From NCBI GenBank assembly GCA_017794925.1, contig CP051238.1, positions 4,451,021 through 4,515,020 on the forward strand: a DNA stretch of 64,000 bases, written 5' to 3'. Below the pieces are notes generated by a model. That model searched no databases and was not told the DNA's origin. It saw nothing but the letters and a program-made list of their open reading frames with translations. Shown piece by piece: positions 1 through 64,000 of this stretch. This DNA is from Aestuariibacter sp. (GTDB lineage Bacteria > Pseudomonadota > Gammaproteobacteria > Enterobacterales > Alteromonadaceae). Made by a program: the position numbers and the translations under genes. The stretch's first letter is position 1; the number at the start of each line of letters is the position of its first letter.

Positions 1-146
1 CCATCGTGAACGACAGTCAGTCCACTTTGCTTCAGTGCTCGAAGGTGTGAAGATCGGGCTGTGACGGTCACATCAACGTTCGCACTTAACAAACGTTCCG
101 CATAATAGCTGCCTATAGCACCGCAGCCAATAATCAGTACATGCAT
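1..146 (-). CDS. 2-dehydropantoate 2-reductase family protein, N-terminal part
   Basis: The gene runs off the left edge; only the first 48 codons are present. The start ATG at 146 is followed by MHVLIIGCGAIGSYYAERLL, a Rossmann beta-alpha-beta unit with the GxGxxG dinucleotide-binding motif (GCGAIG) typical of ApbA/PanE ketopantoate reductases, which reduce 2-dehydropantoate with NADPH. Bacteria often carry several paralogues of this family, and with only the N-terminus visible the true substrate cannot be told. It is separated by about 200 bases from the next minus-strand gene, so it is probably transcribed independently. Confidence 0.7.
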   Translation of the reverse strand, partial: MHVLIIGCGAIGSYYAERLLSANVDVTVTARSSHLRALKQSGLTVVHD

Positions 147-317
147 ATGTGATTTGAGAAGTTAGGAAACAATAAAGCACAAATTAATGACTGTGTTTCC
201 CTTATTCAACTACCAATATTGTGACCTGTATGCCTTACAAATTTGTTAGGAGAACCGGGAGAGATTAATGGCTAATAAAGAATGAAAGCGGGTGGTAACC
301 TAATCAGAGAGAATGAG

Positions 318-343
318 AAAACGGGGCTCAATGAACCCCGTTT
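318..343 (-). terminator. Rho-independent terminator of the small membrane protein gene
   Basis: An inverted repeat AACGGGG / CCCCGTT with a short loop lies just past the stop of the membrane protein gene. On the minus strand it ends in a short T run. Confidence 0.7.
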
Positions 344-351
344 AAAGTCTC

Positions 352-732
352 TTATGCTTTGCTTTTACTGCTTTTGATGTACATCACTTTCATCAAAATC
401 AGTGCAATCAGTACCACAATGGACGAGATGCCTAACACAGGCGCCAGGGCATCATCACCAGCAATACCGCCATACAAACAATAGAGCCCGATGATCAATA
501 CGGCGGTGCCTGCCTGATGCAACCAGTACTGCGCTACGGCAAGTTTTGAATTACCGTCGGTTAGCCACAATTTATGCATCATCGCGTAAATCATACTGAC
601 AACAAACCCCAGCAACATGATATGTGCGTGGGTCACTAACTGCCCGTGGTTTTTCGTTGCCGCCATATGAATACCCAACAGTAATCCCAATAGCGCGTAA
701 CCCAAACCGGTTAATACATACTTTCTATCCAT
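352..732 (-). CDS. small four-helix membrane protein, histidine-rich N-terminal half
   Basis: A 126-residue protein with four hydrophobic segments at roughly residues 5-24, 36-55, 68-87 and 96-115. Histidines cluster in and next to the first two helices (LLGIHMAATKNHG and then THAHIMLLGF), a pattern reminiscent of the opening helices of haem-copper oxidase subunit I and related haem-binding membrane proteins. No function can be assigned with confidence. It is monocistronic, ends at a clear terminator and lies downstream of the TonB receptor gene in the same direction with a 108-base gap, so it may or may not be cotranscribed with it. The start ATG at 732 has a weak upstream AGGAAAA. Confidence 0.6.
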   Translation of the reverse strand: MDRKYVLTGLGYALLGLLLGIHMAATKNHGQLVTHAHIMLLGFVVSMIYAMMHKLWLTDGNSKLAVAQYWLHQAGTAVLIIGLYCLYGGIAGDDALAPVLGISSIVVLIALILMKVMYIKSSKSKA

Positions 733-840
733 GTGTTTTCCTTATTTTTGTTATTGCTCACAACAAAGCCCGAAACACGTTAACTGTGCTCCGGGCTAAC
801 TTTGGTGTGCGGATTTAACTACACATGTTCAAAAAATAAT

Positions 841-3198
841 CTAGTAATAGTGATAAGTAAACTCTATGCCGTACTCACGACCTTTGGTCAGAGGAGCAAA
901 GGTACCGAAGCTTAATTGCGTATCGTTACCGTGCTTCACATCATTGGTCAGATTTTTACCAAACAGGCTCACTACCCAGGTGCCATCTTCATTTTGAAGG
1001 TCAATACCTGCGTTCAGGATCTTCTGATCGTCGATATAACCCAGGTTGTTGTCGGTGTAATACGTCTTATCGCGATAAGAGTAATTCACGCGGCTGGTTA
1101 ACAGGCCCCAGTCACTCACTTCCATGTCATGGGTTAACCCAACGCTGTACGTGATTTCCGGTACGCGAGGGATTTCCAGTTCTTCGTCACCTTGATCAAC
1201 TACCCCATCGCCGTTTAAGTCATAAATAACCTTGCTGTATTCAGCGTCGATAAGACCTAAATTAAACATAGCGACCAGGTTGTCGGTAATGCGGAACATA
1301 CCGTCGACTTCCACACCCATAATGGTGGCTTCAGCGGTGTTTTTGATAATTTGAATCAATGAGCCATCTGGTGCAGGCAAGCTCACTTCACGCTGCATGT
1401 CATCAATGTTCATGATAAACGCGGCTGCGTTGAAACGGCCCCACTCGGTATCGCCCTTATAGCCCACCTCGAAGTTGTCGACGGTTTCTTCGTCGAACGG
1501 ACCCGGGCCGTTTGCTTCGCGTAGTTCAGGTGTGCTGATGTCGGCGGTATTACGCAGGTTGTAACCGCCAGAGCGGAATCCTCTCGACCAGTTGGCAAAC
1601 AGATTAGTGTCGTCATCCAGACGGAAGCGCACACCGACTTTGGGTGAGACATTGCTCCAGGTTTTGTTGTCTACAAAATCGAAGTTACAGTCGTTGGCTT
1701 CGTAAATATTACAGGCCGGGCCCTGTGGAATAATAAACCCGCTGTTGATGCTGCTTACGTTCAGGTTCATCGACGAAATCTGCACGTCTTTTTCTTCGCG
1801 GGTGTAGCGAAGCCCGGCCGACAAGGTCCATTGGTCATCCAGGTCGTAATCCACCGCCGCAAACGCGCCTAAACTTGAGGTCTCATGCAGACCACCCCCG
1901 TCCTGATAAATACCGGCAGCCAGAAGGTCAGGTGTACCGTCGGCGTTGATATCCGCATAAACGGTAGTAAGGGGTAATTCACGACGCTCGTGATAAAGCA
2001 TATCGTTGGTATAGTGGTAAACACCCGTTGTGACGTTAGCTTTGCCTAACTGGGTGTTAAAGCGCAACTCGTGACTGAACTGCTCACTGGTTGTCCACGA
2101 ATTAGAATGGAACAGCGTAAACGGCTGTGCATCAATGTCACCACGGGTTGGTGAGAAGTAGTCGCGCCAGCCGTAGATATACGTCATAGTGCCGCCCGCA
2201 ACATCCCAGTTCAGGTTAAGTGACAGTAATTCAGTTTCGATTTTCTGCCAGCCTGGCTCGTTGATGGCGAAATCATGGCTGTCACGATCGAACGTCACCG
2301 CGTAAGGGGCCAGTGGATGAGCGCCCGAGAACGCCAGATTTGGATTAATACCCATACCATTGGTGTGGTTCTGACCCGATGGGCCATCACCGTCCAGGTC
2401 CAGGTTTTCGTACTTCAATTCCAGTGTCAGGTCGTCAGTAGGCTCCCACAAGGTAGACGAGCGGAACAAGGTTTGTTCAACCGCACCGTGATTGCTGCCA
2501 TCGAATTTGTTTTTAAACCAGCCTTCGTCGTTGTTGTGGTAAACCGACACTTTAGTAAACAGGTTATCCGTAAGCGGAATATTGACCGCGCCCTGAATCG
2601 TTTTGTTCAGCCCGCCCGGGCCACCACCGGTAACCGACCCACGCAGCTTGGCAGTGACCGTATCATCCGGCTTTTTCGTGGTGATCAGAATGGCACCACC
2701 GGTTACGTTACGGCCAAATAAAATCCCCTGAGGACCGCGTAGCACCTCTACACGCTCGATATCAAACATATCGACGACCACACCACCGTTGGTCCCGATG
2801 AATACACCGTCAACAAATACGCCTACGGTTGGGTCGATTGACGTAATGGAGCTGTTGATCCCCAGGCCGCGTATTGAAAAGTTGGCCACACCACGTGCCG
2901 TGCCAACATCTTCCAGCACAACGTTGGCAATACCAACGGACAGGTCGTTCATGTTGCGAAATTTCATGGCATCTAATTGGTCTTCGCCAAATGCGGTGAT
3001 AGCCACGGGTACATCCTGAATCGACTCGACGCGTTTACGCGCCGTGACTTCAATTTTCTCAAACAGCTTGTCTGCCGTTTTGTTCGACTTGGTGTCTTCC
3101 TGAGCCTGCACTGGCTGTAACAGTGCAGACAGGCACAAAGTCAAAGCGGAATACTTGAACAGCGAAGTGTTATTCCTGGTTATGCTGGTAGGGCACAT
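841..3198 (-). CDS. TonB-dependent outer-membrane receptor
   Basis: A 785-residue TonB-dependent transporter. A signal peptide (hydrophobic stretch followed by PVQAQ) precedes the plug domain, recognisable by QDVPVAITAFGEDQL, the SIRGLG segment and VEVLRGPQGILFGRN at about residues 150-165; the rest is the 22-strand barrel, ending in an aromatic residue (YHYY). It imports a large or poorly soluble ligand using TonB energy. The family also handles siderophores, but no iron genes are nearby. It sits directly downstream of the minus-strand beta-oxidation operon and has its own IclR-type palindrome at 3311-3325, so it is probably the outer-membrane entry for the substrate of the catabolic regulon. 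Confidence 0.92.
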   Translation of the reverse strand: MCPTSITRNNTSLFKYSALTLCLSALLQPVQAQEDTKSNKTADKLFEKIEVTARKRVESIQDVPVAITAFGEDQLDAMKFRNMNDLSVGIANVVLEDVGTARGVANFSIRGLGINSSITSIDPTVGVFVDGVFIGTNGGVVVDMFDIERVEVLRGPQGILFGRNVTGGAILITTKKPDDTVTAKLRGSVTGGGPGGLNKTIQGAVNIPLTDNLFTKVSVYHNNDEGWFKNKFDGSNHGAVEQTLFRSSTLWEPTDDLTLELKYENLDLDGDGPSGQNHTNGMGINPNLAFSGAHPLAPYAVTFDRDSHDFAINEPGWQKIETELLSLNLNWDVAGGTMTYIYGWRDYFSPTRGDIDAQPFTLFHSNSWTTSEQFSHELRFNTQLGKANVTTGVYHYTNDMLYHERRELPLTTVYADINADGTPDLLAAGIYQDGGGLHETSSLGAFAAVDYDLDDQWTLSAGLRYTREEKDVQISSMNLNVSSINSGFIIPQGPACNIYEANDCNFDFVDNKTWSNVSPKVGVRFRLDDDTNLFANWSRGFRSGGYNLRNTADISTPELREANGPGPFDEETVDNFEVGYKGDTEWGRFNAAAFIMNIDDMQREVSLPAPDGSLIQIIKNTAEATIMGVEVDGMFRITDNLVAMFNLGLIDAEYSKVIYDLNGDGVVDQGDEELEIPRVPEITYSVGLTHDMEVSDWGLLTSRVNYSYRDKTYYTDNNLGYIDDQKILNAGIDLQNEDGTWVVSLFGKNLTNDVKHGNDTQLSFGTFAPLTKGREYGIEFTYHYY

Positions 3199-3310
3199 GG
3201 TTTTTCCTCAGTTCCAATTTATGTGTGTAATACGCGTTGTTAAAACTATGTTACGAACTGCACACAAAACTAACACCTGTAAAAATGGGTGTCAATATAT
3301 TGGAATAATA

Positions 3311-3325
3311 TTTCGCTATGTAAAA
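3311..3325. promoter_or_regulatory. IclR-type operator, copy 1 (TonB receptor)
   Basis: TTTCGC TAT GTAAAA matches the window-wide palindrome TTTCRC-N3-GYGAAA with one deviation. It lies 113 bases upstream of the TonB receptor start. Confidence 0.65.
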
Positions 3326-3357
3326 CCAGATTGATAAAAATTGATCTTTAGTTTTAC

Positions 3358-4548
3358 TTATTTACTGCTAAAGAAGTATTGGATTCTCAGGTTAATTGCT
3401 ATCAAACAAGCACTTAGCAGTACACAGCAATATAACGGGAATTGGATATCAGATTGGTATAACATCGCGCCCAATGGCGGTCCAAGGGTATATCCCATTG
3501 CCGGAGAGGCTGTCATCAGACCAGTCACTTTTGCCCTGTCGCTTTCAGAGCAGTGTTGGGTGGCCGCAGAAGTGACTGTCGGATACCCTATCCCGAGGCC
3601 AACGCCGATACCCACCATACCGATATAGATAAACTGAATGTCAGAAGCCATTGCCACAGAAATATATCCCGCAGTCATAGTAATGGCCGCCAGAAAGAGC
3701 AATTGCATCAGAGTAAAGTTACTGCGTTGTACCAGTGTCCACTGCACACTGAGTGCAGCCAATGCACTGATCATTAGCGCAGTGCCTGTGATCTGCGCAG
3801 CTTCTACCGGGGAATGATGAAAGTAGTCAATCAGCAAAAAGCCCAGACTTTGCTGTAACATGGCCATACAGATGAATAGCACCACCGAAAAGCTCAGTAG
3901 CAGCATCACCGGTGACGAAGCCGAAACGTCGGCAATCGATGTTACTTTTTGTGGGGCCGGCTGCGACTGTGGCTCGTCAGGCAATTTTCTCCACACCAAC
4001 AGTAATGCCAGACACGTTAATACAATAATGGCGTAAAGCGGGGCTACCAGCCCGAATGTTACGAGTAAACCAGCCAGTCCCGGTCCCAGTATTTGCCCCA
4101 GGTTATTTGCTGACGTGACCCTGCTTAGCGTGGCCACCGAATGCAGGTTCTGCCGCCGCACATAGCCAATTACATAGCCAACCGCCGCTGGCGGTGTGGC
4201 CGACATAATAGTGGATTGCGCCACCCGCGTTGCCAGTAAAGAACCAAATAGCGCGTAGCCGGTAAGCCATTCTGCGAGCCCAACACTAAACACACTGGCA
4301 AAACACAGGGTCCCTAGGGAATAACCCGACAAACCATAAATGAGTGTACGCCGATTACCCGCCCGGGCCGCATAGTAGCTCCACCGGGTGCTACCCAGTG
4401 CAAAAATACAGGCAGACGACGACAATATTGCCGCCACCTGAAGTTCAGACAGTCCGGTTTCCCTGCCAAGGGCTGGCAGTATTGTCATCACCACGCTTTG
4501 CCCCATGGCTGTTGCCAGAAGGGCAATAAAAAGCACCAGCGTTACCAT
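3358..4548 (-). CDS. major facilitator superfamily transporter
   Basis: A 396-residue inner-membrane protein with about twelve hydrophobic segments, no signal peptide and the basic cytoplasmic loop after helix 2 (ARAGNRRTLIYG) that corresponds to the MFS loop 2-3 motif. It is likely a secondary carrier. It follows the thiolase gene by about 57 bases on the same strand and ends the minus-strand beta-oxidation operon, so it may import the substrate or export an intermediate of the same pathway. The substrate cannot be inferred. It is short for an MFS carrier but contains the full repeat. Confidence 0.85.
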   Translation of the reverse strand: MVTLVLFIALLATAMGQSVVMTILPALGRETGLSELQVAAILSSSACIFALGSTRWSYYAARAGNRRTLIYGLSGYSLGTLCFASVFSVGLAEWLTGYALFGSLLATRVAQSTIMSATPPAAVGYVIGYVRRQNLHSVATLSRVTSANNLGQILGPGLAGLLVTFGLVAPLYAIIVLTCLALLLVWRKLPDEPQSQPAPQKVTSIADVSASSPVMLLLSFSVVLFICMAMLQQSLGFLLIDYFHHSPVEAAQITGTALMISALAALSVQWTLVQRSNFTLMQLLFLAAITMTAGYISVAMASDIQFIYIGMVGIGVGLGIGYPTVTSAATQHCSESDRAKVTGLMTASPAMGYTLGPPLGAMLYQSDIQFPLYCCVLLSACLIAINLRIQYFFSSK

Positions 4549-4605
4549 AGTCGACGGGTAAGCCGGTGCACGAGGTACAACTGGTTCGCCATATAAGGCT
4601 TGGGA

Positions 4606-5790
4606 TTAGCTGTTGATTTCAAATAACGCTGCCATGCCCATACCGCCACCAATACACATGGTAGTAACCGCATAACGGGCTTTACGACGCTGACCTTCCA
4701 GCAACGCGTGACCCACCATTCGGGCACCACTCATACCGTAAGGATGGCCAATGGAAATAGCCCCGCCATTGACGTTGAGCTTGTCGTTGTCGATGCCCAG
4801 CTTGTCGCGGCAATACAGCACCTGCACGGCAAAGGCTTCATTCAGCTCCCATAAATCAATGTCGTTCACGGTTAAGCCATGACGCTTTAACAGCTTGGGT
4901 ACCGCGAATACCGGGCCAATCCCCATTTCATCGGGCTCACAGCCGGTGACAACCATCCCGCGATACGTGCCAAGTACCGGCAGGTTGCGTTTTTGCGCTT
5001 CCTTTGCCGACATCATGACGCTGGCAGACGCCCCATCAGACAGCTGACTGGCATTACCAGCGGTGATGGTGCCGCCGTCGATGACCGGGTTCAGGCCAGC
5101 AAGGCCATCCAACGTAGTGGTCGGGCGGTTGCACTCATCAGACGTAGCGGTTTTATTTACCAGTTCAGTGGTGTCCGTGGCTTTGTCGTACTGCGCGTGC
5201 ACAACATCCATTGGCACAATCTCGTTGTCGTAAACACCGCTTTGCTGAGCTGCCGCAGTGCGCTGCTGACTCTGCAAAGCGTATTCGTCCATTTGCTCAC
5301 GGCTGATACCATAACGCTTAGCCACAATTTCTGCGGTTTCAATCATCGACAAATAAATGCCTGAATGCTTCGCTTTCAACGCCTCGCTGTGAGCGCGGAA
5401 TTTATTCATGTTGTTGTTCTGCACCAATGAGATGGAATCCAGCCCACCCGCAACCGCTACCGGTGCACCATCGACAATAATGCGCTGTGCCGCCATACTG
5501 ATGGCCTGTAAACCAGAAGAACAAAAACGGTTAATGGTTACACCAGCGGTAGTCACCGGTAAGCCCGCCATGAGTGCTGCCTGACGACCAATATTGCCGC
5601 CCGTAGCGCCTTCCGGCAGACCACAACCAATTAATACATCCTCTACTTCTGCACCGTCGATACCGGCACGTTGCACTGCCTGGGCAATCGCATGGCCGGC
5701 TAGCTCTGCGCCATGGGTATTGTTGAACGACCCTCGGTACGCTTTGCCAATGGGCGTGCGTGCGGTACTTACAATTACTGCATCAGTCAC
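4606..5790 (-). CDS. acetyl-CoA acyltransferase (thiolase), beta-oxidation operon
   Basis: A 394-residue thiolase that cleaves 3-ketoacyl-CoA with CoA. Counting from the GTG start, the nucleophile is Cys90 (INRFCSSGLQ), with GGAISIGHPYGMSGAR near residue 345 and the C-terminal CIGGGMG holding the second catalytic cysteine. I chose GTG at 5790 (reading VTDAVIVSTARTPIG) because it places the GAGGAGAG ribosome site (5796-5803) six bases upstream; an in-frame TTG at 5805 would put that site inside the gene. It follows the multifunctional enzyme by 15 bases, so the two probably act as a beta-oxidation pair like FadB/FadA. Confidence 0.93.
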   Translation of the reverse strand: MTDAVIVSTARTPIGKAYRGSFNNTHGAELAGHAIAQAVQRAGIDGAEVEDVLIGCGLPEGATGGNIGRQAALMAGLPVTTAGVTINRFCSSGLQAISMAAQRIIVDGAPVAVAGGLDSISLVQNNNMNKFRAHSEALKAKHSGIYLSMIETAEIVAKRYGISREQMDEYALQSQQRTAAAQQSGVYDNEIVPMDVVHAQYDKATDTTELVNKTATSDECNRPTTTLDGLAGLNPVIDGGTITAGNASQLSDGASASVMMSAKEAQKRNLPVLGTYRGMVVTGCEPDEMGIGPVFAVPKLLKRHGLTVNDIDLWELNEAFAVQVLYCRDKLGIDNDKLNVNGGAISIGHPYGMSGARMVGHALLEGQRRKARYAVTTMCIGGGMGMAALFEINS

Positions 5791-5805
5791 AATTTCTCTC
5801 CTCAA

Positions 5806-7902
5806 CTATTTAGATGACAGGTCAGCAAAACTGCGACCTTGTTCGGCAAGGGTTTTCAGTAATGGCGCAACCTGCCAGTCGTCGCCGTAGCGCGCCTGGA
5901 ACTGTTCCATGTCAGCCACAATCGCGGGCAAGCCCACGGTATCGGCATAAAACATCGGGCCGCCACGGTATACCGGGAAGCCATAGCCATAGATGTACAC
6001 CACATCAATATCAGACGGACGCTGCGCAATGCCTTCGTCCAAAATCAGGGCCGCTTCGTTGATCAGCGGGTAAATAAGGCGTTTTACGATTTCTTCATCG
6101 TCGATTTCACGAGGTTCGCAGCCCAGTGCATCCATCGCCTCTTTAATGATGGCGTCGACGTCCGGATCAGGAACAGGCGTGCGTGAGCCTTCTTCATAGC
6201 GGTAGTAACCTTTCCCTGCTTTCTGGCCCAAACGCCCTGCTTCTACCAAACGGTCTGCAATAGCGCCGTCGGTCTCAGGGACGTATTCTCCGCGTTCACG
6301 GCGTTCTTTACGCACGCGGTAACCCACGTCCAATCCAGCCAAATCGCCCATGGTGAGCGGGCCCATGGCCATACCAAAGTCATACAAGGCTTTGTCGATA
6401 CGTGCCGGCGATACACCTTCGAGTAACAATGCACCGGCCTCACGGCCGTAGCCTTTCAGCATGCGGTTACCAATAAAGCCGTCACACACACCAGAAACTA
6501 CGCCCACTTTATTAATGTGCTTAGCCAGTTTCATGGCGGTGGCGAGTACGTCGTCGGCTGTACTGTCGGCGCGCACGACTTCCAGCAGACGCATAATGTT
6601 AGCCGGACTGAAGAAGTGCAGACCAATCACATCCTGTGGACGCGAGGTAAATGACGCAATGGTGTTTACGTCAAGGGTAGACGTGTTACTAGCCAGAATG
6701 GCACCGGGCTTACAGTATTTGTCGAGCTTGGTGAACACGTCCTGTTTAACAGCCATGCTTTCAAACACCGCTTCGATCACCAGATCCACGTCGCCTAGGT
6801 CGGCATAGTTGTCGGTACCCGACACCAATTGTTTTGCGGCCCCGGCCTGCTCTTCACTGATGCGTCCTTTGACTACCTGGCCATCGTAATAACGGTGAAT
6901 GTGTTTAATGCCGCGCTCCAGTGCCTCAAAGCTCAGCTCAAGCATGGTCACCGGAATGCCTTTATTAGTGAAGTTGATAGCAATGCCGCTACCCATGGTG
7001 CCTGCACCAATAATGGCGACACTGTTGATATCGCGTGTCGGCGTGCCTTTCGACAGGCCTTGCACCTGAGCAGCCATGCGTTCCGCGAAGAACATATGTC
7101 GTTGCGATTTCGACTGCGTGCCTTGCATCAGTTCCAGAAACAGCTCGCGCTCTTTTTTCATGCCATCAGCAAAATCCAGCTCTACCGCTGCCTGCACGGT
7201 ATCAACACAGCGCTGGGGCGCGTCAAAGCCGCGACGGGTTTTCGCCAGCTTGGCGCGGTACTGGTCAAATATGGCCGGGTCAGACGCCGTTGCCGTTAAC
7301 TCGCTTATACGGCGAAGCGGTGCTTGGTTACTTACCACCTCTTTAGCAAACGCAATCGCCGCGTTTTGCAGATCGTCGCTTACCACTTTGTCGATCAAGC
7401 CTGCCTTGGCGGCTTCTTTACTCGATACCTTACGGCCGCTGGTGATCATATCCAGCGCCAGCTCCACACCGGCGATACGCGGTAAACGTTGAGTACCGCC
7501 TGCGCCAGGCAGAATACCCAGCAACACTTCAGGCAGGCCAACTTTGGCAGATTCCAGTGCCACCCGGTAATGGCAAGTCAGTGCGACTTCCAGACCACCA
7601 CCTAATGCAGTGCCGTGTAAAGCCGCCACCATAGGCTTGGTCAGGGTATCCATTTCGCTTAATAAATCAGGCAATGCCGGTGGCTGCATGGGTTTACCAA
7701 ACTCAGTGATATCCGCCCCGGCAATAAAGGTATTACCGCGACAGCTCAGCACAATGGCGTCAACCGCGGCATTTTGCTCGGCTTCACGCAGCGTTGTTTG
7801 CAACCCACTTCGTACAGCAAAAGACAATGCATTTACCGGCGGGTTATCTACTTCGATGACGGCGACGTTGTCGACGATATGCATCATTACAGCAGAAGTC
7901 AT
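5806..7902 (-). CDS. bifunctional enoyl-CoA hydratase / 3-hydroxyacyl-CoA dehydrogenase
   Basis: A 698-residue multifunctional enzyme, similar in layout to FadB/FadJ and peroxisomal MFE1. The N-terminal crotonase domain (about 8-190) has the oxyanion segment FIAGADITEFG and the catalytic pair at about Glu105 (ALGGGLEVAL) and Glu125 (GLPEVLLGILPGAGG). The NAD-binding domain begins near 295 (AIIGAGTMGSGIA) and has the dehydrogenase signature GLHFFSPANIMRLLEVV. Two C-terminal 3HCDH domains follow. ATG at 7902 is preferred over an upstream in-frame ATG at 7950, because AGGAAAC lies five bases before it. It is the first gene of a minus-strand operon with thiolase and an MFS carrier, with an IclR-type palindrome 68 bases upstream. 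Confidence 0.93.
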   Translation of the reverse strand: MTSAVMMHIVDNVAVIEVDNPPVNALSFAVRSGLQTTLREAEQNAAVDAIVLSCRGNTFIAGADITEFGKPMQPPALPDLLSEMDTLTKPMVAALHGTALGGGLEVALTCHYRVALESAKVGLPEVLLGILPGAGGTQRLPRIAGVELALDMITSGRKVSSKEAAKAGLIDKVVSDDLQNAAIAFAKEVVSNQAPLRRISELTATASDPAIFDQYRAKLAKTRRGFDAPQRCVDTVQAAVELDFADGMKKERELFLELMQGTQSKSQRHMFFAERMAAQVQGLSKGTPTRDINSVAIIGAGTMGSGIAINFTNKGIPVTMLELSFEALERGIKHIHRYYDGQVVKGRISEEQAGAAKQLVSGTDNYADLGDVDLVIEAVFESMAVKQDVFTKLDKYCKPGAILASNTSTLDVNTIASFTSRPQDVIGLHFFSPANIMRLLEVVRADSTADDVLATAMKLAKHINKVGVVSGVCDGFIGNRMLKGYGREAGALLLEGVSPARIDKALYDFGMAMGPLTMGDLAGLDVGYRVRKERRERGEYVPETDGAIADRLVEAGRLGQKAGKGYYRYEEGSRTPVPDPDVDAIIKEAMDALGCEPREIDDEEIVKRLIYPLINEAALILDEGIAQRPSDIDVVYIYGYGFPVYRGGPMFYADTVGLPAIVADMEQFQARYGDDWQVAPLLKTLAEQGRSFADLSSK

Positions 7903-7969
7903 AGTGTGTTTCCTGTATGAGTAAGTTGTGGGCATACTAACCCAACACAATTAAATTTGTAAAATATAA

Positions 7970-7984
7970 TTTCACTATGCGGTA
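7970..7984. promoter_or_regulatory. IclR-type operator, copy 2 (multifunctional enzyme operon)
   Basis: TTTCAC TAT GCGGTA, in the divergent region between the multifunctional enzyme and alcohol dehydrogenase genes. The left arm is perfect and the right arm is partly degraded. It is 68 bases upstream of the minus-strand start. Confidence 0.65.
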
Positions 7985-8117
7985 TTTAAAAATCATTTAG
8001 CCAATAATACGTGACGACAACGACGTGTTTATTGCTATGTTTCACCCTGCTGCGCCCTACTGAGTTCTGTTCAGTTCACTATTCACACTTAATTGTTAAG
8101 TTTATGTAGACTTAAAG

Positions 8118-8132
8118 TTTCGCTATGCGGTA
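8118..8132. promoter_or_regulatory. IclR-type operator, copy 3 (alcohol dehydrogenase operon)
   Basis: TTTCGC TAT GCGGTA, nearly identical to copy 2, 60 bases upstream of the alcohol dehydrogenase start. The 290-base divergent region 7903-8192 therefore carries one copy for each direction. Confidence 0.68.
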
Positions 8133-8192
8133 TTATTTTTCGCGATTTAAGAAATTGAATACAGACATTGAACGCATTGAAATAGGACGATT

Positions 8193-9257
8193 ATGAAAAG
8201 TGAACAGTTTTCTGATTATGGCGAGGCGCTCTGCAGCCATGATTACCCAACCCCCGTTCCAGAAGCGAACCAGGTACTGATTAAGGTTGATGCCTGTGGC
8301 GTGTGTCACAGCGATATTCACGTATGGGAAGGCTATTTCGATTTAGGCGGCAACCACAAAATTGATATGCGCGGCAGCCATAAACTGCCTTTTACACTCG
8401 GCCATGAAATAGCGGGTGAAGTCGTGGCCTGTGGCGAACAATCCGATGCTAACGTTGGCGACAAAGTGATTGTGTACCCGTGGATTGGATGCGGCAAATG
8501 CCCGCTGTGTAAGGCCGACAAAGAACACCTATGCTATCAGCCCAAATCGTTAGGTATAGCCGTAGACGGTGGCTTCAGTGACTATGTGGTAGTGCCAGAC
8601 AGCAAGTATCTGTTCCCGCTGAAAGACCTGCCAGCCGAATTGGGCTGCACCTACGCCTGCTCCGGCGTAACGGCTTACAGCGCTATCGAACAAATCAAAG
8701 ATATCGTACAAGGGCGTCAGCTACTGATCATTGGTGCTGGCGGTGTGGGCCTGAGCGGTCTGGCGGTAGCCAAAGCCCTGCTCGACTGCGAAATTATTGT
8801 TGCCGATATTGATGAATCCAAACGACAACTGGCATTAGATGAAGGCGCCGATGCGGTTATCGATCCCCGCGACCAGGCAGCGCTTGGTGCGCTCATCAAA
8901 CGCACCTATGGTGGCGTAGCAGCAGCCGTAGACTTTGTGGGTTCCGACCGCAGTGCCGGATTCGGCGTGCAGGCCCTCAATAAAGGCAGCACATTGGTTG
9001 TGGTAGGTTTGTTCGGCGGTGCCATGCCACTGTCTGTGCCGATCCTGCCGCTGAAAGCCATTACGATTAAAGGTTCGTTTGTGGGTAGCCTCAGTGACAT
9101 GCACGCGCTCATGGCGCTGGTGCATGCAGGTAAAATTGCCCCCATAAAAATTTCTCAGCGCGACATGTGCTGTGCCCACCAGACACTGGAAGATCTGCGC
9201 GACGGTAAAGTGGCCGGCCGCGTAGTACTTACCCCTGACACAGCAGGAGACAAATAA
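8193..9257 (+). CDS. zinc-dependent alcohol dehydrogenase (MDR family)
   Basis: A 354-residue medium-chain dehydrogenase that should interconvert an alcohol and an aldehyde or ketone with NAD(P). Catalytic zinc ligands are visible as Cys38 (GVCHSD) and His71-Glu72 (LGHEIAGEV). Structural zinc ligands are Cys100, Cys103, Cys106 and Cys114. The coenzyme fold has GAGGVGLSGLAVAKALL near residue 180. It is the first gene of a plus-strand run and overlaps the next gene by one base (TAATG). Its place under the same palindrome as the beta-oxidation genes suggests it oxidises a hydroxylated substrate or side chain. Specificity is unknown. Confidence 0.92.
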   Translation: MKSEQFSDYGEALCSHDYPTPVPEANQVLIKVDACGVCHSDIHVWEGYFDLGGNHKIDMRGSHKLPFTLGHEIAGEVVACGEQSDANVGDKVIVYPWIGCGKCPLCKADKEHLCYQPKSLGIAVDGGFSDYVVVPDSKYLFPLKDLPAELGCTYACSGVTAYSAIEQIKDIVQGRQLLIIGAGGVGLSGLAVAKALLDCEIIVADIDESKRQLALDEGADAVIDPRDQAALGALIKRTYGGVAAAVDFVGSDRSAGFGVQALNKGSTLVVVGLFGGAMPLSVPILPLKAITIKGSFVGSLSDMHALMALVHAGKIAPIKISQRDMCCAHQTLEDLRDGKVAGRVVLTPDTAGDK

Positions 9258-10246
9258 TGAAAGCCGTGATTTGCAATGAATTTGCCCCGTTGGATCAGCT
9301 CGCCTTTGGGGAATGGCCCCTGCCTGTTGCCGGTAACGACGAAGCCTTAATAAAGGTAAGTGCCATCGGCGTAAACTTTCCTGATGCACTGTTAGTACAA
9401 GGCTTATATCAGGCCAAGCCTGAGCGCCCGTTTGTTCCTGGCGCCGAGTTTTCCGGCGTGGTAGAAGCCGTAGGCGACAACGTCACTCACCTTAAAAAAG
9501 GCGACCGCGTTGTGGGTCTTAGCACCCATTACAGTGCCTGTGCTGAATTCATCAGTGTACCGGCTGCGCGTTTAATTCCGGTACCAGAAGCTATTCCTAT
9601 GAATGAAGCAGCCGGCTTAATACTGGCTCACGGTACCGCCCATTACGCGCTTAAACAACGCGCTAATTTGCAAGCAGGTGAAACGTTACTGGTATTAGGT
9701 GCCGCTGGCGGCACGGGTTTGGCAGCGGTACAAATTGGCAAGGCCATGGGTGCCCGGGTCATTGCTGGCTGCTCCAGTGAGGAAAAGCTGGCGCTTGCTA
9801 AAGAAAACGGCGCCGACGAGCTGATTAACTACAGCAGTGACGATCTGCAGACTCAGCTGCGCGCATTAACCAACGGCAAAGGTGTAGACGTGGTGTATGA
9901 CCCGGTAGGCGGCCAGCTGTTTGATGTATGTACCCGCAATATGGCCCCGGCAGGCAGATTATTGGTGGTCGGTTTTGCCGGCGGTGACATACCCAAGTTC
10001 CCGGTAAACCTGGCGCTGGTAAAAGAGTATGCCGTAGTGGGCGTGTTCTTTGGTGCTTTTACCCGACGCGACCCGGCAGCCTATGCCGACAATATGCGTG
10101 AACTACTCGACTGGTATCAAACTGGCAAAGTACACGTGCACATTGATGCCACCTACCCGCTTGCCAACACCGCCGATGCATTTGCCGATGTGATTAATCG
10201 CAAAGCCCGCGGCAAGCTGATTATTTCGCCTCTTATCAATGTTTAA
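9257..10246 (+). CDS. zinc-free NADPH:quinone / enoyl reductase-type MDR protein
   Basis: A 329-residue medium-chain reductase of the quinone oxidoreductase (QOR) branch. It lacks the zinc cysteines of its upstream neighbour and carries the nucleotide-binding segment LVLGAAGGTGLAAVQIGKAM at about residues 145-165. Members reduce quinones or activated C=C bonds with NADPH. The start codon overlaps the alcohol dehydrogenase stop, so translation is probably coupled. In this setting an enoyl-CoA or enone double-bond reduction is plausible, but the sequence alone does not show it. Confidence 0.88.
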   Translation: MKAVICNEFAPLDQLAFGEWPLPVAGNDEALIKVSAIGVNFPDALLVQGLYQAKPERPFVPGAEFSGVVEAVGDNVTHLKKGDRVVGLSTHYSACAEFISVPAARLIPVPEAIPMNEAAGLILAHGTAHYALKQRANLQAGETLLVLGAAGGTGLAAVQIGKAMGARVIAGCSSEEKLALAKENGADELINYSSDDLQTQLRALTNGKGVDVVYDPVGGQLFDVCTRNMAPAGRLLVVGFAGGDIPKFPVNLALVKEYAVVGVFFGAFTRRDPAAYADNMRELLDWYQTGKVHVHIDATYPLANTADAFADVINRKARGKLIISPLINV

Positions 10247-10271
10247 CACGGCTTAACACAGCGAGGACACT

Positions 10272-11534
10272 ATGCATTTTGAACACAGCGAACGCGTAAA
10301 ACAGTTGCAGCAGCAACTGATCGCCTTTATGGACGCGCATATTTATCCGCGCCTGCAGCAATACCGCGACGAAGTAAAAGCCGGGCAATATCCGGTGTCG
10401 TTTATGGCCGACCTGAAAGCACTGGCGAAAAGTGAAGGGCTATGGAATTTATTCCTGCCGGGATTGCAGGACAACGAACCCGGCACGCGCCTGAGCAATT
10501 TGGAATACGCCCCGCTGGCGGAAATCATGGGCCGGGTGCCCTGGTGCTCAGAAGTATTTAACTGCAATGCGCCGGATACCGGCAACATGGAGCTACTGCA
10601 TTTATTTGCCACACCCGAGCAACGCGAACAGTGGCTGAACCCGTTATTGAACGGTGAAATACGCTCAGCCTTTGCCATGACCGAACCCGACGTAGGCTCA
10701 TCGGATGCCACCAATATTCAGACCCGCATTGCACGCGACGGTGACGACTATATTGTGTCGGGCCGCAAATGGTATATCTCCAACTCAGCGCATCCCCACT
10801 GTAAGCTGTTTATATTAATGGGCAAAACCGATCCGGATAACCCCAATCCGCACCACCAGCAAAGTATGGTGCTGATCCCTCGCGATGCCCCCGGCGTGAA
10901 GATTCTGCGTAACTTAAAAGTTATGAATCACACTAACCCCCATGGGCATTGTGAGATCCTGTTCGACAACGTACGCATCCCGGCCAGCAATTTACTGGGC
11001 GAAGAAGGCAAAGGCTTTGCCATGGCCCAGGCGCGATTAGGCCCGGGCAGGATTCACCATTGTATGCGCTCCATCGGACAAGCCGAACTGGCCCTACAGC
11101 TATTAATAGGCAGGGCACAGGAACGCAAAACCAACGGCAAGTTTTTATACCAGCACGGTGCCGTAGCCGACTGGATAGCCCGCTCGCGGATAGAAATAGA
11201 GCAAGCGCGCCTACTGGTACTCAAAGCCGCCTGGAAAATTGATGAGGTGGGATCTAAAGCAGCCGCCGATGATATCTCCTTAATCAAAGCACTCATCCCT
11301 ACCCTGCACACCACGGTAGTAGACCGGGCGATGCAAACTTTCGGCGCCATGGGTACCTCGGAAGACCTACCGCTAGCAGACATGTGGTCACAGGGGCGCG
11401 CACTGCGCTACGCAGACGGTCCTGACGAAGTACATATCCGCAAAATTGCTCGTATGGAAATCAAACGCACCAATGAAAAAGCGGTGGATGTCAGCCATTT
11501 TTATTTTCGTCCTGAATATGACGAAATAAATTAA
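10272..11534 (+). CDS. acyl-CoA dehydrogenase, ACAD10/11-like
   Basis: A 420-residue FAD-dependent acyl-CoA dehydrogenase with the FAD-contact segment AFAMTEPDVGSSDATNI at about 135-150. Near residue 382 the segment RYADGPDEVH replaces the usual Y-E-G motif that supplies the catalytic glutamate; this ADGPDEVH form is what I recall for the ACAD10/ACAD11 branch. In animals that branch is fused to an APH-like kinase and acts on 4-hydroxyacyl-CoA through a 4-phospho intermediate; in pseudomonads a kinase and dehydrogenase pair does this in levulinate use. A separate APH-like kinase gene lies at 41082 in the same putative regulon. RBS GAGGA precedes the ATG; it follows the QOR gene by 25 bases. 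Confidence 0.9.
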   Translation: MHFEHSERVKQLQQQLIAFMDAHIYPRLQQYRDEVKAGQYPVSFMADLKALAKSEGLWNLFLPGLQDNEPGTRLSNLEYAPLAEIMGRVPWCSEVFNCNAPDTGNMELLHLFATPEQREQWLNPLLNGEIRSAFAMTEPDVGSSDATNIQTRIARDGDDYIVSGRKWYISNSAHPHCKLFILMGKTDPDNPNPHHQQSMVLIPRDAPGVKILRNLKVMNHTNPHGHCEILFDNVRIPASNLLGEEGKGFAMAQARLGPGRIHHCMRSIGQAELALQLLIGRAQERKTNGKFLYQHGAVADWIARSRIEIEQARLLVLKAAWKIDEVGSKAAADDISLIKALIPTLHTTVVDRAMQTFGAMGTSEDLPLADMWSQGRALRYADGPDEVHIRKIARMEIKRTNEKAVDVSHFYFRPEYDEIN

Positions 11535-11548
11535 AAATGAACTATTGA

Positions 11549-11563
11549 TTTCGCTATGTGAAA
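11549..11563. promoter_or_regulatory. IclR-type operator, copy 4 (heteromeric ACAD / ETF operon)
   Basis: TTTCGC TAT GTGAAA, the copy closest to a perfect palindrome. It lies 65 bases upstream of the second acyl-CoA dehydrogenase, suggesting a separate promoter for that gene, its partner and etfBA. Confidence 0.7.
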
Positions 11564-11628
11564 CTGTATACTGCAAATGATGATTGATTAACCTATTATT
11601 GGGCGTCACTTTTGCAGGATACAGTTTT

Positions 11629-12825
11629 ATGAATATTAATTTCTCCGAACAAGAACTGGCCTTCCAACAGGAAGTGCAAACCTTCTTCCGCGAAGAACTG
11701 CCAGAATCCGTTCAGGCACACATCGACAACGGGTTAAGCTTTAGTGCTGAAGTCACCGTTGCTTACCAAAAAGCGCTATACAACAAAGGCTGGGCTGGCA
11801 TTAACTGGCCGGTTGAACACGGCGGCACCGGCTGGACGCCCACACAGAAATACATTTTCCAAACTGAATCAGCCAAGGCAAAAGCGCCACGCCAGATCCC
11901 GTTTGGTTACTCGATGGTTGCGCCAATCATTTATACCTTTGGTAACGAAGAACAAAAACAACGCTTCCTGCCTGACATACTGGCGTCGAACACCTGGTGG
12001 TGTCAGGGCTACTCTGAGCCGAATGCCGGATCTGACCTGGCCGGGTTAAAAACCCGCGCCGTACGCGACGGCAATCACTACATTGTTAACGGCACCAAAA
12101 CCTGGACAACACTGGGTCATCACGCCGACTGGATCTTCTGTCTGGTCCGTACCAGCGACGAAGACAGCAAACAAAAAGGCATCAGCTTTTTGCTTATCGA
12201 CATGACCTCACCGGGCGTATCGGTAAAACCCATTATTACCCTGGACGGCCGACGCGAAGTAAACGAAGTGGCATTCCAGGACGTGAAAGTACCGGTAGAA
12301 AACCTGGTAGGTGAAGAAGGCCGCGGCTGGACTTACGCCAAGGTACTGCTGACCCACGAACGCACCAACATTGCCGGTGTGGCAGTGTCCAAGCAGCGCC
12401 TGAGTGCCTTGTACGACTTGCTAAACCAGCCACCAGCAGGCTGTCCGGATCTGAAAAACAACAGCGTGTTTATGAGTCGTGTTGTACAGGTTGAAATGGA
12501 GCTTAAAGCACTGGAGTTCACCGACTTACGCGTGCTGTCTTCAGTCAGTACCGGTACCGCACCGGGCCCGGAGTCATCCATTCTGAAAATCAAAGGCACC
12601 GAGATCCAACAGGCACTGGATGAACTCTACGTGGAGATCGCCGGTATTTATGCGCTGCCCTTTGTACCCGAGCAGTACGACGAAGCCGGTTACGAGCCTC
12701 GCATTGAGCCGTTCTTCGCACCGAATGCCGCGCCGCATTACTACAACAACCGTAAGGTCACTATTTATGGTGGCAGTAACGAGATTCAGAAAAACATTAT
12801 TGCCAAGCAAGTGCTTGGACTGTAA
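11629..12825 (+). CDS. acyl-CoA dehydrogenase, large subunit of a probable heteromeric enzyme
   Basis: A 398-residue acyl-CoA dehydrogenase resembling PimC-type large subunits. FAD contacts are seen in GYSEPNAGSDLAGLKTRA. In the C-terminal motif IYGGSNEIQKNIIAKQVLGL a glycine stands where single-subunit enzymes have the catalytic glutamate of YEG, so the base must come from elsewhere, as in heteromeric enzymes. I chose ATG 11629 (MNINFSEQEL) over an in-frame upstream ATG, since AGGA lies nine bases before it and the family starts this way. It is followed within 12 bases by the partner subunit. PimCD-type pairs act on dicarboxylyl- or branched acyl-CoA; the substrate here is unproven. Confidence 0.9.
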   Translation: MNINFSEQELAFQQEVQTFFREELPESVQAHIDNGLSFSAEVTVAYQKALYNKGWAGINWPVEHGGTGWTPTQKYIFQTESAKAKAPRQIPFGYSMVAPIIYTFGNEEQKQRFLPDILASNTWWCQGYSEPNAGSDLAGLKTRAVRDGNHYIVNGTKTWTTLGHHADWIFCLVRTSDEDSKQKGISFLLIDMTSPGVSVKPIITLDGRREVNEVAFQDVKVPVENLVGEEGRGWTYAKVLLTHERTNIAGVAVSKQRLSALYDLLNQPPAGCPDLKNNSVFMSRVVQVEMELKALEFTDLRVLSSVSTGTAPGPESSILKIKGTEIQQALDELYVEIAGIYALPFVPEQYDEAGYEPRIEPFFAPNAAPHYYNNRKVTIYGGSNEIQKNIIAKQVLGL

Positions 12826-12837
12826 CGGGAGTCAATC

Positions 12838-13974
12838 ATGGATTTTGCATTAAATGATATTCAGCAAATGCTGAAAGACAGCGCCGGTAAATTCATTCAC
12901 AACGATTACGACTTTGAAACGCGCCAAAAGCACAGTCATTCAGAACTGGGCTACAGCGAAGACAACTGGCAGTTGTTTGCAGAACTAGGCTGGCTGGCCC
13001 TGCCCTTTGCAGAAGAATTTGGTGGCCTTGATGGCAACGCAACCGACCTGATGGTGTTAATGACCGAGCTGGGCAAAGGCCTGATTGTGGAGCCTTACCT
13101 GTCCACCGTGGTACTGGCCGGTAACGCGATTCAACGCGGCGGCACGGCTGAACAAAAAGAGGCCTTGATTGGCGGCATTGTGGGCGGCGAACTAAAACTG
13201 GCGTTTGCCGGTTTGGAAGCCCAGTCAGCTACCGACATCAGCAGCATTAGCACACAAGCCAGCACACAAAGCGGCGGTGTCGTACTCAACGGCAAGAAGC
13301 AGGTAGTACTGCATGCCCAGAGCGCCGACAAACTGGTAGTGGCCGCGCGTTCACATAATAACAACGGCAACATTGCCCTGTACCTGGTAGACGCGAACGC
13401 CGACGGTGTAGCAGCACATCACTACCCGACTAACGATGGTGCCCGTGCCAGCGACCTGACCTTTACCAACGTCGCCGCCGAACTTCTGGGCGACAGCGAC
13501 GATGCCGCTGCTGTGATTCAGGCAGTACTGAACGACGCCATTGTCGCCGTATCGGCGGAAGCCGTTGGCGTGATGGACAAAATGCTCTCAGCCACAGTGG
13601 AGTACACCAAAGTGCGTAAGCAGTTCGACGTGCCCATTGCCAAGTTCCAGATCCTGCAACACAACATGGTCGACATGTTTATGGAATGCGAACAAGCACG
13701 CTCCATGGTGTATTACGCCGCCATCACCATTGGTGAAGGCAATAGCGAAGAACAAGTGGCTGAAGCGAACAAAGCCAGCCAGTTTCTGAAGTGGAAAGTG
13801 GGTCAGGCAGCGCGTCTGGTAGGGCAAACCGCAGTGCAACTGCACGGCGGTATGGGCGTAACCGACGAGCTGGACGTAGGCCACATGTTCAAACGCCTTA
13901 CCATGATCAACACCCTGTTCGGTTCCATGGACACCCACTTAGACAACCTGGTTAAACAGCGTCAGGCTGCATAG
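12838..13974 (+). CDS. acyl-CoA dehydrogenase, small subunit partner
   Basis: A 378-residue acyl-CoA dehydrogenase homologue resembling PimD-type small subunits. The central region is degenerate compared with the large subunit: the usual TEP.GSD FAD segment is replaced by FAGLEAQSATDISS. The C-terminal half keeps the helical ARSMVYYAA and QLHGGMGVTDE segments found in ACAD dimer interfaces. It ends with MFKRLTMINTLFGSMDTHLD and lacks the YEG motif. Tight coupling with the preceding gene (12-base gap, GGGAG ribosome site) and with etfB after it (9-base gap) supports a heterodimeric enzyme that donates electrons to the adjacent ETF. Confidence 0.88.
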   Translation: MDFALNDIQQMLKDSAGKFIHNDYDFETRQKHSHSELGYSEDNWQLFAELGWLALPFAEEFGGLDGNATDLMVLMTELGKGLIVEPYLSTVVLAGNAIQRGGTAEQKEALIGGIVGGELKLAFAGLEAQSATDISSISTQASTQSGGVVLNGKKQVVLHAQSADKLVVAARSHNNNGNIALYLVDANADGVAAHHYPTNDGARASDLTFTNVAAELLGDSDDAAAVIQAVLNDAIVAVSAEAVGVMDKMLSATVEYTKVRKQFDVPIAKFQILQHNMVDMFMECEQARSMVYYAAITIGEGNSEEQVAEANKASQFLKWKVGQAARLVGQTAVQLHGGMGVTDELDVGHMFKRLTMINTLFGSMDTHLDNLVKQRQAA

Positions 13975-13983
13975 GAGTTCCCC

Positions 13984-14733
13984 ATGAAAGTACTCGTTAC
14001 CGTAAAACGCGTGATCGACTACAACGTCAAGATCCGCGTAAAGCCCGATGGCAGTGACGTTGACTTAACCAACGTCAAAATGGCGGTTAACCCGTTTTGC
14101 GAAATCGCCGTTGAAGAAGCCGTGCGCCTGAAAGAAAAAGGCATTGCCAGCGAAATCGTGGTGGTGTCAGTAGGTGGCAGTGAAGCTCAGGAACAACTGC
14201 GCACCGCGCTGGCCCTGGGTGCTGACCGCGCCATTCTAGTGGAGTCCACCGCCAACACCGAATCGCTGAATGTGGCAAAGCTGCTGGCCAAAGTAGTTGA
14301 GCAGGAACAGCCTTCCCTGGTGATCATGGGTAAACAGGCCATCGACTCTGACAACAACCAAACCGGTCAGATGCTCGCCGCCTTGTGCGATATGCCACAG
14401 GCCACCTTTGCGTCAGAAGTCTCCGTCGCCGACAACAGCGTAACAGTAACCCGCGAAATCGACGGCGGTTTGCAAACCCTGTCGCTGCAGCTACCCGCAA
14501 TTGTTACCACCGATTTGCGTTTGAACGAGCCGCGCTACGCGTCGCTACCCAACATTATGAAAGCCAAGTGCAAACCACTTGCCACCGTCACGCCAGACGA
14601 TCTGGGTGTAACTCTGTCAGCGCACACGCAACTGCTGGGCGTTAACCCGCCACCTCAGCGCAGCGCCGGTGTAAAAGTGAAATCTGTTGCCGAGCTGGTC
14701 GACAAACTTAAAAACGAAGCCAAGGTGATCTAA
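13984..14733 (+). CDS. etfB: electron transfer flavoprotein beta subunit
   Basis: A 249-residue EtfB. Typical features are [20 protein letters not shown] at the N-terminus, [16 protein letters not shown], and the nucleotide-binding loop region near [19 protein letters not shown]. EtfAB accepts electrons from acyl-CoA dehydrogenases and passes them to ETF:quinone oxidoreductase. Its stop codon directly abuts the etfA start. Being inside an acyl-CoA dehydrogenase operon marks it as at least partly dedicated to this pathway, though it could also be the genome's only ETF. Confidence 0.96.
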
Positions 14734-15660
14734 ATGGCCATTTTAGTGATTGCAGAACACGATAATCAGCAGTTAAAACCTGCTACTTTGAATACCGTTA
14801 ATGCGGCAAGTCAGTTAAATCAGCCCATCTCCATTCTGGTCATTGGCAGCGACTGTCAGGCCGTGGCTGAACAAGCCAGTGCCGTGAGTGGCGTGGATAC
14901 CGTACTGGTTGCGGACAACGCTGCTTACCAGCATCAACTGGCCGAAAACACTGCCAAGCTGATTGCCGAACTGGCGAGCGACTTTGACTATGTGATTGCC
15001 GCTGGCACGACGACCGGCAAGAACACCCTGCCCCGCGTTGCGGCCCTGCTGGATGTCGCTCAGATATCTGACATTGTGGCCGTGAAAAGCGCCGATACGT
15101 TTGTGCGCCCGATTTATGCGGGTAACGCACTGGCCACCATTCAGTCTTTAGATAGCAAAAAAGTAATCACCGTGCGAACCAGTGCCTTTGATGCAGCGGG
15201 TACCGACGGCAGCGCCACTATTACCCCTTGCGGCCTGGTACATGCCAACGCGCAAAGTGAATTTGTGTCGGAAGAACTGGCCGTGTCTGAGCGCCCGGAA
15301 CTGACCGCCGCCAGCGTGATCATCTCGGGTGGTCGCGGTATGGGCAACGGCGAGAACTTCAGCCTGCTGGAAAAAGTCGCCGACAAGCTTGGCGCGGCAG
15401 TAGGCGCATCACGCGCCGCAGTAGACGCTGGCTTTGTGCCAAACGACATGCAGGTAGGTCAAACCGGCAAAATCGTGGCCCCGGATCTGTACATTGCCGT
15501 GGGTATCTCTGGTGCCATTCAGCACCAGGCCGGTATGAAAGACTCCAAAGTGATCGTGGCCATTAACAAAGACGAAGAAGCACCTATCTTCCAGATTGCC
15601 GACTACGGCCTGGTAGCAGACCTGTTTGAGGTTCTGCCTGAACTGGAAAGTTTGCTGTAA
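14734..15660 (+). CDS. etfA: electron transfer flavoprotein alpha subunit
   Basis: A 308-residue EtfA. The FAD-binding C-terminal domain is clear from [40 protein letters not shown] and [20 protein letters not shown]. It forms the heterodimer with EtfB and binds FAD. It is translationally linked to etfB with zero spacing, and a hairpin follows before the next promoter region. Confidence 0.97.
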
Positions 15661-15679
15661 CCAAGCGTGACCTCAACAT

Positions 15680-15718
15680 TGGCTGCCAGCTTCGCACTCG
15701 CTGCGCAGCCAGTGTTTT
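15680..15718 (+). terminator. probable terminator after etfA
   Basis: TGGCTGC (15680-15686) pairs with GCAGCCA (15705-15711), followed by GTGTTTT. The T run touches the next IclR-type palindrome. Confidence 0.5.
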
Positions 15719-15730
15719 CACACTGCAAAC
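15716..15730. promoter_or_regulatory. IclR-type operator, copy 5 (ETF:QO operon)
   Basis: TTTCAC ACT GCAAAC, a weaker match (perfect left arm, right arm two off), 61 bases upstream of the ETF:QO GTG start. That distance is the same as for copies 2 to 4, which supports function. Confidence 0.5.
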
Positions 15731-15790
15731 TAAGGTATCCGGCCGCTATTGCCTGGCGGAATAACACAATTTAAGAAAAGAGGATTTGCT

Positions 15791-17464
15791 GTGGAACGAG
15801 AATCGATGGAGTTTGACGTAGTGATCGTCGGTGCCGGACCTGCGGGTTTATCGGCAGCCTATCATCTGAAAAAACTGGCGAACGACAAGCAACAGGACAT
15901 CAGTGTTTGCGTGTTGGAAAAAGGCTCTGAAGTAGGCGCCCATATTCTGTCGGGTGCCATATTAGAAACCACAGCCCTGGACGAACTGATCCCCGACTGG
16001 CAGGAAAAAGGCGCACCGCTTACCACGCCCGTTACTGAAGACGCACTGTACCTGCTTAAAGATCAGCAACGCGCCACCAAAGTACCCGGCTGGGCCATTC
16101 CCGCCCCCATGCACAACAACGGCAACTACATTGTGAGCCTGGGCAACGTATGCCGCTGGCTGGCCACTCAGGCCGAAGCCATTGGCGTAGAAATATTCCC
16201 CGGCTTTGCAGCCGCGGAAATCGCCTACGACGACAACGGTCGGGTAAAAGGCGTGTATACCGGCGACATGGGCATTAGCAAAGACGGCGAACAAAAAGAC
16301 AGCTACATGCCCGGCATGGCACTGTACGGCAAATACACTCTGTTTGCCGAAGGCTGTCGTGGTCACTTGGGCAAACAGCTTATCAGCCAGTTCAAGCTCG
16401 ATGAAAACAGCGATCCCCAGCACTACGGTATTGGCATAAAAGAACTGTGGGAGATCGACCCTGCGTTACACAAATCAGGCCTGGTCGTGCACGGCTCAGG
16501 CTGGCCACTGGACAACGACACCACCGGCGGTTTTTTCCTGTACCACGCCGACAACAATCAGGTTGTGGTAGGGTTAATTGTGGATCTGAACTACAGCAAC
16601 CCGCACATCAGCCCGTTCGACGAATTCCAGCAAATGAAGCATCACCCGTTGTTTGCGGACGTACTCTCAACCGGCAAGCGCTTAAGCTACGGCGCTAGGG
16701 CCATTGCCAAAGGCGGCTTAAATGCCCTGCCCGATATGGCATTCCCCGGCGGCCTACTGATTGGCTGTGATGCAGGCACCCTGAACTTCGCCAAAATCAA
16801 AGGCACCCATACCGCCATGAAGTCGGGCATGATTGCAGCAGAAAACGTGCTGAACGCGCTAATTCAGGATGGGCAGAGTGGTCAGGACGGACAAGACAAC
16901 CTGCCAGACACGCTGACCGGCTTCACCGACGCCTTCCGCGATTCCTGGTTACACAAAGAACTGCATGCCAGCCGCAATTTCGGCCCGGCTATGCACAAGT
17001 TCGGCCCCATTATGGGCGGTGCTTACAACTGGATTGAGCAAAACCTGTTTAAAGGTCGCTTACCCTGGACCCTACACGACACCAAGCCCGACTATGCACA
17101 AATGAAACCCGCCAGCGAGTGCCCTGAAAAGCACTACCCTAAACCGGATGGCAAGCTGAGTTTCGACAAGCTCTCGTCGGTATATTTGTCGAACACCAAC
17201 CACGAAGAAGATCAGCCCAGCCATTTGCGCTTACTCGACCCGGCCATTCCGGTAAAAGTAAACCTGGCCAAATACAACGAACCGGCCCAGCGCTATTGCC
17301 CGGCAGGCGTGTACGAAATTGTGGAAGCCGAGTCTGGCCCGCAACTTCAAATCAATGCGCAAAACTGTGTGCACTGTAAAACCTGCGACATAAAAGATCC
17401 GTCGCAGAACATTTGCTGGGTACCGCCCGAAGGTACCGGCGGCCCGAACTACCCGAACATGTAG
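15791..17464 (+). CDS. electron transfer flavoprotein:ubiquinone oxidoreductase
   Basis: A 557-residue membrane-associated flavo-iron-sulfur protein that moves electrons from reduced ETF to ubiquinone. The N-terminal FAD site is FDVVIVGAGPAGLSAAYHL; a ubiquinone/FAD region contains EKGSEVGAHILSGAILE; the C-terminal ferredoxin-like domain ends with four cysteines (CPAGVYEI, then CVHCKTCDIKDP) for one [4Fe-4S] cluster. I prefer GTG at 15791, preceded by AAGAGGA with 8-base spacing, over an ATG at 15749 that would add 14 non-family residues. It heads an operon with the dehydrogenase and thiolase that follow. Confidence 0.95.
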   Translation: MERESMEFDVVIVGAGPAGLSAAYHLKKLANDKQQDISVCVLEKGSEVGAHILSGAILETTALDELIPDWQEKGAPLTTPVTEDALYLLKDQQRATKVPGWAIPAPMHNNGNYIVSLGNVCRWLATQAEAIGVEIFPGFAAAEIAYDDNGRVKGVYTGDMGISKDGEQKDSYMPGMALYGKYTLFAEGCRGHLGKQLISQFKLDENSDPQHYGIGIKELWEIDPALHKSGLVVHGSGWPLDNDTTGGFFLYHADNNQVVVGLIVDLNYSNPHISPFDEFQQMKHHPLFADVLSTGKRLSYGARAIAKGGLNALPDMAFPGGLLIGCDAGTLNFAKIKGTHTAMKSGMIAAENVLNALIQDGQSGQDGQDNLPDTLTGFTDAFRDSWLHKELHASRNFGPAMHKFGPIMGGAYNWIEQNLFKGRLPWTLHDTKPDYAQMKPASECPEKHYPKPDGKLSFDKLSSVYLSNTNHEEDQPSHLRLLDPAIPVKVNLAKYNEPAQRYCPAGVYEIVEAESGPQLQINAQNCVHCKTCDIKDPSQNICWVPPEGTGGPNYPNM

Positions 17465-17471
17465 GTGAATA

Positions 17472-18995
17472 ATGCAAACCATTCAACACACAGGGGTAGT
17501 CGGCGCAGGCGCCATGGGCCGCGGCATTGCACAGGTATTGCTGGCCAGCGGTAAAAACGTGGTACTAGTTGATACCCAGGCCGATGCGCTGACGTCGGCC
17601 CGCGATAACATTAACACCATGCTGACCAAACAAGCCGCCAAAGGCCGCCTGACCGGGATCAGCGTTGAACAGGCCATGAACAACCTGTCGCTGGCACAAA
17701 CCGACGCTCTGGACCAACTGGCCCACTGCGACCTGATTGTCGAGGCCATAGTTGAGCGCTACGACGCCAAAATTGCCCTGTTTCAACAGTTAGAAACTTT
17801 GGTAGCCGAGCACTGTATTCTGGCGACGAACACCTCGTCGTTATCTGTAACCCAGATCGCAGCCGGTTGTGCGAATCCGGAACGCGTAGTGGGCTGGCAC
17901 TTTTTTAACCCCGTGCCGTTAATGCGACTGGCCGAAGTGATTGGCGCACTGCAAACACGCGCCGACGTGGTTGAACAGATTGTTGCCCTTACCCATGCCA
18001 TTGGCCATACGCCGGTAACGGTAAAAGACATGCCCGGCTTTTTGGTGAATCACGTAGGCCGGGGATGCGGCGGCGAAGCGCTGCACGTGCTGGCCGAACA
18101 AGTGGCCGACATTGCCCAAACCGACCGTATTCTTACCGCTCAGTGCGGCTTTAAAATGGGCCCCTTTACCCTGTTCGATTTAACCGGACTGGATATTTCC
18201 CACAAGGTCACTGAGTCAATTTACCAGCAGTTTTATCACGACCCACGCTATCGCCCCAGTCCACTGGCTGAACAGCGTGTGCAGGCAGGTTTACTGGGCA
18301 GAAAAACCGGCAAAGGGTTTTACACCTACACCGACGGCAAGCAGCAAATACCCGAGCAGCCCGCCACGCCTTCGCTCGATGACACAAAGGCTATGCCAGT
18401 GTGGGTTGCAGGCGGCCATAGTCACGAACATAAGCAACTATTGCAATTGTTAAGTAACACCAACGCCATCATTGAACAAGGTAAAGAGCCGTCTGAAGGC
18501 GCGCTGATCATCATTAGCCCCTGGGGCATCGATGCCACCAGCTATGCCTACGCACAAGGATTGGATACCAGCCGCACCATCGCGGTAGATCCCCTGTTCC
18601 CCGATACAGACATTCGCGTACTTATGCGCACACAAGCCACCCGCAGCGACGTAACAGAATACGCCCACGCCCTGTTCGCCAGCACCGGTAAACAGGTAGA
18701 AGTGATTCACGACAGCTACGGCTTCGTAAGTCAGCGAGTATTGGCCTGCATTATCAATATTGCCTGCGACATGGTGCACAAAGACATTGCCAGCGCCGCC
18801 GATATCGACCGCGCCATGCAGCTGGGCTTGGGCTACCCACAAGGTGCCTTTGCCTGGGCCAGTCAAATTGGTGCGGCCAACGTACTGAGCTTGCTACAGC
18901 GGCTGTTCGCTCAAAGCGGCGACCCGCGCTATCGCCCTAGCGTCTGGCTACAGCGCCAGGTTAAAACTGGTAGTCCACTCATTCAAGGAGCCTGA
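17472..18995 (+). CDS. 3-hydroxyacyl-CoA dehydrogenase, PaaH/PaaC-like with duplicated C-terminal domain
   Basis: A 507-residue NAD-dependent dehydrogenase. The Rossmann domain begins [28 protein letters not shown] and [19 protein letters not shown] are the family signatures. One 3HCDH domain lies at about 185-285 and a second at about 410-500 ([16 protein letters not shown] then [11 protein letters not shown]), the layout of phenylacetate-pathway PaaH proteins. It oxidises 3-hydroxyacyl-CoA to the 3-keto ester. It starts eight bases after ETF:QO and ends two bases before the thiolase, so all three should be one transcript. Resemblance to PaaH does not prove a dicarboxylyl substrate. Confidence 0.92.
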
Positions 18996-18997
18996 TC

Positions 18998-20206
18998 ATG
19001 AAACACGCTTATATTTACGATGGGATCCGTACCGCTTTTGGTCGTCACGGCGGGGCGTTGGCCCACACCCGCCCTGATGACCTGTTATCTTTATGCCTGA
19101 AGGGCTTACTGGCGCGTAACGATGTACCGGGCGACACAATCGAAGATGTGATCATTGGCTGTACTAACCAAGCCGGTGAAGACGCCCGAAACGTAGCGCG
19201 TCACGCCGCGCTGTTAGCTGGTATACCCGAAACGGTTGCCGCGCAAACCCAAAACCGCTTATGCGGTAGCGGGCTGTCAGCCAGCATAGAAGCGGCCCGC
19301 GCCATTATGTGTAACGAAGGCGACTGGATGATTGCAGGTGGCGTTGAAAGCATGAGTCGCGCGCCGTTTGTGATGGCCAAGAACAGCCAGCCCTTTGGTC
19401 GCGATGTCGAGGTATTCGACAGCACCATTGGCGCACGCTTTCCCAATCCCAAAGTGGAAGCCGCCGTGGGCAACGACACCATGCCACAAACCGCCGACAA
19501 CATTGCCAGCGATTTGGCCATTAGCCGTGAACAAAGCGACGTCTTTGCCCTGGCCTCACAACACAAATACCAAAAGGCCAAAGCCGACGGTTTCTTTAAC
19601 GATGAAATCCTGCCGGTAACCGTGCCTGGCGCAAAGCGCAAAACCACCGTTGACGTAGCCGAAGACGAACATCCAAGAGCCGATGCCGAAGCCAGTAAGC
19701 TAGCGTCACTCAAACCCTTGTTCGCCAATGGTGTAGTGACGGCCGGTAACGCATCAGGCATTAACGACGGTGCAGCAGCGTTGTTATTGGGCAGCAAGGA
19801 AGCCGGTGAAGCGCTCGGCATGTGCCCTCGTGCTCGGGTGGTGGCCTGTGCAGTAGCCGGGGTAGCACCAAGGGTAATGGGCTTAGGCCCGGTTGCCGCT
19901 ATTCGCAAAGCCCTGCGGCGCGCCAACTTAACACTGAACGACATGGACGTCATCGAAATTAACGAAGCCTTTGCCGTTCAGGTGCTAGGCTGCTTAAAAG
20001 AACTGAACGTAGCGTTCGACGACAGCCGGGTTAACCCCAATGGCGGCGCCATTGCCGTGGGCCACCCACTGGGCGCATCGGGCGTGCGGCTGGCGTTAAC
20101 CGCCCTGCGTCAGTTAGAACGACAACAAGGCCGGTACGCAGTAGTCAGCTTGTGTATTGGCGTGGGTCAGGGCGTTGCCATGATCCTGGAGAGGGAGTTG
20201 GCTTAG
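18998..20206 (+). CDS. thiolase, PcaF/PaaJ-like
   Basis: A 402-residue thiolase close in appearance to 3-oxoadipyl-CoA thiolases (IYDGIRTAFGRHGGAL, RNVARHAALLAGIP). The nucleophile is Cys89 (QNRLCGSGLSAS); NPNGGAIAVGHPLGASGVRL and CIGVGQG carry the other catalytic residues. Together with the preceding PaaH-like enzyme it could finish a beta-oxidation of a dicarboxylic acyl chain, giving succinyl-CoA or a shorter acyl-CoA plus acetyl-CoA. A strong RBS (AAGGAG) lies in the tail of the upstream gene. It is the last gene before the regulator, with a large hairpin after its stop. Confidence 0.93.
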   Translation: MKHAYIYDGIRTAFGRHGGALAHTRPDDLLSLCLKGLLARNDVPGDTIEDVIIGCTNQAGEDARNVARHAALLAGIPETVAAQTQNRLCGSGLSASIEAARAIMCNEGDWMIAGGVESMSRAPFVMAKNSQPFGRDVEVFDSTIGARFPNPKVEAAVGNDTMPQTADNIASDLAISREQSDVFALASQHKYQKAKADGFFNDEILPVTVPGAKRKTTVDVAEDEHPRADAEASKLASLKPLFANGVVTAGNASGINDGAAALLLGSKEAGEALGMCPRARVVACAVAGVAPRVMGLGPVAAIRKALRRANLTLNDMDVIEINEAFAVQVLGCLKELNVAFDDSRVNPNGGAIAVGHPLGASGVRLALTALRQLERQQGRYAVVSLCIGVGQGVAMILERELA

Positions 20207-20215
20207 CCTATCGGG

Positions 20216-20259
20216 TCTGCTGTGCGTTGCCTGAATTCACTCTGGCAACGAACAGCAGA
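20216..20259 (+). terminator. long hairpin after the thiolase gene
   Basis: A 16-base stem with one mismatch (arms 20216-20231 and 20244-20259) and a 12-base loop lies right after the thiolase stop. It has no T run, so it may be an RNA-stabilising 3' structure or a Rho-assisted terminator rather than a classical intrinsic one. Confidence 0.5.
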
Positions 20260-20419
20260 TCATGAACTTCCGGGGCATTGGTAAAGCGCGGCATCCGGTG
20301 TATACTCAGGCCCAAAGCCAGTTAATTCATAGAGTAAGCAGCAGTTAAGCTTACCGCGACCTAATACGCTTAGAGTAGTAAATAGCGGTTGGACGTTTAG
20401 GAAAAGAGTATCACTTTGT

Positions 20420-21214
20420 ATGACAGAGTTTAGTGACCTGCCACGTAAGAAGAGCGACAGTAGCGACCGGAAGTTTATTGAATCACTTGCCCGCGGCCTG
20501 GATGTGTTGCGCGCATTCAGCCAACAAGGCGGTGTACTGGGTAACCAGGATCTGGCACGGATCACCGGCCTGCCCAAACCCACCATTTCCCGCATGACCT
20601 ACACCCTGAGCAAACTGGGGTATTTGTCGTACTCAACCCAACTGGAAAAATACCAACTGGATGCAGGCGTGTTAGCGCTGGGTTATGCTTATACCTCTAA
20701 CCTGCAGGTGCGCCGCATTGCCAAGCCCATTATGGAGCGCCTGGCAGAACGCGTAAACCTGTCGGTAGGCCTTACCATTCGCGAGCGCCTGACCATGATT
20801 TACGTAGAAAACTGCCGCGGCGACGACGCCCAAGCACTGCGCATGGACGTTGGCTCAAGCTTGCCTATCTCTACCTCGGCAGCAGGCCGCGCCTACTTAG
20901 CAGGCCTTCCGCAGGAAGAACGTGACGTCGTAATGAAAGAAATGGAAGCCCGCGCCGGCGACAAGTGGCCAAAACACAAAGCCGGCATTGAAGCCGCAAT
21001 AGAATGCTACGACAAACACGGCTTCGTCACGTCTTTCGGCGACTGGGACCGCGCAGTAAACAGCGTAGGTGTATCACTAAGACTGCAAGACGGCCGCATT
21101 ATGGCACTCAACTGCGGTGGCCCAACCTATCTGGTATCAGAAGAAATGGCCATGGAAAGCTTAGGCCCGCAGTTGGTTCACGTCGCCAGAGATATTATTG
21201 GTACCGGGGTTTAG
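20420..21214 (+). CDS. IclR family transcriptional regulator
   Basis: A 264-residue IclR-type regulator. The N-terminal winged helix-turn-helix (about residues 20-85) includes SLARGLDVLRAF and LPKPTISRMTYTLSKLGYL. The C-terminal effector domain includes VNLSVGLTIRERLTMIYVEN and ISTSAAGRAYLAG. Members usually bind small carboxylate or aromatic ligands. It sits at the end of the catabolic block in the same direction. It is the only IclR protein in the window, and the only regulator located within either catabolic block, so it is the best candidate to bind the eight TTTCRC-N3-GYGAAA palindromes. No copy was found upstream of its own gene. Confidence 0.93.
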   Translation: MTEFSDLPRKKSDSSDRKFIESLARGLDVLRAFSQQGGVLGNQDLARITGLPKPTISRMTYTLSKLGYLSYSTQLEKYQLDAGVLALGYAYTSNLQVRRIAKPIMERLAERVNLSVGLTIRERLTMIYVENCRGDDAQALRMDVGSSLPISTSAAGRAYLAGLPQEERDVVMKEMEARAGDKWPKHKAGIEAAIECYDKHGFVTSFGDWDRAVNSVGVSLRLQDGRIMALNCGGPTYLVSEEMAMESLGPQLVHVARDIIGTGV

Positions 21215-21250
21215 TTTTTTAGTTTTAAGCGTTTTACGGTTTGATTGAAG

Positions 21251-21283
21251 AAAGCCAGTTGCTGAGAGGTGACTGGCTTTTTG
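21251..21283 (+). terminator. Rho-independent terminator of the IclR gene
   Basis: AAAGCCAGT (21251-21259) pairs with ACTGGCTTT (21272-21280), followed by TT. Confidence 0.75.
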
Positions 21284-21394
21284 GGCTAAATGGATTACGC
21301 TCCAGAGTCTACAACTAGCCTTGATCTGACTAACCTGCTTAAAATTTGGCATCATTTATCACACCTGACAGACGGTCGAAATAAAGCTCTCTGG

Positions 21395-23140
21395 CTATAT
21401 TTCACCATTGCTTGTGACTAACCTATTTCTACCGTTATTCTTTGCTTTGTATAATAATTTGTCTGCTTCATTTAACGCGTCAGCAAAATTAGAATATTGA
21501 GAAGAGGATACAGCCCCCATGCTGAAAGTTATTTTAAGAGTATGATTCTCAATCTCTAGAGCTGAAAGTGATTTTTGCAATCTGGAATAAAAATCCCTTA
21601 AATCTTGAGGGTTAGCATCTGAAAATAATAAAAGCCACTCCTCTCCTCCCCACCGCCCTAAGTAATCACTTTTACGCATAACCGATTTCGCACACAAAGC
21701 GAATTGCTTCAACACTTCATCACCAATATTATGACCATACGTGTCATTAATCGCTTTAAAAAAATCTATATCAGCAATGGCAACAACAAAATCACTTAGG
21801 TTATTTGATTTAAATTTCTCCTCAGCGATTTCATTGATAGCACGTCTATTTAAAACTTGGGTTAATTGATCGTACGAAGCAATATATTCGAAGTGAGATG
21901 CACGTTTACGCTTTCTCCAAAATAAAATAAATAAAAGAAGAAGTAACAAAGTTAATGTTGCAATACCTAATATATAATTTAGTATCAACTGCTTTTGTTG
22001 ACTATTCAGTGTCTTTTGAAGTTGCTTTTCTTGTTGAAGAGTGGCTATTTCTCTTTCTTTCTCTAACGAGTTATACCTAGCTAGTAAATCGGCAACCACT
22101 GCGTCATTTAACTTTCCATTAATTTTTGAAGATATTGACATTTCCTCTCTAGCTAAATTTAGTGCACCCTCAAAATCGCCTTTATGTTGATAAAGTTTAG
22201 CATCAAGTGAAAACAGTCGAACTTTAGTAAAATCCCTAATTTGATTTAACGGATAACCGTGTATTTCGTCTAATATAGATAAAGCATTTTGATATTCTGA
22301 ATTTTTAATTGCTAGTTCAGCTTTCGAAATTAGCAAATTAAGATGATGTCTACTAGCCCCATTTTTTTTCGTATCAGACAATGCTTTTTCTAACCACTCC
22401 TTTGCACTAAAGTAATCACCATTGTCTAACTCTGCTTCAGCAAGAATGCTATATCCTTCTGCTCGTACAATACTCGAAGTTATTTCAGTTAAGAGCCTTG
22501 TAATTTCTGTCTTTAATTCCTCTTCTCCTGAATAAAGATACCTCAAATTTTGAAAAACAATCAAAGATCGCAACTGCTCAATCGGACTTGTCGCGTGCTC
22601 ATATGCTTTCTTTGCATAATCTTCTGCGAGCTTAGTAAAACCAACTAAACTGTAGATGTAACTAAGATTGATATATATATAATTGCTATCTGAATTAACT
22701 AGAGAGCTTCGCTGCTCATTTTCAATAAAATTAGTTACATTCAGTACATCACTGAAGTCGCCTGTTAATATATAGTGTTCAGCCAAAACAGAATAAGAAA
22801 TCAATCTGTATCGTCTAGGTAACAATCTGATTCTGTCTGCTAAACCATCAACATCAATAGGTTCTTTTGGAGGATAGATAAAGTCATGATTGAAAATAAA
22901 TAGCCAGCCAATATTTATTAAAACGTCTTGTTCTGCATTCCCATTTCCGTAATTGCATATTGATTCCAATTCATCTACCAAGAGCTTAGCAGCACTCAAA
23001 TCACTGTCTTTGATAAATTGAATAAGCCTATCCGACACTTTGTCATCCAAAAATTTGCATTTTTCTTCAGCATTCACTTGTTGGCTTATTATCAAAGAAA
23101 AGATTGCCAAAATAACTCTTACTATAACCACGACGTCCAA
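21395..23140 (-). CDS. TPR-type periplasmic sensor with GGDEF domain (diguanylate cyclase), copy 1
   Basis: A 581-residue protein: signal peptide (ends near QQVNAEE), a long alpha-helical repeat region resembling TPRs in the periplasm, a coiled coil rich in E, Q and K, one membrane helix (LLLLLLFILFWRKRKR) and a C-terminal GGDEF domain of about 165 residues. The active loop reads GGEEW, a variant in which Trp replaces Phe. The product-inhibition I-site RxxD (RKSD) lies five residues upstream, as in canonical cyclases. It should make c-di-GMP in response to a periplasmic signal. It is A/T-rich compared with the catabolic genes and is paralogous in layout to the gene at 26362. Confidence 0.88.
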   Translation of the reverse strand: MDVVVIVRVILAIFSLIISQQVNAEEKCKFLDDKVSDRLIQFIKDSDLSAAKLLVDELESICNYGNGNAEQDVLINIGWLFIFNHDFIYPPKEPIDVDGLADRIRLLPRRYRLISYSVLAEHYILTGDFSDVLNVTNFIENEQRSSLVNSDSNYIYINLSYIYSLVGFTKLAEDYAKKAYEHATSPIEQLRSLIVFQNLRYLYSGEEELKTEITRLLTEITSSIVRAEGYSILAEAELDNGDYFSAKEWLEKALSDTKKNGASRHHLNLLISKAELAIKNSEYQNALSILDEIHGYPLNQIRDFTKVRLFSLDAKLYQHKGDFEGALNLAREEMSISSKINGKLNDAVVADLLARYNSLEKEREIATLQQEKQLQKTLNSQQKQLILNYILGIATLTLLLLLLFILFWRKRKRASHFEYIASYDQLTQVLNRRAINEIAEEKFKSNNLSDFVVAIADIDFFKAINDTYGHNIGDEVLKQFALCAKSVMRKSDYLGRWGGEEWLLLFSDANPQDLRDFYSRLQKSLSALEIENHTLKITFSMGAVSSSQYSNFADALNEADKLLYKAKNNGRNRLVTSNGEI

Positions 23141-23372
23141 TATCCTACTTCGTTACACGGTTAGAAATGCACTTCAAAATCGTTAACTTAATCCTAATCA
23201 GCCTTCATTGAGCCAGATAATCAACTATAAATCAACCACTTACTTATAACTAAATTCCGCCCAAATATACACAATAAATACTTCGAGCAATTTGCCCTTA
23301 TTCAAAAGCACCATTGCCATTAAGATATACCCCTTTGATAGTTCAATCATTCCCTAACCCCAAAACTCAAGC

Positions 23373-23378
23373 TATACT
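23373..23378 (+). promoter_or_regulatory. -10 element of the rsgA leader promoter
   Basis: TATACT is a near-consensus -10 about 31 bases upstream of the leader-peptide ATG. No strong -35 was seen. Confidence 0.35.
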
Positions 23379-23408
23379 CCCCTCAGTCAAACGGTTAGGA
23401 GAGTATTG

Positions 23409-23447
23409 ATGATTGTCGTCACCCTGACCGGGCTATGGGTTAACTAA
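23409..23447 (+). CDS. possible 12-residue leader peptide upstream of rsgA
   Basis: ATG at 23409, preceded by TTAGGAGAG, opens a reading frame for MIVVTLTGLWVN that ends in TAA. Its last five codons form the left arm of the first of three overlapping hairpins. A ribosome on this peptide would block that arm. The placement is that of an attenuation leader, but the peptide matches no leader I know. Confidence 0.4.
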   Translation: MIVVTLTGLWVN

Positions 23448-23495
23448 AACCACCCTGTTTCGCCCGGTGCTAATGCCGGGGCGTTTTGCCCCCTT
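23427..23495 (+). promoter_or_regulatory. alternative hairpins (possible attenuator) upstream of rsgA
   Basis: Three mutually exclusive stems are visible: ACCGGGC (23427-23433) with GCCCGGT (23462-23468); CCCGG (23463-23467) with CCGGG (23476-23480); and GGGGC (23478-23482) with GCCCC (23488-23492). The first includes codons of the short leader ORF. Only two T follow the last stem, so transcription termination is less certain than structural switching. The stem pairings are direct observation; the regulatory role is inference. Confidence 0.4.
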
Positions 23496-23528
23496 AATGA
23501 AAACATTAACGTTAGTTAAGGGTTAGTT

Positions 23529-24569
23529 ATGACTAATTTTCACATTCTCGCCGCTATGGGCTGGCGTCCTTTTTTTCAGCAACAACTCACTCTTGAAGAG
23601 TGGGATTGCGTTATTCCTTTAAGAGTTACCGAACAACACAAGTCTCAGCTTACCGTGATGTCAGATTCGCACACATTTAGTTTGCCGGTTGTGCCCAGCA
23701 TGCCTTCTTTGGTGGTGGGCGACTGGTTGTTGCTTAACGAGCAGCATCAGTTCCTGCGTTTGCTGGATCGTTACAGCTGCTTTAAACGCAAGTCTGCCGG
23801 TACCGGCCACGACTGGCAGTTAATCGCAGCCAATGTCGATACCGCGTTTATTGTGTGTTCAATGAACGAAGACTTTAATCCCAGCCGTATCGAGCGCTAC
23901 CTGGCGCTGGCCGAGGCTGCCGAAGTTGAACCTGTGGTGGTGTTAACCAAGGCCGATTTAACCGAACAGCCTGAGCAATGGATTGATAATGTTCGCAGCA
24001 TCAACAAGCAACTACAGGTAGTTGCCCTAAATGCGCTGGATTCATCTTGCGCCGATACCTTGAGTGACTGGCTGAAACCCGGTAGCACGGTGGTAATGCT
24101 TGGCTCGTCGGGTGTGGGTAAATCCACTCTCGCCAACTCGTTACTGGGAGAAGCGCGTCAGCTTACTCAGGGTATTCGTGAAGAAGATGCCAAAGGGCGT
24201 CATACCACTACGGGTCGTTCGCTTTTGCCGTTGCCCAATGGCGGCCTGATTTTGGATACGCCTGGCATGCGGGAACTGCAGTTAGCCGATTGCCATGATG
24301 GCATTGTGTCGGCCTTTGCCGATATTCAGCATCTGGCCGAAGATTGTCGGTTTGCCGACTGTCAGCACCACAGTGAACCGGGTTGTGCAGTGCAAGCTGC
24401 GTTAGCGCAGGGTGAGCTTGATCCTCGGCGACTGGCTAACTACCAGAAGCTGCTGAAGGAAGATGAACTGAATTCAGCGACGCTGGCAGAAAAGCGCGCT
24501 AAAGATAAAGCCTTTACCCGCTTTGTGAACTATTCGCTGAAAGAGTCACGCAAGTTTAAAGGTCGGTAG
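23529..24569 (+). CDS. rsgA: small ribosomal subunit biogenesis GTPase RsgA
   Basis: A 346-residue circularly permuted GTPase that acts in late 30S assembly. After an OB-fold region, the G4 motif TKAD (140-143) comes before the P-loop GSSGVGKST (192-200) and G3 DTPG (243-246), the permuted order that defines the family. A C-terminal zinc site follows with Cys273, Cys278, His280 and Cys286. The C-terminal tail is basic and lysine-rich. RsgA paralogues exist in some gammaproteobacteria, so this may be a second copy. It is monocistronic, with an unusual leader upstream and a terminator downstream. Confidence 0.92.
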   Translation: MTNFHILAAMGWRPFFQQQLTLEEWDCVIPLRVTEQHKSQLTVMSDSHTFSLPVVPSMPSLVVGDWLLLNEQHQFLRLLDRYSCFKRKSAGTGHDWQLIAANVDTAFIVCSMNEDFNPSRIERYLALAEAAEVEPVVVLTKADLTEQPEQWIDNVRSINKQLQVVALNALDSSCADTLSDWLKPGSTVVMLGSSGVGKSTLANSLLGEARQLTQGIREEDAKGRHTTTGRSLLPLPNGGLILDTPGMRELQLADCHDGIVSAFADIQHLAEDCRFADCQHHSEPGCAVQAALAQGELDPRRLANYQKLLKEDELNSATLAEKRAKDKAFTRFVNYSLKESRKFKGR

Positions 24570-24596
24570 ACCTTACGACTTCCTTTCTGCAAACAA

Positions 24597-24632
24597 GCAT
24601 CAGTCGCACGTTAGTATTGGCTGATGCTTTTT
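24597..24632 (+). terminator. Rho-independent terminator of rsgA
   Basis: GCATCAG (24597-24603) pairs with CTGATGC (24621-24627), followed by TTTTTC. Confidence 0.75.
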
Positions 24633-24765
24633 CTGTTTCTCGCCATCTTCATTGTTCTTGCCCGGATTCTGAGCCACCAGCATGGTTCTGCTGCCAAAAG
24701 AAAACATTGATTTGTTCAATCGGTGAGCATAACGTAAATCGGGATAACCAAAAAAAGGAACAATA

Positions 24766-26148
24766 ATGCGGTTACTAACGACACTCACTTTGTTAACCGG
24801 CTTACTAACCGGCATGCCGTTACAGGCTGAAAATATCGCCCTGGTGGGCGGGCGACTCATCGACGGCACTGCCGAACAACCTCTGCACAACAGTGTGATC
24901 CTGGTTAAAGATGGCATCATTGAACAGGTAGGTACAGTAGATTCGCTGCCCGTACCTGCTGGCTATCGGGTTGTGTCTACAGAGGGCCACGATGTACTGC
25001 CCGGTTTGTGGGAAAGCCATGCTCACATTATGCTAACCGGCCATGCTAACTATACCCACTGGCAGCAGGCCTATCGCGACCGACAGGTCGATGAAATCAT
25101 GCCTGCCTCACTCGTGCAGTTACTGCTTGCAGGCATTACCAGCGTGCGTGATTTGGGCGCGCCGCTTGAAGATTCCGTTGCCATAAAACAAAAGCTCGCC
25201 AAAGGCGAAATTCCCGGCCCAACCTTATATACCTCAGGCCCGTTCCTGCAAGCCAAGGTGGACGACTGGCAAAAGCATTACCGCTGGGAAGTAACCTCAG
25301 AACGTGAAGCCAAAGCCGCGGTTAGACGCCTGCATGATGCGGGAATGGAAATAGTAAAACTTATCGACCACGACGACATGCCCCGCCCTGTTGCTCAGGC
25401 AATTGTAGACGAGGCTCACCGCTTGAAAATGAAAGTGGTTGCCCATGCCCACAAGCCCGATGAAATTCGCGTTGGGGTGGAAATTGGCATCGACAACTTT
25501 GAGCATACCGGGCTGACCACTGCGCCGGGCTATCCTCAGGATGTACTAGATACCCTGGTAGAGCGCACCGCCACGGGCATTTTTGATGGATTACTATTCT
25601 GGACACCCACCATGGAAGGGCTGTTTACCTACCCTGATCTGGTGAAAAACCCGGAAGCCCTCGACGACGCCTGCTGGAAGCGCGGATTAAAAGACGACAC
25701 CATTGCCGACATCAAGCAATCTATTGCCAAGCCGGGCCACCTGAATTACATGCAGCTAACGCCGCTTCGAACCCCCACCATTCGCAATAAGATTAATCAG
25801 TTAAAAGAAACCGGCGTCATGATGTTAGTAGGCACCGATTCCGGCATTCCTATGAAGTTTCATTGTCAGTCGACCTGGCAGGAAATGGCGGTATGGGTAC
25901 ATGACATGGGATTTGATGCCATGGACACCATTCGCGCTGCCACCTACTGGCCTGCGGTTATGATGGGCGTGCAGGACCGCTACGGCTCAGTCACACCGGG
26001 TAAAGTAGCCGATGTTATTGCTGTTCGCGGCGACGTACTGAAATACATGAACCTGGTGCGGCACGTAGACATGGTAATGAAAGACGGCGTGATCTTTAAA
26101 CACAACGGCATTGTGGATGAAGCGCTGCTGCTGAATTTTGGGAAGTAA
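24766..26148 (+). CDS. secreted metal-dependent amidohydrolase
   Basis: A 460-residue amidohydrolase with a signal peptide (ending near PLQAEN), so likely periplasmic or exported. Family features are the N-terminal composite domain (GGRLIDGTAEQPLHNSVILV), the first metal-binding HxH as ESHAHIML at about residues 83-90, VVAHAHKPDEI near 220, and LVGTDSGIP near 360 supplying the catalytic aspartate. The C-terminal PGKVADVIAVRGD is typical of imidazolonepropionase-like and prolidase-like amidohydrolases. The RBS AAGGA is well placed. The substrate is unknown. A decayed copy of its last 27 codons lies at 28302. Confidence 0.88.
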   Translation: MRLLTTLTLLTGLLTGMPLQAENIALVGGRLIDGTAEQPLHNSVILVKDGIIEQVGTVDSLPVPAGYRVVSTEGHDVLPGLWESHAHIMLTGHANYTHWQQAYRDRQVDEIMPASLVQLLLAGITSVRDLGAPLEDSVAIKQKLAKGEIPGPTLYTSGPFLQAKVDDWQKHYRWEVTSEREAKAAVRRLHDAGMEIVKLIDHDDMPRPVAQAIVDEAHRLKMKVVAHAHKPDEIRVGVEIGIDNFEHTGLTTAPGYPQDVLDTLVERTATGIFDGLLFWTPTMEGLFTYPDLVKNPEALDDACWKRGLKDDTIADIKQSIAKPGHLNYMQLTPLRTPTIRNKINQLKETGVMMLVGTDSGIPMKFHCQSTWQEMAVWVHDMGFDAMDTIRAATYWPAVMMGVQDRYGSVTPGKVADVIAVRGDVLKYMNLVRHVDMVMKDGVIFKHNGIVDEALLLNFGK

Positions 26149-26361
26149 TATCTGATTATTTTGCTGCCCGCGCAGGCTTGTTTATGTCGATCTGTAACCT
26201 GCTGTGCTAAAAGACAGTAAGTGAGAAGAAAAGAAAAACCGATCAAATTATTTCAATGGTTGAAATATGTATATAAAACTTCTGAGAGTGCATTAATCAA
26301 GATTTACTGTATTCTATAGAGCTATTATATAAGTATTTGTAATTACTGTTTTTTGGACGAC

Positions 26362-28191
26362 ATGAGCAAGTATTTTTTAAGCGCTCTATTTTTCTTTGCT
26401 TGTTTTCAATCACAAGCTGATGTTGAGAGCGCAATTGAAAAGATAGAGAGTGGCTATCTAACTGAACAAGAATCTCTTGTTCTTTTTCAACAATTAGAAC
26501 AAAACATTCCGTACACTAACCTTATAGATAACGCGCGCGTTATTGCCTTTAAATGCTGGTTTTATTCCCCAACAAATGACACCGAATTCGAAGAATTTGA
26601 AAAGTACCTAAAACGATCTTTCAAACTTGCCGAAGAAGTTGCGGAAATGAAGTTATTGGTCGACTTACACACCTGTAAAGCCCAACAGCTATATATTAAA
26701 GGTGAAATTGAAGCTGCCACCAAATTGCTCAAAAAGGTAATTTCCGATACAGCTAGTGAAGCTTCGCTCATTAACGAGAAAGCAAATGCTCATCTGATTT
26801 TAAGTCGAATTTACAGCCACTCAGAAAGAATGCGTGAATCTTTTAACCATGCCAATCTTGCTTTCGAATCATTTAAAGAGGCACCTAACCCCTACTATCA
26901 AGCCCTGATGATGAGAGATATTGGTTTAATTCATGCGAAATTACACAATTTTTCACTCGCTGTAGAACAAATAAAAAGGGCACTATACTTTCTAGAGCCT
27001 TTTAATGAACAAGAAACATACAAAACTCTTGGAGATCTTGGGTCTGTATATATGCAGGCCGGTGAATTCGAGAAAGCCCTTTCGGTTTATAAAAATATGG
27101 GCGATCTCGTTCGTAAATATGAAGATAGTGATGGCCAAATGTACCTTTACCTTGATATGGCTCATGCTGCCATAAAGCTTAAGGACATTGCGCTCGCTAC
27201 TCAACTGGTAGTTAAACTAAACAGTATCTCAACAAAATCAGACATTTTGGCAAACCTAAGGTTGCTGATTTCGACAGAGTTGCTCTTATTAAATGATAAT
27301 TTTGAGCAAGCATTAACATCCTTCGCAAGCCTTACCAAGGTCAACAAAGGCATATGGACATCTTCCGAGTATTCCAGAGTGTTGAGCGTCAGCCTCGAGC
27401 TTGCTAAGTTCCGCAGTGATACCCATTCTGTTATTAAAATCCAGCAAGAGTTATTAGAGAGGACTTTGGCAAGTCTTTCAAATATTAGCGATGGTAAATT
27501 ATTATCAGATCGGCTTACTCTGGAACTAGAACAAAGGCAGGACGAGATAGTACGTTTAAGAGTGTTAAATCAACTCAAAGAGCAGTTACTTCTTACCGAA
27601 CAAGAAAAAGCTAACTATCAATGGATTGTCATCATCTCAACAACAATCCTAATATTGGTTGTGATCATTTTCGCCCGTAAGCAACTCATGCATAAAGAGA
27701 AATACAAAATAATGGCGCTAAGAGACGAATTGACTGGTATTCCAAATCGTCGTGCCATATTTGCTTTCAACAAAAATGTCATAGAAAACATGAGAGACTT
27801 ACCTCCTTCACTTATTTCTATCGACATCGATTTTTTCAAAGCTGTCAACGACACATACGGGCATGACGTAGGGGATGAGTTGATAAAATCAGTTGCAGAC
27901 ATTCTAACGGCTGAAATTCGCCAGACCGACAAGGCAGGCCGAGTTGGCGGAGAAGAGTTTCTAATCGTGCTCCCTGCCACAGACATAAATAGCGCAATTG
28001 AAATCTCAGAGCGAATAAGAAAACGTGTGGAAATTCATCCTCATACGAATCTACGACTCAGTGTGACTGTTAGTATTGGTGTTATACAAGTAACTCAAGA
28101 TGAATCACTTAGTGAAATAAGCAAACGCTTAGACAAACTACTATACGAAGCAAAAAATTCAGGGCGAAATCGTGTCATGGCCGGTCTCTAG
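26362..28191 (+). CDS. TPR-type periplasmic sensor with GGDEF domain (diguanylate cyclase), copy 2
   Basis: About 609 residues: signal peptide (FLSALFFFACFQSQAD), helical TPR-like repeats through about residue 360, a coiled coil, a membrane helix near 420 (WIVIISTTILILVVIIFA) and a C-terminal GGDEF domain. The active loop is GGEEF and the I-site RQTD lies five residues before it, so it should be a feedback-inhibited diguanylate cyclase. ATG 26362 is preferred over an in-frame TTG nine bases upstream, because TTGGA then serves as RBS. Its layout matches the gene at 21395, in the opposite orientation. It lies between the amidohydrolase and a fragment of that gene's tail. Confidence 0.88.
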   Translation: MSKYFLSALFFFACFQSQADVESAIEKIESGYLTEQESLVLFQQLEQNIPYTNLIDNARVIAFKCWFYSPTNDTEFEEFEKYLKRSFKLAEEVAEMKLLVDLHTCKAQQLYIKGEIEAATKLLKKVISDTASEASLINEKANAHLILSRIYSHSERMRESFNHANLAFESFKEAPNPYYQALMMRDIGLIHAKLHNFSLAVEQIKRALYFLEPFNEQETYKTLGDLGSVYMQAGEFEKALSVYKNMGDLVRKYEDSDGQMYLYLDMAHAAIKLKDIALATQLVVKLNSISTKSDILANLRLLISTELLLLNDNFEQALTSFASLTKVNKGIWTSSEYSRVLSVSLELAKFRSDTHSVIKIQQELLERTLASLSNISDGKLLSDRLTLELEQRQDEIVRLRVLNQLKEQLLLTEQEKANYQWIVIISTTILILVVIIFARKQLMHKEKYKIMALRDELTGIPNRRAIFAFNKNVIENMRDLPPSLISIDIDFFKAVNDTYGHDVGDELIKSVADILTAEIRQTDKAGRVGGEEFLIVLPATDINSAIEISERIRKRVEIHPHTNLRLSVTVSIGVIQVTQDESLSEISKRLDKLLYEAKNSGRNRVMAGL

Positions 28192-28301
28192 AAAATAATC
28201 CAGTCTTACTTTCAGTTGCGATTATTAGTTTATTAGCTATCGATTCCCTTTAGTTGAAATGTGCAACAGCCGACTACAGCAATAGAGCAATACTCTGGGA
28301 C

Positions 28302-28382
28302 GCAGACATGATAATGAAAGACGGTGTAATCTTTAAACACTACGGTATTGTAGATGAAGCGCTGCTGAATTTTGGGAAATAG
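28302..28382 (+). pseudogene. remnant of a second amidohydrolase copy (C-terminal 26 codons)
   Basis: This stretch reads ADMIMKDGVIFKHYGIVDEA, continuing to LLNFGK and a stop. It aligns with the last 84 bases of the amidohydrolase at 26065-26148 with, by hand count, nine substitutions and one three-base deletion. Most changes are synonymous third-position changes. No further homology is visible upstream of 28302. Confidence 0.75.
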
Positions 28383-28458
28383 CAGAAAGGTTTCCGGAAA
28401 GTTTCCCGGCAAGGTGCCCGGAAATAATTCTTAGCTTTGCCTTGGTATTATTAATCAG

Positions 28459-28490
28459 ACTGGCCCCATCGTTAACGATGCCGGGCCAGT
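28459..28490. terminator. bidirectional hairpin downstream of the lipoprotein gene
   Basis: ACTGGCCC (28459-28466) and GGGCCAGT (28483-28490) enclose a second inner palindrome, CATCGTTAACGATG. It lies just past the stop of the minus-strand lipoprotein gene. There is no long T run on either strand. Confidence 0.55.
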
Positions 28491-28506
28491 GTTATTTCGC
28501 AGGTTA

Positions 28507-28875
28507 TTAAGACGGTGTACCGCCCCGGAACAATACCGCAATAGCAGTAAGCGTAACCTTACCGATTACAATAAAATCTTTCGCCAGCGCTAGGGGGGTG
28601 TCGGCTAGAGAACTGGTGAATTCATCGGTTTTTTGCGCCAGTGATTTTTCGACATAACAGGCTTTATTGAGTTTGTCAGAGGTAATTACGCCCTCTTCAC
28701 AATAGTACTTCACGCCCTGTTCCTTTAACAACGGCTCAGGGTCTTTGCCGTTAGTTACTACATACACATACTCAGATGGCTTAAAACCGGACCATGCTTC
28801 TTGTGTAGAAGTACAAGACACCACTCCCGACAGGGCAAAAACAGTAATTACGGCTTTAACAATAGTTTGATTCAT
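28507..28875 (-). CDS. small lipoprotein of unknown function
   Basis: About 122 residues. The N-terminus has a lipoprotein signal with lipobox LSGVVSC, placing the lipidated Cys at about residue 21. The mature part has two cysteines (YYCEEG and NKACYVEK) that could form a disulfide, and a C-terminal hydrophobic stretch (FIVIGKVTLTAIAVLF). ATG at 28875 is preferred over one six bases upstream because AAGGA is then correctly spaced. I do not recognise the family. It stands alone between a hairpin and a long non-coding stretch. Confidence 0.7.
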   Translation of the reverse strand: MNQTIVKAVITVFALSGVVSCTSTQEAWSGFKPSEYVYVVTNGKDPEPLLKEQGVKYYCEEGVITSDKLNKACYVEKSLAQKTDEFTSSLADTPLALAKDFIVIGKVTLTAIAVLFRGGTPS

Positions 28876-29319
28876 ACACATTCCTTATGACCAGCAACAG
28901 GCAAATTGCACTACTTTCGAGTGATTCTTAAAGCTGTTCGTTTAGCTTAGAACCGCACTATCCTGTCACTTAAATCCTTTTAATTAGGTTAGTTGAACTT
29001 GGCTGTTTACTAAGAACAAATTTCGTACAAAAAAGTTCAAAATACCATAACACATTAAAGCCGCATTCAAGAATTACCTACAAGGTTTATGAACCAGAAC
29101 GTTGATGTATAAACTATCGCATCAAGCGCTGTATGCTATTCTCACAGCTTATACTGATGGAAACTGGACATTTGAATGTCATTAATGCTGCCTATGGGAG
29201 ATTTCGCGCTAACCCTATACTTTCTGATGAGTAATAAAACAAAAAAGCTTCGCTGTAATGGGCTGAGCTTTGATTTTCTTGGAGGATAAACTATAAGTCA
29301 GCCATAAGCTCTGTGGGTA
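28876..29319. other. non-coding A/T-rich stretch, no supported gene
   Basis: About 440 bases between the lipoprotein and the toxin gene. Only two overlapping 26-codon open frames on the plus strand (29105-29185 and 29157-29234) were seen, neither with a ribosome site. A weak AAAGCT / AGCTTT hairpin near 29247-29272 may terminate the toxin-antitoxin transcript. Confidence 0.5.
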
Positions 29320-29601
29320 TTAGTTTCCTGCAGGAAATTTTTGCTTTTGGTGTAAAACCCTGAGAATGTGAATGACATCTTCTTTTACGAAATACGAAAC
29401 AATCATTGATACCTCAGGAATGATTAGTAGCCTCCCAGATATCCCTTCTCTTTCAACGCCCATCATTGGGTGATGTATTAAATTCTCTACCTTGCTCTCA
29501 ATAATTGTGTCAGTTTGTTCCGCCGCTAATGGATTAAACTCGTACAAGAATTCGAAAATTACTTCTCGATCATCCAGTGAGCTTTTTTCCCAAACGATCA
29601 T
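29320..29601 (-). CDS. RelE/ParE-type toxin
   Basis: A 93-residue protein with the ParE/RelE layout: an N-terminal helical hairpin (LDDREVIFEFLYEFNPLAAE), a central HHPMMGVEREGISGR segment, and a C-terminal strand IHILRVLHQKQKFP typical of the family. Toxins of this type cleave mRNA or poison gyrase. Its ATG overlaps the antitoxin stop in an ATGA, the usual coupled arrangement with the antitoxin first. Confidence 0.87.
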   Translation of the reverse strand: MIVWEKSSLDDREVIFEFLYEFNPLAAEQTDTIIESKVENLIHHPMMGVEREGISGRLLIIPEVSMIVSYFVKEDVIHILRVLHQKQKFPAGN

Positions 29602-29882
29602 TTTTCGGCTCTATTCCTAATTTTCTCTTTTCTCGCTTCCATGTCCAGGCGAGCGTCTTCATGAGAAACAAACTCACTCTTACCATTTTCCAATTTACTA
29701 AACGCTGCGTCTACCTGTTCAGTTAGCCAGTTGTCATGAGTCATTACCTTGCGTTGCTGCTCGGCTAGCTCCTCAGTAAGCTGCCTGCAAGCATCACTTA
29801 ATGTGCGCCCTTGGCTTTCAGCCATTTGTTGCGCCAAGCGTTTCGTTTCTTCGTCAACTCTGAATTGTATGCGGGTGTCCAT
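29598..29882 (-). CDS. ribbon-helix-helix antitoxin (RelB/DinJ-like)
   Basis: A 94-residue protein. The N-terminal MDTRIQFRVDEETKRLAQQM is a ribbon-helix-helix DNA-binding strand and first helix; the C-terminal half is charged and should wrap the toxin. ATG 29882 is preferred over one 24 bases upstream because GGAG lies eight bases before it. It is the first gene of the pair and should repress their promoter. Confidence 0.85.
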   Translation of the reverse strand: MDTRIQFRVDEETKRLAQQMAESQGRTLSDACRQLTEELAEQQRKVMTHDNWLTEQVDAAFSKLENGKSEFVSHEDARLDMEARKEKIRNRAEK

Positions 29883-30121
29883 GTTCAACTCCGTAGATAC
29901 GTACACACAAACGTTAGCACATAATTTAAATTAACAGCAACAAACAAACCATCCTATTAAGTCTTTTACAAGCATAGATAGAGGCCAATTTATGAGCCCT
30001 GTTACACTAACTGCCGGATTCTGAAAATCACGCCTCCCGACAAAATTCACTCACTTAGTACAGCTTTATTGCGGACTGTTTTCAAGCAACCTGTTACTAC
30101 TCTTTCAGTGCCTTTCACTGT

Positions 30122-30168
30122 TTTCGAATATTTCGAAAAATTGACTTATTTCGAATATTTCGGATAAT
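30122..30168 (+). promoter_or_regulatory. promoter with repeated operator for the second toxin-antitoxin pair
   Basis: TTGACT (30141-30146) and GATAAT (30163-30168) are spaced by 16 bases. The 14-mer TTTCGAATATTTCG occurs at 30122-30135 and again at 30149-30162, the second copy filling the spacer. TTCGAA itself is a palindrome. This is the expected design of an autoregulated toxin-antitoxin promoter. The rest of the 343-base gap 29883-30225 shows nothing else. Confidence 0.65.
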
Positions 30169-30225
30169 GCGTGTTGTAATGAACGAACATGGCATTCGAA
30201 ATACGATTAAATCAGAGGTGCGAGA

Positions 30226-30678
30226 ATGACACGTGTGCAAACACTACCAGATGAGCAAGAGGTAGCTCTGGCAAAGTTATCCAGCCAAACTCTCGCCGCG
30301 GTGCTCGAGACCAAAGGCGGTGTGCAGGAGATAAACGTGGTGAGTAAAAATGGCGAAGTTCATCACGTTGAACTCCCAACCAGCGCACTGGCGCTGATGA
30401 TTGAGGTACTGACCCAATTAGGTCAGGGTAACAGTGTGAAAATTACCCCCATTCATGCCGAATTAACCACACAGGAAGCTGCAGATTTGCTAAACATGTC
30501 ACGTCCAACGTTTATCAAACTGTTAGACTCCGGTGAACTCCCTTATTCAAGAACGGGTAACAGGCGTAAAGTCGCATTTAGCGATGTCATGAGTTACAAA
30601 CAAAATATTGATGCCAAGCGCCTGGCTGCGTTGGATGAATTATCTGCACTCGATCAGGAGTTAGGGTTAGGGTATTGA
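30226..30678 (+). CDS. antitoxin with excisionase-type DNA-binding domain
   Basis: A 150-residue protein. Residues about 82-128 form a MerR/excisionase-like winged helix: LTTQEAADLLNMSRPTFIKL followed by LLDSGELPYSRTGNRRKV. This layout is common in antitoxins that pair with PIN-domain toxins. The N-terminal part has no recognisable domain. Its stop codon abuts the toxin start at 30679 and a repeated operator lies in its promoter, both supporting a two-gene toxin-antitoxin unit. Confidence 0.82.
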   Translation: MTRVQTLPDEQEVALAKLSSQTLAAVLETKGGVQEINVVSKNGEVHHVELPTSALALMIEVLTQLGQGNSVKITPIHAELTTQEAADLLNMSRPTFIKLLDSGELPYSRTGNRRKVAFSDVMSYKQNIDAKRLAALDELSALDQELGLGY

Positions 30679-31248
30679 ATGGCACATTACACTGTAATCC
30701 TTGATGCATGTGTAATGTACCCTGCTCCCTTGAGGAGCTTTTTGTTATATCTGGCTCAGACCGGGCTATTCAGAGCCAGATTCACCAACAAGATTCACGA
30801 TGAGTGGATAAACAATCTACTTAAGAATCGACCAGATCTGTCTTTCGAAAAATTATCCAGAACACGTACATTAATTAATGCACATATGCCAGACTGCTTA
30901 ATTGAAGGATTTGAACCCTTTGTTGAATCTCTCAATCTCCCCGATCCTAAAGACCGACACGTATTAGCGGCAGCAGTGAAAGGACAAGCAGAAGGGATCA
31001 TTACATTCAACCTAAAGGATTTCCCCAACGATGTGTTATCGCCGCTGGGAGTTGTTGCCATTCACCCCGACGTGTTTTTATGTGACATGCTGGAACTCGA
31101 TACCGCAGCTGTCTTATCGGCAGCTCAAAACCACCGGCGCTCATTAAAAAATCCACCAATGGATGCGCACTGCTACTTGGATGTCCTGCAAAAGCAAAAT
31201 CTTCGTAACTTTACGTCCCGATTAAAAAAGCTCACGCTTTTGCTGTAA
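30679..31248 (+). CDS. PIN-domain toxin
   Basis: A 189-residue protein with a PIN nuclease fold. The conserved acidic residues appear in VILDACVMYP (first Asp), EWINNLL, DPKDRHVLAAAV (third motif) and GIITFNLKDFPND (last Asp). PIN toxins cut RNA using a metal cluster held by these acids. It is longer than classic VapC (about 130 residues), with a C-terminal extension of about 50 residues. It directly follows its antitoxin with no gap. Confidence 0.85.
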   Translation: MAHYTVILDACVMYPAPLRSFLLYLAQTGLFRARFTNKIHDEWINNLLKNRPDLSFEKLSRTRTLINAHMPDCLIEGFEPFVESLNLPDPKDRHVLAAAVKGQAEGIITFNLKDFPNDVLSPLGVVAIHPDVFLCDMLELDTAAVLSAAQNHRRSLKNPPMDAHCYLDVLQKQNLRNFTSRLKKLTLLL

Positions 31249-31354
31249 TACACCTATAGCTATATGCTGCCTACGTGGGGATGAGCAAGCTATTAACCAA
31301 AATTGTCTGACCCACCCACTCCTCAAACCATTGTAAATCACTTGTTACTTTTCG

Positions 31355-31384
31355 TTGACTTTTGCTACAGCAAAAGAATAATAT
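31355..31384 (+). promoter_or_regulatory. TRAP transporter promoter
   Basis: TTGACT (31355-31360) and TAATAT (31379-31384), 18 bases apart, form a sigma-70-like promoter. Its spacer holds an inverted repeat TTTTGC-TACA-GCAAAA (31360-31375). Confidence 0.55.
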
Positions 31385-31394
31385 GAAACATTGA

Positions 31395-31409
31395 TTTCAC
31401 AATGCGAAA
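31395..31409. promoter_or_regulatory. IclR-type operator, copy 6 (TRAP transporter)
   Basis: TTTCAC AAT GCGAAA fits the palindrome with no arm mismatch to TTTCRC/GYGAAA. It covers the predicted transcription start and lies 12 bases before the DctP-like start codon, a position fit for repression. Confidence 0.7.
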
Positions 31410-31421
31410 CTTAGTGTCGAA

Positions 31422-32435
31422 ATGAAAAGATTTACTCACTGTGTTATTGGACTCTGTATAAGCTTATTGCTTGCCCCTACATTTGCCCAGGCCGAGTCGC
31501 CCCGCGTGTTGCGTCTGGCGTCCTGGGGGCCGCCTAAACATTACCTGTCGCAGTCGCGCAATGCGTGGATTGAAGCCGTGAATGAACGGGCGGCGGGTCG
31601 CATTCAAATCATAGAATATCCGGGAGGGCAGTTGTATGGCCCTAAAGATATGCACCGTGCGGTAGCGCATGGACTCATTGATATGGGTGTCATATTGCAG
31701 CCTCGGTTGATGGCGACCGTGCCGTTGTTGCAAGGGGTGTATCTGCCATTTGCCTACGACACCATGGAACAAGCCGCCAATACTTATGCCGGTGAGTCGC
31801 TGGCAATTATTCAGCAAGCCATGCAGGAAAAAAACCTGCAGCTTGTCTATCCGGCGTTTAGTGGCGGTGTACAGGTATTCAGCGCTCAGGGCGGTATTAA
31901 TGGCATTGCCGACATTAAGAACCTGCGCGTGTTGGCCACCAGCCCTATGGTGACCGACTTACTGCATAAATTAGAAGCTGCGCCCGATACTTCGATTCCC
32001 CAAAGTGAACAATACATGGCACTGAAACGCGGTGTGGCCGATGCCATGCTGAACGCTATTGTTACCGGGTATTTTCAGCGCAATCACGAAGTCGCTCCAT
32101 TTGTTACCGTTACCGATATGAGCTTCCCTACTGTGCTAATGACGGTAAATCTGGACGTGTGGAATTCACTGCCAGAAGACATTCAACAGATCATGCTGGA
32201 AGAAGGCGAGAAGCAAAAAGCCTACTCCCTTGGCGCATCGGCGGCCATGGAGGCGCACTTCAAGCAGGTGATCAGCGAGAACGGCGGCAAGGTATCGGCC
32301 CTGCCCGCTGGCACACGCGCTCTTATTCAGCAAGCCAGCCAACAGGTGTGGCAGGAGTGGGCGAAGCGCAATGGCCCTCAGGCCCTGCGCCTTCTCGAAC
32401 TTAACTTGCCTCAACCGGCTACGCCTCAGGAGTAA
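31422..32435 (+). CDS. TRAP transporter substrate-binding protein (DctP family)
   Basis: A 337-residue periplasmic binding protein with a signal peptide (LLLAPTFAQAES). Family features are LRLASWGPPKHYLSQSRNAW, the carboxylate-contact region YPGGQLYGPKDMHRAVAHG near 65-83, and the ISGLKVLATSP-like segment IADIKNLRVLATSP near 160. DctP proteins bind organic acids and deliver them to the DctQM membrane part for sodium-driven uptake. No clear Shine-Dalgarno is visible, and an IclR-type palindrome lies immediately upstream. It is the first gene of the dctPQM-like operon and probably brings in the acid used by the catabolic regulon. Confidence 0.92.
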   Translation: MKRFTHCVIGLCISLLLAPTFAQAESPRVLRLASWGPPKHYLSQSRNAWIEAVNERAAGRIQIIEYPGGQLYGPKDMHRAVAHGLIDMGVILQPRLMATVPLLQGVYLPFAYDTMEQAANTYAGESLAIIQQAMQEKNLQLVYPAFSGGVQVFSAQGGINGIADIKNLRVLATSPMVTDLLHKLEAAPDTSIPQSEQYMALKRGVADAMLNAIVTGYFQRNHEVAPFVTVTDMSFPTVLMTVNLDVWNSLPEDIQQIMLEEGEKQKAYSLGASAAMEAHFKQVISENGGKVSALPAGTRALIQQASQQVWQEWAKRNGPQALRLLELNLPQPATPQE

Positions 32436-32438
32436 CCC

Positions 32439-32939
32439 ATGCAGCTTCATCGTTATTCGTTTCAGTACACCATTGATGCACTGTGCAAAGCCGGCGCATG
32501 GCTGGCCGCACTCTGTTTGTTAGTACTTGCCCTTGTGGTGAGCTATGAAGTTGTGGTGCGCTACACCACTGGCGTTTCCAGCAGTTGGATTCAGGAGTTC
32601 TCGGTTTACTTAATGATGGCCGTTGGCTTTTTAGCCGCAGCGTATGCACTTCAAATGAACAGTCACTTCGCCATTACCTTTTTTGTCGATAAGTTGTCAC
32701 TGGCCAAGCGCCGCCGACTCACCATTACCACCAACGCGGTGGGTTTGTGCTATTCACTGATGTTTGTGGTGAAAGGCACTGACATGGCTATGGCCATGTA
32801 CGCGCTGGGCGATACCAGTACCGGCTTAATGCAAACGCCGTTATGGCTGCCAGCCAGTCTGGTGCCCATTAGCGGTGTGTTGCTAAGCCTGCAGTTTTTA
32901 AGTCACACCATCGACAACATTACCCAGGGGAGTCACTAA
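32439..32939 (+). CDS. TRAP transporter small membrane subunit (DctQ family)
   Basis: A 166-residue inner-membrane protein with four predicted helices. The second half of helix 1 and the loop VVRYTTGVSSSWIQEFSVYL match the DctQ signature with its conserved polar W-x-E. It starts three bases after the binding-protein gene with a good AGGAG site. It assembles with the large subunit that follows. Confidence 0.9.
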   Translation: MQLHRYSFQYTIDALCKAGAWLAALCLLVLALVVSYEVVVRYTTGVSSSWIQEFSVYLMMAVGFLAAAYALQMNSHFAITFFVDKLSLAKRRRLTITTNAVGLCYSLMFVVKGTDMAMAMYALGDTSTGLMQTPLWLPASLVPISGVLLSLQFLSHTIDNITQGSH

Positions 32940-32942
32940 GTC

Positions 32943-34229
32943 ATGGATACGTTAATGATTTTACTGGGTATTGTGGTATTTATGCTGGTACTGCTAAGTG
33001 GCTTACCGGTTGCATTCGGACTGGGCTTTTTGGCCATTTTATTACTGAGTGCCTACGTAGGCCCGGACACGGCCACCGACATTGCGGTAGATAAAGCTTA
33101 CTCCGCTATCGACTCTGACATTCTGGTTGCGATCCCACTGTTTATTCTGGCTGCACAGCTTATTTCCGCCACCGGTATGGGCAAGCGTTTATTCAGTGCG
33201 GCTGAAGTGTTTTTATGGCGGTTGCGCGGCGGTTTAGGTGTCGCCACCATTGGTAGCAGCGGCGTATTCTCTGCTATGACGGGGTCGAGCTTTGTGTCAT
33301 CGTCGACTATGGGCTTGATTGCTATTCCTGAACTGCGCAAAGCCGGTTACGGAGAGTCCAAAATTGCCGCGGCGATCACGGCGGGCGGCACACTGGGCAG
33401 CATGATCCCACCCAGTATTGTGATGATCGTTTACGGTTACCTTACCGATGAATCGATCAGTAAACTGTTTATGGCGGGTGTGATCCCCGGCTTGCTACTG
33501 ATTGTGTTGTATTCGCTGTTTATGGTGTTCACCGGTCATGCCGAACACACCTCCCCGGCTCAGAAGCCATCGCAAAAGAAACGCCACGCCATAAAAGAAG
33601 CGTTCTGGGGGATCATGGCCCCGGTAATTATTCTAGGCGGCATTTATCTGGGTATTTTCACCGCGTCAGAAGCGGCAGCGGTTGCCGTGGTGTACTGCAT
33701 GGTGATTGGCTTTGTAGTATATCGCACGCTAACCCTTAAATCCCTTTGGGAGCAATTGATGGCCGCCGCGGTCACCTCAGCCATGGTTACCATGATCATT
33801 ATTGGCGGGGCAATTCTGGGCCACAGCGTAATCTTCGGGCGCATGCCGCAGGAAGTGTTAAGCGCAATTATCAGCATGGATATCTCGCCCATGGCGCTAC
33901 TGATCATTATTAACCTGGTGTTGTTTGTGCTGGGTATGTTTTTGGAAGTCCTGGCGCTAATGTATTTGGTTATTCCGTTACTGGTACCGGTCATTGCGCA
34001 CATGGGCTGGGACAACATCTGGATTGCGGTAATGCTGCTGATTAACGTGAACCTGGCGCTCATTACACCGCCTATGGGTGGCGTGCTTTATGTAGTATCT
34101 CACATTGGTAATATGCCGCTTAGCACGGTAATGAAAGGCGCGCTTATGCCTATTACAGCGCTGATCATTGTGTTAATCCTCACTCTTATCTTTCCGTCAC
34201 TGGCACTGTGGTTGCCGAGCCTGACGTAG
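32943..34229 (+). CDS. TRAP transporter large membrane subunit (DctM family)
   Basis: A 428-residue permease with about twelve hydrophobic segments. Recognisable DctM segments include VAIPLFILAAQLISATGMG, TGSSFVSSSTMGLIAIPEL and GGTLGSMIPPSIVMIVYGYL, which carry the substrate and sodium-binding hairpins. It completes the TRAP operon and is followed by a strong terminator, so the transporter is a self-contained three-gene unit. Confidence 0.94.
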   Translation: MDTLMILLGIVVFMLVLLSGLPVAFGLGFLAILLLSAYVGPDTATDIAVDKAYSAIDSDILVAIPLFILAAQLISATGMGKRLFSAAEVFLWRLRGGLGVATIGSSGVFSAMTGSSFVSSSTMGLIAIPELRKAGYGESKIAAAITAGGTLGSMIPPSIVMIVYGYLTDESISKLFMAGVIPGLLLIVLYSLFMVFTGHAEHTSPAQKPSQKKRHAIKEAFWGIMAPVIILGGIYLGIFTASEAAAVAVVYCMVIGFVVYRTLTLKSLWEQLMAAAVTSAMVTMIIIGGAILGHSVIFGRMPQEVLSAIISMDISPMALLIIINLVLFVLGMFLEVLALMYLVIPLLVPVIAHMGWDNIWIAVMLLINVNLALITPPMGGVLYVVSHIGNMPLSTVMKGALMPITALIIVLILTLIFPSLALWLPSLT

Positions 34230-34256
34230 CCATATCGATTATTCACAAAGCACAAT

Positions 34257-34291
34257 AAAGCCGGGGGATGCTATTACATCCCCCGGCTTTT
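34257..34291. terminator. strong bidirectional terminator after the TRAP operon
   Basis: AAAGCCGGGGGATG pairs perfectly with CATCCCCCGGCTTT across a six-base loop, followed by TTGTTTTT. On the minus strand it also serves the thioesterase end of the converging operon. Confidence 0.9.
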
Positions 34292-34324
34292 GTTTTTCTT
34301 ATTACTCTACAACCTATATCCCGG

Positions 34325-34771
34325 TTATTTATTCGCTGGTATTGGGTCCTGACTGCGGTAGCGAAACGTCCCTTCGCCAAAAGCCAGCAAGTTACCTTGT
34401 GCGTCTTTCACTTCACCAGACGCGCTGTATATGCGTCGGCCTTGAGCCCTTACTTTGCCGCTGGCCGTGATCAGCCCTTCGCTGCACTGGCCGGTAAAGG
34501 TTGTGGTGAGCGACAAGGTTACCGAGCGGCGAATCACCTGCTCGTCGGGAAAGTAAATCCCGGACTGCGCGCACACAATATCGAGTAAGCCCGACAGCAC
34601 GCCCCCGTGTAACACGCCTGCTAAGTTCAGATGCTTGGGCTCAATTTGCAGGATAACGGTAGAAAACCCTCTGCCCCAATCGCGATGCTGATAATTCAGC
34701 ATCGCATGGTAGCCGGTTTCCATGAGCTCATAGGCCATGTCCGGCAGCTTTACTGCAGCGCCGTCTGTCAT
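34325..34771 (-). CDS. PaaI-type hotdog thioesterase
   Basis: A 148-residue hotdog-fold protein. LNLAGVLHGGVLSGLLDIVC is the PaaI-like active-site segment (H-G-G with a downstream Asp). Members hydrolyse acyl-CoA or aryl-CoA esters, often to release CoA from dead-end intermediates. It is the last gene of the minus-strand catabolic operon, its ATG overlapping the aldehyde dehydrogenase stop (ATGA). Confidence 0.85.
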   Translation of the reverse strand: MTDGAAVKLPDMAYELMETGYHAMLNYQHRDWGRGFSTVILQIEPKHLNLAGVLHGGVLSGLLDIVCAQSGIYFPDEQVIRRSVTLSLTTTFTGQCSEGLITASGKVRAQGRRIYSASGEVKDAQGNLLAFGEGTFRYRSQDPIPANK

Positions 34772-36207
34772 GACTTGTACCAGCCCAGAACCGATTTAAT
34801 CTCCAGGAAGTCCTGCAAGCCATGCTCGCCCCACTCCCGGCCATTACCCGACTGTTTGTAGCCGCCAAAGGGCGCGTGTAAATCGGGCTGGGCGCCGTTC
34901 AAATGCACCATACCGGTACGCATCTGACTGGCGACACGACGTACTCTGTCTGTATCGGCACCCGACACATAACCGCTCAGGCCATAAGGGCTGTCGTTGG
35001 CTATAGCTACCGCGTCAGAATCATCCCGGTAACCAATGATCACCAGTACCGGACCAAAGATTTCTTCTCTGGCAATGGTCATGTCGTTGGTTACATCGGT
35101 GAATATCGTAGGTTTTACGTAGAAGCCCTGGGTCAGGCCTTCCGGTTTACCGGTGCCACCACATAACAAGGTTGCGCCTTCTTCAATGCCTTGGGCAATC
35201 ATGGCCTGAATCTTTTCAAACTGACGTTGATGTGCCACCGGGCCAATACCGGTTTTATCGTTAGTCGGGTCACCTACCGCATGTTGTGAGGCCTCCCCCA
35301 CAGCCTTGGCTATGGCAACGACTTCGGCCATTTTGCTATTGGGTACCAGCATACGCGTAGGGGCCGTACAGGTTTGCCCGGAATTAGCGAACACCGCTTT
35401 AATGCCATTGGTCACCGCTTTGGTCATGTCGGCGTCGTCTAAAATGATATTGGCCGACTTACCACCGAGCTCTAGCGCAACGCGCTTCACAGTATCAGCG
35501 GCCGCTTTACTCACTTCTGCGCCAGCCTGAGTAGAGCCGGTAAAAGAAATCATGTCGATATCGGGGTGGCGACTCATGTAATCACCAATTTTGGAGCCTG
35601 AACCCTGCACCAGATTAAACACCCCGGCAGGCACACCCGCCTCGTGCAGTACCTCAGCCAGAATAGCCGCACTCAAGCTGGCATCCTGACTGGGTTTGAG
35701 CACAATGGTACACCCCGCAGCCAATGCCGGTGCAACCTTGCACACCACCTGATTCATTGGCCAGTTCCAGGGGGTAATTAAACCCACCACACCAATGGGC
35801 TCTTTACGGATTTCAGTTGTGCCCTGCTGATGGCTAAATTCAAAGGACTTCAGTATTTCCAGCGTGGCAGAGAAATGCCCGATGCCCATCGCCGCCTGAG
35901 CACTTTGGCTCAACGACACAGGCGCCCCCATTTCCAGCGTAATCGCCTGAACAATATCGGCGTAGCGCTTTTTGTAGCAGCCAATAATGCGTTCGAGCAG
36001 CGCAATACGGTCTTCAACCGGGCTGACCGACCAGGACGGAAATGCCGCTTTTGCCGCAGCAATGGCAGCATCTACATCGGCACTTTCCCCCATTGCCACT
36101 TCGCCACTAACGGCTTCTGTGGCAGGGTTAATCAGCTTGCGCGTATGCGAGGTGCTGGGCTTTACCCATTCACCGTTAATGTAAAATTCAGTAGTCTTCG
36201 CTTGCAT
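34768..36207 (-). CDS. NAD(P)-dependent aldehyde dehydrogenase
   Basis: A 479-residue aldehyde dehydrogenase. Catalytic features are LITPWNWPMNQV near 150, KPSQDASLSA near 180, the general base in LELGGKSANIIL and the nucleophilic cysteine in NSGQTCTAPTRML near 285. It oxidises an aldehyde to the acid. It follows the acyl-CoA ligase by 17 bases with its own AGGAATC site. In the ferulate pathway an aldehyde dehydrogenase also sits beside a ligase of this type, but the needed hydratase-aldolase is not evident here. Confidence 0.92.
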   Translation of the reverse strand: MQAKTTEFYINGEWVKPSTSHTRKLINPATEAVSGEVAMGESADVDAAIAAAKAAFPSWSVSPVEDRIALLERIIGCYKKRYADIVQAITLEMGAPVSLSQSAQAAMGIGHFSATLEILKSFEFSHQQGTTEIRKEPIGVVGLITPWNWPMNQVVCKVAPALAAGCTIVLKPSQDASLSAAILAEVLHEAGVPAGVFNLVQGSGSKIGDYMSRHPDIDMISFTGSTQAGAEVSKAAADTVKRVALELGGKSANIILDDADMTKAVTNGIKAVFANSGQTCTAPTRMLVPNSKMAEVVAIAKAVGEASQHAVGDPTNDKTGIGPVAHQRQFEKIQAMIAQGIEEGATLLCGGTGKPEGLTQGFYVKPTIFTDVTNDMTIAREEIFGPVLVIIGYRDDSDAVAIANDSPYGLSGYVSGADTDRVRRVASQMRTGMVHLNGAQPDLHAPFGGYKQSGNGREWGEHGLQDFLEIKSVLGWYKS

Positions 36208-36224
36208 TGTGATTCCTGATTGGC

Positions 36225-38156
36225 TTAATTCACGACAGGTGAAACGGCGGACTGCGATTGCGGGCTGCGCAGATCAGACAATACGCTATCATCTGGTTCG
36301 TCTGCATACAAAGCCGCAACGTCGTTGGCGCGCAATACCTGCACTTTTCGTTGATTAATAGAACGTTTATCTGACATCTCGCCGGTATCCATACTTGGCG
36401 GCGTGGTCAGTATACGGGCGCGCTCAATGCGGGTAGACGCGCCGCTGTGTTGTACGTTGTGTTCGTAAAGCGACTGGCGAATTCGAGCGATCACGCGAGG
36501 GTGCGCAGCCAGTTCTTCGGAGGTTGCATCCGGCATGCCGAATACCCGTTTCACGACGTCTTCGTTTAGCCAGATCAATAGCCCCAGATAGGGTTTGTCC
36601 TGACCGGTGATCACCACATCAAACACAAGGGGTGCTAATACACTTTGTAAATCGATTCGCAGCATACTGGTATGTACCCAAGTGCCGTTAAGCAGTTTGA
36701 AGTCTTCGCTTACCCGACCAGCAAACTGTAACCCTTTTTCAGGCTGTTCCGGATCGAGCCAGCGCACCGCATCTCCGGTATGAAAGAAACCTTCATTGTC
36801 GAACACCTGCTTATTCAGAGTCTCGGCCTGATAATACCCAGGCGTAATTTGCGGGCCTTTCACGCACAGTTCGTATTTATCGTCTTTCGGCACTAACTTC
36901 AAAAGCGTACCGGGAATAGGTAAACCAATGCTGCCCATTTCGGTCGTTGGCCAGTGCACAATGGTGGTCGCGGCGGCACTTTCGGTAGCGCCCAGTGCGG
37001 TGATCATACTAATGCGTTTACCGGTTTCCCGGATCGCCAGTTGCTGGAAGTGATCAAAGGTTTCCTGAGGCATATCGGACCCCCCATAGCTGCACCAGTC
37101 CATATGACGGAAAAACGCTTCCCGCAGCGCGTCGTCGCGCTCCATCGCATCCACCAGCAGGGCATATACAGCTGGCACGGTAGTATAGCAATTCAGCGGC
37201 ACGGTTTTAATGTTGTCGAGGGTTTTCTGGAACATACCCGGAACCGGTTTACCGTCGTCGATATACAATGTGCCACCACTTTTAATGACCCGGTGCACGT
37301 TTTGATTCCCACCGTACGTGTGGTGCCAGGGCATCCAGTCGAGCATGATCGGCGGGTTGTTTTCATCGTCAACGTCTATCACGGTGAGCAATGAAGCCTG
37401 CGTGGCGCACAAATTAGTGTGAGTATTCACTACACCTTTGGGTTCCCCGGTGGAGCCAGAGGTAAACAGAATTTTCGCAATATCGTCGCCTTGTATAGCC
37501 TGAATGGCGTCTGATACCTGCGAAGTCACAGCGGTGTTGGCCGCATCGGCAAACGATACCGCATAGATCCCTTCTGGCACTTCACCTTCAGCGTACAACA
37601 CCACACAATGTTCCAACGACAATGCTTTTAGCGCCCTGGCGTAATGGGTAATGTTTTGCACAAAAATCACCTGGGGCTCGAGCTTGGCAAAAATCGCTTT
37701 CAGCTTATTGAAGTCTTTCGACAGCAGTGAGTAATTAGGCGAGATGGGTGCAATGGGGCAACGGGCTTTCATTCCCGCCAGGTTTACCGCTGCATGCTCT
37801 AGTGTGTTGTGCGACAAGATCATCACATTGGCTTGAGGCTGGGTATTATCCAGAAACCATTGAGCCAATGCGTCGGTTTGCTTGTCGATGGCTTCGTAAG
37901 TAACGAAAGTCCAGTCTGACTCCTTTGGGCGAGCGGCATGGCTTGCTTGCTCGCCAAATGAATCAGCACGCATTTCAGCCATAAAACGTCGCTGCGGGTA
38001 CTTGGCAACCGTACGCTGGAACATATCAATCACATTGTGGTAGCTGCGTTGTGGTACGCGATCGCTGTCCACCAGTAGTGAACCATCGTCGCACCGCTGC
38101 ACATTCACACTGGGCGCTGCCCAGGGGTTTTCTTTGAAAGGCGGTAAATCAGTCAT
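36225..38156 (-). CDS. acyl-CoA ligase (AMP-forming), feruloyl-CoA synthetase-like
   Basis: About 643 residues, an ANL-superfamily ligase that activates a carboxylic acid with ATP and CoA. The P-loop reads LFTSGSTGEPKGVVNTHTN; the A5 and A7 regions ITALGATESAAATT and FHTGDAVRWLD are visible. Overall length and segments such as PIAPISPNYSLLSKD recall feruloyl-CoA synthetases more than fatty acyl-CoA synthetases. ATG 38156 (MTDLPPFKENPW) overlaps the SurE stop by eight bases; a 13-residue longer form with an upstream ATG would lie deep inside surE. The substrate is unverified. Confidence 0.88.
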   Translation of the reverse strand: MTDLPPFKENPWAAPSVNVQRCDDGSLLVDSDRVPQRSYHNVIDMFQRTVAKYPQRRFMAEMRADSFGEQASHAARPKESDWTFVTYEAIDKQTDALAQWFLDNTQPQANVMILSHNTLEHAAVNLAGMKARCPIAPISPNYSLLSKDFNKLKAIFAKLEPQVIFVQNITHYARALKALSLEHCVVLYAEGEVPEGIYAVSFADAANTAVTSQVSDAIQAIQGDDIAKILFTSGSTGEPKGVVNTHTNLCATQASLLTVIDVDDENNPPIMLDWMPWHHTYGGNQNVHRVIKSGGTLYIDDGKPVPGMFQKTLDNIKTVPLNCYTTVPAVYALLVDAMERDDALREAFFRHMDWCSYGGSDMPQETFDHFQQLAIRETGKRISMITALGATESAAATTIVHWPTTEMGSIGLPIPGTLLKLVPKDDKYELCVKGPQITPGYYQAETLNKQVFDNEGFFHTGDAVRWLDPEQPEKGLQFAGRVSEDFKLLNGTWVHTSMLRIDLQSVLAPLVFDVVITGQDKPYLGLLIWLNEDVVKRVFGMPDATSEELAAHPRVIARIRQSLYEHNVQHSGASTRIERARILTTPPSMDTGEMSDKRSINQRKVQVLRANDVAALYADEPDDSVLSDLRSPQSQSAVSPVVN

Positions 38157-38946
38157 AGAGCGTCTCTGTATTCGTGGTTTTAAACGCTGGCACAACGCGG
38201 GTGCCAGGCGGGTAGGGATTCGGTTGATTCAGGCACTGCACCGCAATGTGGTGTTTGCGCAATGTGCCAATGTCAGAAGTGTCAGCCGTGATAGGCCGGT
38301 AATCATGTTCAAACTCAAGCCAGTAATAGGCCCGGTTACGCGGGTCGTGGCGACAATCGGTAGTGACCCGCTTAATACTGCCTTCACTGCCTTCGCACCA
38401 GTCCACACCCTTTACTTGCTGCGGTGGTATGGCCGGAAAGTTAATGTTCACACACGGGGCTTTTTGCCACTTCACGGCCAGTAGCTCTCGAATAATGCTC
38501 GCCGCATAGGTTTTTGCAGTGTTCCAGTGTATTTGGTCAGCGCGTTTAAAGGCCTGACTGAGCCCAATGGCCGGCACGCCAAATTGTGCAGCCACTTTGG
38601 CAGCGCCCAGAGTACCTGAAAACCCCACGGCATCGCCCACGTTAGCCCCGCGATTAATACCGCTTAACACCACATCTACCGGTCCCGGCAGCAAGCTGTT
38701 TAGTCCCAGCAACACGCAATCAGCGGGGGTACCGTTTGCGCTAAACTGTCGCTCACCATGATCGGTAACCCGCAGCGGTGTATGCAACGACAACGACTGG
38801 GCCTGTCCGGAGCAATCCTGATTGGGGGCGACCACATACACTTCGCTTGCCAGTTCACTGGCTAATGTCTGTAAATGCGCGATGCCCTCGGCATCAATGC
38901 CATCGTCATTAGTAATCAGAATGCGTTGTAAAAGCGGCTGGCTCAT
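38149..38946 (-). CDS. SurE-like phosphatase / 5'-nucleotidase embedded in a catabolic operon
   Basis: A 265-residue SurE-family metal-dependent phosphomonoesterase. RILITNDDGIDAEG near residue 8 supplies the metal-binding Asp pair; VVLSGINRGANVGD and YSGTLGAA-like FSGTLGAAKVA follow as in the family. Housekeeping surE normally sits beside pcm and rpoS and acts on nucleoside monophosphates. Here it is locked between an SDR gene (ATGA overlap) and an acyl-CoA ligase (eight-base overlap), so it belongs to this operon. A role on a phosphorylated pathway intermediate is inference. The C-terminal half is longer and more charged than I expect of SurE, about 15 residues over the usual length. Confidence 0.88.
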   Translation of the reverse strand: MSQPLLQRILITNDDGIDAEGIAHLQTLASELASEVYVVAPNQDCSGQAQSLSLHTPLRVTDHGERQFSANGTPADCVLLGLNSLLPGPVDVVLSGINRGANVGDAVGFSGTLGAAKVAAQFGVPAIGLSQAFKRADQIHWNTAKTYAASIIRELLAVKWQKAPCVNINFPAIPPQQVKGVDWCEGSEGSIKRVTTDCRHDPRNRAYYWLEFEHDYRPITADTSDIGTLRKHHIAVQCLNQPNPYPPGTRVVPAFKTTNTETLYD

Positions 38947-39734
38947 ACTTTCATGCCCGGCAAATTCAGCGAGGCGGTGTTGCCGCCATCTACCGGTAGC
39001 GCTTGTCCGGTAATGTAACTGGAATCGCTACTGGCCAAAAAGGCAATCGCCGCAGCAACTTCGGCAGGCTGCCCTGCCCGTTTTAACTCACAACGTTCGC
39101 CCAACCGATGTTCAATGCCTTTTTCTCTGGCTAAGTCAAAGAAGGGGCTGGTCATGCCGGTTTCAATTAACCCCGGACACACGGCATTAACGCGAATGCC
39201 TTTGCTGGCTAAATCGCAGGCGGCGGTTTGGGTAAAATTAATCACCGCAGCTTTCGACGCACTGTAAGCATTGCCTCCCGCACCGGAGCGGATCCCAGCA
39301 ACCGAGGCGGTATTCACAATAGCCCCGCCCTCGGCCTGACCGGCCATAATGGCAGCCACCAGCGAGGTAAGTTTTACGCAGCCATACACGTTGACCGCCA
39401 TTACGCGCTGCCATTCCGCAATATCCTGTTCATCGGCAAGCTTTCTGCTGCTGACTACACCCGCGTTATTGCACAGCACGTCAAAGCGGCCGAACGTGGT
39501 GTGCGCTTCGTTTATCACCTGGGTGAGCTGAGCTTCGTCGGCAATGTCCACAACACTCGCCATCACTTTGGTTTTAGCGCTTAACCCCTGGGCGACGGTC
39601 TTTAAGTTTTCCTCGTTGCGATCCAATAACACCAGCCCGGCTATATCTTCCTCTGCCAGCCGCACAGCCGTGGCAGCGCCAATACCGCTGGCCGCTCCGG
39701 AGATCACAGCCACCTTGTTGGTAAATCTTCCCAT
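38943..39734 (-). CDS. short-chain dehydrogenase/reductase
   Basis: A 263-residue classical SDR. Coenzyme motif SGAASGIGAATA, NNAG at about 90, catalytic Tyr-Lys in NAYSASKAAVIN and PGLIETGMTS after it. It probably oxidises or reduces a hydroxyl or keto group with NAD(P). ATG 39734 (MGRFTNKVA) is preferred over one 21 bases upstream because GGAG lies nine bases before it. It is the first gene of the minus-strand operon and has an IclR-type palindrome about 48 bases upstream. Confidence 0.9.
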   Translation of the reverse strand: MGRFTNKVAVISGAASGIGAATAVRLAEEDIAGLVLLDRNEENLKTVAQGLSAKTKVMASVVDIADEAQLTQVINEAHTTFGRFDVLCNNAGVVSSRKLADEQDIAEWQRVMAVNVYGCVKLTSLVAAIMAGQAEGGAIVNTASVAGIRSGAGGNAYSASKAAVINFTQTAACDLASKGIRVNAVCPGLIETGMTSPFFDLAREKGIEHRLGERCELKRAGQPAEVAAAIAFLASSDSSYITGQALPVDGGNTASLNLPGMKV

Positions 39735-39781
39735 GGCACATCGCTCCGTTCTCAATATTTAATATTTTGAAAAATGCATGA

Positions 39782-39796
39782 TTGCACAATGTAAAT
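39782..39796. promoter_or_regulatory. IclR-type operator, copy 7 (minus-strand SDR/SurE/ligase operon)
   Basis: TTGCAC AAT GTAAAT, a degenerate copy. It lies 47 bases upstream of the SDR start in the divergent region. Confidence 0.45.
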
Positions 39797-39806
39797 GATT
39801 TGTTTA

Positions 39807-39821
39807 TTCTGCTATACGAAA
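39807..39821. promoter_or_regulatory. IclR-type operator, copy 8 (MaoC/SDR/kinase operon)
   Basis: TTCTGC TAT ACGAAA, a degenerate copy. It lies 23 bases upstream of the MaoC start, 10 bases from copy 7. Confidence 0.5.
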
Positions 39822-39844
39822 TTAAATACCGCAAGAAAAAATAA

Positions 39845-40297
39845 ATGATGAATTTTGAATCTGTCGACGCACTCGATAAACACGTTGGAAAATCACTGGG
39901 TGTAAGCTCTTGGTTTAGCCTTAGTCAGCAACAGGTCAACGCCTTTGCCGATACCACACTGGACTTTCAGGGTATTCACCTGAATACAGACGCAGCCAGA
40001 GCCTCCGGCTTTGACGCCCCTATTGCCCATGGTTATCTACTGTTGGCGCTGTTACCCCATCTCGCCGAGCAGGTGTATTCGGTAAACGGCATGTCCAGCA
40101 AAATCAATTACGGTCTCGACCGCTGCCGCTTCATTACTCCTGTGCCAACGGATGCCGAAATTCGTGCGTCATTCACCCTTGTTGAGGTATTGCACAAACC
40201 CAAAGGTATCCAAATAACCGTAGATGCCGAGTTGCAAATACGGGATCACGATAGGCCCGCTGTGGTTGCCCGCACACTGGCGTTGTTAATTCCATAA
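39845..40297 (+). CDS. MaoC-like (NodN-type) enoyl-CoA hydratase
   Basis: A 150-residue single hotdog domain of the MaoC/NodN branch. The active-site Asp and His appear as DFQGIHLN (the D-x4-H spacing of R-specific hydratases, with QG in place of NP), followed by the helix segment ARASGFDAPIAHGYL. It should add water to a trans-2-enoyl-CoA. It is the first gene of the plus-strand operon; either ATG 39845 or 39848 could be used. Confidence 0.85.
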   Translation: MMNFESVDALDKHVGKSLGVSSWFSLSQQQVNAFADTTLDFQGIHLNTDAARASGFDAPIAHGYLLLALLPHLAEQVYSVNGMSSKINYGLDRCRFITPVPTDAEIRASFTLVEVLHKPKGIQITVDAELQIRDHDRPAVVARTLALLIP

Positions 40298-40307
40298 GGA
40301 GGCTGTT

Positions 40308-41072
40308 ATGCAAAATTTATTTTCACTGAAAGATAAGGTGGCGCTGATCACCGGTTCAACTAAAGGCATTGGTCTGAGTATTGCCGAAACCTATGCCGCT
40401 GCCGGTGCAAAGGTAGTAATCTCCAGTCGCAAGGCGGAGGTGTGTGAAGCTGTGGCTAACGAGTTACGCGAAAAAGGTTTTGAGGCGATTGCCAAGCCTT
40501 GCCATATTGGCGACAAAGCGCAGTTGCAGGATCTGGTAGATACCACCCTTGCCACCTGGGGAAAAATTGATGTGCTGGTATGTAATGCTGCCACCAACCC
40601 CGTGTACGGGCCGCTGTCAGAGTTAACTGACGACGCCTGGGACAAAATCATGGATACCAATGTAAAAAGCACCTTCTGGCTATGCAACATGGTATTACCC
40701 GGCATGGCTGAAGCCGGTGGCGGTTCGGTGATTTTACTGTCGAGTATCGCAGCCATTAAAGGCAACGATAAAATTGGTTGCTACGGTATGTCAAAAGCGG
40801 CCGAAGCTGCGCTCACCCGCAACCTGGCTGTTGAGTGGGGGCCAAAAGGTATTCGCGTAAACGCCATTGCACCGGGCGTGGTAGTCACTGACTTTGCCAA
40901 AGCGCTGGTAGAAGACCCTAAACGCAAGGCGATTGTAGAAAACCAGACGCCACTTCGCCGACTCGGCCAGCCTATCGACATCGCGGGCGTTGCGCAGTTT
41001 CTGGCAACCGACGCCTCGGCCTACATGACGGGCCAGTATTTAGTCGCCGATGGCGGCACGACTATTTGTTAA
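40308..41072 (+). CDS. short-chain dehydrogenase/reductase
   Basis: A 254-residue classical SDR, FabG-like in overall form. TGSTKGIGLSIAETY binds coenzyme, VCNAAT replaces NNAG, and catalytic Tyr-Lys are in CYGMSKAAEAAL. It could act on 3- or 4-hydroxyacyl-CoA. It is flanked by strong RBS sequences (AAGGAGG) and spaced nine or ten bases from its neighbours, so it is cotranscribed with the MaoC and kinase genes. Confidence 0.9.
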   Translation: MQNLFSLKDKVALITGSTKGIGLSIAETYAAAGAKVVISSRKAEVCEAVANELREKGFEAIAKPCHIGDKAQLQDLVDTTLATWGKIDVLVCNAATNPVYGPLSELTDDAWDKIMDTNVKSTFWLCNMVLPGMAEAGGGSVILLSSIAAIKGNDKIGCYGMSKAAEAALTRNLAVEWGPKGIRVNAIAPGVVVTDFAKALVEDPKRKAIVENQTPLRRLGQPIDIAGVAQFLATDASAYMTGQYLVADGGTTIC

Positions 41073-41081
41073 GGAGGCATT

Positions 41082-42149
41082 ATGAGTGCTCATGAAGCCA
41101 CCTTAGTCGATGTGCTGGCTGCCCATGCTTTTGACGAGTCGGCATTGAAAGCCTATTTGCAAACGACGCTTAATCAGACGTTTTCTACCTTCTCGATTCA
41201 GCAGTTTCAGGGCGGGCAATCCAACCCGACCTTCAAAGTCATTGCCGACGATCACCAATGGGTGCTGCGTAAAAAGCCTGCAGGAAAGCTGCTGCCGTCT
41301 GCCCATCAGATCAACCGGGAATACCGTGTAATGGCGGCGCTAGCTAATACGCCTGTACCGGTGCCTACCATGATTTGCTACTGCGACGATCAAAGCATTA
41401 TTGGTACCGAGTTCTATGTCATGGACTATGTGCCGGGACTGCTGATCGAACATCCGGCCTGCGAAGGGTTGTCGGCGTCTGACACACAACATATATACGC
41501 CAGTATGGCCGACACACTGGCCGCTCTGCACAATGTTGGTATTGCCAGTGTTGGCCTTGATGATTACGCAAGAGGCGGTGATTATTACGGGCGCCAAATT
41601 AAGCGCTGGAGCGAACAATACCGCCAGTCTTGTGAACCACCAGCAGGCGGCGGAGAAGGTGCCAGAGCCATGCAGTATTTGATGGCGTATCTGCCCGACA
41701 ACATCCCCGCCGATACCAGCACTTGCTTAGTACACGGTGACTTTCGGATTGGTAACCTATTGTTTAACCGCGACAGCAAAGACGTGGCTGCCGTGCTGGA
41801 CTGGGAGCTCTCCACCTTAGGGCACCCGCTGGCAGATTTGGCGTATTGCTGTATTCCCTACCACCTGCCACAAGACGACACCGGCACAAAAGGCTTGGTG
41901 GGTATAGACCTTGAAGCGCGCGGTATTCCTACTGAAGCTGAATTTATCCAACGCTACTGCAATAGCACAGGTCGTGACAACATTGAACAGTGGCCCTTCT
42001 ATGTGGCGTTTTCCATGTTCCGGCTGGCTGCCATTTTACAAGGCGTGTACGCCAGAGCCATTCAGGGTAACGCCAGCTCCGCCAACGCTCTGACGGTAGG
42101 CGCACGAGCCGCACTACTGGCCACAACAGCTGCAAAGTTGGTGAGTTAA
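41082..42149 (+). CDS. APH-like phosphotransferase (putative acyl-CoA hydroxyl kinase)
   Basis: A 355-residue aminoglycoside-phosphotransferase-fold kinase. The nucleotide loop is FQGGQSNPT (42-50), followed by Lys64 or Lys65 (VLRKKPAGKL), Glu80, the catalytic loop VHGDFRIGN with Asp220 and Asn225, and the metal Asp240 (AVLDWELSTLGHPLADLAY). The WELSTLGHPLADLA form marks the branch fused to acyl-CoA dehydrogenase in ACAD10/11 and used in bacterial levulinate catabolism, rather than antibiotic resistance. With the ACAD10/11-like enzyme at 10272 it could phosphorylate a 4-hydroxyacyl-CoA so that the phosphate can be eliminated. A strong RBS (AAGGAGG) precedes the ATG. It ends the operon. Confidence 0.88.
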   Translation: MSAHEATLVDVLAAHAFDESALKAYLQTTLNQTFSTFSIQQFQGGQSNPTFKVIADDHQWVLRKKPAGKLLPSAHQINREYRVMAALANTPVPVPTMICYCDDQSIIGTEFYVMDYVPGLLIEHPACEGLSASDTQHIYASMADTLAALHNVGIASVGLDDYARGGDYYGRQIKRWSEQYRQSCEPPAGGGEGARAMQYLMAYLPDNIPADTSTCLVHGDFRIGNLLFNRDSKDVAAVLDWELSTLGHPLADLAYCCIPYHLPQDDTGTKGLVGIDLEARGIPTEAEFIQRYCNSTGRDNIEQWPFYVAFSMFRLAAILQGVYARAIQGNASSANALTVGARAALLATTAAKLVS

Positions 42150-42182
42150 GATACACTATGCGTATTCCCTAATACGCTAGTT

Positions 42183-42220
42183 ACTGTCAGCCTTGAAACG
42201 CTATATAGCGTCGTCCCTGA
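42183..42220. repeat. REP-like hairpin, copy 1 (degenerate)
   Basis: CCTTGAAACGCTATATAGCG, then TCGTCCCTGA, contains the perfect palindrome ACGCTATATAGCGT (42198-42211) and the GTCCCTGA edge found in the other copies. Confidence 0.45.
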
Positions 42221-42236
42221 AACTCCTTCACTGTCA

Positions 42237-42264
42237 TCCCTGAAACGCGTAGCGTTATCAGGGA
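42237..42264. repeat. REP-like hairpin, copy 2
   Basis: A 28-base imperfect palindrome with arms TCCCTGA / TCAGGGA and an inner ACGC / GCGT stem. Confidence 0.65.
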
Positions 42265-42353
42265 TCTTAGGACTTCATTCTACACCAGCCCGGCAAGGCT
42301 AATTACTGCCATACTGAATCACCATTTACCGTCGCCTTTGTATCTTATTTCCC

Positions 42354-42386
42354 GTCGTCCCTGAAACGCGCAGCGTTGTCTGGGAC
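42354..42386. repeat. REP-like hairpin, copy 3
   Basis: Same core as copy 2 (CCCTGAAACGCG...AGCGTT) with a right arm changed to TGGGAC and the flanking GTCGTCC. It lies just downstream of the SDR stop at 42413. The rest of the 263-base gap 42150-42412 shows no gene. Confidence 0.65.
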
Positions 42387-42412
42387 CTTAGCAACGGATA
42401 CAACATTCCTCA

Positions 42413-43156
42413 TTAAAACTCTTGCACGGTAGGGCGTAACACAATTTCATTGATATCCACATCACGTGGTTGCTCAATGGCGTAAGCAATCGCTCTGGCA
42501 ACTGAATCTGCAGGGATAGCTTGTTTGTAGAAATCCACCACGAAGTCAGAACTTGCCTGATGAGAAGAGCCGTATTTTAACTCAGAGTCTACGGCCCCCG
42601 GTTCAATCGACGTGGTACGAATGTTTCCGCCAACCTCATGGCGAAGCCCTTCGGATATAGCACGAACAGCAAATTTAGTTCCGCTGTAAACGGTTCCGCC
42701 AGGGCTGAATACTTTTAAGCCAGCAACTGAAGAAATATTAATAAAATGGCCTGATTGCTGATCTTCAAATACAGGTAACGCAGCGGCGATCCCGTTGAGT
42801 ACACCTTTGATATTAATGTCGATCATGCTATTCCATTCATCCACTTTCAGCTCTTGTACGGGAGCGATAGACATCAATCCGGCGTTATTTATAATAACGT
42901 CCAGTTTGCCGTAAGTTTGAACCGCCAAATCCACCAAATCCTTCACGCTTTCTAACGACGTAACGTCCATTGTGTTGAAAGTCGCTTCACCACCTGCGCG
43001 CCGAATATCTGCACAGATTGCTTTTAGCTTTTCTGTTCGTCTGGCACCCAGTACCACCTTTGCGCCCCGGCTCGCCATATGACGAGCAGTAGCTTCCCCT
43101 AAACCACTGCTGGCACCTGTAATAACTACTACTTTACCTTGAATTGAATCACTCAT
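42413..43156 (-). CDS. short-chain dehydrogenase/reductase, LysR-linked
   Basis: A 247-residue classical SDR. TGASSGLGEATARHM binds the coenzyme, NNAG is at about 85, and catalytic Tyr-Lys lie in TVYSGTKFAVRA. ATG 43156 (MSDSIQGKVV) is preferred over one 30 bases upstream because GGAGA lies five bases before it. It is divergent from a LysR gene 114 bases away, which is the usual arrangement for a regulator and its target. It is bracketed with that LysR by oppositely oriented REP-like hairpins. Substrate unknown. Confidence 0.9.
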   Translation of the reverse strand: MSDSIQGKVVVITGASSGLGEATARHMASRGAKVVLGARRTEKLKAICADIRRAGGEATFNTMDVTSLESVKDLVDLAVQTYGKLDVIINNAGLMSIAPVQELKVDEWNSMIDINIKGVLNGIAAALPVFEDQQSGHFINISSVAGLKVFSPGGTVYSGTKFAVRAISEGLRHEVGGNIRTTSIEPGAVDSELKYGSSHQASSDFVVDFYKQAIPADSVARAIAYAIEQPRDVDINEIVLRPTVQEF

Positions 43157-43270
43157 ATCTGTCTCCAAATAAATTGCCAAATGCACGATGCAGACAAATT
43201 ATCTGTCATGGCTGTATTCCAGAATATGAATTTGATATGCTTTCAGAATTCCAAAAAAAGGAATAAATAA

Positions 43271-44170
43271 ATGAATAACAAACTGGAAATGCTTCGAATT
43301 TTTAGTGTTGCCGCAGAAAATCTGAGCTTCAAAGAGACAGCTGTAAAATTAAGTATTTCGCCTCAAGCTGTAACCCGTGCGATAAAGGAGCTCGAAAGCT
43401 TGCAGGGTGAATTACTGTTCCACCGGAATACGCGCCACATGCAACTAACTCACTTTGGGCACCGCCTCTTCGATAAAGCAAAACCACTGCTCAAAGAATT
43501 TGATGCTTTATTTAAGCGCAACGCCGCAGAGGCAAATGAGGGGCTTTCCGGAAAAGTCAGAATTGCTGCCCCACTTGGTTTTGGGCGCTCGGTTGTTACT
43601 CCAATTGTGGTGAAATTACTGAAAAAATATCCTGACATTAATATTGAACTCATACTCAGTGACAAGCGTGCAGATGTGGTTGAAGAACGCATCGACATTG
43701 GATTGCGGATTGGCTTTATTCGTGACAATCGCTTCATCGTTAAGAAAATCGGACAAATAGAATTCTTTGTTGTGGCAGCGCCGGAACTCATTCAACAACA
43801 AGGAAGCCCCCAAACCCCCGCCGATTTACACAACCTTCCCACTTCATCGGTATTAGACCCCGGCACAGGTAGAACATGGCCCTGGTATTTTAAATCGGCC
43901 AACGAACTGCATTCTTTCAACTCTCGCATTGTATTTGACGATGCAGAAGCGGAGTTCAAAGCCGCATTGGATGGACTGGTCTTTGCCCAGGTTCCCAGCT
44001 TCCTAGCCAATAAAGAACTGAACAATAAAACATTGGTGCGGGTCCTTAAGGAATATGATCCGGAGCCCTGGACATTGTTTATTTACAGGCCACAAAGAGG
44101 ACCGGTCCCCAAGCGAGTTCGAGTAATATTTGATGAATTGGTTAGCAACATTTCGAATAGTGGTATATGA
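43271..44170 (+). CDS. LysR family transcriptional regulator
   Basis: A 299-residue LysR-type regulator of the AaeR/CrgA-like group. The N-terminal helix-turn-helix is ENLSFKETAVKLSISPQAVT, followed by RAIKELESLQGELLFHRNTR; the effector domain begins near 90 (GKVRIAAPLGFGRSV). It probably controls the divergent SDR at 42413-43156 in response to a small ligand. Confidence 0.92.
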   Translation: MNNKLEMLRIFSVAAENLSFKETAVKLSISPQAVTRAIKELESLQGELLFHRNTRHMQLTHFGHRLFDKAKPLLKEFDALFKRNAAEANEGLSGKVRIAAPLGFGRSVVTPIVVKLLKKYPDINIELILSDKRADVVEERIDIGLRIGFIRDNRFIVKKIGQIEFFVVAAPELIQQQGSPQTPADLHNLPTSSVLDPGTGRTWPWYFKSANELHSFNSRIVFDDAEAEFKAALDGLVFAQVPSFLANKELNNKTLVRVLKEYDPEPWTLFIYRPQRGPVPKRVRVIFDELVSNISNSGI

Positions 44171-44268
44171 GTGTATGGCTGCATTTTTGTTTTAAATATC
44201 GTCATGCTTTACCTGCAAAGCCATTCGCGAACGACAAATTATTTTCGTGTGTCTGCTTTTTTAAGAGT

Positions 44269-44303
44269 TCCCTGATAACGCTGCGCGTTTCAGGGACGAC
44301 GGG
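44269..44303. repeat. REP-like hairpin, copy 4, opposite orientation
   Basis: TCCCTGATAACGCTGCGCGT followed by TTCAGGGACGACGGG is the reverse complement of the copy 2/3 consensus, including the flanking CGTCGTCCC. Confidence 0.65.
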
Positions 44304-44405
44304 AAGAAGTATATAGGGATTAATGGGTTATGAAGTTATCATGCCACCATGCACTGTCGTGTTGAGTAAAACCAGCTTAACTATGTAAAATCGTTCGTTG
44401 AAATA

Positions 44406-44430
44406 TTGGCACTGTTTGAAACAGTGCCAA
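44406..44430. terminator. perfect 12-bp hairpin between converging genes
   Basis: TTGGCACTGTTT and AAACAGTGCCAA form a complete inverted repeat with a minimal loop. It lies between the end of the LysR gene (44170) and the end of the hydrolase gene (44468), so it can serve both. Confidence 0.6.
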
Positions 44431-44467
44431 TCCGTCCTCATTCCTATACTTTGAGAATCAGCGGTTC

Positions 44468-45424
44468 CTATTCGCCGCCGTAAGGGAACGCAACAAATTC
44501 ATATCCGTTGCCCGCTTCCCGCAAGAATCCCAAGCCAGGGAATGGCTGGTGAGCAGCGGCCACTAACGTGTGTTGCTTAGCAACCTCAGCGAATACACTC
44601 TCTCTGGCTTTTGCCGCTTGTGTTGAATCAGTATCAAACACAATGGTCACTTCAGGGTGGGAAAATTGTACGGCCCCAACATGCGTAACGTCTCCCCAAA
44701 TAAGAAGCTCTTTATCTTCCGACGTAATGCTGTACGTAGTGTGCCCATGCGTGTGACCCGTTGCCGGAACAGATTTAATTCCCGGTAACAGGATTGTTTC
44801 GCCCTGAAACGGTTTTACTCTGCCATTTTCCAGGTAAGACGCCAAACTGGTCTTGGCAAACTCAAAAAACGGACGGTGACCAGCAAAGGCCTCACTCGCC
44901 ATTTCATCGCTCGTCCAGTAGTCTATTTCACGCTTATCTGCACGAATAATCGCGTTTGGAAAGGCCATGCCGGTGTCAGTTATCAATCCACCAACGTGGT
45001 CCGGATGCAAATGAGTAAAATAAATTTCATCAACTTGCTCTGGCGCATAACCTGCTGATTTCAAGTTGGAAATAACCATGCCCAACGCGGGGCTAAAAAT
45101 GCCACTTGAGCCAGTTCCTGTATCAATTAACACTAATTTTTCGCCAGTGTTAATAAGATAGGCATTCACAGATGCCGGGTATTCGTCGTCCAGAAAGGCT
45201 TGTTCAAGTTTTTCGCTTACTAATGCCTGACTAACATTCGTTAGCAACTGCTTGGGTGCCAGATCAAGAGTGCCGTCGTTCAGCGCCGTTACTTCAAAAT
45301 CACCCAGTGCCAGACGGTAAAAACCCGGTGCCTGGAAATGTTGTTTAGGGGCATTCGCCCAGGTAGAAGCGGTAGTCAAGGTTAGCGCTAGGGCGACAGA
45401 TCGAATAAACAGAGGTTTCATCAT
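44468..45424 (-). CDS. periplasmic metallo-beta-lactamase-fold hydrolase
   Basis: A 318-residue MBL-fold protein with a signal peptide (TTASTWANAP). The metal site is complete: HLHPDH (THLHPDHVGG) near 137-142, a His in GHTHGHTT near 220, the bridging Asp in LIWGDVTH and the final His in AAAHQPFPGLGF. It is of the quorum-quenching/hydrolase type rather than a class B beta-lactamase, as judged from the GFYRLALGDFEVTALNDG N-terminus. The substrate is unknown. It is divergent from the LysR at 45600. Confidence 0.88.
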   Translation of the reverse strand: MMKPLFIRSVALALTLTTASTWANAPKQHFQAPGFYRLALGDFEVTALNDGTLDLAPKQLLTNVSQALVSEKLEQAFLDDEYPASVNAYLINTGEKLVLIDTGTGSSGIFSPALGMVISNLKSAGYAPEQVDEIYFTHLHPDHVGGLITDTGMAFPNAIIRADKREIDYWTSDEMASEAFAGHRPFFEFAKTSLASYLENGRVKPFQGETILLPGIKSVPATGHTHGHTTYSITSEDKELLIWGDVTHVGAVQFSHPEVTIVFDTDSTQAAKARESVFAEVAKQHTLVAAAHQPFPGLGFLREAGNGYEFVAFPYGGE

Positions 45425-45599
45425 TCAACTCCAAAAAAATATCTTCAGCCCACCTGAAGAATTAATGTGGGTAGACTATACACAGCATACATATCAACAT
45501 TACGGAAAACTTCATCCATTATTGTTGAATTAAATTCTCCAATGTAATGTGATATACATTATCTGAGGCGATGAAATTAGCAGTTCGGGTGGGCGATGT

Positions 45600-46508
45600 A
45601 TGAACGAAAACAGATTCAACGGATTAATTACTTTTACCGCAGTAGTTGAAGCTGGGTCTTTTACAGCCGCCGCCGAAAAAGTACATCTGACTCGCTCTGC
45701 TGTTGCAAAATCAATTGCAGCACTCGAATCAAGACTTAAAGTACGACTATTTAACCGGACAACACGCACACTGGTGCTTACGGATGAGGGGGCTCGATAT
45801 TACGAACACTGCAAGAAACTCATTAATGAGTTGCGTGACGTAGAGTCTGAATTACATGATGGACAAATGGCGGTAGAAGGAAGAATAAGAATAAGCGCTC
45901 CAGTTCTTTTCGGACGTCACTGCATAGCCCCGGTTTTACGTAAACTTGTAAATAGGCATAGTGGGCTGAAAGTGGAAGCTGAGTTTTCCGACAGAGTGGT
46001 TGACATTGTGGCGGAGGGTTATGACTTAGCAGTCAGAATTGGCACTATTGCCGACTCATCCAGTTTAGTCGCCCGAAAAATTGGCAGTCAAAGAATGGCT
46101 ATTTTTGCCTCCCCCAACTATCTTGCGGCGAAAGGGACGCCTGTTGATCTTAACGATCTAAAACAACATACGGCAATTCTCTACGGTCGAAATATGCAGG
46201 AAATTACCTGGCGGATAATTGATCACCACGGAAAAACGCAAACCATATCAATGCAAGGGCAAGAATTGTACGACGATCTTCAGGTGGTGGCTGATTCGGC
46301 AATTGACGATGGTGGCCTGGCCTGGCTACCGAGATGGTTAGGTTTACCCTATGTAAATTCAGGAAAACTAAAACTGGTGATGGACAGTGACCAGGTTGAA
46401 TCCCTTAATATTTATGCGGTATGGCCCCATACAAAGTACTTGCCCCTTCGAACCAGAGTATTGATTGATAAGTTGTTAGAGCAAGTACCATTACAGTTAG
46501 GTGAATAG
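45600..46508 (+). CDS. LysR family transcriptional regulator
   Basis: A 302-residue LysR-type regulator. The helix-turn-helix is GSFTAAAEKVHLTRSAVAKS followed by IAALESRLKVRLFNRTTRTL; the effector domain begins near 90 (GRIRISAPVLFGRHC). It is divergent from the MBL-fold hydrolase 176 bases away and is its likely regulator. Confidence 0.92.
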   Translation: MNENRFNGLITFTAVVEAGSFTAAAEKVHLTRSAVAKSIAALESRLKVRLFNRTTRTLVLTDEGARYYEHCKKLINELRDVESELHDGQMAVEGRIRISAPVLFGRHCIAPVLRKLVNRHSGLKVEAEFSDRVVDIVAEGYDLAVRIGTIADSSSLVARKIGSQRMAIFASPNYLAAKGTPVDLNDLKQHTAILYGRNMQEITWRIIDHHGKTQTISMQGQELYDDLQVVADSAIDDGGLAWLPRWLGLPYVNSGKLKLVMDSDQVESLNIYAVWPHTKYLPLRTRVLIDKLLEQVPLQLGE

Positions 46509-46541
46509 GCCTGATTAGCTGATTAACACATTAGACTCACA

Positions 46542-47297
46542 TCACAACATCATACCGCCCGACGCTTCAACCCGCTGGCCGTTAATCCAATAACTCTTAT
46601 CACTTAACAGTGTGGCGATAGCGCCGCCAATATCATCTGGCAATCCAACCCGTCCTAACGCAGTTTGCGAAGCAATGGCCTGATTAAGCGCATGATTGTC
46701 CCTAACCTCACCGCCTCGAAAATCGGTCTCGATGGCACCCGGGGCTAAGGTATTTACCCGAATCTTTCGCGGGCCAAGCTCTTTCGCCATATAGCGAGTC
46801 ATTACCTCTACCGCGCCTTTAGCCATGCCATACGCACTGTAGCCGGGAAAACTAAAGCGGCTAAGACCAGATGATACATTTACTATTGCACCGCCATCGG
46901 CAATCACCGGTAGCAAAGATTGGGTCAAAAAGTACGGCCCTTTCACGTGCATGTTTAATAAGGTATCCACCTGCTCCTGAGTGGTGTCAGCAAACGGTGC
47001 GTTTATGCCTACTCCAGCATTGTTCACAAGGTAATCAAGAGTATCGCGACCAAACTTAGCAGAAAGCTGCTGTCTGAGATCTTTAACAAAGGGGCTAAAG
47101 CTATCCATGTTAGCGGTATCCAGTTTCAAAGCCAGCGCTTGCTGGCCGGCCCACTCAACTTCTTTTACCAGTGAATCAGCTGCCTCTGTATTGCTGTGAT
47201 AAGTGATTATAACGTCGCAGCCCTCTGCCGCCAGTGCCAATGCACCCGCCCTGCCTAACCCTCTGCTTCCGCCGGTAATTAATGCCATTTTGTTCAT
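46542..47297 (-). CDS. short-chain dehydrogenase/reductase, LysR-linked
   Basis: A 251-residue classical SDR. TGGSRGLGRAGALALA binds coenzyme, NNAGVGINAPF is at about 90, catalytic Tyr-Lys in SAYGMAKGAVEV. The C-terminal LLSDKSYWINGQRVEASGGM is typical. It is divergent from the LysR at 47423, 125 bases away. Substrate unknown. Confidence 0.9.
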   Translation of the reverse strand: MNKMALITGGSRGLGRAGALALAAEGCDVIITYHSNTEAADSLVKEVEWAGQQALALKLDTANMDSFSPFVKDLRQQLSAKFGRDTLDYLVNNAGVGINAPFADTTQEQVDTLLNMHVKGPYFLTQSLLPVIADGGAIVNVSSGLSRFSFPGYSAYGMAKGAVEVMTRYMAKELGPRKIRVNTLAPGAIETDFRGGEVRDNHALNQAIASQTALGRVGLPDDIGGAIATLLSDKSYWINGQRVEASGGMML

Positions 47298-47422
47298 CTT
47301 TTTTGCCTCTGTGTTTAAGACCTGAAGGGATAATTGAGAGGCAGTTTATGCTCTGTTTATTGTTTGAAAAACACAGAAAAACCGATAACATTGTTCATTA
47401 TAAGCAAACAATTGGCAGTACG

Positions 47423-48337
47423 ATGGACAAATTTGAGATGTTAACCCGGTTCTCAGAAACCGCCAGAATAGGCAGTTTTAGTGGGGCTGCCGACTACCTG
47501 GGGTTACCCAAGTCCAGTGTGTCTCAAGCTGTGCAAAGTCTGGAGAAAGCCCTGGGTACCCGCTTGCTTCATCGCAGTACTCGCCGGGTAAGCCTGACGC
47601 CCGACGGAGAAGCATTTTTGCCGCAATGCCGCGCATTACTAGCAGAACTCGAAGCCATGGAAACGCAGTTTGTGAGCGACCCGGCTGATTTACGCGGCGA
47701 GTTACGTGTGGATATGCCAAGCCGCTTCGCATCCAATATCCTTATACCCAAACTGAGTGACTTTATAGACAACCATCCCAATTTGAGACTGCGTATCAGC
47801 AGTTATGACCACCGCATTGATATGATTAAAGAAGGTATTGATTGTGTGATCAGAGTGGGCGAACTGGCAGACAGCAGTCTGATTGCCCGACCACTGTTAC
47901 ACTACCGAATGGTGAATTGCGTGAGTCAGTCCTATGCAAAACGTTTTGGTATTCCCAAAACGCTGGATGACCTGCAACATCACAGGTTGATTGATTATTC
48001 CCACTCATTGAGTCAGCGTCCGGGCGAGTTTGAATATACCACGGCTGACGGCACACAATCCCTTACCATGCCCAGTGCCATCGCGGTAAATGGGACAGAG
48101 GCGTATTATTCTGCGTGCCTTAACGGATTGGGGATCGCTCAAATCCCGATGGTCGGTGTAGAAAAGGAAATGAATAACGGTGAGCTCATTTGTGTACTGG
48201 ATGAGTATCAGGCTCCCCCAATGCCAGTAAATCTGCTTTATCCATCCAGACAACAAGTGTCTCCCAGACTTACAGCGTTTGCTGACTGGCTGGTTAGCAT
48301 GGTCAATCATAGCAAGACGGGCCTTGCCAATACCTAA
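47423..48337 (+). CDS. LysR family transcriptional regulator
   Basis: A 304-residue LysR-type regulator. MDKFEMLTRFSETARIGSFS and AADYLGLPKSSVSQAVQSLE form the helix-turn-helix; the effector domain starts near 90 (GELRVDMPSRFASN). I chose ATG 47423 because the family normally begins here; an upstream in-frame ATG at 47282 would add 47 residues and overlap the divergent SDR gene. It probably regulates that SDR. Confidence 0.9.
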   Translation: MDKFEMLTRFSETARIGSFSGAADYLGLPKSSVSQAVQSLEKALGTRLLHRSTRRVSLTPDGEAFLPQCRALLAELEAMETQFVSDPADLRGELRVDMPSRFASNILIPKLSDFIDNHPNLRLRISSYDHRIDMIKEGIDCVIRVGELADSSLIARPLLHYRMVNCVSQSYAKRFGIPKTLDDLQHHRLIDYSHSLSQRPGEFEYTTADGTQSLTMPSAIAVNGTEAYYSACLNGLGIAQIPMVGVEKEMNNGELICVLDEYQAPPMPVNLLYPSRQQVSPRLTAFADWLVSMVNHSKTGLANT

Positions 48338-48438
48338 CGGCCTGCACCAATACCTAATGTTGCAGCTCAGGCATTGCCAGCCGCGGCTTGCTCTCCTATA
48401 GTGTTGATATGTTGATTAAACAATCCAAGACGACTTAC

Positions 48439-48849
48439 ATGACTATGCGCCGGTACTTACTTTCTGCCCTTGGACTTTCGATGATGACACTGAGTATGTC
48501 AGCTCAGGCAACCTCGGCCCCCGAGTCGCAGCCTGACATCACGTCGTGTCCGGCGTCATTTTATGCGGTTAAAATTCATGAAGAGGCGCGTCAGTGTCAG
48601 CGTTTTGACGCAAAAATGCCGGCATCAATGGTGTATTTTGTGAATGACTCTACTGATGCACTGGTCGCCTTTTATTTGGCACTGATGCCAGACCTGCACC
48701 TGAAAGGTGAACATAACGCCAGAATCCTGTTAACTAATGACGCTGGTGACGTTCGCGTGGTGGTATCCCCCGACGGTGAGGGCGCGCAAATCGATATATT
48801 AGTGGTTGCAGATACCCCCGTTAACAACGATTTGTCTTCCGCAGAATAA
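48439..48849 (+). CDS. secreted protein of unknown function
   Basis: About 136 residues with a signal peptide (LLSALGLSMMTLSMSAQATS). The mature part has two cysteines (ITSCPASF and ARQCQRFD) and a C-terminal segment of beta-strand character (ARILLTNDAGDVRVVVSPDG). No family recognised. ATG 48439 or the second ATG at 48445 best fits a signal peptide start; an in-frame ATG 51 bases further upstream is unlikely. Confidence 0.6.
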   Translation: MTMRRYLLSALGLSMMTLSMSAQATSAPESQPDITSCPASFYAVKIHEEARQCQRFDAKMPASMVYFVNDSTDALVAFYLALMPDLHLKGEHNARILLTNDAGDVRVVVSPDGEGAQIDILVVADTPVNNDLSSAE

Positions 48850-48966
48850 CACGCTCGTTCATACCTCATTATTGGCATCGCCTTTGCAATTTCCTCAATA
48901 CGTTCGATAACGGCGCCGGTAAAGTCATTTTTTTGACACTCCGGACTGATACACATTGAGGAAATT

Positions 48967-49566
48967 ATGGAACTTGCCATTGTCTTATTTATGTTACTGA
49001 TTGTTGTTGCGATTGGTGCGCTTAAGCTCGCTGATCACGGTGTGAGTTTTCCATTCCGTAAAAAGCAGCAACTGTTTACTCAGGTAGAACACACCTTTAT
49101 TAATTTGCTTGAACAAGCCGTTGGCCGGGAATTTCGCATTGTTTCACGAGTGCGACTGAACGACTTGCTGGCCGTGCGTAATTCAGCGAACAAACGTCAG
49201 GCTCGCCAGGCGTTACTGCGCGCAGGTAGCAAACAGCTGGATTTTGTATTGTGTCGTCGTGATGACATGACACCAGTACTGGCTATCGACCTGGTTCACA
49301 AACAAGGCAAAGATGGCTATAAAACTCAGCGCGACTGGTTTGTTAGCGGTGCACTGGATGCAGCTGGTATTCCCCATGCGCGATTTAAGGTTAAATCAGG
49401 ATACTCGGTAGAAGAAGTGCGTGAGTGTGTTGAAACCAAGCTTCTGCCCTTGCGCAAGCAGCAGGCGAAACTGGATGCCAGCAAAATGAACCCTCCGGCT
49501 CCGAAGCGCCCTACCCGTCCGGTTCGCTCGAGCCGTCAATCAGGTGGCCAGCAGGTTGCAGCATAA
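48967..49566 (+). CDS. DUF2726 domain protein with N-terminal membrane helix
   Basis: A 199-residue protein: one N-terminal membrane helix (IVLFMLLIVVAIGALKL), then a DUF2726-like domain from about 38 to 160 (LFTQVEHTFINLLEQAVGR, KQLDFVLCRRDDMTPVLAID). The domain resembles restriction-endonuclease-like folds with the D...D/K pattern FVLC-x6-AIDL. A proline- and arginine-rich tail follows. GAGGAAATT precedes the ATG. Function unknown. Confidence 0.75.
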   Translation: MELAIVLFMLLIVVAIGALKLADHGVSFPFRKKQQLFTQVEHTFINLLEQAVGREFRIVSRVRLNDLLAVRNSANKRQARQALLRAGSKQLDFVLCRRDDMTPVLAIDLVHKQGKDGYKTQRDWFVSGALDAAGIPHARFKVKSGYSVEEVRECVETKLLPLRKQQAKLDASKMNPPAPKRPTRPVRSSRQSGGQQVAA

Positions 49567-49600
49567 CGCCTGAAGAGACCAATCGGGCAGTAACAAGTTG

Positions 49601-50035
49601 TTATTGCCCGGTTTGATAAACCACCGTTAAATGATCAGGAATGTCCACGTCAGCAGGAAAGAATGCCACCGTGCCTTTGTGGGTAGAAATATACGCCAGT
49701 AAATCTTCAACATCCTGCATTTCTTTTGGCGGTTTTGAGCGCCCACTAAAACGCATTTGAGACCAGTACGACTGAATACGGGACTCAGTTAATCCAATTA
49801 CTTTGGTATTAAATACAGCCCGGGTTAACGTTTCGGGCGGCAACGTGATCGGTTCAAGCAACACTTCAATAGCATTACCCATAAACAAGTTGCGAACCGC
49901 CCGTTTATCCAGGCGAATGTCTTTATTGTCAACGTTAGCGACAACCACGACATCGCGGCTTTCAGCTGCACACTCGCTGGAGCCTATCGCTCCCCAAAAC
50001 ACCAGCATTAATGACATCTTCATAAAATATCGCAT
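49601..50035 (-). CDS. small periplasmic PstS-like substrate-binding protein
   Basis: A 144-residue protein with a signal peptide (ends near SSECAAES). The segment VVVVANVDNKDIRLDKRAVR, followed by NLFMGNAIEVL, and the later FSGRSKPPKEM recall the N-terminal lobe of phosphate-type binding proteins found beside porins and GGDEF sensors in marine gammaproteobacteria. It is too short for a full two-lobed binding protein. Its ATG overlaps the porin stop by one base (TGATG), so it is cotranscribed with it. The substrate is not known. Confidence 0.7.
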   Translation of the reverse strand: MRYFMKMSLMLVFWGAIGSSECAAESRDVVVVANVDNKDIRLDKRAVRNLFMGNAIEVLLEPITLPPETLTRAVFNTKVIGLTESRIQSYWSQMRFSGRSKPPKEMQDVEDLLAYISTHKGTVAFFPADVDIPDHLTVVYQTGQ

Positions 50036-51243
50036 CAGAATACAAACTCCATTCCAATTTGATACAAATTCGCCCGCTCATCGAACGCCAATGCCGCGCT
50101 TTCAGAGAGTGGCTCAAAGGTAGAAATACCAATTCCGCCCTGATAATGCGTCACCTCAGCTTTAAAGGCCACATTCACACCTGCATCCCAGCGAAGACCC
50201 AGTGTTAAGCTTTTTAAATCCGACGCCTTGGTACGTTGCAGTGTTGTGTTGTAGGCAATGAACAACTGATCCAGGCCTGGGTTCACACCAAATGGAATGT
50301 CATTGGCAGGCTCCACCGCCGAGGTAATCAGGTTAGCAAAGGTCACATTCACCGTAACCGGATCAAATACGTAGCCCCCCTGCAGATAATAACTGGTGAT
50401 ATTCGGCGCCAGAATAGTATTAGACGTGATCTTCATCCATTCCCAGGCCAGGTGGTAATCAAATTCTTCGTAAATCGCACCAGCCTGATAAATGTCAAAT
50501 TCACCTTCCATAGTGAGAGAGTTTGCACTTTCCACAAAACCTGCACCGCGCAGGATATTGGCAAACTGTGTGATCTCTTCCAAGTCCAATGCAAAATCAG
50601 CGGTGATATAGGAACTCCGCAATTTAAGATTTCCACCCACAATGGCATTCAGGACAATCCCGCGTAAATTATCAATGTCAGTGGGATAACGTTTTTGCTG
50701 AAAGCTGGTATCACCGTGGTAACGGCCTGTATAAAGCTCTACCGAACCACTTACCGGCCCAAGAGCAAAACGATGAATGCCGCTCAGCCCTTCATACTGA
50801 TTGAACAAAAAGGCACTGTACAGTTGCTGGGGCGGTGATAACCAGGCATATGCAAACCCTACGTCCAACACGTCAGAATACTGGTAAAAAGGCGTACGCA
50901 TTTTACCGGCCTTAAAGAGCCACTGGGTATTCGGCTCGTAACTTAAGTAAAACCATTCAATTCCAGAGTCTCGTTCGCTGTTATTGTGGGCCAATAACTG
51001 AGATGTCACAGTGAGGGTGTCCGTAAGGTGATAATCAGCCTGAATCGCCAGTAAACTCTGTTCACTGAACGTCAATTCATTGGTGTAGCCTTCGAACTTG
51101 ACGTTATTATCGTCAAGATAACCTGCAACCAGTCGGCCAAAGCCGGATATTTCTAATTTTTCAGCAGCGTAACTTACCTGACTCACACTTAAGCAAGCCA
51201 CTGCAAAGCACAATAAAACGCGCGTGTTCAGGCGCTTGTACAT
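50035..51243 (-). CDS. outer-membrane porin-like beta-barrel protein
   Basis: A 402-residue protein with a signal peptide (SVSQVSYAAEK) and an all-beta layout with alternating hydrophobic and polar residues. It ends in the aromatic GMEFVF, the C-terminal signature of outer-membrane barrels. LEISGFGRLVAGYLD at the mature N-terminus and LFKAGKMRTPFYQYSD resemble general porins. It is the first gene of the two-gene operon with the small binding protein. Confidence 0.75.
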   Translation of the reverse strand: MYKRLNTRVLLCFAVACLSVSQVSYAAEKLEISGFGRLVAGYLDDNNVKFEGYTNELTFSEQSLLAIQADYHLTDTLTVTSQLLAHNNSERDSGIEWFYLSYEPNTQWLFKAGKMRTPFYQYSDVLDVGFAYAWLSPPQQLYSAFLFNQYEGLSGIHRFALGPVSGSVELYTGRYHGDTSFQQKRYPTDIDNLRGIVLNAIVGGNLKLRSSYITADFALDLEEITQFANILRGAGFVESANSLTMEGEFDIYQAGAIYEEFDYHLAWEWMKITSNTILAPNITSYYLQGGYVFDPVTVNVTFANLITSAVEPANDIPFGVNPGLDQLFIAYNTTLQRTKASDLKSLTLGLRWDAGVNVAFKAEVTHYQGGIGISTFEPLSESAALAFDERANLYQIGMEFVF

Positions 51244-51389
51244 ACTTTTACCCTTTCAACCACTATCATGGGTCAGTATAGATTAATTTGGCGATTTGCT
51301 ATGAGAATATCGCTATTCATATTAGACTTTCGCACTTTATATTGATCACACTCAGTAATTCAAGATTACTCGCATCCGGAGGGTAACCC

Positions 51390-52094
51390 ATGAAGATTGG
51401 AATTCTAGGCGCAATGGATCAGGAAGTTGCGCTGCTTCAGGCCAGTTTAGACAATGTCACCGTCGACGAATGGAAACATTTGACCTTTTACACAGGCACC
51501 CTGCACGGCGTCGACGTGGTGGTGGTTAAATGCGGTATTGGTAAAGTAGCAGCCGCCCTGGCAACGACTGCCCTGGTAGATAGATATTCGCCGGATTATG
51601 TGGTCAATACCGGTTCAGCAGGTGGCTTTGATACTGACTTAAACATCGGTGATCTGGTAATCGGTACCTCTGTACTACACCACGATATCGACATTACTCA
51701 TTTTGGTTATGCACCTGGCCAGGCAGCGGGTATGCCCGCCACCTATGAAAGCGATGAAACCCTTATCGCCGCGGCGGAGCAGGCAGCTAAGCAGTCGCTG
51801 GATGTCACCACCAAACGCGGACTTATCTGCACTGGCGATTCATTCATTGGCAGTGATGAAGCCGCCGAGCGACTTCGCGAACTGTTTCCGCTTATGGCTG
51901 CGGTAGAAATGGAAGGTGCGGCGATTGCGCAAACCTGTTTTTTACTGGAAACGCCTTTTTTAGTCATTCGGTCGTTGTCGGATATTGCTGGCAAAACCTC
52001 AACGGTGTCTTTTCAGTCGTATCTGGAAAAAGCCGCCAAACACTCTGCAGAGCTGGTCATGCAAATGATTGCGGTAATGGCAAAACAGGCTTAA
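51390..52094 (+). CDS. mtnN: 5'-methylthioadenosine/S-adenosylhomocysteine nucleosidase
   Basis: A 234-residue MTA/SAH nucleosidase that cleaves the N-glycosidic bond of MTA and SAH. MKIGILGAMDQEVALL, VVVKCGIGKVAAALATTAL and VNTGSAGGFDTDLNIGDLVI are family segments; the catalytic Glu and Asp are in MAAVEMEGAAIAQTC and IRSLSDIAGK. CGGAGGG is a strong RBS. It begins a run of genes for cofactor salvage. Confidence 0.96.
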   Translation: MKIGILGAMDQEVALLQASLDNVTVDEWKHLTFYTGTLHGVDVVVVKCGIGKVAAALATTALVDRYSPDYVVNTGSAGGFDTDLNIGDLVIGTSVLHHDIDITHFGYAPGQAAGMPATYESDETLIAAAEQAAKQSLDVTTKRGLICTGDSFIGSDEAAERLRELFPLMAAVEMEGAAIAQTCFLLETPFLVIRSLSDIAGKTSTVSFQSYLEKAAKHSAELVMQMIAVMAKQA

Positions 52095-52116
52095 ACACCG
52101 GAACACACTACCGCTT

Positions 52117-53067
52117 ATGATAGCCAGCACACTTTCCCCACTGCTCATTGCGCTGATGACTGTGTTGCTGGTGATCCTGATTGACAGAGTCTGGCACATT
52201 CCTGAACGGGTTAATCCGATTACGCTCTTCCGGTTAATGGTGTTAAACCTTGCCAAACGGGTTTGTCCTGCCGCAACCGCACCGATATCGCAGCACTATA
52301 TTTCCGGCACATTGGGCATAATTGTGCTGTTAGTACCGTTGCTGGTTGTCATTGCGATAATTACCAGTGCCATGGAATTTAATTATGTCGTCGACGGCAT
52401 CATTTTGTTCGGCTGCTTGGGCTTTCATCACGTACGGCAACAATACAAAGCGGTGATCTACTGCTTGTCTAAACAAAAAAAGCTATTGGCTCGGGAGCGA
52501 GTTAGTCACCTGGTGGCACGCCAGACAGACCGCCTGTCAGACATTGGTATTGCCAAGGCGGCCATCGAGTCATACTTCCTGCGTTTTTTACAACAGTTCG
52601 TTGGCGTGATTTTCTGGTTCCTACTGGCAGGCCCCATTGCAGCATTGGGATACAGACTGCTACTGGAATATCGTTGGCAATGGCACCGCCAGAACCCAAA
52701 ATTCAGTCATTTTAGTCAGCCTGCCTACCACCTGACTCAATGGCTAATCTGGCCTGGTTATGTGATGGGTACTTTGCTGTTGTTACTGGTTACCTCACCT
52801 ACCAAAGGTATCGCTGCATGGCGCTCTGCGCGGCAGAAAGATCTCACCAGTACTGTGCTGGCTTTGTTTGGTGGCAGCATGAACATTATACTGGGCGGCC
52901 CGAATATTTATGACGACCGCACGGTCAGACACCAGCGGGTAGGCGGTGCGAATCAGGTACGTTTTTCAGATTTAACTTATGTGTTGCGCGCAATCAATCG
53001 CACAACGTGGCTGGGCACAATATTACTCACGCTGGTCATGATGACTTTATGGCAATTAGCAAAATGA
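52117..53067 (+). CDS. cobalamin biosynthesis protein CbiB/CobD-like
   Basis: A 316-residue inner-membrane protein with about five hydrophobic segments. The N-terminal LIALMTVLLVILIDRVWHIP, ARQTDRLSDIGIAKAAIES and the C-terminal GGSMNIILGGPNIYDDRTVR match the CbiB/CobD layout, which attaches the aminopropanol arm in adenosylcobinamide synthesis. It lies directly before btuF, so it fits corrinoid salvage. It could also be an AmpE-like membrane protein, but the neighbour favours CbiB. Confidence 0.8.
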   Translation: MIASTLSPLLIALMTVLLVILIDRVWHIPERVNPITLFRLMVLNLAKRVCPAATAPISQHYISGTLGIIVLLVPLLVVIAIITSAMEFNYVVDGIILFGCLGFHHVRQQYKAVIYCLSKQKKLLARERVSHLVARQTDRLSDIGIAKAAIESYFLRFLQQFVGVIFWFLLAGPIAALGYRLLLEYRWQWHRQNPKFSHFSQPAYHLTQWLIWPGYVMGTLLLLLVTSPTKGIAAWRSARQKDLTSTVLALFGGSMNIILGGPNIYDDRTVRHQRVGGANQVRFSDLTYVLRAINRTTWLGTILLTLVMMTLWQLAK

Positions 53068-53882
53068 AATACACATGGATAGGTCTGGTACTGCTATTCG
53101 CCAGTACAACAGTGCAGGCTAAAACACGAATCATCACGTTAGCCCCGCATTTAACCGAATGGGTATACAGCCTGGAACTGGAATCACAGCTAGTAGGGGT
53201 AAGTGCATTCAGTGACTTCCCTGAAGCCGCAAAAGCGCTGCCTGTTGTGGCAGATTATCAGGGCGTGGACTTTACAGCGCTCATGGCACTGGAGCCCGAT
53301 TTAATTTTGGCTTGGGGCGGTGGTAACAAACCTCAGGATATCGCCAGATTACAGTCGCTGGGTTATGAAGTATTCGTGTCTCAGCCTAAGACCCTGGACG
53401 ATATTGCCAACGAAATAGTACAGCTGGCTGCCCGCTTAGCACGCGCTGAGCGGGCTCAGCAGTTAACTCAACAATACCGGGCACAACTTAGCAATATCAA
53501 AAGCCTGTATGCACATAGCAAGCCCATTTCAGTCTTTTACTACATGTGGCAACAGCCACTGATGACCATTGGTGCCGGCGCATGGGCCAATCAGGCATTG
53601 GCTTTATGCCGGGCTGAGCATATTTTTAACGATTCGCCGATTGATTATCCTCAGGTGACGATTCGTCAGGTCATTACCAGACAGCCAGCGCTGCTTATTG
53701 CAGCCAGTGATCAGTCCGATGAGGCACTTCAATCGTATTGGCATCAACACAAAGCGCTCATCAATGCGCCCATTATTCGTGCCAACGCAAACGCGTTACA
53801 CCGCTTTTCATTGCGGATTGTGCCGGCAATCGGTGAGCTGTGTGAACGTATTGATGCTGTGCGCGAAAAAACCATATATTAA
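53064..53882 (+). CDS. btuF: cobalamin-binding periplasmic protein BtuF-like
   Basis: A 272-residue periplasmic binding protein with signal peptide (LLFASTTVQAKT). RIITLAPHLTEWVYSLELES, VADYQGVDFTALMALEPDLI and LAWGGGNKPQDIARLQSLGY are typical of BtuF, the vitamin B12 receptor of BtuCD. ATG 53064 is preferred, overlapping the CbiB stop in an ATGA with no separate RBS; longer in-frame forms would start inside the upstream gene. Confidence 0.9.
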   Translation: MKYTWIGLVLLFASTTVQAKTRIITLAPHLTEWVYSLELESQLVGVSAFSDFPEAAKALPVVADYQGVDFTALMALEPDLILAWGGGNKPQDIARLQSLGYEVFVSQPKTLDDIANEIVQLAARLARAERAQQLTQQYRAQLSNIKSLYAHSKPISVFYYMWQQPLMTIGAGAWANQALALCRAEHIFNDSPIDYPQVTIRQVITRQPALLIAASDQSDEALQSYWHQHKALINAPIIRANANALHRFSLRIVPAIGELCERIDAVREKTIY

Positions 53883-53907
53883 CAGCGAAATTAGAAACGG
53901 AGGGGTA

Positions 53908-54288
53908 ATGAGACTAATACAACGATTCGCAACTGGTCTGTGTTTGAGCCTGTTTGCCTGGCAAGCGATCGCCAACGATTCCCCTGCCTATATTACGCCA
54001 GTCAGCGTGGCGGAACTGGTTGAGCAAGGCTTTGACGGCGTGATTCTGGATGTGCGCACTCCTGAAGAATTCGCGGAAGGCCATATCCCAAATGCCGTGA
54101 ATATTTCTCATCCACTGCTGACAGAGCACCTTGCGACACTGGGTAAAACAGACACACCTTTGCTGGTCTATTGCCGTTCAGGCCGCCGCGCAGGTATTGC
54201 AATGGAACAGTTACATGAACTCGGCTATAGCCAACTGCACCACTTGTCCGGTGATATGCAAGCCTGGCAGGCGCACCACAAACAATAA
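53908..54288 (+). CDS. secreted rhodanese-domain protein
   Basis: A 126-residue single rhodanese domain after a signal peptide (LSLFAWQAIANDS). VILDVRTPEEFAEGHIPNAV, and the active-site loop with Cys in LVYCRSGRRAGIAME, are typical. It would transfer sulfur or bind thiols in the periplasm. ATG 53908 has a strong RBS (GGAGGGG); in-frame upstream codons overlap btuF in another frame. Confidence 0.88.
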   Translation: MRLIQRFATGLCLSLFAWQAIANDSPAYITPVSVAELVEQGFDGVILDVRTPEEFAEGHIPNAVNISHPLLTEHLATLGKTDTPLLVYCRSGRRAGIAMEQLHELGYSQLHHLSGDMQAWQAHHKQ

Positions 54289-54383
54289 ATTTCGCGCTAT
54301 ACTGCGCCGTGCTGACGTAGACAGCAGGCACAATTCGCGGCATCATTGCAGCTCATATTTAATCCCAGCAACTACACAATCCT

Positions 54384-54776
54384 ATGACCATTGATATTGC
54401 AACGCCGGCTATGCTGTTTCCGGCGATATCGTTGTTGTTATTAGCCTATACCAACCGCTTTCTAACGTTGGCCTCGCTAATTCGCCATTTTGACAACGAC
54501 AACAGCAACGAAAACACCCACGCTCAAATCATTAATTTGCGTAAACGTATCCACTATATCAAGCGTATGCAGGAAGCAGGTGTGTTCAGCTTCTTTTTAT
54601 GTGTTCTGTCGATGCTGGCCATTTATCTGTCGTATCAGCTAGTGGGCAACTGGTTGTTCGCTGCCAGCCTGGTGTGTTTGTTATACAGCCTTTGGCAATC
54701 CGTGCGTGAAATACGTATTTCACTGGACGCACTGGACGTACATTTACAGGGGTTGGATCTTGGTAAAAAACCCTGA
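54384..54776 (+). CDS. DUF2721 family membrane protein
   Basis: A 130-residue protein with three hydrophobic helices (about 7-27, 66-86 and 90-108) and a cytoplasmic helix rich in basic and aromatic residues (INLRKRIHYIKRMQEAG). This is the DUF2721 layout. No function is known. It overlaps the acetyltransferase start by 17 bases. Confidence 0.8.
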   Translation: MTIDIATPAMLFPAISLLLLAYTNRFLTLASLIRHFDNDNSNENTHAQIINLRKRIHYIKRMQEAGVFSFFLCVLSMLAIYLSYQLVGNWLFAASLVCLLYSLWQSVREIRISLDALDVHLQGLDLGKKP

Positions 54777-55335
54777 AGCCGTCACCTATGGGCCACTCCT
54801 GCCCGAGCACTTCGATGCCATCATTGCACTCGGTAACCGGGTGCAAGGCGACGGCTATCTCAACGAAGACAACTTGCGCACGTATTATGAGCTTGGCTTA
54901 CTAAACGGGATCAACAGCGGCCACGTAGCCTGGTTTAACAATGAATTAGTGGGATTTCGACTAACCTTTGCACCGGGTAAGTGGGATATTGATAGATGGA
55001 GCTCCCCCTCACTATGGGACGTCGATCCGGCCAATGTGTGTTACTTCAAATGCAATACCGTTGATCCAGTCATGCAGGGGTATGGCATTGGCACAACCTT
55101 GTTAAACCTGGCGAAACAAAGTGCAGCAGAGCAAGGAGCGAAGGCAGGGTTAGCCCACATCTGGCTGGCAAGTCCTGGAAACAGCGCCTTTCGCTATTTC
55201 AGTAAAAACGGCGGCGAGTTAATTAAAGAACACCCGAATAAATGGCGTGAAGCGGCATTATATGAAGGTTACGACTGCCCGGTATGCCCGGACACCTGTG
55301 AGTGTGTCGCCGCCGAAATGCTGCTGAGATTTTAG
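54760..55335 (+). CDS. GNAT family N-acetyltransferase with cysteine-rich tail
   Basis: About 192 residues. The acetyl-CoA-binding motif is VMQGYGIGTTLLNLAKQSAA at about 105-125. I place the start at TTG 54760 (LVKNPEAVTYG), because AGGGG lies seven or eight bases upstream and no ATG or GTG is better placed; an in-frame ATG at 54706 would add 18 unlikely residues overlapping DUF2721. The C-terminus CPVCPDTCECVAAEM carries four cysteines in two CxxC-like pairs, unusual for GNAT, which suggests a metal or disulfide. Confidence 0.78.
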   Translation: MVKNPEAVTYGPLLPEHFDAIIALGNRVQGDGYLNEDNLRTYYELGLLNGINSGHVAWFNNELVGFRLTFAPGKWDIDRWSSPSLWDVDPANVCYFKCNTVDPVMQGYGIGTTLLNLAKQSAAEQGAKAGLAHIWLASPGNSAFRYFSKNGGELIKEHPNKWREAALYEGYDCPVCPDTCECVAAEMLLRF

Positions 55336-55361
55336 GCCCCTGAATTTATGCGCATACAAAA

Positions 55362-55395
55362 AAAGCGTGTTACCGGTAAACCGATAACACGCTTT
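55362..55395. terminator. bidirectional terminator between the acetyltransferase and tyrS
   Basis: AAAGCGTGTTA (55362-55372) and TAACACGCTTT (55385-55395) form an 11-base perfect stem with an additional inner CCGG. It serves both converging genes. Confidence 0.85.
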
Positions 55396-55413
55396 CCTTA
55401 AGTACGTAAAGAC

Positions 55414-56613
55414 TTACTGTACCGTTACGCGGGCAAACTTACGCTTACCTACCTGATACACACGCTCTGACGGTTCAGTGATCGTAAAGCGGGTGTCTTC
55501 CACTTTGTCACCGTCAATTTTCACTGCGCCTTGCTTGATCATACGCATGGCGTCAGACGTTGAACCAACTAATCCCGCTTCCTTCAGCAAATTACCAATC
55601 GCAATTTCGCCGTCGACCAGACTCACTGTGACTTCTGGCATATCGTCAGGAATCGCATTTTTCTGGAAGCGCTGAATAAAGTCCTGATGTGCGCCTTCAG
55701 CCGCTTCGTCTGAATGGAAACGTGCAATGATTTCTTTCGCCAATGTGATCTTAATATCACGCGGGTTCGCACCATCCGCCATTTGCTGTTTCAGCGCCTC
55801 AATCTCCTCCAGCGGCTTAAAGCTCAGAAGATCATAGTAACGCCACATCAATTCATCAGAGATAGACATGATTTTGCCGAACATTTCGTTAGGTTCATCG
55901 GTGATCCCAATGTAGTTATTCAGCGATTTGGACATTTTCTGCACGCCATCAAGGCCTTCCAGCAGAGGCATCATCAGCACAGCCTGTTGAGACTGACCTT
56001 GCTCTTTTTGCAGCTCACGGCCCATCAGCAGGTTGAAACGCTGATCGGTACCACCCAATTCAACGTCGGCTTTCAGCGCAACAGAGTCCCAGCCCTGAAC
56101 CAACGGATACAGGAACTCGTGAATCGCAATGGGCTGCCCACTGCCGTAACGCTTTTTAAAGTCGTCACGTTCAAGCATACGCGCCACTGTCTGACTGGCA
56201 GCCAGTTTGATCATGCCCGCAGCGCCAAATTCATCAAACCATTCTGAGTTGAAGCGGATCTCTGTTTTTTCCGGATCGAGGATTTTAAACACCTGCTCCT
56301 GATAGGTCTTGGCGTTAGCCAGCACCTGTTCTTTAGTCAGCGGCTTACGCGTAGCGTTCTTGCCAGTCGGGTCACCGATTAAGCCGGTAAAGTCGCCAAT
56401 CAGGAACACAACCTTGTGACCTAACTGTTGAAAGGTACGCAGTTTATTGATGAGCACGGTGTGACCAAGGTGCAAATCCGGCGCTGTCGGATCAAAGCCC
56501 GCTTTAATGGTTAACGGCTTACCGGTTTTCAGTTTGGTAATTAACTCTTCTTCCGGCAGGATCTCATCGGTCCCGCGCTTGATCTCGGCCAGTGCAGCTT
56601 GCCAGTCGCTCAT
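55414..56613 (-). CDS. tyrS: tyrosyl-tRNA synthetase
   Basis: A 399-residue class I aminoacyl-tRNA synthetase. The HIGH motif is [13 protein letters not shown]; the KMSKS loop is [13 protein letters not shown]; the C-terminal S4 domain ([20 protein letters not shown]) binds the tRNA. I prefer ATG 56613 ([11 protein letters not shown]) over one 24 bases upstream, because GGAAA is then correctly spaced. It is divergent from the M23 peptidase gene. Confidence 0.97.
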
Positions 56614-56763
56614 TTCATGCTTTCCATCTAACTTCATTCTGGGCGGGCATTTTACGCGGGCAAACGGGCTATTAAAACCCTTTATCTCGGATCTCCACCA
56701 GATCTTTGCAAAATTCGTCGCATTCCGGCCGGAATATTGCTAAACAATTGGTAATAAATTTAC

Positions 56764-56778
56764 TGCTAGCCCCTAGCA
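56764..56778. promoter_or_regulatory. 15-bp palindrome between tyrS and the M23 peptidase
   Basis: TGCTAG CCC CTAGCA is a perfect inverted repeat 34 bases upstream of the M23 peptidase start. CTAG is rare in many gammaproteobacteria, which makes two copies this close unlikely by chance. It may be an operator for one of the divergent genes. Confidence 0.35.
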
Positions 56779-56811
56779 TATCCCCTTGTAAACCGCTATT
56801 CTCAGGCTGTT

Positions 56812-58125
56812 ATGATAAAGAGAATTAACCCAAAACTAATGACTAATCTGTTTAAGCAATTGCCACGACCTCATCGGTTGGGCCTGATTGCCGCCAGCGC
56901 ATTCGTTGGTTTACTGATTTTATTACCCTCAGAGCAAGTAGAAGCGTCCCGTCACACTGAATCCCTGGTGCTTGAAACCGGTGTGCGTTATCCCCTGTCG
57001 ATGCATGTCATGTCCCAGCAAATCGAAGAGGACGAGATAGACGAAAACATCTGGCAAACCTTCAAGGTGAAGCGCGGTGACACGCTGGCTAAAATTTTCA
57101 AACGCGCAGGCTTAAGCCCGCAGGATACCTACGCGGTTAGCCACGCAGGTGAACAAGCGAAAACATTAGTGACACTATTACCCGGTGATCAATTGGATCT
57201 GGATGTGCGCGATAACCAGTTTTTCGGTTTGCGCTACGCGCTGTCGGCCACCGACACACTATTCATTACCCCTGAGGCAGACGGTTCGCTAACCTCAACC
57301 ATAGACTCCAAACCGGTTGAAGTACGATACAACTTTGCCCAAGGCGAAATTAATTCCAGCTTTTGGAACGCCGGCGTTGCCGCAGGTTTAACCGACAACC
57401 AAATCATGCACCTGGCGGGGATTTTTGGTTGGGATATCGACTTTGCCATGGAAATTCGCAGCGGTGATACCTTCAATGTGATATTTGAAGAACGTTACAT
57501 AGACGGCGATTTTGTTGGTTACGGTGACATTGTTGCTGCGGAGTTTGTAAACCAGGGCGAGCAGTTCCAGGCCATTCAACACGATGACGGTAACTACTAC
57601 ACACCGGAAGGCCGTAGTATGCGGAAGAGCTTCCTGCGTGCTCCCATCAATTTCAAATATGTTAGCTCGAACTTCAGTAAGGCCCGTTTCCACCCGGTAC
57701 AAAAACGCTGGAAAGCCCACCGGGGCACCGACTACGTTGCCGCTGTTGGTACACCCGTTATGGCGGCCGGTGATGGTAAGGTGATTAAAGCGGCTTACGA
57801 CAAATACAACGGTCACCATGTGTTTATCCAGCACGGCGAGTCCTATACCACCAAGTATTTGCACTTTAGCAAACGCGCGGTGAAAAAAGGCGACACTGTG
57901 AAGCAAGGCCAGACTATCGGCTATCTGGGAAGCACCGGTTTGGCGTCTGGTCCGCACGTTCACTATGAATTTTTGGTTGATGGTGTGCACCGTAATCCGC
58001 GAACGGTTTCGTTACCCAAAGCGCGTCCCATTGCAGAAAGTGAGCGAGACGCCTTTATGCAAATTGCAGCACAGCGCCTGGATCAATTAAACGCCTCGCG
58101 CCGCATTATGCTGGCAATGAAATAA
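56812..58125 (+). CDS. murein DD-endopeptidase MepM-like (LysM + M23)
   Basis: A 437-residue cell-wall hydrolase. An N-terminal membrane helix (LIAASAFVGLLILLP) is followed by a LysM-like or OapA region (FKVKRGDTLAKIFKRAGLSP at about 83-102), a second region up to about 270, and the M23 domain from about 300. Zinc ligands appear in HRGTDYVA (HxxxD) and HVHYEF (HxH). It should cut peptidoglycan cross-links at the envelope. anmK follows after only five bases, linking hydrolysis with anhydro-MurNAc recycling. Confidence 0.93.
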   Translation: MIKRINPKLMTNLFKQLPRPHRLGLIAASAFVGLLILLPSEQVEASRHTESLVLETGVRYPLSMHVMSQQIEEDEIDENIWQTFKVKRGDTLAKIFKRAGLSPQDTYAVSHAGEQAKTLVTLLPGDQLDLDVRDNQFFGLRYALSATDTLFITPEADGSLTSTIDSKPVEVRYNFAQGEINSSFWNAGVAAGLTDNQIMHLAGIFGWDIDFAMEIRSGDTFNVIFEERYIDGDFVGYGDIVAAEFVNQGEQFQAIQHDDGNYYTPEGRSMRKSFLRAPINFKYVSSNFSKARFHPVQKRWKAHRGTDYVAAVGTPVMAAGDGKVIKAAYDKYNGHHVFIQHGESYTTKYLHFSKRAVKKGDTVKQGQTIGYLGSTGLASGPHVHYEFLVDGVHRNPRTVSLPKARPIAESERDAFMQIAAQRLDQLNASRRIMLAMK

Positions 58126-58130
58126 CGCCC

Positions 58131-59258
58131 ATGGCGTATGTGATTGGTGCCATGTCGGGAACCAGCATGGATGGCGTAGACGCCGTGCTGGTCGACATTA
58201 CAACCGATCACATTCGCCCCGTTGCAGCCTTTCAGCTGCCCTACCCTGATTTACTGTTAAAGCAACTTCATGAACTTTGCCAAACAGGCAACAACGAACT
58301 GAATCGTTGCGGCAGTGTAGATCGCGCGGTTGCCACCGTATTTGCCGACACTGTCAATGGATTACTGGCTGAGCAGAAGCTCGCTCCCTCTGATATTTTG
58401 GCGATTGGCTCCCATGGCCAAACTGTTCGTCATTACCCCGATCAGGTTCCGGGTCTTGCAGATGATGCGCCGGGTTTTACGCTACAAATCGGTGACCCCA
58501 ATACGCTGGCGGTATTAACCGGTATTGACGTGGTGTCTGATTTCAGACGAAAAGACATTGCTTTGGGCGGTCAGGGCGCGCCGTTAGTGCCCGCTTATCA
58601 TCACGCTCAGTTCAGTAAATCCGAAACCACCCGAGTCGTAATAAACATAGGCGGCTTCGCCAATATCACCGTATTGCCAGGCAGTAACTCTGGTGGCATT
58701 CGCGGCTTTGATACCGGCCCGGGTAACGTACTTATGGACGCCTGGTGTTTACAAAACTGTGGTAAAGCTTATGATGAAAATGGTGATTGGGCAGCTAGCG
58801 GAAAAGAAAACCCTGAACTACTCAACAGCATGCTGGCGGACCCGTTTTTTGCGATTACAGGTCCTAAAAGTACCGGCCGTGAATACTTTAATTTGCCATG
58901 GTTAACGAAACGGTTAGCCCGTTTTCCTGATGTTTCGCCTGAGGACGTGCAAGCTACCTTGCTGGCACTTACCGCCCACACTATCGCCAATGCGATTAAC
59001 GATGTGGCTGACACTGCTGAATGTTATATCTGTGGCGGTGGTGCTTTTAATCGGGTACTGATGAACAAGTTGCAATCCTTGCTGCCTAATGTCACCGTAA
59101 GTAGTACTCTCGCACTGGGCATACATCCTCAATGGGTTGAGGGCGTTGCGTTTGCCTGGCTGGCCTGGGCGCATATCAATTGCGTACCAGGAAATGTACC
59201 GGCAGTAACCGGTGCGTCAAGAGAAGCGGTATTGGGTACTTTTACCCCCGCGAGTTAG
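58131..59258 (+). CDS. anmK: anhydro-N-acetylmuramic acid kinase
   Basis: A 375-residue kinase that phosphorylates and hydrolyses 1,6-anhydro-MurNAc in peptidoglycan recycling. IGAMSGTSMDGVDAVLVD near the start is the phosphate-binding motif; SHGQTVRHYP, VVSDFRRKDIALGGQGAPLV and GFDTGPGNVLMDAW are family segments. It starts five bases after the M23 gene and should be cotranscribed with it. Confidence 0.97.
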   Translation: MAYVIGAMSGTSMDGVDAVLVDITTDHIRPVAAFQLPYPDLLLKQLHELCQTGNNELNRCGSVDRAVATVFADTVNGLLAEQKLAPSDILAIGSHGQTVRHYPDQVPGLADDAPGFTLQIGDPNTLAVLTGIDVVSDFRRKDIALGGQGAPLVPAYHHAQFSKSETTRVVINIGGFANITVLPGSNSGGIRGFDTGPGNVLMDAWCLQNCGKAYDENGDWAASGKENPELLNSMLADPFFAITGPKSTGREYFNLPWLTKRLARFPDVSPEDVQATLLALTAHTIANAINDVADTAECYICGGGAFNRVLMNKLQSLLPNVTVSSTLALGIHPQWVEGVAFAWLAWAHINCVPGNVPAVTGASREAVLGTFTPAS

Positions 59259-59284
59259 ATTCGCCAGTTAAACAAGGAACAGTG

Positions 59285-59752
59285 ATGCGAAAACTCGATC
59301 ATGTTGATATAGCCATACTTGCGTGTCTTTATGAAGATCCATGTATGACCAACAAAGCGATTGCCGAAGCGGTCAATATGGCGCCGTCCTCTTGTCTTGA
59401 ACGAATTAAGCGACTGCAGCATGAGGATGTCATCCGCGGAGCACGCAGCCTGTTAAACTTTGCCGCGTTAGGTGGACACATTCAGGCAATGGTAGCAGTG
59501 CGTCTATCATCTCACAGTCGGGACACTGTCGATCAATTTCAGCAACAGCTGGTAGCCGAAAAAGAAGTCCTGAGTGTATTCCACATGGGCGGGGAAAACG
59601 ATTTTTTACTGCATGTGTGTGTACCTGATGCACTGCATTTGCGTGACTTTATCTTCAATCAAATCACTGAGCGGGATGCAGTGACACACGTAGAAACCAC
59701 ACTTATATACGACCATATCAGCAGTACTTCCCTGCCCCATTTTCCCGAGTAA
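59285..59752 (+). CDS. Lrp/AsnC family transcriptional regulator
   Basis: A 155-residue regulator. The N-terminal helix-turn-helix includes HVDIAILACLYEDPCMTNKA and IAEAVNMAPSSCLERIKRLQ; the C-terminal RAM domain follows from about residue 70. ATG 59285 (MRKLDHVDIA) has a good AAGGAACAG; an in-frame ATG 105 bases upstream overlaps anmK. Its target is unclear; the amino-acid PLP enzyme at 61091 is the nearest metabolic gene of the kind Lrp proteins control. Confidence 0.92.
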   Translation: MRKLDHVDIAILACLYEDPCMTNKAIAEAVNMAPSSCLERIKRLQHEDVIRGARSLLNFAALGGHIQAMVAVRLSSHSRDTVDQFQQQLVAEKEVLSVFHMGGENDFLLHVCVPDALHLRDFIFNQITERDAVTHVETTLIYDHISSTSLPHFPE

Positions 59753-59770
59753 TTCGCCGGTGGTTGATTT

Positions 59771-59794
59771 GTCATAGTTCCAATCAGCTATGAC
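59771..59794. promoter_or_regulatory. inverted repeat upstream of the ene-reductase gene
   Basis: GTCATAG (59771-59777) and CTATGAC (59788-59794) form a perfect 7-base repeat separated by ten bases. It may be an operator for the ene-reductase promoter or a weak 3' hairpin of the Lrp gene. Confidence 0.35.
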
Positions 59795-59929
59795 CTATAA
59801 CCCAATGCTATTTGGAAAATGAGTAAGTCATACCTACATCTAAGTCATCAATGATCGCACCGCTTTTCAACGCGTATAAGCATAGCTACGCAGATTTAAA
59901 GATGCGATCACAACAACAAAGGATGACTA

Positions 59930-61024
59930 ATGACAGACAAACATTTATTTAAGCCCATTGAGTGGGCAGGTGACACGCTTAAAAATCGTATGGTTCTGGC
60001 TCCACTGACCCGAGGTCGCGCAGGCGAGAGTCGCGTGCCTATTAGTATCATGGGTGATTACTACACGCAGCGTGCCTCAGGCGGCTTGTTGATCACCGAG
60101 GCGACGGGGATTTCGTCCGAAGCCAATGGTTGGGTCGGCGCGCCCGGGATCTACACCGACGAGATGGTGCAGGGCTGGAAAGCCATCAACGAGCGTGTTC
60201 ATAAAGCTGACGGCAAAATCGTGCTGCAAATGTGGCACACCGGCCGCGCGTCGCACAGCGACTTCCACAACGGTGAACTGCCTCTGTCGGCATCGGCAAT
60301 TGCCATAAATGACGACGGCGGTATACATACGCCCAATGGCAAAAAGCCATTTGAAGTGCCTCGCGCCATGACCAAAAACGATATCACCCGCACCGTTGCA
60401 GACTATAAACAAGCTGCGGTTAATGCCAAAGAAGCCGGCTTTGACGGCCTAGAAGTGCATGCGGCCAATGGTTACCTGCTTAACCAGTTTCTCGACAGCC
60501 GCAGCAATCAACGCGACGATGAGTACGGTGGCAGTATAGAAAATCGTTACCGCTTCCTCGGTGAAGTGCTTGACGCCATACTTGAAGTCTGGCCCGCAGA
60601 GAAAGTGGGCGTGCGGTTGTCGCCAAACGGCGTGTTTAATGACATGGGTGCCGATGATTTCCGCGAGACCTTTTTGTACGTAGCCAAGCAGCTTAATGCC
60701 CTTAAATTGGGCTACCTGCACGTAATGGACGGACTAGCATTTGGCTTCCATGAGCGCGGTGAACCCATGACGTTGGCAGAATTCCGCGCTGTATTCGACG
60801 GTTTGCTGATTGGAAACTGTGGTTACGATCAGGCAACGGCTGAACAGCGTATTGCTGACGGTGATGCAGACATGATCGCGTTTGGTCGTCCTTGGATCAC
60901 TAACCCGGATTTACCAGCGCGTTTCGCCAACGATTATCCGCTGGCCCCCAGTGATGATATGAGCCGTTGGTATGGCGGCGGCGCTGAGGGATACTCAGAT
61001 TATCCGGCATATAAATCCGAATAA
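59930..61024 (+). CDS. Old Yellow Enzyme family ene-reductase (NemA-like)
   Basis: A 364-residue FMN flavoprotein. The FMN-binding APLTRGRAG near the N-terminus, LQMWHTGRASH, and the catalytic NGYLLNQFLDSRSNQRDDEY segment with SPNGVFNDMG match the OYE/NemA family, which reduces activated C=C bonds, nitro groups and quinones. AGGATGACTA provides the RBS. It is monocistronic, ending in a strong terminator. Confidence 0.93.
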   Translation: MTDKHLFKPIEWAGDTLKNRMVLAPLTRGRAGESRVPISIMGDYYTQRASGGLLITEATGISSEANGWVGAPGIYTDEMVQGWKAINERVHKADGKIVLQMWHTGRASHSDFHNGELPLSASAIAINDDGGIHTPNGKKPFEVPRAMTKNDITRTVADYKQAAVNAKEAGFDGLEVHAANGYLLNQFLDSRSNQRDDEYGGSIENRYRFLGEVLDAILEVWPAEKVGVRLSPNGVFNDMGADDFRETFLYVAKQLNALKLGYLHVMDGLAFGFHERGEPMTLAEFRAVFDGLLIGNCGYDQATAEQRIADGDADMIAFGRPWITNPDLPARFANDYPLAPSDDMSRWYGGGAEGYSDYPAYKSE

Positions 61025-61043
61025 CTAACCACCACTAAAAAAA

Positions 61044-61075
61044 CGAAAAAGGCGCACCAGTTTGCGCCTTTTTCG
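61044..61075. terminator. bidirectional terminator after the ene-reductase
   Basis: CGAAAAAGGCGCA and TGCGCCTTTTTCG form a 13-base perfect stem with a six-base loop and T runs on both strands, between converging genes. Confidence 0.92.
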
Positions 61076-61090
61076 TGTAAATCAGCTGAC

Positions 61091-62878
61091 TTAACTCAAC
61101 AACTCAACCAGACTCGGTTGCGAGCCTGCCTGTTGGCGGTGCACGGTTTCAACGGTATTGAAGTAGAAGGTATCCAGCTCATCGGCAGACATAAACTGAT
61201 CACTGAATCCCGGCACAATCGGGTCGATGGCGTGCTTCAATGCCAGCACAAAATGCGCAATTAGCTGCCTAACGTTATCGCTACCCATGGCAATTCGCAT
61301 CGTGGTTAACCGAATACCCGCTTTTTCCTGCTCCTCGCGACTCAACTCAGAATGCGATGTCAGGGCCGGGCATAAAATCAGCGTATTGGTTTGCCCAATG
61401 CTGATTTGATGACCAAATGCAGGTTCCAGAGCATCAAAGAAACGGGCAAACTCCACGCGATTGAGTTCCGGTATATCCAGCTCTGCGGTAAATAAGGCGC
61501 AGGGCCAGCCGTGCTGATGCATTTTTTCACGCAGTCCGGCATTCGGGTGCTCAGGTAACGCATGGCTGTTTACCTTCACATTGGGGTGCGACGATAAAAA
61601 CCGCGTGAATACCTGCGTGTTAATGACTTTGCTTAACATGCGGTGGTTCAGTGTTTTCATGCCAGTTAACACGTCGAAGGCTTTCTCTGAATCGAGGAAC
61701 GAGCCTTTGATGTAATACACATCCCAAAACAGGGTTTGCGACCAATCGACGCCCTGGGTTGAATGCCCTTTTGGCTGGAACATGCGGTGTGTTTCACCAA
61801 TCACCACACCTGCGGTTGTAGTACCGGTGCCGCATATATCTTTGGTGTAGCTATGCATCACATAATCCGGACGACTGGCTTTGTCGGCGTGCTGCAATGG
61901 CTTGTGTAATACCGGCGTAGCCAGTGTAGAGTCCAGCATCACCAGCGCATTTTCGGCGTGTGCACGTCGACAAATTGCAGGTACATCCAGCACCAGACCA
62001 TGTGGATTACAGGGAGATTCAATGTACACGTGCAGCTTGGCGCCCGCAGCCAGTTTATCGGCATATTGGGTTTTCACGCTTTCAAGGTGCGCTTCAAACT
62101 CACTTTCAGAATAGCCGTCAAACCAGGCCAATGTTATCGCCATACGGTTTTCACGGGCAAAGTAATCGTGCAGCAACTGGAACACGCCGCCATACACGTT
62201 GCGTGACACAATCAGTACGTCGCCATGCGACAGTACATTCGACAACATGGCATCGATGGCCGCCATACCAGAGTTAAAGTTCCAGGCCAGATACTCTTGA
62301 GCATTCGGGCCGGCCTCCAGGTCCACAATGGCATTCGCCAGTGAAATATTCGTTGGGTTCATCAGGCGGCTGTAGATTTGATGCGTCGCTTCTTTGCCTT
62401 CAAATGCCTCTTCAACCCACTCGGTACAGGCGTATACATAGGTTGCGGTTTTTACTACTGCCGGCGTCGCCGAGAATAACGCAGGCACATTGTCGAACAG
62501 TGGATAATGTTGCTGCGAGTCCTGATTCAGACTTTGCCAGGTTTGGCGAAACGGGTTTTGCAAGGTATCCAGGACTTTGGCAATTTGGAATGACAAAAAC
62601 TTTTTAGCGTTGAAGTACGCCAGTTTGTCGGTTTTATCCAGGCCATCAAGCGTTTCCCGGGTCACCTGCCACAGCTGCTGCACACTGTCGTGAGCGGCAT
62701 ATAAATGTGTTGCCGTATCAGCCAGCGCTTTACCGTAAGCACTATCAGGCTTAATACCAAAGTGCGCTAATTGTTCATTAACCAGCTCAGGGACAGATTG
62801 TGCTTCAGTGGTGTGTCGTCTTGGCGATAGCGTTTTACTGGCCGCCGATAAAGCCGGCGCAGAATGTGATTGTGTCAT
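61091..62878 (-). CDS. PLP-dependent enzyme of the Cys/Met metabolism family, with long N-terminal extension
   Basis: A 595-residue protein, much longer than typical trans-sulfuration enzymes (380-430). The PLP domain runs from about 160 to 560: NFNSGMAAIDAML, ESPCNPHGLVLDVP, LDSTLATPVLHKPL and the lysine in HSYTKDICGTGTTTAGV, which is the Schiff-base site. About 150 residues precede it with no recognised domain. Enzymes of this family do beta- or gamma-elimination or replacement on sulfur amino acids. The reaction cannot be chosen from sequence. Confidence 0.8.
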   Translation of the reverse strand: MTQSHSAPALSAASKTLSPRRHTTEAQSVPELVNEQLAHFGIKPDSAYGKALADTATHLYAAHDSVQQLWQVTRETLDGLDKTDKLAYFNAKKFLSFQIAKVLDTLQNPFRQTWQSLNQDSQQHYPLFDNVPALFSATPAVVKTATYVYACTEWVEEAFEGKEATHQIYSRLMNPTNISLANAIVDLEAGPNAQEYLAWNFNSGMAAIDAMLSNVLSHGDVLIVSRNVYGGVFQLLHDYFARENRMAITLAWFDGYSESEFEAHLESVKTQYADKLAAGAKLHVYIESPCNPHGLVLDVPAICRRAHAENALVMLDSTLATPVLHKPLQHADKASRPDYVMHSYTKDICGTGTTTAGVVIGETHRMFQPKGHSTQGVDWSQTLFWDVYYIKGSFLDSEKAFDVLTGMKTLNHRMLSKVINTQVFTRFLSSHPNVKVNSHALPEHPNAGLREKMHQHGWPCALFTAELDIPELNRVEFARFFDALEPAFGHQISIGQTNTLILCPALTSHSELSREEQEKAGIRLTTMRIAMGSDNVRQLIAHFVLALKHAIDPIVPGFSDQFMSADELDTFYFNTVETVHRQQAGSQPSLVELLS

Positions 62879-63008
62879 TTGAATACCTGTTCGTTATATC
62901 TAGCATTAACTGAATATAATTCGAAACAAACATAAAATTAAGGAATTAAATTCATATAAATTTAACAAACAGGCAACAAATGTTTACTTATCGGCAAATA
63001 ACGCCCGA

Positions 63009-63581
63009 CTAAATCCGTGGATCGGTGGCTTTAATGATGCTGTCGTCCTGATACGTCGTCCACAATGCCTGTAGTGCCGGATATGCAGCGAAATCCCATA
63101 ATTCACGGAAACTCACCCAGTCGATTAAACAGAACAAACAAATGGTCGGGTAATCCCATTCGCTGAAATCGCCTTGTTCTGCGTAAGTATTCAGTGTGGT
63201 TAATGAAGTTTCGATGCGCTCCAGCTGGAGCCTGAAAAACAACAACTCGCGGTCCTGCTCTACGCCTGAACGCTTGAGCATCATCAGTTGTACAAACGAG
63301 TCGTTTGCGGCATCGATTAGCGTTAACAAGTTTTCCTGTTCCCAGCTCAACGGCGCTGCGTTCGACTTTGTCTGCAAATACCGGAATATCACCCGTGAAT
63401 CGAAAACCATTTGTTCGCCATCTTCCAGCGCAGGTACTTTTAACGCGGGGTTCTTTTCTTTCAGTAACGCGCGTCCCGGGCCGGCGAAAATATCCATATT
63501 CACAAACTCGTAGTCTGCGTCATTGAGCCATAAGCGAATGCGACGCACATAAGGTGATGTCGTAGAGCCGTACAATTTCAT
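63009..63581 (-). CDS. glutathione S-transferase family protein
   Basis: A 190-residue GST-type protein. The N-terminal thioredoxin-like domain starts MKLYGSTTSPYVRRIRLWL, with Ser or Tyr near the start as candidate GSH residue; VPALEDGEQMVFDSRVIFRY is the conserved P-x-L and E-S region. An alpha-helical C-terminal domain follows. Function beyond GST is not readable. Confidence 0.87.
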   Translation of the reverse strand: MKLYGSTTSPYVRRIRLWLNDADYEFVNMDIFAGPGRALLKEKNPALKVPALEDGEQMVFDSRVIFRYLQTKSNAAPLSWEQENLLTLIDAANDSFVQLMMLKRSGVEQDRELLFFRLQLERIETSLTTLNTYAEQGDFSEWDYPTICLFCLIDWVSFRELWDFAAYPALQALWTTYQDDSIIKATDPRI

Positions 63582-63686
63582 AATCTGATCCCGTTAGAAG
63601 AAAACGAGCACTCAGACTAATACGAACAAACGAAGATTGGCAATGCGGAGGGAGGTGCGGGGCGACAAGTCCCCGCAAAAATGTGC

Positions 63687-64000
63687 TTAAACGCTGAAGC
63701 TGGCGCCACAACCACAGGTTGTGGTGGCATTCGGGTTCTGAACCAGGAACCGAGAGCCTTCCAGACCGTCAACATAATCAACTACGCCGCCAACCAGATA
63801 CTGCAGACTCATAGGGTCAACGACCAGGGTCACGTCGTTTTTGTCGATGGTGGTGTCACCGTCATTCACTTTTTCGTCAAACGTAAAGCCATACTGAAAG
63901 CCGGAGCAGCCACCACCCGTTACATAAACGCGTAGTTTCAGATTCGGATTTTCTTCTTCTTCCACCAGCTCTCTGACTTTGCTGGCTGCTGCGTCCGAAA
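63687..64000 (-). CDS. erpA: iron-sulfur cluster insertion protein ErpA, 5' end missing
   Basis: The gene runs off the right edge; about 104 C-terminal residues are visible. The A-type cysteine motif is complete: one Cys in [18 protein letters not shown] and the pair CGCGASF at the C-terminus. [20 protein letters not shown] is characteristic of ErpA, which delivers [4Fe-4S] clusters to apoproteins. Sequence upstream of the visible reading frame ([15 protein letters not shown]) extends normally to the edge. Confidence 0.95.

Follow-up and report, generated by a model that had tools for sequence, protein, structure and literature searches.

How do a kinase and a dehydrogenase that animals fuse in one chain come to work together, if they do, in a bacterium whose genes for them lie far apart? 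ACAD10 and ACAD11 have recently been described as opening 4-hydroxy acids to beta-oxidation (2024, 2025; PMC12440821, PMC11342911). In Aestuariibacter sp. we find both families as separate, unfused chains whose genes are 29.5 kb apart. Both lie in what we call the window, a stretch of 64,000 nucleotides (positions 4451021–4515020) of a genome that is 4.74 Mb long and assembled as one contig; of the named relatives represented by kinase loci, Marisediminitalea aggregata comes closest (97%). We think it probable that the two genes belong to one island, in which the kinase would phosphorylate a 4-hydroxyl group and the acyl-CoA dehydrogenase (ACAD), acting in trans, would eliminate the phosphate, the two enzymes forming a pair re-assorted from two lineages.

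Results

The features of the island are listed below in window coordinates, with strand and basis. X and Y are clades in our trees.

3358..7950, minus: MFS, acetyl-CoA acyltransferase and FadB-like protein (ORFs, profiles)
7970..7984, plus: operator-like site TTTCACTATGCGGTA (pattern, matrix)
8118..8132, plus: operator-like site TTTCGCTATGCGGTA (pattern, matrix)
8193..10246, plus: Zn alcohol dehydrogenase and quinone-oxidoreductase-like protein (profiles)
10272..11534, plus: ACAD11-type acyl-CoA dehydrogenase, group Y, predicted phosphate-eliminating (PDB, tree, alignment)
11549..11563, plus: operator-like site TTTCGCTATGTGAAA, between the ACAD11-type and PimC-like genes (pattern, matrix)
11584..13974, plus: PimC/PimD-like ACAD pair, ordinary ACADs without the phosphate pocket (profiles, alignment)
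13984..20206, plus: EtfB, EtfA, ETF-QO (named from translations), 3-hydroxyacyl-CoA dehydrogenase and 3-oxoadipyl-CoA thiolase (profiles)
20420..21214, plus: regulator of the IclR family, sharing 72% identity with its counterpart next to the Halomonas eurihalina kinase cluster
31395..31409, plus: operator-like site TTTCACAATGCGAAA, before the TRAP genes (pattern, matrix)
31422..34229, plus: TRAP transporter, three genes (ORFs, profile match)
34325..34771, minus: hotdog thioesterase, 4HBT (profile match)
34768..36207, minus: aldehyde dehydrogenase (profile match)
36225..38195, minus: acyl-CoA ligase (PRK12582, 722.2 bits, cut-off 777)
38149..38946, minus: SurE-type phosphatase, 2.1 kb from the kinase and on the opposite strand (profile match)
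38943..39755, minus: SDR1 (ORF, profile match)
39807..39821, plus: operator-like site of degenerate sequence, preceding the kinase operon (score 11.3, 3 mismatches)
39845..40297, plus: MaoC-type hydratase, with which the kinase operon begins (profile match)
40308..41072, plus: SDR2, 9 bases before the kinase (ORF, profile)
41082..42149, plus: APH-fold kinase, ACAD11/3dxp type, group X, predicted 4-hydroxyacyl-CoA kinase (Pfam, PDB, trees, alignment)

The kinase has 355 amino acids and an ATG start, carries WELSTLGHPLADLA and matches Pfam APH with an E-value of 1.7e-48. Its PDB matches (phmmer) are 3dxp (4e-90), mouse ACAD11 8v3v (8.2e-76) and 9o56 (2.5e-45). Over the aligned stretches it is 46% identical to 3dxp, 42% to mouse ACAD11, 29% to 9o56 and 32% to a second kinase of its own genome. 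The ACAD has 420 amino acids and carries YADGPDEVH. Its best PDB matches are mouse ACAD11 (8v3u, 7.1e-118; 8v3v, 3.6e-117) and human ACAD11 (2wbi, 1.2e-116), followed by 4hr3 (9.4e-110), after which the next match drops to 2.2e-39; it is 48.5% identical to mouse ACAD11 over the aligned stretches. A preliminary description of the window had read these genes as an APH-like kinase and an ACAD10/11-type dehydrogenase. Both frames are real, and the Pfam and PDB matches and the aligned residues confirm their families.

For the dehydrogenase the residues are informative. In this type a catalytic aspartate replaces the glutamate usual in ACADs. The first aspartate of YADGPDEVH is D382, which aligns with ACAD11 D753, and together with R255, R260, H263 and R266 it fills the phosphate-pocket and catalytic columns of ACAD11. 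According to PMC12440821, the 4-phosphate is held in the model by R626, H634 and R637 of ACAD11, D753 acts as the base, and R631 is common to ACADs in general. The whole set is present in 80 of 82 ACAD rows, and the two exceptions are the ordinary ACADs next door in the window. In mouse ACAD11 the kinase residue D220 is described as catalytic, aided by N225, with R176 close to CoA (PMC12440821). These align with D220 and N225 of the HGDxxxxN loop and with R171 of the window kinase. All 91 tree rows, even the outgroups, conserve these three residues, which hence do not discriminate the ACAD10/11 type. For R86, also named in PMC12440821, the matching alignment column holds no arginine.

The placement of both proteins was assessed with trees. 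Containment reduced 160 kinase and 165 ACAD matches to 100 and 110; we then discarded near duplicates, judged by 4-mer overlap, together with a few named copies of the window and any copy that exceeded 99.5% identity to it. The quick trees held 91 kinase and 82 ACAD rows, PDB and window rows included, and the careful trees 36 hand-picked rows each. In the quick tree the kinase falls in an 81-row starred side with mouse ACAD11. In the careful tree it falls in a 31-row side (100/100) with ACAD11 and 3dxp, apart from 9o56 and the second kinase of the genome. Both proteins group with ACAD10/11-type proteins, as had been proposed, and the kinase does not sit with unrelated APH branches.

The two clusters had also been suggested to form one regulon, and the gene order in relatives points the same way. 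M. aggregata has the complete gene set on one contig in the order of the window, with kinase and ACAD split in the same manner. In Halomonas eurihalina we find a single kinase of this type (E<=1e-20) and a single ACAD of this type (E<=1e-60), both in homologues of the window clusters. One of its contigs ends with the FadB-like gene, an ACAD-like ORF of 600 amino acids in the opposite direction, QOR, ACAD, ACADb, ACADc and the first 31 residues of EtfB. A second contig starts with the last part of ETF-QO, followed by an enoyl-CoA hydratase-like gene, IclR, TRAP, ligase/SDR1, MaoC, SDR2 and the kinase. EtfA was not found in the Halomonas assembly at E<=1e-20, which would be expected if it lies in the gap between these contigs. 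With contig ends that fall in the ETF genes, and operator-like sites that recur in four control regions shared by both genomes, the clusters appear by gene order and sites to be a single island linked to IclR, its Halomonas halves lying on two contigs that the assembly leaves unjoined.

The IclR and TRAP genes are 10.2 kb apart in the window, 6.8 kb in M. aggregata and about 0.6 kb in Halomonas. Between them, the window has GGDEF, RsgA, amidohydrolase, GGDEF, HTH and PIN genes. M. aggregata shows only the first GGDEF gene and RsgA at this place and lacks the amidohydrolase, GGDEF, HTH_17 and PIN_3 genes that the window carries at 24766–31248. The HTH_17–PIN_3 pair looks like a toxin–antitoxin pair. 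Between the kinase and SDR3 genes (42190–42390) we also observed repeated stretches of the type CCTGAAACGCG-AGCG. In Tepidiphilus olei and two other genomes (G302, G410), PimC/PimD-like ACADs and a FadB-like gene lie near an ACAD–SDR2–kinase–SurE set.

A shared operator type had been proposed for the two genes as well. Across the 4.74 Mb of the genome, the pattern TTTCRCWATGYGRWA is matched perfectly at four places, every one in the window (7970, 8118, 11549, 31395); these are also the sites from which the pattern was drawn. With one mismatch there are 13 genome matches versus 19 for the reversed control, so we regard one-mismatch matches as background. A first operator pattern, searched over the whole window with up to three mismatches, found 29 sites and was not above chance (shuffles mean 20.86; 9 of 100 reach 29). 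A matrix was then built from the four window sites and applied to Halomonas. At a score of at least 13.5, the 30 kb scanned contain six sites, none of them outside the four control regions that correspond to those of the window. Two are in the divergent region at FadB (14.0, 13.6) and two in the gap that separates ACAD from ACADb (15.4, 14.0); TRAP (17.4) and MaoC (14.0) are each preceded by one. When the four stretches are resampled with a first-order Markov model, each gives 0.002 to 0.008 matches on average, and an equal scan of 1.46 Mb of other loci, which are redundant, gives 11 matches. The proposal holds for the most part: perfect sites occur at both clusters of the window, but the kinase operon's own site is degenerate, with three mismatches; this site (39807) is identical in M. 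aggregata and strain GS-14. From the recurring sites we infer that the IclR regulator binds them. In Halopseudomonas bauzanensis (L074:3097-3111) a TRAP gene is preceded, at a distance of about 30 bases, by an operator-like site TTTCGCTGTGCGAAA with a score of 17.7, and similar sites occur in L076 and L078.

Is it common for kinase and ACAD to be separated? Among 118 sampled genomes of the family there are 40 kinase places above 270 bits, the window included. At 29 of the others, analyzed as loci, an ACAD11-type ACAD lies at most 0.7 kb away on the same strand, and at the remaining 10, for which listed coordinates were compared, it is adjacent on the same strand. The split is therefore unusual, since 39 of 39 other kinase places adjoin an ACAD; M. 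aggregata lies outside this sample. In a proteobacterial MAG (L081:8904-10999) two kinases of the family stand in tandem, 46% and 47% identical to that of the window.

The trees suggest that the two halves have different histories. In the careful tree the window kinase pairs with that of Halomonas eurihalina (98/91) inside a 10-row group X, whose support of 91/93 is just below the star; in the quick tree group X has 12 rows and is starred with 97. The window ACAD also pairs with that of Halomonas (99/99), inside an 11-row group Y (100/100). For seven of the nine other group X rows, the nearby ACAD belongs to a separate 7-row group (100/98, careful tree); the other two are Halomonas and a row on a short contig (L165) on which no ACAD was seen. 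Conversely, six of the nine group Y rows besides the window and Halomonas have a kinase within 3 kb, in the trees always one outside group X, and three have none at that distance. Identities agree with the trees. The window kinase is 50–58% identical to X and 46–50% to Y-linked kinases, and the ACAD is 60–77% identical to Y and 52–55% to X-linked ACADs.

A tree constrained to unite the window and Halomonas kinases with four Y-linked kinases is worse by 112 log-likelihood units (p-AU 1.2e-6), and one constrained to unite their ACADs with the X-linked ACADs is worse by 213 (p-AU 1e-78), p-values that are not clean because the groups were named after the first trees had been seen. The kinase test first used six Y-linked kinases, which do not form a single clade when the tree is unconstrained, and was repeated with four. 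The plain reading of these trees, with groups chosen post hoc, is that an X kinase and a Y ACAD would form a re-assorted pair that is present in both genera, and that both lineages seem to be paired usually with other partners.

The same genome carries a second set at 2.03 Mb (G000:C1:2028540 to about 2032400; L002, L004), in which ACAD, SDR, kinase and a histidine phosphatase follow in a row. Its ACAD and kinase are 51% and 34% identical to those of the window, and its kinase groups with 9o56, not with ACAD11. With this second set in the genome, it is harder to argue that no other pair than the window's is possible.

Phosphatase genes recur next to the kinases. SurE or a histidine phosphatase lies within 3 kb of 30 of 87 kinases in a scan whose flanks were often only 1.5 kb long and for which two queries were taken from the scanned rows themselves. 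SurE is found beside nine of the 11 non-window X rows and none of the 76 other rows, the histidine phosphatase beside 21 of the 87, and both together in no row. At the level of loci, none of the 77 without a kinase holds either phosphatase; those with a kinase, which are redundant and on average somewhat longer, hold SurE in 29 and the histidine phosphatase in 38 of 168 cases.

Discussion

Our results are consistent with an island that would degrade an acid bearing oxygen at C4. The TRAP transporter would import the acid and the ligase, which has no PDB match at E<=1e-20, would make the CoA ester. Where C4 of the intermediate bears oxygen, an SDR would convert it to the 4-hydroxyacyl-CoA; SDR2, conserved at 67–74% beside 10 of the 11 non-window group X kinases, is a possible 4-oxoacyl-CoA reductase. 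The kinase at 41082 would then transfer a phosphate from ATP to the 4-hydroxyl, and the ACAD at 10272 would remove it on its flavin to yield an enoyl-CoA. The PimC/PimD-like ACADs, the FadB-like protein, the dehydrogenases and the thiolases would complete the breakdown. The PimC/PimD-like pair stays below the cut-offs of TIGR03204 and TIGR03203 (459.8/623.85 and 348/652.7 bits, the best matches of each above E 1e-60), and the 3-oxoadipyl-CoA thiolase (660.4 bits, cut-off 622) and 3-hydroxyacyl-CoA dehydrogenase (642.6, cut-off 508) exceed theirs. The island is probably controlled by the IclR regulator at 20420, and kinase and ACAD, from lineages with other partners elsewhere, would have been brought together in an island common to Halomonas eurihalina.

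That the pair consists of a 4-hydroxyacyl-CoA kinase and a phosphate-eliminating ACAD is a prediction with good support from homology. It draws on the PDB matches, the ACAD11 pocket and catalytic residues, the placement of the kinase with ACAD11 and 3dxp, and from the company that relatives keep, both the 39 kinases that adjoin ACAD11-type ACADs and the six of nine group Y ACADs with a kinase nearby. In addition, bacterial relatives of kinase and ACAD are described as able to replace the corresponding domains of ACAD10 (PMC11342911).

One could also argue that kinase and ACAD of the window serve separate steps or pathways, the real pair being the 2.03-Mb set or partners swapping between sets. 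A complete ACAD–SDR–kinase set does exist there, and ACADs outnumber kinases in Halopseudomonas genomes. Several genomes show such a surplus, with ratios of ACAD11-type ACADs to kinases of 4:1 in G122, 3:1 in G123, G125 and G126, and 3:2 in G124. In another genome (G293) a 72% identical ACAD is present and such a kinase absent (none at E<=1e-75, none in the 11 kb fetched); ACADs of this kind may use the kinase of another system or have some other function. This surplus, G293, the second set and the degenerate site before the kinase operon count against our reading of 4-hydroxyl removal. Nevertheless, we consider separate roles unlikely: both window genes are in one island with recurring operator-like sites, the pocket of the window ACAD is intact, and Halomonas eurihalina, at the thresholds used, has only a single kinase and a single such ACAD, both in the homologous island. 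In a Pseudomonas genus (that of G505) we noticed at least one ACAD11-type ACAD, of the 50–55% class, in 25 of 25 genomes.

The breadth of APH-fold kinases and the long beta-oxidation island with its two other ACADs would fit a kinase acting on another hydroxylated small CoA ester or acid, not at C4, with an ACAD that uses the product or is ordinary. It is quite improbable that this is so, given that the 4-phosphate pocket is kept in all ACAD rows except the window's ordinary ACADs and that ACAD10 and ACAD11 are described as inactive on plain acyl-CoAs (PMC12440821). We give practically no credence to an aminoglycoside resistance enzyme, for which the APH fold might speak. The match to the NCBIfam APH(3') model (NF033068) reaches 43.6 bits against a cut-off of 205, the kinase groups with ACAD11 and 3dxp, and it shares an operon with SDR and MaoC genes.

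What remains of the earlier substrate proposal is the 4-hydroxyacyl part, through homology to the ACAD10/11 type; levulinate is unlikely. The lva operon has the order kinase–LvaB–ACAD–SDR–ligase, from which the gene orders of both the window and the 2.03-Mb set differ. It was not recognizable either in the candidate regions of a Pseudomonadaceae sample (79 genomes, seven regions) or in one genus (25 genomes). Levulinate is unsupported because this order is missing and the neighbors are PimC/PimD-like ACADs and a 3-oxoadipyl-CoA thiolase, parts of a long beta-oxidation set. With low confidence, we suggest a 4-oxo or 4-hydroxy medium-chain acid, perhaps dicarboxylic.

How does the island compare with known systems? 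It shares both families and the mapped catalytic and phosphate-pocket residues with mammalian ACAD11 and ACAD10, which are single chains, whereas the window has two distant genes of two lineages; ACAD10, unlike the window pair, is also described as carrying a HAD domain (PMC12440821, PMC11342911). Pseudomonas putida LvaA and LvaC are likewise a separate kinase and ACAD acting on 4-hydroxyacyl-CoA, encoded, unlike here, in a single levulinate operon (PMC12440821, PMC11342911). LvaA is reported to be 29% identical to the ACAD10/11 kinases, and LvaC 62% and 56% to their ACAD domains (PMC11342911); the identities of the window proteins to mouse ACAD11 (42% and 48.5%) can be set beside these published values to ACAD10/11 only.

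The sets of Tepidiphilus olei, Vreelandella utahensis and Halopseudomonas (L072-L078) share the X kinase, an SDR2 of 67–74% and SurE beside the kinase, and differ in an adjacent ACAD of the other group, 52–55% identical to that of the window. Plasmids of Caballeronia sp. NK8 and Ruegeria sp. AD91A carry kinase–SDR–ACAD sets with group Y ACADs (70% and 66%) and, unlike the window, adjacent genes with kinases outside group X. In Ruegeria TRAP and IclR genes adjoin the set, as here, and no SDR lies between kinase and ACAD. The azelaic acid cluster azeTSLR also combines TRAP, an IclR-family regulator, thioesterase and acyl-CoA ligase; its description in PMC10945470, by which we compare it, differs in including no kinase or ACAD11-type gene.

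The system is thus of a recognized kind. Its split, re-assorted arrangement appears to be new, because our literature searches, judged by listings, titles and abstracts, gave no such pair. By titles and abstracts, no article describes such a kinase/ACAD gene set; of the matches listed for gamma-lactones and 4-hydroxyacyl-CoA, only the two ACAD10/11 papers are on topic by title, none was found that links azelaic acid with IclR and TRAP, and a search by annotation phrases gave no paper.

We hypothesize that SurE guards the phospho-intermediate. The HAD domain of ACAD10 is described as restraining the ACAD10 kinase, with negligible phosphatase activity (PMC11342911). A broader idea, which we offer tentatively and would sooner doubt than accept, is that these systems are modular: swapped kinase and ACAD lineages would act in trans, a varied phosphatase (SurE, histidine phosphatase or the HAD domain of ACAD10) would drain or guard the phospho-intermediate, and the window would be a natural X/Y swap. 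That a phosphatase gene so often lies near the kinase suggests an explanation, open to testing, for the unusual HAD domain of ACAD10. If truly split and re-assorted, the pair would reveal which of the two enzymes determines the substrate range and whether they need to be in contact.
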